Virus record (IMG/VR): IMGVR_UViG_3300028581_000271
Location: 1 to 22,096 of that record
DNA length: 22,096 nucleotides
Strand: one strand, 5' to 3'
Source: a virus
The notes under the pieces were generated by a model. The model was not told the DNA's origin, did not search any database, and worked only from the letters and a program-made list of their open reading frames with translations. Below, piece after piece: positions 1 through 22,096 of this stretch. The first letter of the stretch is position 1. Every line of letters begins with the position of its first letter. The translations under genes were made by a program, and so were the position numbers.

Positions 1-498
1 TAAATGTCTGTAATGATTCCAGTTGTTTCTAATCATAGTCATTGTTTCAAATATTAATTCTGCGTGTTTACTTTTACGAAACATCATCACAGTTGCCCAC
101 CACATGGGCATATTGTTGTTACCAAAATAGTTAAGACCCTCAAACGTATTGCATCCGGTGACATCATATGCCCACCGGTGTGCTAGAAAATCTTGATCGG
201 CATCAAGCAATACTTTTAATTGATTGCCGGCTACTACATAATCTGCATCTAACACTAGTGTACGGCTCCACGGGCTCAAACTATACGCATCTACGCGACT
301 TTCGTTGTGCCAGGTAACATCGGCCTTGTAATCCGAGAAGTAACGACTATTTGTTCCCATGGTACTTACATCATTGTTGGTAATAATCCGTGTAGGTATG
401 CCGAGATGACGCTTGATATTTTTAGCAGACCATTCGGCCATGGCAACATAATCGGTCTGCTCATTGTTAAATGCAAAAATTAATGCGCCAGTGGTCAT
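1..498 (-). CDS. Glycosyltransferase-like protein (GT-A fold suspected), 3' end beyond window
   Basis: Reading the minus strand from ATG at 496-498 gives 166 codons with no stop before the window edge, so the C-terminus is missing. The protein opens with a hydrophobic strand (ALIFAF, residues 5-10), then an acceptor-like helix and a second strand (RIIT, 37-40). It continues with SPWSRTLVLDADYVV (residues 75-89). The D84-A-D86 triplet after a hydrophobic strand is what a GT-A nucleotide-sugar transferase uses to hold the metal and sugar nucleotide. Later conserved-looking segments are MPMWWATVMMF (130-140) and MIRNNWNHYR (155-164). I recall similar proteins in T4-like phages, usually unnamed. 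The start overlaps the stop of the upstream 101-aa gene (ATGA), so translation is probably coupled. No strong SD is visible. The glycosyltransferase role is inferred from the fold pattern and DxD; substrate and target are unknown. Confidence 0.72.
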   Translation of the reverse strand, partial: MTTGALIFAFNNEQTDYVAMAEWSAKNIKRHLGIPTRIITNNDVSTMGTNSRYFSDYKADVTWHNESRVDAYSLSPWSRTLVLDADYVVAGNQLKVLLDADQDFLAHRWAYDVTGCNTFEGLNYFGNNNMPMWWATVMMFRKSKHAELIFETMTMIRNNWNHYRHL

Positions 499-800
499 CT
501 GTTTTTGTTTAATTCTTCGTATTCTGCAAGCCAGGCATTCATTTGTTCTTGCCAGTGTTCTTGACTCATGGTCATTAGTTCTCTTGTTGCAACCTTAACT
601 GGATTTTCATACAAATCTAATAACACAGCTTCGGTTCCTGGGCAGGCCAATAGAGTGTTTTGTAATTCTGGGCCTGCTTGCCACATGCCACCGTTCCACC
701 CAAATATCATTTTTCCTTGATATTTTTCCTTGAGGGTTCGTCGTGCAGCCGCATGGTCAAAACGGGCACGGGCGTGTGCAATAAGTTCGTCAGTATTCAT
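495..800 (-). CDS. Conserved phage protein of unknown function, 101 aa
   Basis: A 101-aa acidic, soluble-looking protein with no signal peptide or membrane segment. The N-terminal half is helical and charged (HARARFDHAAARRTLKEKY, residues 9-27). A Gly/Trp-rich segment follows (GWNGGMWQAGPEL, 34-46). The C-terminal part has DLYENPVKV (62-70) and a Gln/Glu-rich helix ending near the stop. It resembles small unnamed proteins I have seen in T4-like phages, but I cannot assign a function. Its stop (TGA, 495-497) overlaps the ATG of the glycosyltransferase-like gene, so the two form a coupled pair. There is no Shine-Dalgarno before the ATG. A TATAAT box lies only six bases upstream, which suggests a leaderless or near-leaderless message. 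It is the first gene after the terminator that closes the fibre genes. Confidence 0.8.
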   Translation of the reverse strand: MNTDELIAHARARFDHAAARRTLKEKYQGKMIFGWNGGMWQAGPELQNTLLACPGTEAVLLDLYENPVKVATRELMTMSQEHWQEQMNAWLAEYEELNKNR

Positions 801-806
801 ATGTTT

Positions 807-835
807 ATTATACTACAAAAGGCGGATAAGGTAAA
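807..835 (-). promoter_or_regulatory. Sigma70-like promoter for the 101-aa / glycosyltransferase-like pair
   Basis: On the minus strand TTTACC (830-835) and a perfect TATAAT (807-812) are separated by exactly 17 bp. The -35 matches TTGACA at four of six positions. The -10 ends six bases before the ATG at 798-800, so the expected start of transcription falls on or next to the start codon. The -35 box overlaps the distal arm of the terminator hairpin at 833-852. Assigned from sequence alone. Confidence 0.6.
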
Positions 836-852
836 GCCCCTTGCGGGGCTTT
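833..852 (-). terminator. Hairpin terminator after the fibre genes (possibly bidirectional)
   Basis: An 8-bp perfect stem, AAAGCCCC paired with GGGGCTTT, closes on a four-base loop that reads GCAA (a GNRA loop) on the minus strand. It begins 20 bases after the stop of the 328-aa gene. The following minus-strand T-tract is short and interrupted (TTTACCTT). On the plus strand the hairpin is followed by TTTT, so it could also stop plus-strand transcription. A stable GC-rich stem right after a tandem stop in an otherwise AT-rich intergenic gap supports a terminator. Confidence 0.7.
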
Positions 853-872
853 TGGTAATACTGGTGTTACTA

Positions 873-1859
873 TTAGGCTACGCTGGCAGCAATAGTAGGT
901 GTGCCCCAGGAATTTGCCAAGTAAGTTGTACTTGGTGGAATATAAGTAACCAATGTAGTTGGCGCTGTTGCAGCTCCGATTGAGGTGCTTGGACTACCCA
1001 CAGCAGTACCGCCAGAAATGTTAGCACTGGTGCCCGCACCACTTGAACCATCACTAACCCATGTTGTGACCAAGGTCAATACTGTAGTCGACGTTGCTGT
1101 GGCTGTGGTGCGAATGTATTCACCTGTGTAAGGTGCTGTAGAATTGGTTAACTGGAATAAGGTAGTTGGAGTTCCGATAAGGGCATACCAACCTGTAGCC
1201 GTAGCCAAAGTGGTTTGTGTACCACCAGTGCCACCAAGACGTGTAGTACCTGTATATGCTTGTGCAGCAATAGTTTGTGCTCTGCCTGTGATATTAATAC
1301 TGCCACACCAGCCTGCAAGAGTGTTCCAGTCTGGATCAGTATCTGTGCCTGTGCTCGATTTACCGTATTGGAGTTTTACAATGCCTCCGGCGTTCCAGAA
1401 GTAACGTGCTTGATCTGCACTTGGGAATGTTACAGTGTGTGTGAATGTAATTGTCCACGCTGCAGTACCTGCTCCTGTGGCAGTAGTTTTACTTGTTGTT
1501 CCTGAGAATGTTCCGTATGCAGTACCAGATCCCACAGCATTACCACGATTGTTATAGCAGTTTGTTAAGTCGGTGTTTACAGCGGCCAACACAGCAATTG
1601 TTGTACCTGCGGTTGGCGCTGTTCTTGCTGTTATTGTTGTGCCGGTTTGACTACCCATACTAGAGAGAGTGTTGACCAAGCTGGCCCACTGTGTGGCAGT
1701 TACAGTGCCGGCTGCAGCTACCGTACCGATGGCTGTTTGGCCCCAGCCGGAGTTAGTAGCGCCCGTACTCCATGTGGCATTAACGTTTGCTCCGGCTGTA
1801 GTGCTAACAAAGCCATTATAGTCCGTTGCTTGAATTAATCCGCCTGCTGAATATGTCAT
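873..1859 (-). CDS. Thr/Ala/Gly-rich virion fibre-type protein, 328 aa
   Basis: A low-complexity, beta-prone protein: 77 of 328 residues are threonine, with Ala, Gly and Ser making up much of the rest. Such composition is typical of trimeric fibres and decoration proteins. The N-terminus (GGLIQATDYNGF, residues 6-17) resembles the start of small tail proteins in aquatic phages. The central ADQARYFWNAGGIVKLQYG (148-166) matches a motif I recall in phage tail proteins as 'ARYFFNSGG'. There is no signal peptide or membrane segment. The ATG at 1857-1859 has an AAGGA SD about eight bases upstream and follows the 428-aa fibre gene by 16 bp, so the two are probably cotranscribed. It ends with tandem in-frame stops (TAA TAG, 870-875), followed by a hairpin terminator. 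The exact role (fibre tip, adhesin or decoration) cannot be decided. Confidence 0.8.
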   Translation of the reverse strand: MTYSAGGLIQATDYNGFVSTTAGANVNATWSTGATNSGWGQTAIGTVAAAGTVTATQWASLVNTLSSMGSQTGTTITARTAPTAGTTIAVLAAVNTDLTNCYNNRGNAVGSGTAYGTFSGTTSKTTATGAGTAAWTITFTHTVTFPSADQARYFWNAGGIVKLQYGKSSTGTDTDPDWNTLAGWCGSINITGRAQTIAAQAYTGTTRLGGTGGTQTTLATATGWYALIGTPTTLFQLTNSTAPYTGEYIRTTATATSTTVLTLVTTWVSDGSSGAGTSANISGGTAVGSPSTSIGAATAPTTLVTYIPPSTTYLANSWGTPTIAASVA

Positions 1860-1875
1860 TACTTGATCCTTGGTA

Positions 1876-3162
1876 TTAGTTAATTGTTACTATAGCTTCC
1901 ACAGTGCCTTCGCCTGTATCTAATTTATCTCGAAGTGCGCGACCGATAACATTAAATGCTGTAGCTTCGCCGGCTAATGCCGCTCTTGCCATACCGTTTC
2001 CGGCGCTGACTAATCTGTCGCCTTTAAATACCTGTCCGATAGTTTTTACGGGAACTCGACCGGTCATTGCAACAGGTGGGTGTGTAATGTCTGTTCCGGC
2101 TTGGCTGTTCATTAAGTATGCTGCTCGTGTACTTATGACCCCGAACACAGATTCGCTTAAATCTTGTGTCGATTGAGTGATTTCTGCTGTTCCGCCGAGC
2201 TCAACTACAGTTCCAGGAGCATAACTGGTGTCAGCTTCAAAACGTTCTGCAACGTCGGCATAGTTGGCGTTGATTTGATTACCACTGATAGCGCCGTTTG
2301 CGCCAAACATGGTCAGTGTTGGAGTAGTGTTTCCTGCAACGTTAACACCAAGATAAAGATTGCCGCCCGATGTTTGATTTCTTAATGTAACATCGGTTCC
2401 GGATATAGTGACTCTAAAATCACTGTTGGCGCCCACTGCTAATCCAGTGTTGTTAAGCACCGACGCAGTGCCGCTGGTAGATGTGTTAGCATCAGTTCTC
2501 ATGAACGATGTACTGGCCAACGAATTTAGGGTATTTGCATTTGTAGCGGTGCCTTGGAATAACTGTGCAACGCCAGCAACGGTAGTAGCCAGGGTAATAC
2601 CAGGGCGTACTGTGGTAAATCCTGGAATAGCTATAGCAGGAGTGAACGCAGTATCTTTACTAATAATACCCACGATAGCATCGTTTACATACAATTCTGT
2701 AACCACATGGGTTACGGATACATCATCTGTAATTGTGGCAGGAATAGCACCAGTGATACCTGTGCCCGAAGTAAATTGTGGGCCGACTAATAACCAGGTT
2801 GTTCCTGTGTATATGTTTAATTGTGCGTTAACGCTGTCATACCATAAATCGCCAACTACACTAATACTTCCTGCTGGAGCAACGGTACTAGAAGTAGCGG
2901 CTGCTACGTTTTTAAATGTAGTGCCTTGATAGACCTTAAGCACACCGTTGCCGCTGTCCCACCAAAGTTGTCCTGTAATTGGCGCACCCGGCTGTGTAGT
3001 ATTTGATGCATTTTCTAACAAGTGCATGAAGTTGGTGTCTAAAAATTGGCCGTATCCAGCGTAATTTTTACCTACCAAGGTCATTGAGCTTGAGGTATTA
3101 ATTGTACCGTCTGCTATGGTAGCAAATAAAGCACCATCTGTTAAGTTAATTGTATATGACAT
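1876..3162 (-). CDS. Tail fibre protein with conserved N-terminal and C-terminal fibre domains, 428 aa
   Basis: The N-terminus has the pattern of tail fibres of aquatic T4-like phages: INLTDG (5-10), then SMTLVGKNYAGYGQFLDTN (26-44) and HLLENAS (47-53). Two related motifs follow, GQLWWDSGNGVLKVYQGTTF and GDLWYDSVNAQLNIYTGTTW, about 42 residues apart; I read them as tandem copies of one fibre module. The middle is Thr/Asn/Gly-rich shaft. The C-terminal 128 residues (301-428) begin with YADVAERFEAD and contain GTVVELGG, GVISTRAAYLMNS, GRVPVK and KGDRLVS. This is a widespread C-terminal domain of phage tail fibres, reminiscent of the self-cleaving Peptidase_G2 type, although I cannot verify cleavage. 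The start is supported by GGAG six bases upstream. A TAAATAC motif lies 19 bases before the ATG. It probably forms part of the host-recognition apparatus. Confidence 0.88.
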   Translation of the reverse strand: MSYTINLTDGALFATIADGTINTSSSMTLVGKNYAGYGQFLDTNFMHLLENASNTTQPGAPITGQLWWDSGNGVLKVYQGTTFKNVAAATSSTVAPAGSISVVGDLWYDSVNAQLNIYTGTTWLLVGPQFTSGTGITGAIPATITDDVSVTHVVTELYVNDAIVGIISKDTAFTPAIAIPGFTTVRPGITLATTVAGVAQLFQGTATNANTLNSLASTSFMRTDANTSTSGTASVLNNTGLAVGANSDFRVTISGTDVTLRNQTSGGNLYLGVNVAGNTTPTLTMFGANGAISGNQINANYADVAERFEADTSYAPGTVVELGGTAEITQSTQDLSESVFGVISTRAAYLMNSQAGTDITHPPVAMTGRVPVKTIGQVFKGDRLVSAGNGMARAALAGEATAFNVIGRALRDKLDTGEGTVEAIVTIN

Positions 3163-3180
3163 TTATTGCTCCGTATTCAT

Positions 3181-3189
3181 GTATTTACC
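3181..3189 (-). promoter_or_regulatory. Late-promoter-like motif GGTAAATAC upstream of the 428-aa fibre gene
   Basis: The minus strand of the 47-bp gap between the 202-aa and 428-aa genes reads GGTAAATAC, with TAAATA ending 19 bases before the ATG. The same core sits 18 bases before the gp6-like ATG. T4-like phages use late promoters of the type TATAAATA, and related shorter cores are reported in marine relatives. A second candidate, CATAAATA, lies at 3207-3214 across the stop of the 202-aa gene. Sequence evidence only. Confidence 0.4.
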
Positions 3190-3209
3190 GCAAAGTAATA
3201 TGCTCATAT

Positions 3210-3818
3210 TTATGCCGCACTCAAGTTCGTTAACGTTTGAATGCGCAGAGTATAATCTATTTGGATTTGGCGATTTAAGCTCTTCTGCACCGGGTGAAAA
3301 ATAACGTGGGTAATCAACAACAAATTGCTAGCCGAACCATTCCAGCACTGTAAGCCTAGTTCATCAAACACATATTCACCATTAAAATTGGTTGAATTGT
3401 CAAAGGCTTGTTGACCGGCAGGCTCGCCGTAGTCTAACAAACAAGTGGTTATAATATCAGTGTAAACATTCCCTGACGTATGCACCACAGTCATATAGTT
3501 GTTAGTAGGATCAGTGTCGGCGGCTGAGTTATCGTCTACCACTTTGCTATAAGTTTCGTTGTATAAGCTGGCATTTTGTCCAGTGGTATTTGGTGGCAAA
3601 TATGTAATAACACCGGTAGGATCAACAGCACTACCCCCATTTCCAAAGGCCATTTTATAAATGAAGCCAGTATTCCTGTCAGCTAGAGTATTGGCCATAC
3701 AAATACTGATATTTTCGTAATGAATCGCATTCTTTTTGTCTACAAATACTTCACCCGATTGTGGGTCGTAAACTTTTAAAAAGCCCTGTATGCTGGTTAA
3801 ACTAGGTGTAAGGATCAT
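3210..3818 (-). CDS. Putative virion structural protein, 202 aa
   Basis: A family I recognise from aquatic T4-like phage structural regions but cannot name. The N-terminus carries SIQGFLKVYDPQSGEVFVDK (9-28) followed by NAIHYENIS (30-38). Next come YKMAFGNGG (54-62), the acidic NGEYVFDELGLQC (146-158) and a C-terminal strand (IQIDYTLRIQTL, 185-196). There is no signal peptide or membrane helix. Predicted secondary structure by eye is mainly beta. The ATG overlaps the stop of the 49-aa gene (ATGA) and has GGAG eight bases upstream, inside that gene. The N-terminal 20 residues closely repeat the end of the 49-aa protein, so the two probably share a binding partner. Its place between the giant protein and the fibres suggests a baseplate-to-fibre or fibre-associated component; this is inference. 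Confidence 0.85.
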   Translation of the reverse strand: MILTPSLTSIQGFLKVYDPQSGEVFVDKKNAIHYENISICMANTLADRNTGFIYKMAFGNGGSAVDPTGVITYLPPNTTGQNASLYNETYSKVVDDNSAADTDPTNNYMTVVHTSGNVYTDIITTCLLDYGEPAGQQAFDNSTNFNGEYVFDELGLQCWNGSASNLLLITHVIFHPVQKSLNRQIQIDYTLRIQTLTNLSAA

Positions 3819-3964
3819 GCTCGTTTCTCCACAAATACTTTTTTGGTAGCAGGATCAAAAATCTTTATAAAACCCTCAACCGAAATAGCTCCGGTTTCGT
3901 TGGGTCGTTTAGCCGCAGATTTTTGGGCGGTGTTGGGTTGGTTAGGCATGATATTTTCACTCAT
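3815..3964 (-). CDS. Small protein (49 aa) sharing a module with the next gene
   Basis: ATG at 3962-3964 opens a 49-codon frame ending in TGA at 3815-3817. It fills almost the whole gap between the giant gene and the 202-aa gene. The first 23 residues are polar and probably disordered. Residues 28-48 read SVEGFIKIFDPATKKVFVEKR, matching the start of the 202-aa protein at about ten identical positions with mostly conservative changes elsewhere. AAGG lies about ten bases before the ATG. The stop overlaps the next start, which indicates coupled translation. Because the shared segment occurs in both proteins, a simple sequencing frameshift that split one gene does not explain it. The function is unknown; it may be a docking peptide for the site recognised by the 202-aa protein's N-terminus. 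Confidence 0.75.
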   Translation of the reverse strand: MSENIMPNQPNTAQKSAAKRPNETGAISVEGFIKIFDPATKKVFVEKRA

Positions 3965-3980
3965 ATATTATTTACCTTGG

Positions 3981-6900
3981 TTATAGTCCCCGTAAAAACC
4001 TTGCAGCTGGTGTATTGGTAATTTGGAGTGGATCTCCGTTACTAGCGGTAGTGGCGCCTGGTGCATACCATGTGACTCCTCTACGTACTAATATTGTAAC
4101 CTCAACTCCCGACGGAGGAGCAATATCAAAGGATATAGTTACCGGATTATTGGCAATAAATGTATATCCATTGGTTATTGAACTATCGTTTGATTGATAT
4201 ACCCGTATGCCACCTACATACACTTCTACGGTTTCATCAATTATAGTACTATCTTCAAATTCTGTGTTTATATTTACAGCGGTAAATTCTGTAGTAGATC
4301 CGTCGCCCAATGTACTGTCGCTAACTATGTAATTTTGATAGTCTACTGGCAATAAATTTCCTCGTCCTATATTATACACTATGGAACCAGTGCTATGTGT
4401 TGTAATTGCAGTGCCGGCAGTACCTCTTAATAGCCCACTAATAGTATTATCAACGGTGTTTCTTTCACGATACATAATACGCTCGGCATCAATAGTTACC
4501 ACACCCCAGGCATTAACATCAAAGTTTGGTTCTGGAAGTGCAGATGCATCGGCTACATAGATTATATCATCAGTAATAGCCACAGGGTCGGTGGTAACAG
4601 TTGTTGTGTTTGGTGTGATACGATATGTGGCCTGTATCTCGCGCATGTCTTGGAATATGCGGAAAGCCATGGCCTCTGGAACCACAAAATTTGTAAACTG
4701 GGTAATCATAACCACATCGGTTGTGCTTAGGACGCCAGATGATAAAATCACCTCAGTGCCGCTTACTGTAAATCCTGCGTTATTAAATAATCTACGACCA
4801 TTTAATGATACCCACAGGCGATCAGGATCGGTTATTACTACTCCCATGTCAAGATTGTTTGTTGTTATAACAATACCAGAACTGTAATCAAAACTTCCAG
4901 TATCGCCTGTTATTGTACCTATATCAAAATCAGTGCTGTCGTATGCCTCGACTACAGTAACACCAACTGTAACTGGTCCTACAAAACATTGACTCAATAT
5001 TTTTTGTTGACGGGTATCATTCCAGGTTGTTGCAGCAATAATATCTCCAAGCCCAGGAACAAGTCCGCCGCCTGAATTGAACACCAACTGATTGCCATTT
5101 ACATAACACTGTGTATCAGTTGTTACATAGATTAAAATTTCTGAACCAAATGCAGGTTCTGTAGAGAATATTACTTCTCGTGGAGTGCCATCATATGGTT
5201 CTACTACAAAGTCTACACTTAAAATCTGCGCGACGTCGTTGACATAAACGTGTACCTGGTTGTCGGCAATTATAGACTGACTAAATCCTAATCTGTCTGG
5301 CAAGGTGTAGGCAGTACTGCCATCACCCACATGCCGTATACCGGCTGCGGTTCTAGCACGGACACCGTTGACTGTAACTATTAAACTATCTGGATTTACA
5401 TAGATTAAACTATTATCCAGAGTAAAACTCAATGTTGAGCCAGTACCGGTAATTATCTGTGTTTGTGGGGTGCTCCAGCTATAGTTAATAGCGGTATCGG
5501 TAACGTCTATTACTGTTGGCGCCAATACATATAATGTAATACTATCAGTATCTGTGTAGGTTGTATCAAAGGTAACTGTGGTTGCGTGGTTGCCTGTGGC
5601 CGCATAGGTATAATCGGTGGTTATTACGCCATTGACAAAAATTACAAATTCTTGAATTTGTGGCGTAGTTCCGTCAATCTCATAATAGTCCACTGGTACT
5701 GTGACCATATTGCCTACTTCTGCACCATTGTAGATATTTTTGTAAAGTTGATTTCCGCCGCCGATTTCGTATGCAGTAATTATTATTATACCTCCGGCAA
5801 GTGTGTTACCGCCCGGAATAATGTTCACGGCTTGAGCAACATAATCTACCGTGTAATCTGTACCCAACTCTAAATCTATATTTTGCGTTTGGTTGGATAC
5901 AAATACCAATGCAGTGTAGGGTAACACGCCAACAAAGCTCATTGATAATTCTGTTAAATCTAACGTATATTTAATTACAGCACTAGGGAAGCCATGGCCG
6001 CGTTGCAACCAATCTGCTCCAGGACGTGTATACACACGAAGGTCTAAAGTATCAAATTCGCTTCCTGGGATTAATTCTTCAGGAGCATGGCTACTAAACA
6101 CATCTATATAGCCGCCGCCGTCTACATTAATATCGGTGGGTCTGGTTCCTAAGTATGGGTCTAGATATGCACTAGAGTAGCGGGCATCTAGTATCGATTG
6201 GTCATACGTTGGGCGACCTACTTCGTCAACAGAGAAATTATCAAATGGGTTAATATCATAATTTCCAACGTCAAATCCGGTGTTTTGACTAAACGTTGGG
6301 GCGGTAACTTGTACTCCGGGATAATCAATGCCATCTATTAACAGTGGTAAACTAAGCCCTGGCATATTTGCTGTAGGGGTGTAGAATCCCATGGTGCGGT
6401 CTGCGCCGTTTAACGAATCGGCGTCAACTTCAGTCCATGAGGTAATATTAAATGTTGCAGCAGATTGTGTACTATTAGATGCCCATACGCGATTGTTCCA
6501 ACGTACTTGTTCGTCAGTGACATATACTACATCAGCTTGCCATTCATAAATGGTGCTAACATATTCACAGCGATCATATTTGATTGTTGTTTTAATCGAC
6601 CGTACTAGATCGTTGCCCATGTGTGCCACAGCAGCAGCACCAGATCCATTACCGCCTGTGAATGTAATTGCAGGTGTGGTACTATACCCAGACCCGGGGG
6701 TGACGACAGTAATTAATACCACCAGGCCTGCGCTGTTTATAGTTGCGGTCAGTTGTGCTGGAGTTATGCAATCTCCGGTTATTACCACGTCTGGAGTCAC
6801 TGTGTATCCGGTGCCGCCGTTGGTTACCGTAACTGATTGGCAGCCTAACAAATAATTATTGTACCACTCACTCCATGGTCTCTCCAACCAAATTTGTGCG

Positions 6901-9900
6901 GTAGCATCTGCATCGCTGTTAAACGATTGGTCTACACTGCCGGAATAGGTATATGGTGTTAGTATTGGGCTTACAAACTGTGGAAAATCTAAATCAAGAT
7001 TCCAATATGCAGGAACATCGTAGTCAGTTAATGCGCCCGCGAATGTGTCTATGCCATCATAGATCAAATTAAATGCCAGGGTCTGTACGTGATACGGCTT
7101 AACCTCGCCAAGATAATCTAATACAAACGTCTGGTTATCCGGTTGATATAATTGATACGGCAGGAGTCCGCGGATCACGTGGTCTACATGAATGTAGCTG
7201 GTCTTGACTAACCAATGTGGGCTGGTGAATTCACTATAGATAAACTGGAATACCAACATTAAAGATTGGTTACGTTCAATTAATAGATCGTCAATGAATA
7301 ATTCTTCGTTGATAGCTTTTATAATTTGGCGAGTCTCAATCACAGGCTCTTGATCAAAATACTGTGCATCAAATACTTCTGTATCAAAGCCGTAGCCGCC
7401 TAACTGATAATTCCAAAGCACCTCACTGAACTCAATGGTACCATCTTCAAGACCAACACGATCCCACCCAGTAAGGCTGCGCAGGTAAATTTCAAACTTG
7501 CCCTGGCCATTGGCCGTGACTTTGACACTGCTGCCAACTGGTGCAGTAGTTAAACTTAATGTCTGCAGCCCTGCGGTATTGGCCACAGTAGCCACGGGCT
7601 GTATACTATTATTATATCCAACGCGATACCAGTTGATATAACTCCAGTACAACGGTGTATCGTAGTTTTGTACCCGAACTAAATTTAATATTAGTTGACC
7701 TGGTAACGTGCCTTGAGCCACTTCATAAATGGTCCAGCGACCGCTTTGGTCGGCATCTGATAATACCAAATATTTGTAACCGATAGGAACCAATGCAAGA
7801 TCTTGATATGATAAAATTTCAAGTGTGGCTACCTCATAGTTCCAGGCACCGGTATCGGCGGCTGGTGTAGGTTCACTACTGTTTAACAAATTAAAACTAC
7901 GGGTCTCACTAATTGGGTATTGTGCCAACACTGTATTGGCCCGGCCTAGATAATTTTCCAAGGCCTTGAAGCGATTAATAAACATGCTTTGGCGTGGACG
8001 GAATTGTACACCGTGTTGCATGCCAGGGCTTAATAATGGATCTGGTACGGCTGCGCCTGTGGTAGTTGCTCCACACAAGCTGTCTAGTAATTTGCGATAC
8101 AAATTGGCATCTAAGAATGCCTCGGCTTTGCCGTCGGCAATAAACGCATATTCAGTATGGATGTTGTTGTCGCCACCAATGGCCTGACGATCATATTCTA
8201 CATGTAATATAGTATCAGAGGCTGACAATAACGTGTTGGCATTGTATATGGCTATGGCATTGGCAGTTAACGCGGCTATGTAAGGTAGTCCACTGCCTGC
8301 TGGATTTAAAATATAACTAGCAATAGCCGTGGCGCTTAGAGTTTTTCCAGCTGCGGTTACCACTGTGTTGATTCCGCGTACCCAGAAAAAATAGGTAGTA
8401 ATTAATAGACCTTGATTGTCGATTGAGGAATGTACGGTGTAGTTAGTGGTACTAAGCGGAGCTCCGGTGCCGGCATAATTAACTGGTGGAACAGAACTTG
8501 CAACCCACTGGTAGATATCAATGGTACTACCTGGGAACACTTGGCCCCATCTGCGACTAGCATAGATTATGTTGTCTTGGTTGGCATCAATAAATCTAAC
8601 TGAATTAGTATCCCACCAGATTTCACCTTCGTGTGCTGGCCCCCAACTGGTGCCTATATTATGCACAGAACCAGTGTTATAACTTGCTGGATCAACAGCG
8701 CCAATAAAATCAATATTTCTGCGGGCAACACCTAAAATTTTGCCTTGTAGTGGATCAATGTAATCAAAATATGTTTGAGTACTGTTTAACAACTTGTCAT
8801 ATGAATAAACAGAATTAATAAGATTTACATCCACCATTGGTTGTTGAGTATGGATTACGGTCCACACTGGAAGATCGTTGGGATTATCAAATACACTAAC
8901 ATCACCATCAAACACAATACCTTCATAGCCTTCTATAAGTTCAATGCCAGGAGATCCAATAACCACACGATCATTACGATAATCTACAGAGTATCCAAAC
9001 TCATCTCCTACTTCCATGCCATCATTATATAATTGTTGGCCAAATACAAACTTACCCGGGTTGGCTAAAGAATTATCAGAACTTGGTAGAGAATCAAATG
9101 TGTAGGCAACGCCACTGTTTACTATGGTTGTAAAGAAGGTTGTGCTGCGCTCATCAAAATAAGTTTGGGCATCGTCAAATGTAGTTGGCTTATAAACAGT
9201 TCCGTTTGGAGAGCCAACAACTAAATTTATAGCGGTTGTGTTAATCTTAAGAGATTGACCAAAATAAGCATAGTCTGTAGGGTTAGGACTAACAATGGTC
9301 TGCGTGTAAGCATAGGTTGTAAATCCAAGGTCATAAAATGCTGACCCGATGGTACTACCATCAGCAGTTACGCCAGGCAACACTGTAAGTTTGTTAAACA
9401 CTGTCGCAGCGACGCTGTTAATTACGTTGACTGTCATGCGGCCAGCTACTACTAAAATTGTAGAGCCCGCAGTTGGCGCAGAGACAAATGCAATTTGTTG
9501 TATAGCATTGTTATAGGTATAATCTACATTGGCTGTTTGTAAGACGTCGTTGACATAGACCACTGTGGTATATGCTGATGCAGATGAGTAAATATTTCCA
9601 ATTTCAAATAGTTGTGTAACTCCATCGCCGAATAGATATACATCCGGGGTAGTTGATGCTATAACGTTAGATATATTAGCAGCATTGATCGCATCCACAA
9701 AACCGGCCACTGTGTTATCTGGAGACAATGGTACGGTTACTTCTATGTTGTTGATGCGTAGGGTATCGCCGGAGGTTAATACAGGGTTGGCCACTGTGCT
9801 GGTTGTTATTCCGTAAATTCTAGACTGGTTTACTTGACGTTGTACCATACCCGCTTGAATTATACCTGTGGCATAGGAATCAAGTGGCGCTCCAATATAT

Positions 9901-12900
9901 ACACTACAATTATTAGGGCAAATATCCACAGCTTGACCAAAATCAGCCTCATCAAATACAGTGTCGGCTATGCATTTTTGTATAAACTGGAATTGATTAG
10001 TTTCGATTTCTAAAGTATCACCTATGGTCAATGTTATTGAGCTAGATAATATAATAGTTGACCCGCTTACAGTAAACTGACCATCGATATATTGAGCGGT
10101 GTTGGTTAAGTATTGATTATTTAATATCACTGCCACAGGATCTGTATAGTCTCCGGGGATGCTGTAGCTTAATTGTTCAGCATCGGTGATAATGTACTCG
10201 ATTACGCTGCGATCAAATGCATACACCGCGCCAGCATTGGCAATAATATCACCATCGGCATTAGGTGCACTATCATATGGTGCACCGGCTAGGATTTGTC
10301 TACCTAGACTATCGGTAGTAATGCTGTTGCCAAGTCTGGCATTGGCATCAACCTCAATGGGCCAATAATTATTTGTAAGAGAATCTACATACTGCCAATA
10401 AGCTCCGCCTACTCCAGAGTTAACTATGATTACCGCGGCTGCCGCAGGAACAGTAATAAATGTAAGGGTTCCACTGCTAAATGTGTAGTCAATGTAAGGG
10501 CGTTGTAACACTCCATTGACTATAACTGTAAACGAATCGTATGTGGTAGCGGTATACAAATAATCAGTTAACAAAAATACCGCGGTATTGTCTACTCCGC
10601 TGCCAATCCAGGTAAATCCAGTAATGCCGCCATCGGTGACCTCAGTTACAGTAATGGTAATATTATTGGCTGCACTTCCTGAAGGATCAATTTGTGTGTA
10701 GTCAATGACTACATCGTTGCCAACGGCATAATTAATACCAGGAGCTGTTAGGCTAACTGAATAATTTCCTCGGGTATTGTTTACAGTAAATGTAGCACCA
10801 GACCCGGATCCTGTGGTGCTAGATTGAATTACTCCTTGGTATGTAGTAGAATCTAGCTGAACTGATGCTCTCCGACGAATAGTTATTATGTTATTAGGTG
10901 GTGGTGCGGATATAAACTGAACCATAGTTCCGGAGAGGGTATAATCTACGCCATATGTTTGTGCGGTATTATTAAAGGTTACCAACAATTGCCCAGGATA
11001 GGCAAAATCAATCATAATACTATCACTATAGTTAAACGCATAGGTAATGCCATCTGTTACATAAGATGTATATTGTTCTGGCACATCAACTCGACCATAG
11101 GCATATATTTTGTTGCCAGCCGGTGCTGTAATATACATCCACCGCTCGTCATCGCTTATTTTTACTGCTGATCCAAATTCTATTGCACTAAAATCCTCGT
11201 CTGGAGCTACTAATAACTGTGTTTGTACATACTCGTTGGATCCTGGTACTAGGTATATTACTGTGGCATATCCTGCAGAGGAATTACTGGCACTGGCGCC
11301 AGCCACGGCCCAGGTTGCATTACCAAAGTCTGCACTGTTACCATACCCTACTGTGTCTGTTGCTGAGAGTTGTAATTCTGTGTTTTTTACATATCCAACA
11401 TCGCTACGACGATATGTGTATAATATTCCCAAACCAGAATCTGACGCCGGAGCTCCAATTAATAAACTATAATGGTTGGCACTCTGAGATATGCTGAGTC
11501 CGAACAACGAATCTTCTTGAAGAGGCTCTTGAGATATCAGTTGAGCTGGTGTAAACGGATTTTGTTTTTCTATAACTTCCCATTGTCCTGAGCCATTATT
11601 ATCAACCCATGCAGTCGCACCTGGTACTAATCGAGTGGCGTACGGCAAGTTTCCGACATCGCTGGCTTGGCTTACACGCATGGTCTGCAGATAAAATACA
11701 ATGCCAGTGCCAGTAAGTGTGGTTTGGTTGGAGTTGGTAAATTCGTATTGAATAACCACCGTGTCAATAGTAGGCCTACTTAATACACGATACACTCCAT
11801 CTACCGCTGTGTCAAAATAACGAATAATTATTAGATCGCCTACTGCTAGAGTAACTGTGGTGCTAAACTGAGCACGGCTAGTACCGTTAAGGTTATCTGT
11901 TAACTGTGTTAATCGGCCCGGTACCTGGTCGCACTGATAAATGCCCCAATCGTAACTATTGACCTGTGCCACCCAAATTTTAGTACCATTACCGACGGTG
12001 CTCAAGTTTGCAGCAATGGCCGAAGGATTATCAAGATTGAATACTGTGATGTCTACCTCATCGATATTGACATAACCAGCTGTGGGCAATGCGGTATCTA
12101 GATTTCTAGAATAAGTTGTGGACAATATATCAGTATTAGGTATGGCATAACTTTCTGCCCAAAGATTACTTAATAATATAGATTGCTCGGCTAAACTAGG
12201 TTCACCAGGCTGAATAATTTGCACTGTGCTAGGGTTACCGGTTAGTACTGACTCATTGAGGGCTATTTCAAACCAACTACGATTGGCTTGTGCGCCATAT
12301 GTACCGGCCAATATCCCCCAGTTTTCATATATGTTGTATTGGCCTGCTAGATTATTGAAATTAACCTCGGTAAACAAGTTTGTGGCCCGCTTACTACCGG
12401 TGGTCTTAATAAATTGTTGGTAAAGGTTAACTTGACTAGTATCACTTAGATTTAAATCAACCATGTATTGTCTTGGTCTAAATCCAATTAGGCCAAATGC
12501 CAACAGATCATTGTCATTATTAAGATTAGCAGTTTGTGTATCATAGCTATTGGCCAATTGATCAGCCTTGGTGGCTAAGTTTTGTAATAAACCTTGTTGT
12601 ATAAGGGCGTAATTACTCTTATACCAATCAGCATATTCAAAGGTAGTCTTGGGTTGTATAATAGTCGATGCTTGCCAATAATTGTTTTTGTAAATAACAA
12701 TATCGCCCTTGGTGTATTTGGTATTGCCTTTCCATGCTACTACATTATCTTGATTTAAGATAAAGCCCTGGGCATTTAACGTACCATCCCACTGGGTTGA
12801 AGTAGCCGCACTTAATTTGAGACGATTTTGTCTCTCGGCTGTGATGGTATTATAGATTAGGTCATTGAAGATTGTAGTGTTGTCCAGGACAACCATATCT

Positions 12901-15900
12901 TCGTAGTCGGTAAATTTTAATTGTAAGTAACTAATGGTATGGCCACCGCCAGCCCCAGGTCTGAGAGTAAACGTGTTTCCTTCTCGACGTATGATCAAAT
13001 CTCTAGCATTTAGTGCCTGGCGGTTTTGATCCAACACTAGATTTTCTGGAGTGTAGGTTACAATAGAATCTACTACCGCTCCGGCCTTGAAGGATACAAC
13101 CTGAGTTGCCGATGGATTCAAATTAATAATAGTGCCGGCTGCCCAGCCTTGGTTAGCAAAGTACAGGAACTCCTGGGCCATTTGTATCCAGTTTAACGTA
13201 TAGTTGTTTTCTTGCGCAGTAAATGTAAGACCTTGGCTGGTCAGGTATTCACCGTAGCTCAACAAGAAATCAACCACGCCGGCTAAGTTAGTAAAGGTGT
13301 ATCCGTAGGGTATTTGTGCGGTGCGGTTGGTATATTGAGTTGGCACAGTCACTGAAATATTTCCACCAGTAAGGGTTTGTGTAAGTCCTGTTACCTTGCT
13401 GGACAATATAGAAAAATACGGATCAGAGGTACTATACCCATACACACTGTAGCCACCCTCGACTACTTCCACAATCACAGCACTGTAGTTTATACGGTTA
13501 AACGGCTGATTTTTATACAATAATAAATTGTAACTCTCTTGAGGGATCAACTGGCTGGCGTTTTGACTCTGTGGTGCGCTCTTTTCCAAGTACATGTTTA
13601 GATTTTGTTGCGCCACAAACGATGCGGCACGATAGCATAATCTTACATCGAGATTGGCCAAGTCGGTAGTCAGCGCATCTGTGCTATCAATGCCCAACTG
13701 TTGATTATAATCCACAATCCAGTTAATATAACTGGCCTTGCTAACACCGTTGCCATATACTTGAATATTTTGTGGTTGTATTCTATAACGACCGTTGTAG
13801 AGATATTGATCTAGGTCGGCATCGTATTTGTATAGATCGCGGTCGGCGAACAAACTAAAGAATTCTGCTGGACGAGTTAAAAGCAGTAGGCGCATAACAG
13901 CAAACGGATAGCTGCTGCTCATCCACCATGATGCTTCTACCGGGCCGCCGTCGCCTACCGCCCAGCTCTTAACAAAGCCTTGTGGATTGTATGCACCAAC
14001 CACACTGTATAAAGGAGATACCAATTCGCCTTGGCCGTCTACAGGAATAACTGACGTTAGCCCTGGGCGGCGATATTTAGGTATAACATATGGTGCAACA
14101 GGATCTGCTACTAAGCCAGCCTCTAGATCGTCCCATAGAACTAAGTTATCACTGGTGTATGGGGTAGGACCATATCGATCAGTCCACCAAGTAGGCATTT
14201 CGCCAAAGCCCAGCATTTCCCATGGTGTAAGATTAGGAGTTAAGGTATCATAGAACCAACGATAGATACCTCGCCATGCACCTAACAACGGCGTATTATC
14301 AAGTCTGTTTCCAGCCTGGCTGTAGTTCCAAGTAAATTCATTGTCGGCTATATAGGTCTGTGCTGTGTAATCTAGTTTGTTTGCGCCAACCCAGGCTAAG
14401 AAATTTTCTCCTAGGATTTGATTAATTTCTGCTTGTGTATAATCTGTAGTGCGGAAGTAGCCAGGAATTACGTCTTCGGCTACCAATGGAGGAGGGTTGC
14501 CATCGTTTTTAAGATTATTAAATATTCTAGTTTCAAATTCTAATAATACATTATCGCGTATGTCTCCAAAGGCCACAGTAATCGATCCATCGTGACCCTG
14601 TATCACCTGGGTAGGATTTACATAATCGTTATCCAAGAAAATCGTTGGTTCATATTTAGGATACAGACCTAACTTGGTAGGTGTGTTGGGTACAAAGTTG
14701 CCGGCGGTATCTGAATATTCATTAATAGTAACCACATCGCCGGTTGCCAATGGTGCAAGAACAGTTAGTGTTGGGCCTTCGGTAGACACTGTATAGCCAT
14801 CGCCGCGGGTCAACAACACATTATTAATATAAACGCATAAACCTAAATAATTTGATTCAGTAAAGTTGTAGGTTTGTACTGTGTTAAATCTGTTGGTAGT
14901 TATAGGATTAACTGTGTAGGAATTTGATATGAACGTTGTGCCGGATGGCACCATGTCACTCCAATAAAATGAATTTAGATTTGTGCGGCCCGCTGTAATT
15001 TGTGCCATACTAGCATCTAGTAATTGGGCCACGGTCCAATTACCGTACTCAGCAATGCCAAATGTCGTTACAGCATTTAATAACTGTGACTTAAATTTAA
15101 TATATTCTGTACTGTTATAGGCCAACGAGGCAAAAATATTATAATTGGCATCGCGCATAAAATAACCGGTTAAGGTCAATGGCGAACTTTGTTGTAGAAT
15201 CTGCAAACCGTAGGGACCAATGTTGCCTAAGTCTCTAGTATTGTTGGCTCCGATTACCGGGCCTGACAAATTAATAAGATTTTGTGCAATGGTACTATAA
15301 TGATTGCGTATGGTTCCCAGCGTGAATTGCTCACTGTTGCCGTTCAATGGGTTATTGGCCAGGTTAATAGGAACTTCGTAGAATCCTTGTACACTAACTT
15401 GGTCGCTGAGCACTGACAATTCGATCAAGGTGCCCAACTCATATGTGGTTAATAAATTAATTGTAGTTGTATTGGTGCCCACAGTATACTGATAATTATA
15501 AGATTCCTGGAAGGCGCCATTAGCAAACATCTGTATAGCCGGCACGGTGTTGTTTGAATTAACAGCCACGTCTAACAATAGAGGACTACCAGCATAGGTA
15601 AACTGAAATTGTTGACGAATCAAACTAGGGGTAACTGCTGTCTGCCAACCAATCTCTCGGTCAAAGGTAACGCGAGTACTGTACTGGCGTACAAATCCTG
15701 TACTCAGTGCTATAGTCTGTCCAACACTATTAGTGGTATAATTAAACGAATCTACGTAAAAATTGTTATCAAAAACAATATCACCAATGTTGGTCAAACT
15801 TAGATAGGTTAATGGGAATCCCAACACAAGATCTGGCGCGGCATCGCCAATGGCGTAGCTAAACAACGGATTGCCTGTGAAGTTTGAGCTAGGGTATACT

Positions 15901-18428
15901 GCTCTATCACCAAAACTAATTCCGTTGGCATCATAGATATCAAACAACGGTGGCTGGTTTACACTAATTTTTTGTTGAGCATTAATCCAATTTACACCAT
16001 CATAATAGTACGAAAGTCCTTGTTGAGTGGCTCCATTTAAAATAACCACGGTCTGATCAATTAATGTAGTTCCGTCTGTGACAGGCATTAACGCAATTAT
16101 AGGTTCGGGAATTAGCGGCGGAACAGTGTCGGGAATAATAAATTCTACTCTGTAAATTGTTTTACGTACTTCTGGATCCGAATCTCTGGCAAAAATAATT
16201 GTGCTTCCGTTGATTAACGTGTATCCGTCGGTACTGTACCCAAGAGATCCGTTTACATTACTCAGTGCATCGCCTTGTGTAAAATCAATAATGTCTACTG
16301 CTTGTTTACCTTGAGTACCAAAATTAAATAAACGTGTACCTGCACGATATTCTAAAATTGGTCTGCGGGCACGGAAATTATTATCTAGCACCGGAGTAAC
16401 ATTATTATATTCAGCACTAGCAGTAATCACATCAATATGGAACCACCGATTGCTACGAGTCCATGCGTTCAGATCTGGGCTAGCACGATTAATAGTTAGG
16501 TAGTCCGGTACCGTGGGTTGACTTAAAAACCCATCAAACGTGAATGCATCGTATGGTGCAAAATCGTATGGAATTGTTTGATTATTTGTATAGGTTTCTG
16601 GAGTAACGAAATCAGTAACCGGCAACAATTGTATTGCAGTGCCTACCCCTTCTACATAATATTCATTGTTTCGGTATGAGGTAGGATAAACATTGCCACG
16701 GAATACCACTTTCATGCCGTTGGTAAATGTTACTCCATTAGGACTACTATAAGTAGAAGATCCTAAGATATCGTCAACATTAATTGTAACCGACATGTCT
16801 AGATCTATTACACGAATTTGTCCAAATATTTCTGGATCTGTGCCGTCTTGATAGAACAGCAGATTTTTATCAGCAGTGAGCAACGGAATTTGACTAAAGA
16901 ATCCGGAGGTATCTTTGTACCACCCTGTACTAGAATATTCGGCGCCAAATGCAACTGTAAATTTATTTTCAAGGTCTACATTTTGTACAAACTGTAATGA
17001 CATATAGATCCCACCACCGCCTTCGGCAGTTAGATACTGTATGCGCCATACACTATACTGTGTCGCTGGATCTGTAATGTAGGTAGTCTGGTCATACTCC
17101 ACAGAATCATAAGATCCAGGGCCGCTTTCTACATTGCCTGCATTGAGTAGTGGGTCAAAGAATGTAGTCTGTTGCCAGCCGCCGGTATCAGGATCTGAAT
17201 TTTGCGTAATAAACGCTATGGTACGATTTTCTAAATTTGTAATTCCATCAATTCCAGTAGGATTGGCTGTAAAAAATGATTCCACAAATTGATTATTGAT
17301 CTGGTCAAATTGTAAATCTGTAAGCAAGTCCACTGTGCCAATGCTAGGCATGTTGTAATAAAAATTCTGTGCTGTAGCCAATGGCACATCAAATGTAACT
17401 GTGCCTAAATCTTCTCCGTTATTGGTAACTCCTAATACATCTCTACTGCTAATATTAGGTGTAGTAGGAATGCGACCGTTGATTCCTGGATCAGTTTGAA
17501 TCCAAAATCCTGGGCCGGTACCCGGAGTACCATCAATAATAGTAAATTGCCCACGTAGATTAAATTGTACATCATTACAATAATATAATGTATCAGGAGC
17601 ATCCTGGGGTACTGTGAATGTAATTAGGCCAGCACTACCACCGTTGTTAAACACACCATTAGAGTAGATATTAGTAGTACCAAAACTAAGTTCGGTCTTG
17701 ATGTAAAATGCCCAGGGAAAGGACTGTGACAAATCGAATACATAGGTGTTGCCTCGAACCAAGGTTAATGTTGGGTTGGGCTGATAATCGATATTCCATG
17801 AGCTGGTGTCATTGTTGGTTACACGAAAATTTTGAGTTTCTGTAGAATTCTGTGCTACATTAAAAGTATAACTACCACCACGTACTAGTGTAAGTGCTGG
17901 ATTATTGCCGGAGACTCCGGAGAAAGTATATACGCCGTTGGCTCGAGTTACTGTAAAGCTATCGGTTAGTGGAACCCCGGTGGCGGATACATCTACCGCT
18001 AGAGGCCCACCGGGAATCCAATAATACTGTGCATAGTTTACAAACTTGTCAAAATCAACAAACGGGTCCCAGGTGTAGTAGTCACTGGTATAAAGGGTAT
18101 CACTGTTGTCGGTAATAGCACCCTGAAGTGACAGTGCATCATTAATACCAGGATAAGTTATAGCGTCAACTATACGACGTGTGTCAGTTGGATCCGTTTG
18201 TATTACTCCTGGTTCCAACTGATAATCTGTGCGAATTTTAGTAGGCTCAACAACATAGCTATCATTAGCATTGACTCCGGGGCCGACTCTGCGTCCAATA
18301 AAACCTTGTGTTTGAGTAAACTGTGGATTCTGGATCAGTTGATCCAGTGTGGCCGACAGGAACTGCTTGTTAACTGGTGTTTGAAATATCTCTGGCAGGA
18401 AATCTACACTGCGTAGTTGCTTGGCCAT
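3981..18428 (-). CDS. Giant baseplate/fibre-type virion protein, 4815 aa
   Basis: One uninterrupted frame, starting where gp6 ends (TAATG, one base shared) and occupying the place of T4 gp7. Residues 1-142 hold a conserved start (VDFLPEIFQTP, DYYTWDPFVDFDKFVNY). Residues 177-298 hold two LTLVRG beta modules of cupredoxin type lacking copper ligands. Residues 1250-1680 carry blocks I associate with large virion proteins of aquatic T4-like phages: VIQGHDGSITVAFGDIRD, PTWWTDRYGPTPYTSDN, YPFAVMRLLLLTRPAEFF. Around 1897-1938 is a carbohydrate-module-like WKGNTKYTKGDIVIYKNNYW. Residues 2303-3183 hold seven FG-GAP-like blades with inserted domains. Later blocks are GEIWWDT and WGQVFPGSTIDIYQW, LGEVKPYHVQTLAFN (about 3775), paired GTGY and GSGY modules (3867-3936), SSHAPEELIPG (about 4110) and an ERIMYRER...GLLRGTAGTA module (4618-4685). 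It ends with a WYAPG/AARFLRGL tail. About ten VNGV...DYT sandwich modules are scattered through it. It is cytoplasmic until virion assembly; no signal peptide. Confidence 0.9.
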   Translation of the reverse strand: MAKQLRSVDFLPEIFQTPVNKQFLSATLDQLIQNPQFTQTQGFIGRRVGPGVNANDSYVVEPTKIRTDYQLEPGVIQTDPTDTRRIVDAITYPGINDALSLQGAITDNSDTLYTSDYYTWDPFVDFDKFVNYAQYYWIPGGPLAVDVSATGVPLTDSFTVTRANGVYTFSGVSGNNPALTLVRGGSYTFNVAQNSTETQNFRVTNNDTSSWNIDYQPNPTLTLVRGNTYVFDLSQSFPWAFYIKTELSFGTTNIYSNGVFNNGGSAGLITFTVPQDAPDTLYYCNDVQFNLRGQFTIIDGTPGTGPGFWIQTDPGINGRIPTTPNISSRDVLGVTNNGEDLGTVTFDVPLATAQNFYYNMPSIGTVDLLTDLQFDQINNQFVESFFTANPTGIDGITNLENRTIAFITQNSDPDTGGWQQTTFFDPLLNAGNVESGPGSYDSVEYDQTTYITDPATQYSVWRIQYLTAEGGGGIYMSLQFVQNVDLENKFTVAFGAEYSSTGWYKDTSGFFSQIPLLTADKNLLFYQDGTDPEIFGQIRVIDLDMSVTINVDDILGSSTYSSPNGVTFTNGMKVVFRGNVYPTSYRNNEYYVEGVGTAIQLLPVTDFVTPETYTNNQTIPYDFAPYDAFTFDGFLSQPTVPDYLTINRASPDLNAWTRSNRWFHIDVITASAEYNNVTPVLDNNFRARRPILEYRAGTRLFNFGTQGKQAVDIIDFTQGDALSNVNGSLGYSTDGYTLINGSTIIFARDSDPEVRKTIYRVEFIIPDTVPPLIPEPIIALMPVTDGTTLIDQTVVILNGATQQGLSYYYDGVNWINAQQKISVNQPPLFDIYDANGISFGDRAVYPSSNFTGNPLFSYAIGDAAPDLVLGFPLTYLSLTNIGDIVFDNNFYVDSFNYTTNSVGQTIALSTGFVRQYSTRVTFDREIGWQTAVTPSLIRQQFQFTYAGSPLLLDVAVNSNNTVPAIQMFANGAFQESYNYQYTVGTNTTTINLLTTYELGTLIELSVLSDQVSVQGFYEVPINLANNPLNGNSEQFTLGTIRNHYSTIAQNLINLSGPVIGANNTRDLGNIGPYGLQILQQSSPLTLTGYFMRDANYNIFASLAYNSTEYIKFKSQLLNAVTTFGIAEYGNWTVAQLLDASMAQITAGRTNLNSFYWSDMVPSGTTFISNSYTVNPITTNRFNTVQTYNFTESNYLGLCVYINNVLLTRGDGYTVSTEGPTLTVLAPLATGDVVTINEYSDTAGNFVPNTPTKLGLYPKYEPTIFLDNDYVNPTQVIQGHDGSITVAFGDIRDNVLLEFETRIFNNLKNDGNPPPLVAEDVIPGYFRTTDYTQAEINQILGENFLAWVGANKLDYTAQTYIADNEFTWNYSQAGNRLDNTPLLGAWRGIYRWFYDTLTPNLTPWEMLGFGEMPTWWTDRYGPTPYTSDNLVLWDDLEAGLVADPVAPYVIPKYRRPGLTSVIPVDGQGELVSPLYSVVGAYNPQGFVKSWAVGDGGPVEASWWMSSSYPFAVMRLLLLTRPAEFFSLFADRDLYKYDADLDQYLYNGRYRIQPQNIQVYGNGVSKASYINWIVDYNQQLGIDSTDALTTDLANLDVRLCYRAASFVAQQNLNMYLEKSAPQSQNASQLIPQESYNLLLYKNQPFNRINYSAVIVEVVEGGYSVYGYSTSDPYFSILSSKVTGLTQTLTGGNISVTVPTQYTNRTAQIPYGYTFTNLAGVVDFLLSYGEYLTSQGLTFTAQENNYTLNWIQMAQEFLYFANQGWAAGTIINLNPSATQVVSFKAGAVVDSIVTYTPENLVLDQNRQALNARDLIIRREGNTFTLRPGAGGGHTISYLQLKFTDYEDMVVLDNTTIFNDLIYNTITAERQNRLKLSAATSTQWDGTLNAQGFILNQDNVVAWKGNTKYTKGDIVIYKNNYWQASTIIQPKTTFEYADWYKSNYALIQQGLLQNLATKADQLANSYDTQTANLNNDNDLLAFGLIGFRPRQYMVDLNLSDTSQVNLYQQFIKTTGSKRATNLFTEVNFNNLAGQYNIYENWGILAGTYGAQANRSWFEIALNESVLTGNPSTVQIIQPGEPSLAEQSILLSNLWAESYAIPNTDILSTTYSRNLDTALPTAGYVNIDEVDITVFNLDNPSAIAANLSTVGNGTKIWVAQVNSYDWGIYQCDQVPGRLTQLTDNLNGTSRAQFSTTVTLAVGDLIIIRYFDTAVDGVYRVLSRPTIDTVVIQYEFTNSNQTTLTGTGIVFYLQTMRVSQASDVGNLPYATRLVPGATAWVDNNGSGQWEVIEKQNPFTPAQLISQEPLQEDSLFGLSISQSANHYSLLIGAPASDSGLGILYTYRRSDVGYVKNTELQLSATDTVGYGNSADFGNATWAVAGASASNSSAGYATVIYLVPGSNEYVQTQLLVAPDEDFSAIEFGSAVKISDDERWMYITAPAGNKIYAYGRVDVPEQYTSYVTDGITYAFNYSDSIMIDFAYPGQLLVTFNNTAQTYGVDYTLSGTMVQFISAPPPNNIITIRRRASVQLDSTTYQGVIQSSTTGSGSGATFTVNNTRGNYSVSLTAPGINYAVGNDVVIDYTQIDPSGSAANNITITVTEVTDGGITGFTWIGSGVDNTAVFLLTDYLYTATTYDSFTVIVNGVLQRPYIDYTFSSGTLTFITVPAAAAVIIVNSGVGGAYWQYVDSLTNNYWPIEVDANARLGNSITTDSLGRQILAGAPYDSAPNADGDIIANAGAVYAFDRSVIEYIITDAEQLSYSIPGDYTDPVAVILNNQYLTNTAQYIDGQFTVSGSTIILSSSITLTIGDTLEIETNQFQFIQKCIADTVFDEADFGQAVDICPNNCSVYIGAPLDSYATGIIQAGMVQRQVNQSRIYGITTSTVANPVLTSGDTLRINNIEVTVPLSPDNTVAGFVDAINAANISNVIASTTPDVYLFGDGVTQLFEIGNIYSSASAYTTVVYVNDVLQTANVDYTYNNAIQQIAFVSAPTAGSTILVVAGRMTVNVINSVAATVFNKLTVLPGVTADGSTIGSAFYDLGFTTYAYTQTIVSPNPTDYAYFGQSLKINTTAINLVVGSPNGTVYKPTTFDDAQTYFDERSTTFFTTIVNSGVAYTFDSLPSSDNSLANPGKFVFGQQLYNDGMEVGDEFGYSVDYRNDRVVIGSPGIELIEGYEGIVFDGDVSVFDNPNDLPVWTVIHTQQPMVDVNLINSVYSYDKLLNSTQTYFDYIDPLQGKILGVARRNIDFIGAVDPASYNTGSVHNIGTSWGPAHEGEIWWDTNSVRFIDANQDNIIYASRRWGQVFPGSTIDIYQWVASSVPPVNYAGTGAPLSTTNYTVHSSIDNQGLLITTYFFWVRGINTVVTAAGKTLSATAIASYILNPAGSGLPYIAALTANAIAIYNANTLLSASDTILHVEYDRQAIGGDNNIHTEYAFIADGKAEAFLDANLYRKLLDSLCGATTTGAAVPDPLLSPGMQHGVQFRPRQSMFINRFKALENYLGRANTVLAQYPISETRSFNLLNSSEPTPAADTGAWNYEVATLEILSYQDLALVPIGYKYLVLSDADQSGRWTIYEVAQGTLPGQLILNLVRVQNYDTPLYWSYINWYRVGYNNSIQPVATVANTAGLQTLSLTTAPVGSSVKVTANGQGKFEIYLRSLTGWDRVGLEDGTIEFSEVLWNYQLGGYGFDTEVFDAQYFDQEPVIETRQIIKAINEELFIDDLLIERNQSLMLVFQFIYSEFTSPHWLVKTSYIHVDHVIRGLLPYQLYQPDNQTFVLDYLGEVKPYHVQTLAFNLIYDGIDTFAGALTDYDVPAYWNLDLDFPQFVSPILTPYTYSGSVDQSFNSDADATAQIWLERPWSEWYNNYLLGCQSVTVTNGGTGYTVTPDVVITGDCITPAQLTATINSAGLVVLITVVTPGSGYSTTPAITFTGGNGSGAAAVAHMGNDLVRSIKTTIKYDRCEYVSTIYEWQADVVYVTDEQVRWNNRVWASNSTQSAATFNITSWTEVDADSLNGADRTMGFYTPTANMPGLSLPLLIDGIDYPGVQVTAPTFSQNTGFDVGNYDINPFDNFSVDEVGRPTYDQSILDARYSSAYLDPYLGTRPTDINVDGGGYIDVFSSHAPEELIPGSEFDTLDLRVYTRPGADWLQRGHGFPSAVIKYTLDLTELSMSFVGVLPYTALVFVSNQTQNIDLELGTDYTVDYVAQAVNIIPGGNTLAGGIIIITAYEIGGGNQLYKNIYNGAEVGNMVTVPVDYYEIDGTTPQIQEFVIFVNGVITTDYTYAATGNHATTVTFDTTYTDTDSITLYVLAPTVIDVTDTAINYSWSTPQTQIITGTGSTLSFTLDNSLIYVNPDSLIVTVNGVRARTAAGIRHVGDGSTAYTLPDRLGFSQSIIADNQVHVYVNDVAQILSVDFVVEPYDGTPREVIFSTEPAFGSEILIYVTTDTQCYVNGNQLVFNSGGGLVPGLGDIIAATTWNDTRQQKILSQCFVGPVTVGVTVVEAYDSTDFDIGTITGDTGSFDYSSGIVITTNNLDMGVVITDPDRLWVSLNGRRLFNNAGFTVSGTEVILSSGVLSTTDVVMITQFTNFVVPEAMAFRIFQDMREIQATYRITPNTTTVTTDPVAITDDIIYVADASALPEPNFDVNAWGVVTIDAERIMYRERNTVDNTISGLLRGTAGTAITTHSTGSIVYNIGRGNLLPVDYQNYIVSDSTLGDGSTTEFTAVNINTEFEDSTIIDETVEVYVGGIRVYQSNDSSITNGYTFIANNPVTISFDIAPPSGVEVTILVRRGVTWYAPGATTASNGDPLQITNTPAARFLRGL
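8870..11520 (-). other. Seven FG-GAP-like propeller blades with inserted modules inside the giant protein
   Basis: Seven segments follow the pattern FG-x-S/A-V/I ... hydrophobic-G-A/S-P ... short aromatic strand, as in integrin-type propeller blades. Their starts are LFGLSIS (residue about 2308), GYGNSAD (2358), EFGSAVKIS (2415), RLGNSIT (2694), DFGQAVDI (2826), YFGQSLKI (3054) and EFGYSVDY (3139). Six have a recognisable GAP/GSP-type strand: IGAPASD, VAGASAS, ITAPAGN, AGAPYDS, IGAPLDS, VGSPNGT, IGSPGIE. Blades 1-3 are contiguous. Beta-sandwich or other modules are inserted after blades 3, 4 and 5. Seven is the usual blade number for this family. No clear calcium-binding DxDxDG loops are visible. 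Confidence 0.65.
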
Positions 18429-21400
18429 TAAATTACCCCGCTGCCAGGAGCAGTTTGTAGATTGGTACTAGTCAAGGCCGTAATAACTTCCACGTCATTT
18501 ACTGTGGCCCCATTAACAAAAATTTGATTAGGAGCTGATCTAATTTCATATAAGTCACCAAAACTCTTTTGTGTGTCTAGGGGAACTAATACCACACTAC
18601 TGACTACGGAGCCAATATTTTGATGTATGTACGCGGCCAGCTCACTAAAATAGAAAGTATCTCCAAAATTCCAGTTGGCAATATCAAAATACGCATTCAT
18701 ACTGGCCACTACTGAGTTCTTAATGGCGCTGACACTGGCAGTACTGCCACTCGCTCGAATAACCTTGATTGTAGCTCGGAGGGCTGCGTCGGCCTTTTGT
18801 CCAAATAATGGTTGGAAATCTACACTGTTAAGAATCATATTATCTGATATCATTTTATAATTTTGTAAACCTTGGTAAGCAGTGGTTAATTCATTGATTG
18901 TTTCTGGCGCAGGTTCTACTACAGTGCCAGTGGTATCTTGCAACCAGTTAACATAAGATCTATAGTATGCATTGGTTACCACGTACACGTCGATAATATT
19001 AGTTGATCCAGGATCGATTCTATTAGTCAATGGACTATTATGGCGATATTGGAAATACAAATCTTGCCGACCCACCTTGGCCTGATAGCTGTTAGAAACT
19101 GTTAATACTGGGTTGTCTAGGCTGTCTACCCCTAGGATGTAAAATATCTGAATTGAGTAAGCATAAAATACTTGTCCAACGACATATTGTGTCTGCACCG
19201 CTTGTATATCTGCCAAGGTTGCATAGTTGCTGTTAACTATGTCGGCTTCTATTAACAGATATCGTTGTAAATTATCAAGGTCAACTGTGGCTTGAAAAAA
19301 CACATATTTTTGATTGGCATTAATTGATGGTGCTACCAAGTCGTTAAAGAAATCTGGATTAACTGGTGTTAACCCGCCGCCAGAGGTGGTAAAACTAACC
19401 ACGACTTGGAAATCATCCACCAGGCCATCACTAAGTACTGGCTGATCAATAATGGTTAATATATTATCAGAGCCAATCGGGGTAGCGGTATCGGGCTGAC
19501 TGTTAATTTTTAACACATTAATGTAATCACGAATTACTGTGCCAGTTCTACTATCGTAGATAGGATCGCTTGTGTAAAAGAAAAATCTTGTTTGTAGCAC
19601 ACTGCCAAAATAATATTCCAGCGATCTTGAAACTACTGTATATGTTGATCCACTGTAGGTGCACTGTATTAACCAGCTGGCATCAATATTAGTACCCGAG
19701 GTATTTTGTGCATTTGTTAAACTGAATGCAGCGTCTATTGCAAGATTGGTTGAAGTAATAACATACCAAGTATCAGTGAGATTATTATAGCCTAGGCCAA
19801 AATTTTGATTAAGCGAAATTTGTTCAACAACGCTTTGTTGCACACTGGTAGGAATATCCGTGGTAAACAATGGGATAACCAAGATAGGAATTGCACCAGT
19901 TGGAACAAAGGTGTTTAATACCACAGGACCAACACCCGATGGCAAGTTGCCCAGGCCTTGTGCTGTACCTGATAGATAAACGGCTGTAGGGCTGGCCCAG
20001 ATTGTCAGCTTGTCTTCTGCGTTTACAGGTACCCCTACTACCAAATGATTATCTTGATCAAAATACTGGCCACTGGGTGCTGCAAATTGTACCAAGCTAC
20101 CTTCCAGTATATATTTGGTGTTGTTGCTGGCATAACTGCCAATAGGTACCGGATTGCCCAGGGAATTTTCAAAGTACCCTGTGGTCTCGTTAGTAATCAC
20201 TGTGCTTTGGTGCCATGTATAGTTTAGGACGGCCAGGGTAGGCCGTGGAAAATTAGCATAATAAAACTGTTGTAGGCCCGCTCTAGTAGCCAATGGATTA
20301 ATCTGATTAATTACAGCATCTGAAATATCATTTGCAGTTAGCCAACTAAATTGAAAGGTGTATAGGTTATTAGATTCATATAATGCTCCATCACTGGAAA
20401 AAATATTAGTGCTGGAATATTTGCCTGTGCCATCGACCAGGTCAAGGTAACGACTGGTACCGATACTGGCACGATTTACTGCGGTGCTTTTGAGAATACT
20501 GTTATACTGTGTAAATGGAAAGTTGGTATAGTCTTCACCGTTGACCATACGATTCTGTGTGTAATATTGTGCTGGTGCACGTTGTTTAATTTCAGCGATT
20601 GTCTCACGTGCCTGGGCATTAGTCACAGGTTGTGTAATACCACAGGTAAATGTCATAGTCTCAATTTGACCAGTACGACTTACATAGCTGATAGGTATAC
20701 TCACATTTTGCATTTCTATCGGATTAATAATATAAGTTAGACCATTACTGGCTCGTACATACGTACGGAAAGTGCCAACTGGGATTGTGCTGAATATTCC
20801 ATCGCCAAAGTTTAAAGTAATCTGATCGTTGGTTCTACTGGCCACACTGTAAATATTTCTAGTGCCTGGAGCTAGTTGCTCCACCGCAGCGGCGTAGACA
20901 CTTTGTACTTGTTCCCAAAAGGTCGAAACATTACCTAGGTTGTCTAACTGATAAAGCCAGACATCGGTGTTGTTAATGCCTTCGATGTTAATGGCCACAG
21001 CACGATTATCGATGCGCTCTGCCAAATTAAAATCTTGATTTTGTAATACTCCTTGCTTGAACAAGAAGAAAAATCCTGTGTTGGCACTGAGAAATCCTTG
21101 TTGGTCATTGCGGAACATTACATTAAACTGACCATTGGGCAATGGCGTTGGTTCGTACACATAATCTCGACCAGCAAAGGTACTGTTAACCACTTCAAAT
21201 GGCATGTTTACTGTGTCTACGGTAGCGGTATACGGAATTACTGGCAAATACCCTGGTACTAAATTAATAGTATATTCCTGAGTATCAACTCCTAGAATCG
21301 TTTGCTTTGCACCAGGATTTCCAAATTTTTGTGTGTTGACTAAACTAGCATTAAGGATAGTGGTGAACTGTTCTTGCCAATCTAAGTTTGTAGGATCTGC

Positions 21401-21832
21401 CCAATTTACAGTAAGGTTAGCAAGGTTGATGCCGTTGTAGTCAACAAGATTTTCTGTAGTTGACACGGAAAATACTTTGAGATATCCTGATGCTTCTGTG
21501 TTACGATTAGGCGTATAGCTAACTAAATTGGCCAGACGTACTACACTATCTCTGCGCTCGGCAGTGTCTAAATAATTTTCACGTGTGTTTAAATCAGTGC
21601 GGAATGCTAAACTTTGTCCCATAAAGGCCATAACGTCTAACAAGGCAATAAATTCCGAGCTTTCAATATAATCGTTAAAAGTCTCAGGATAATACAGGCG
21701 CAAGTAGTCTACAAAACTCTTACGCAGAGTTTCAAAATCATAACTCTGGAAGTCAGCTTCCTGGTAAGTCTGATAGATTCGTTTCCAATCTTCGACGCCA
21801 AAAATCGCTGTTTGTCTTGAGGTTGTGGCCAT
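18428..21832 (-). CDS. 6: T4 gp6-like baseplate wedge protein, enlarged (1134 aa)
   Basis: Gp6 forms the central dimeric clamp of the T4 baseplate wedge. The N-terminal 120 residues have the family hallmarks: DFQSYDFETLRKSFVDYL (27-44), YIESSEFIALLDVMAFMGQ (55-73) and ENYLDTAERRDSVVRLANL (85-103) followed by VSYTPNR. A further gp6-type block, MVNGEDYTNFPF, lies near residue 430. The C-terminal region (990-1134) contains NSVDFQPLFGQKADAALRA and FGDTFYFSELAAYIHQNIGS, matching the dimerisation end of gp6. T4 gp6 has about 660 residues, so several hundred extra beta-rich residues lie between the conserved ends, roughly 450-990. AGGA lies six bases before the ATG. The gene follows the gp25-like gene with a 45-bp gap and shares one base with the next start, matching the gp25-gp6-gp7 order of T4. 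Confidence 0.93.
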   Translation of the reverse strand: MATTSRQTAIFGVEDWKRIYQTYQEADFQSYDFETLRKSFVDYLRLYYPETFNDYIESSEFIALLDVMAFMGQSLAFRTDLNTRENYLDTAERRDSVVRLANLVSYTPNRNTEASGYLKVFSVSTTENLVDYNGINLANLTVNWADPTNLDWQEQFTTILNASLVNTQKFGNPGAKQTILGVDTQEYTINLVPGYLPVIPYTATVDTVNMPFEVVNSTFAGRDYVYEPTPLPNGQFNVMFRNDQQGFLSANTGFFFLFKQGVLQNQDFNLAERIDNRAVAINIEGINNTDVWLYQLDNLGNVSTFWEQVQSVYAAAVEQLAPGTRNIYSVASRTNDQITLNFGDGIFSTIPVGTFRTYVRASNGLTYIINPIEMQNVSIPISYVSRTGQIETMTFTCGITQPVTNAQARETIAEIKQRAPAQYYTQNRMVNGEDYTNFPFTQYNSILKSTAVNRASIGTSRYLDLVDGTGKYSSTNIFSSDGALYESNNLYTFQFSWLTANDISDAVINQINPLATRAGLQQFYYANFPRPTLAVLNYTWHQSTVITNETTGYFENSLGNPVPIGSYASNNTKYILEGSLVQFAAPSGQYFDQDNHLVVGVPVNAEDKLTIWASPTAVYLSGTAQGLGNLPSGVGPVVLNTFVPTGAIPILVIPLFTTDIPTSVQQSVVEQISLNQNFGLGYNNLTDTWYVITSTNLAIDAAFSLTNAQNTSGTNIDASWLIQCTYSGSTYTVVSRSLEYYFGSVLQTRFFFYTSDPIYDSRTGTVIRDYINVLKINSQPDTATPIGSDNILTIIDQPVLSDGLVDDFQVVVSFTTSGGGLTPVNPDFFNDLVAPSINANQKYVFFQATVDLDNLQRYLLIEADIVNSNYATLADIQAVQTQYVVGQVFYAYSIQIFYILGVDSLDNPVLTVSNSYQAKVGRQDLYFQYRHNSPLTNRIDPGSTNIIDVYVVTNAYYRSYVNWLQDTTGTVVEPAPETINELTTAYQGLQNYKMISDNMILNSVDFQPLFGQKADAALRATIKVIRASGSTASVSAIKNSVVASMNAYFDIANWNFGDTFYFSELAAYIHQNIGSVVSSVVLVPLDTQKSFGDLYEIRSAPNQIFVNGATVNDVEVITALTSTNLQTAPGSGVI

Positions 21833-21849
21833 AAATGTTCCTAGTTCAA

Positions 21850-21858
21850 GTATTTAGC
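21850..21858 (-). promoter_or_regulatory. Late-promoter-like motif GCTAAATAC upstream of the gp6-like gene
   Basis: In the 45-bp gap between the gp25-like stop and the gp6-like ATG the minus strand reads GCTAAATAC. TAAATA ends 18 bases before the ATG, and an AGGA SD lies between them. Together with the copy before the 428-aa fibre gene it resembles the AT-rich late promoter core of T4-like phages. Two copies are too few for a firm call. Confidence 0.4.
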
Positions 21859-21877
21859 GAAACAATAAACTGGGTAG

Positions 21878-22096
21878 TTAAACGTAGGTGGCTGATCGTT
21901 GCTGTTGATTGAAAAATATACTCAACTGTTGCGCTGTGGTGCTGGGTACTACCGCTATACCTAGCTGTATTAAAATGCCGTTTTGTTGGGAAAACATTTG
22001 TATGCCACTGATATACACTCTAGGATCACCGGCACATACTCGCTGTATTTCTTCGTATATTGCCGCTTGTGTTTCTGGAGTTTGATTTTCAAACAA
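21878..22096 (-). CDS. 25: T4 gp25-like baseplate wedge protein, C-terminal part (5' end beyond window)
   Basis: The last 72 residues are visible, ending at TAA (21878-21880). The codon at the window edge is TTG inside an open frame, so the true start lies outside; the complete T4 protein is 132 aa. The visible part has a helix (TQAAIYEEIQRVCAG), then DPRVYISGIQMFSQ and a strand pair (ILIQLGIAVVPS). This matches the C-terminal half of gp25/lysozyme-like wedge proteins, where an E/D-PRV strand leads into the sheet. Gp25 joins gp6 and gp53 in the wedge core and, in contractile systems generally, helps start the sheath. The neighbouring gp6-like gene strongly supports the call. Confidence 0.82.
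   Translation of the reverse strand: MFENQTPETQAAIYEEIQRVCAGDPRVYISGIQMFSQQNGILIQLGIAVVPSTTAQQLSIFFNQQQRSATYV

Follow-up and report, generated by a model that had tools for sequence, protein, structure and literature searches.

A seven-bladed FG-GAP-type propeller with inserted all-beta modules predicted in a giant virion protein of uncultured jumbo phages

Known propellers of integrins and phages

The FG-GAP propeller has been defined by seven blades of four strands each, with the FG motif in the first strand and the GAP motif in the second; in metazoan integrins and a bacterial set, the loop between strands 1 and 2 of some blades holds a DxDxDG site for calcium (PMC3192720). Among phages, the passages of PMC4901313 on propellers name phi11 Gp45, PRD1 P2 and PhiKZ gp131C. 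PhiKZ gp131C (PDB 4GBF) is a seven-bladed propeller at the baseplate periphery of a jumbo myophage and a suspected receptor-binding domain there, as we propose for the propeller reported here. However, it is described as a C-terminal domain, and those passages (PMC4901313) mention no inserted modules in it. In Staphylococcus phage phi11, the beta-propeller of Gp45 acts as a host-binding platform on the baseplate, which is similar to our proposed role, but Gp45 is a homotrimeric receptor-binding protein with five blades, a stem and a tower, and the same passages report no nested inserts (PMC4901313).

The propeller in this study shares seven blades, FG/GAP motifs and the whole-domain fold with the integrin alpha propeller (PF01839/PF14312). 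It differs in having no DxDxDG, in bearing modules in three of its 3-4 loops, and in being embedded in a phage baseplate protein with no integrin stalk or beta subunit. The sequence-only reading knew of no described phage protein of such a design. Our literature search likewise found no phage protein described with nested, exchangeable propeller inserts, although phage propellers as such are known.

The giant virion protein and the origin of the propeller

The main features of the window, i.e. the whole stretch of 22,096 nucleotides that was analysed, are as follows.

3981..18428, minus strand: P0001, giant virion protein of 4815 aa (open reading frame and phrog_10938 match)
18428..21832, minus strand: P0002, gp6-like baseplate wedge protein of 1134 aa, directly upstream of P0001
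11583..18428, minus strand: N-terminal scaffold of P0001, residues 1-2282 (conserved across cultured jumbo phages)
8844..11582, minus strand: predicted FG-GAP propeller of seven blades, inserts included, residues 2283-3195 (AlphaFold2, Foldseek to integrin alpha)
3981..8843, minus strand: C-terminal scaffold, residues 3196-4815, of which 3196 to about 3810 are conserved in cultured relatives

P0001 comes from an uncultured lineage of jumbo T4-like phages and is a very large virion protein associated with the baseplate. By sequence it belongs to phrog_10938, a virion structural protein family (4.9e-288), and full-length relatives of about 4150-5350 aa occur in many contigs. P0002 matched phrog_10646, a baseplate wedge subunit (3.4e-281), and phrog_219 (3.2e-23). 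The order of gp6 followed by the giant protein, found here and in relatives, equals the T4 6-7 order. Members of phrog_10938 (GAP32, PA5oct, 121Q, RaK2, CBB) have a scaffold colinear with that of P0001 and the same position after gp6. The family is a virion protein by mass spectrometry; the PA5oct homologue was detected by ESI-MS/MS. In the virion proteome of phAPEC6, the 382-kDa gp245 adjoins the baseplate wedge gp244 (PMC7247149). T4 gp7 also lies directly after gp6, but it has about one fifth of the length of P0001 and the likeness is one of position only. As a homologue of P0001 it was rejected, with an hhalign probability of 0.3 or less and no detectable sequence similarity.

Profiles of the N-terminal scaffold matched PA5oct, SCTP-2, Atu_ph07, Phosso, Vibrio 2.275 and GAP32, and a search of PDB sequences with the two scaffold profiles returned one insignificant match for one and none for the other. 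The six cultured phrog_10938 members examined have no propeller at this place; the stretch that stands there instead is unlike it and measures about 45 to 1050 aa. By these sequence comparisons, the propeller itself is an insertion into the conserved scaffold at about residue 2283. When 50,697 records of cultured phages were searched by tblastn with the propeller region, no match was obtained at 1e-5 and short chance-level matches only at E up to 10. In bacterial and archaeal genomes we obtained 12 pattern matches, none of them a relative, and thus no prophage or bacterial source was found.

A single metagenomic record of 22 kb might be suspected of being an assembly chimera, or a chance joining of unrelated ORFs. 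We give this practically no credence, because it is refuted by independent contigs: the same architecture occurs in more than 300 viral contigs, several of more than 300 kb, with 135 distinct sequences over the propeller region.

The predicted propeller and its inserts

Seven FG...GAP-type units lie in frame, at residues 2309, 2366, 2418, 2701, 2830, 3056 and 3144 of P0001, and the AlphaFold2 model has four antiparallel strands in each of seven repeats. The count of exactly seven blade motifs made from the sequence is therefore borne out. So is the reading of this part of a phage structural protein as an integrin/FG-GAP-type propeller into which all-beta modules have been inserted. Its limits are nearer to 8844-11582 than to the 8870-11520 given for it. 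The blades and inserts of the model are located as follows.

11373..11495, minus strand: blade 1, strands A-D, residues 2312-2352 (model and profile comparison)
11211..11336, minus strand: blade 2, strands A-D, 2365-2406, degenerate motif (model and profile comparison)
11085..11165, minus strand: blade 3, strands A-C, 2422-2448 (model and profile comparison)
10404..11084, minus strand: insert in the C-D loop of blade 3, 2449-2675
10863..11084, minus strand: VNGV-DYT sandwich 34a, 2449-2522, of the family of 34c and 56b (hhalign 97)
10587..10862, minus strand: NYAVGNDVVI module 34b, 2523-2614, which about half of the relatives lack or have replaced
10404..10586, minus strand: VNGV-DYT sandwich 34c, 2615-2675 (hhalign 98 to 56b)
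10377..10403, minus strand: blade 3, strand D, 2676-2684 (AlphaFold2 model)
10203..10322, minus strand: blade 4, strands A-C, 2703-2742 (model and profile comparison)
9999..10202, minus strand: insert in the C-D loop of blade 4, 2743-2810, a sandwich weakly like the others
9972..9998, minus strand: blade 4, strand D, about 2811-2819 (AlphaFold2 model)
9828..9929, minus strand: blade 5, strands A-C, 2834-2867, with a conserved CxxxC in the A-B loop
9315..9827, minus strand: insert in the C-D loop of blade 5, 2868-3038
9654..9806, minus strand: flagellin-IN-like domain, first half, 2875-2925 (Pfam Flagellin_IN in a relative, below cut-off)
9435..9653, minus strand: VNGV-DYT sandwich 56b, 2926-2998, inside the flagellin-IN-like domain, lacking in half of the relatives
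9315..9434, minus strand: flagellin-IN-like domain, second half, 2999-3038
9294..9314, minus strand: blade 5, strand D, 3039-3045 (AlphaFold2 model)
9030..9254, minus strand: blade 6, 3059-3133, with a long B-C loop that varies very little in length
8844..8990, minus strand: blade 7, 3147-3195 (best FG-GAP_2 stretch and model)

The similarity to FG-GAP families expected by the sequence-only reading was found with Pfam FG-GAP_2 (PF14312), which matched this region of the window at 2.6e-10, with a score of 40.8 where the cut-off is 23 bits and with its best stretch at residues 3139-3161. Each of the 20 relatives scanned was matched too, the strongest at 6.6e-23. In profile-profile comparison of the blade cores, 14 of 21 pairs reached probabilities of 90-98 and one further pair 63, while no insert scored above 20 with any blade. 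Blade 2 is degenerate, with a clear profile match to blade 1 alone (94); some other GAP motifs are degenerate as well, and a count of GAP motifs by regular expression is an undercount owing to gap columns and was set aside. The DxDxDG calcium site was found in none of the 135 sequences in any blade, and hence we regard the domain as an FG-GAP_2-type propeller, not one of the metazoan-integrin type.

The propeller was modelled with similar confidence in the window (pLDDT 89.1, pTM 0.88) and in a compact relative (pLDDT 89.7, pTM 0.89). In Foldseek, the compact relative matched whole integrin-alpha propeller chains with TM 0.60-0.62 by propeller length over about 800 columns (9dia_A, 449 aa, 0.62; 9ckv_A, 446 aa, 0.62; 4wk2_A, 448 aa, 0.61). 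The window model reached TM 0.37 at best by target against integrins, because its long inserts break the superposition; against a 411-aa Harvfovirus protein it reached TM 0.73 over 912 columns. PhiKZ gp131C was not among the best 50 PDB matches of either model, and the propeller profile matched integrin alpha-M alone, weakly (0.02), among PDB sequences. The value of 0.37 would suit seven repeats that the inserts interrupt, leaving an arc that is open or split. We consider such an arc very improbable, since the compact relative has the same blades and resembles complete seven-bladed integrin propellers, with a pTM of 0.88-0.89 for the two models. The models thus support the earlier proposal that the seven blades close into one ring, where closure is read from the fold matches, the strand order and pTM.

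The inserts named by that proposal, i.e. VNGV-DYT sandwiches, a NYAVGNDVVI module and a flagellin-IN-like segment, are all present. They had been placed between the blades; in the model they occupy the C-D loops (third to fourth strand), and they lie within blades 3, 4 and 5, as each of these blades has its strand D after the insert. Nesting occurs twice: module 34b lies between sandwiches 34a and 34c, and the T7-fibre-like sandwich 56b splits the flagellin-IN-like domain. The latter is so named because Flagellin_IN (PF07196) gave 0.002 and 18.7 bits in relative L024, against a cut-off of 22.7. The T7 tail-fibre N-terminal domain (PF03906) matched the VNGV-DYT sandwiches in two of 20 relatives (best 2.7e-5); in T7 this domain is a fibre anchor, whereas in P0001 the sandwich is a repeated insert module.

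Variation among relatives and the proposed role

Module gain and loss were counted in the 135 distinct sequences, with presence scored at a 40-residue cut. Both 34b and 56b are present in 62 and neither in 59, and a single one of them occurs in 8 and 6. On the scaffold tree, 34b must have changed at least 7 times and 56b at least 3 times. The absences are clean in many relatives, and for the most part the blades keep a constant length. The window and its near relative L014 differ in both modules, and the form in L022 is naturally poor in modules. Some phages have a CBM5/12-like module within the flagellin-IN-like domain (PF02839 gave 20.3 bits in L105 against a cut-off of 26.2, hence the name), or a TDF-GTGTA module that replaces 34b or occupies the D4-A5 loop.

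We therefore propose, as the reading we hold to be the more probable, that the inserted propeller is a baseplate-mounted platform that displays exchangeable modules to the host surface, its role in adhesion being inferred. Sequence and prediction show the seven blades, the match to complete integrin-alpha propellers, the points of insertion, and modules that come and go on an almost constant blade frame. An integrin/FG-GAP-type propeller has entered at the one scaffold point, and its consecutive blades 3, 4 and 5 carry small all-beta domains, some with nested domains, in their 3-4 loops. Held rigidly on the baseplate wedge, it may turn these modules to the host cell, so that during adsorption they could attach to polymers of the cell surface, which are probably glycans. 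The phage might then alter its binding by module exchange and leave the baseplate undisturbed.

Propellers can also be glycan-acting enzymes, and the CBM-like modules of some relatives would fit a domain that attacks surface polysaccharide as an enzyme or depolymerase. However, the matches, by fold as well as by sequence, fall in the integrin/FG-GAP class and not among sialidase or lyase propellers, and profile searches of P0001 and its relatives found no catalytic family, so that an enzyme seems highly unlikely.

Mean entropy is 1.0-1.6 bits in the blade strands, 1.6-2.0 in the loops, 1.35-2.2 in the inserts and 1.26 in the scaffold. Conservation of the propeller and inserts is thus moderate, and they are not hypervariable as in many receptor-binding tips. 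When the two faces of the propeller were compared for conservation, no difference was seen (A-B 1.63, C-D 1.99, B-C 1.91, D-A 1.99), and therefore no binding face was assigned. The moderate conservation, the cultured relatives without a propeller here and the sub-cut-off CBM5/12-like stretches were counted against an adhesion platform.

The propeller might instead be an internal scaffold whose inserts dock tail fibres or neighbouring wedge proteins without host contact. The gene position next to the baseplate wedge, the conservation of inserts 56a and 56b near the scaffold level, the nearly constant length of blade 6 and the presence of VNGV-DYT modules in P0001 outside the propeller too are consistent with this. 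However, two modules that are cleanly absent in places and were gained or lost several times are hard to reconcile with an obligatory docking site, and the whole propeller is missing in cultured relatives. We consider an internal scaffold rather unlikely.

If the platform reading is true, jumbo phages gain a host-contact device other than a fibre, a propeller in a baseplate protein whose modules project from the equivalent loop of three adjacent blades. More tentatively, the four levels of nesting (baseplate scaffold, propeller, flagellin-IN-like domain and fibre-type sandwich) could form an evolvable pegboard for host recognition, in which loop modules rather than tail-fibre tips are exchanged. 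The relatives form a natural series in which each module is present in some members and missing in others and the loops that hold modules vary; in such a series the effects of single domains on phage binding are testable. They also offer a clear example of domains inserted within domains, and the intermediate states have survived. In three relatives a sandwich module occupies the D2-A3 loop, the same loop in which integrins carry their alpha-I domain.

Gene setting of the giant protein

The window is a single IMG/VR virus record of 22,096 bases. In it, the 4815-aa ORF P0001 starts at the last base of a gp6-like wedge ORF (18428), and both genes have strong family matches:

18428-21832, minus strand: gp6-like baseplate wedge protein (phrog_10646, 3.4e-281)
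3981-18428, minus strand: P0001, 4815-aa ORF (phrog_10938 'virion structural protein', 4.9e-288)

In T4, gene 7 follows gene 6, and P0001 holds the same place after the gp6-like gene; because sequence similarity between T4 gp7 and P0001 was looked for and not found, we claim only a gp7 position. The N-terminal half of P0001 matches giant proteins of cultured jumbo myophages (PA5oct, SCTP-2, Atu_ph07, Phosso, Vibrio 2.275, GAP32, 121Q, RaK2 and others). Of six cultured phages inspected, five have an annotated baseplate wedge gene, or a gene of the same wedge cluster, directly upstream of the homologue; the sixth, SCTP-2, is unannotated. The PA5oct homologue was detected in the virion by ESI-MS/MS, according to its database record. 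A homologue is also encoded by phAPEC6, whose virion proteome includes a 382-kDa gp245, numbered next to the baseplate wedge gp244 (PMC7247149). As judged from sequence comparison, P0001 belongs to a virion-protein family at the baseplate.

The category of phrog_10938 is 'head and packaging', yet the gene adjoins baseplate wedge genes, and the label is probably wrong. Residues 3864-3951 (window 6576-6839) match phrog_460 'head closure Hc2' (4.3e-8), probably through a shared GTGYT-type module, which has seven or more copies in the homologues from Atu_ph07 and Phosso, partly at the site of the propeller in P0001. A CBM5/12-like stretch lies in the scaffold, the parts flanking the propeller, at residues 1898-1920 (window 12669-12737; E 0.019, below cut-off), and a similar W...GD/E...V stretch was seen by eye near residue 3970. 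Window 1876-3162 encodes a 428-aa fibre-like protein whose C-terminal half weakly matches Peptidase_G2 (0.005, below cut-off).

The propeller and its place in the scaffold

The sequence-only reading had counted seven blade motifs and expected FG-GAP similarity, and both were borne out. Residues 2309-3160 hold seven FG/GAP-type units, and Pfam FG-GAP_2 matched the window protein and all 20 relatives scanned (best 6.6e-23). Profile comparison linked the seven blade cores mutually, with a degenerate blade 2 tied mainly to blade 1, and no insert exceeded probability 20 to any blade.

An AlphaFold2 model of residues 2278-3230, made with 68 relatives, had a mean pLDDT of 89.1 and a pTM of 0.88, with four strands (A-D) in each of the seven repeats. 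L022, a relative with fewer inserts from a 316-kb contig, scored 89.7 and 0.89. By Foldseek, the L022 model matched complete integrin-alpha propellers across about 800 columns, with a TM (normalised by target length) of at most 0.62; the window model matched integrins at E of about 1e-7 with TM of at most 0.37, a low value because the long inserts break the superposition. Among viral proteins, the window model reached TM 0.73 across 912 columns with a Harvfovirus protein of 411 aa. From these scores and matches, we take the predicted propeller to be, most probably, one closed seven-bladed ring, and we hold the architecture of a propeller with inserts to be very probable. None of the blades in 135 sequences has the DxDxDG calcium loop, which PMC3192720 describes for integrin blades and for a set from bacteria. 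Blade 5 has a CxxxC pair (DICPNNCSVY) in its A-B loop (residues 2834-2847; window 9828-9929), kept in 131 of 135 relatives, which may be a disulfide or metal site unique to that blade.

The scaffold on both sides of the propeller is colinear with cultured jumbo phages, in which the intervening sequence differs.

Sequence between the matching scaffold parts
GAP32: about 45 aa
PA5oct: 96 aa
Vibrio 2.275: 126 aa
SCTP-2: 400 aa
Atu_ph07: about 1050 aa of other repeats

No FG-GAP was found in the C-terminal halves of these five homologues, and a whole-genome FG-GAP_2 search found none in PA5oct, SCTP-2, Vibrio 2.275 or GAP32, and in Atu_ph07 and Phosso only in other genes. A branch of the tree separates all 135 sequences with a propeller from the cultured ones, a result to be read with care given the long outgroup branches. 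The propeller itself is an insertion into the scaffold. Viral contigs often carry relatives, with 406 confirmed in one scan and 314 in another; several of these contigs are longer than 300 kb, and a search of bacterial and archaeal genomes found no relative.

Positions and turnover of the inserts

The inserts had been placed between blades 3-4, 4-5 and 5-6. The inserted modules are present, but the model locates them inside blades 3, 4 and 5, where the insert comes after strands A, B and C and before strand D.

Strand D in the model
Blade 3: residues 2676-2684
Blade 4: residues about 2811-2819
Blade 5: residues 3039-3045

Since strand D follows the insert, all three share the predicted 3-4 (C-D) loop in three consecutive blades. 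According to PMC3192720, an integrin blade has its 1-2 and 3-4 loops at the calcium end and the FG-GAP/Cage motif at the other.

The blade 3 insert is a NYAVGNDVVI module (34b) flanked by two VNGV-DYT sandwiches. In blade 5, a third such sandwich (56b) interrupts a flagellin-IN-like domain, whose match falls below the Pfam cut-off, giving nested levels of scaffold, propeller, flagellin-IN-like domain and sandwich. The three sandwiches form one family (hhalign 97-98), also found in P0001 at 1177-1236 and 4324-4433, and in two of the 20 relatives scanned they resemble the N-terminal domain of the T7 tail fibre.

Among 135 distinct relatives, at a length cut of 40 residues, 62 had both 34b and 56b, 59 neither, eight only 34b and six only 56b, counts which are not frequencies in nature because the sample was biased by its two source searches. 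Most blade lengths vary little across the same relatives. Five sequences positive for 34b at this cut (L024, L162, L184, L187, L188) have about 61 residues at the site, and in L024 and L162 this stretch is a different module; the tree analysis, with a cut of 80, therefore counts 65 relatives with 34b. On a tree built from the flanking scaffold, propeller excluded, at least seven changes were required for 34b and at least three for 56b. The closest relatives of the window differ in these modules, and L014 among them is without both.

Other modules are found in other phages. A TDF-GTGTA module replaces 34b in L024 and L162 and lies between blades 4 and 5 in L019. A CBM5/12-like stretch occurs within the flagellin-IN-like domain of L043, L109 and L105, and by alignment of L100, L148 and L150 (best Pfam E 5.6e-4, below cut-off). 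In L148, L177 and L186, a sandwich module lies between blades 2 and 3, in the D2-A3 loop (roughly region residues 130-200), which is also where the I domain sits in those integrins that have one.

Proposed function and other FG-GAP proteins

We suggest that the propeller may serve as an adhesion platform on the baseplate, where displayed inserts would bind host-surface polymers. We lean slightly towards this adhesion function given the FG-GAP class, the CBM-like modules, the turnover on a nearly constant frame and the known host-binding propellers on phage baseplates; PMC4901313 describes phi11 Gp45 as such a propeller and PhiKZ gp131C as a suggested one. Moderate conservation counts against adhesion, and in the main competing reading the inserts would be docking sites for fibres or wedge proteins.

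Propellers of the FG-GAP class and propellers in phages are already known. In the open-access literature, we found no report of a phage baseplate protein with an FG-GAP propeller, nor of such a propeller with nested exchangeable inserts, in agreement with the earlier remark that no described phage protein with this design was known.

FG-GAP proteins of other kinds occur in cultured relatives. Sinorhizobium phage Phosso has 42 FG-GAP_2 matches, most in two adjoining giant 'hypothetical proteins' of about 3160 and 3690 aa (PV764938.1 48338-68978), and more FG-GAP genes near 92-94 kb. In Atu_ph07, the 'hemagglutinin' gp320 (NC_042013.1 243018-244199, 393 aa) has FG-GAP_2 repeats and adjoins tail sheath genes; it is a separate propeller-type protein in a phage whose baseplate protein is without FG-GAP_2.
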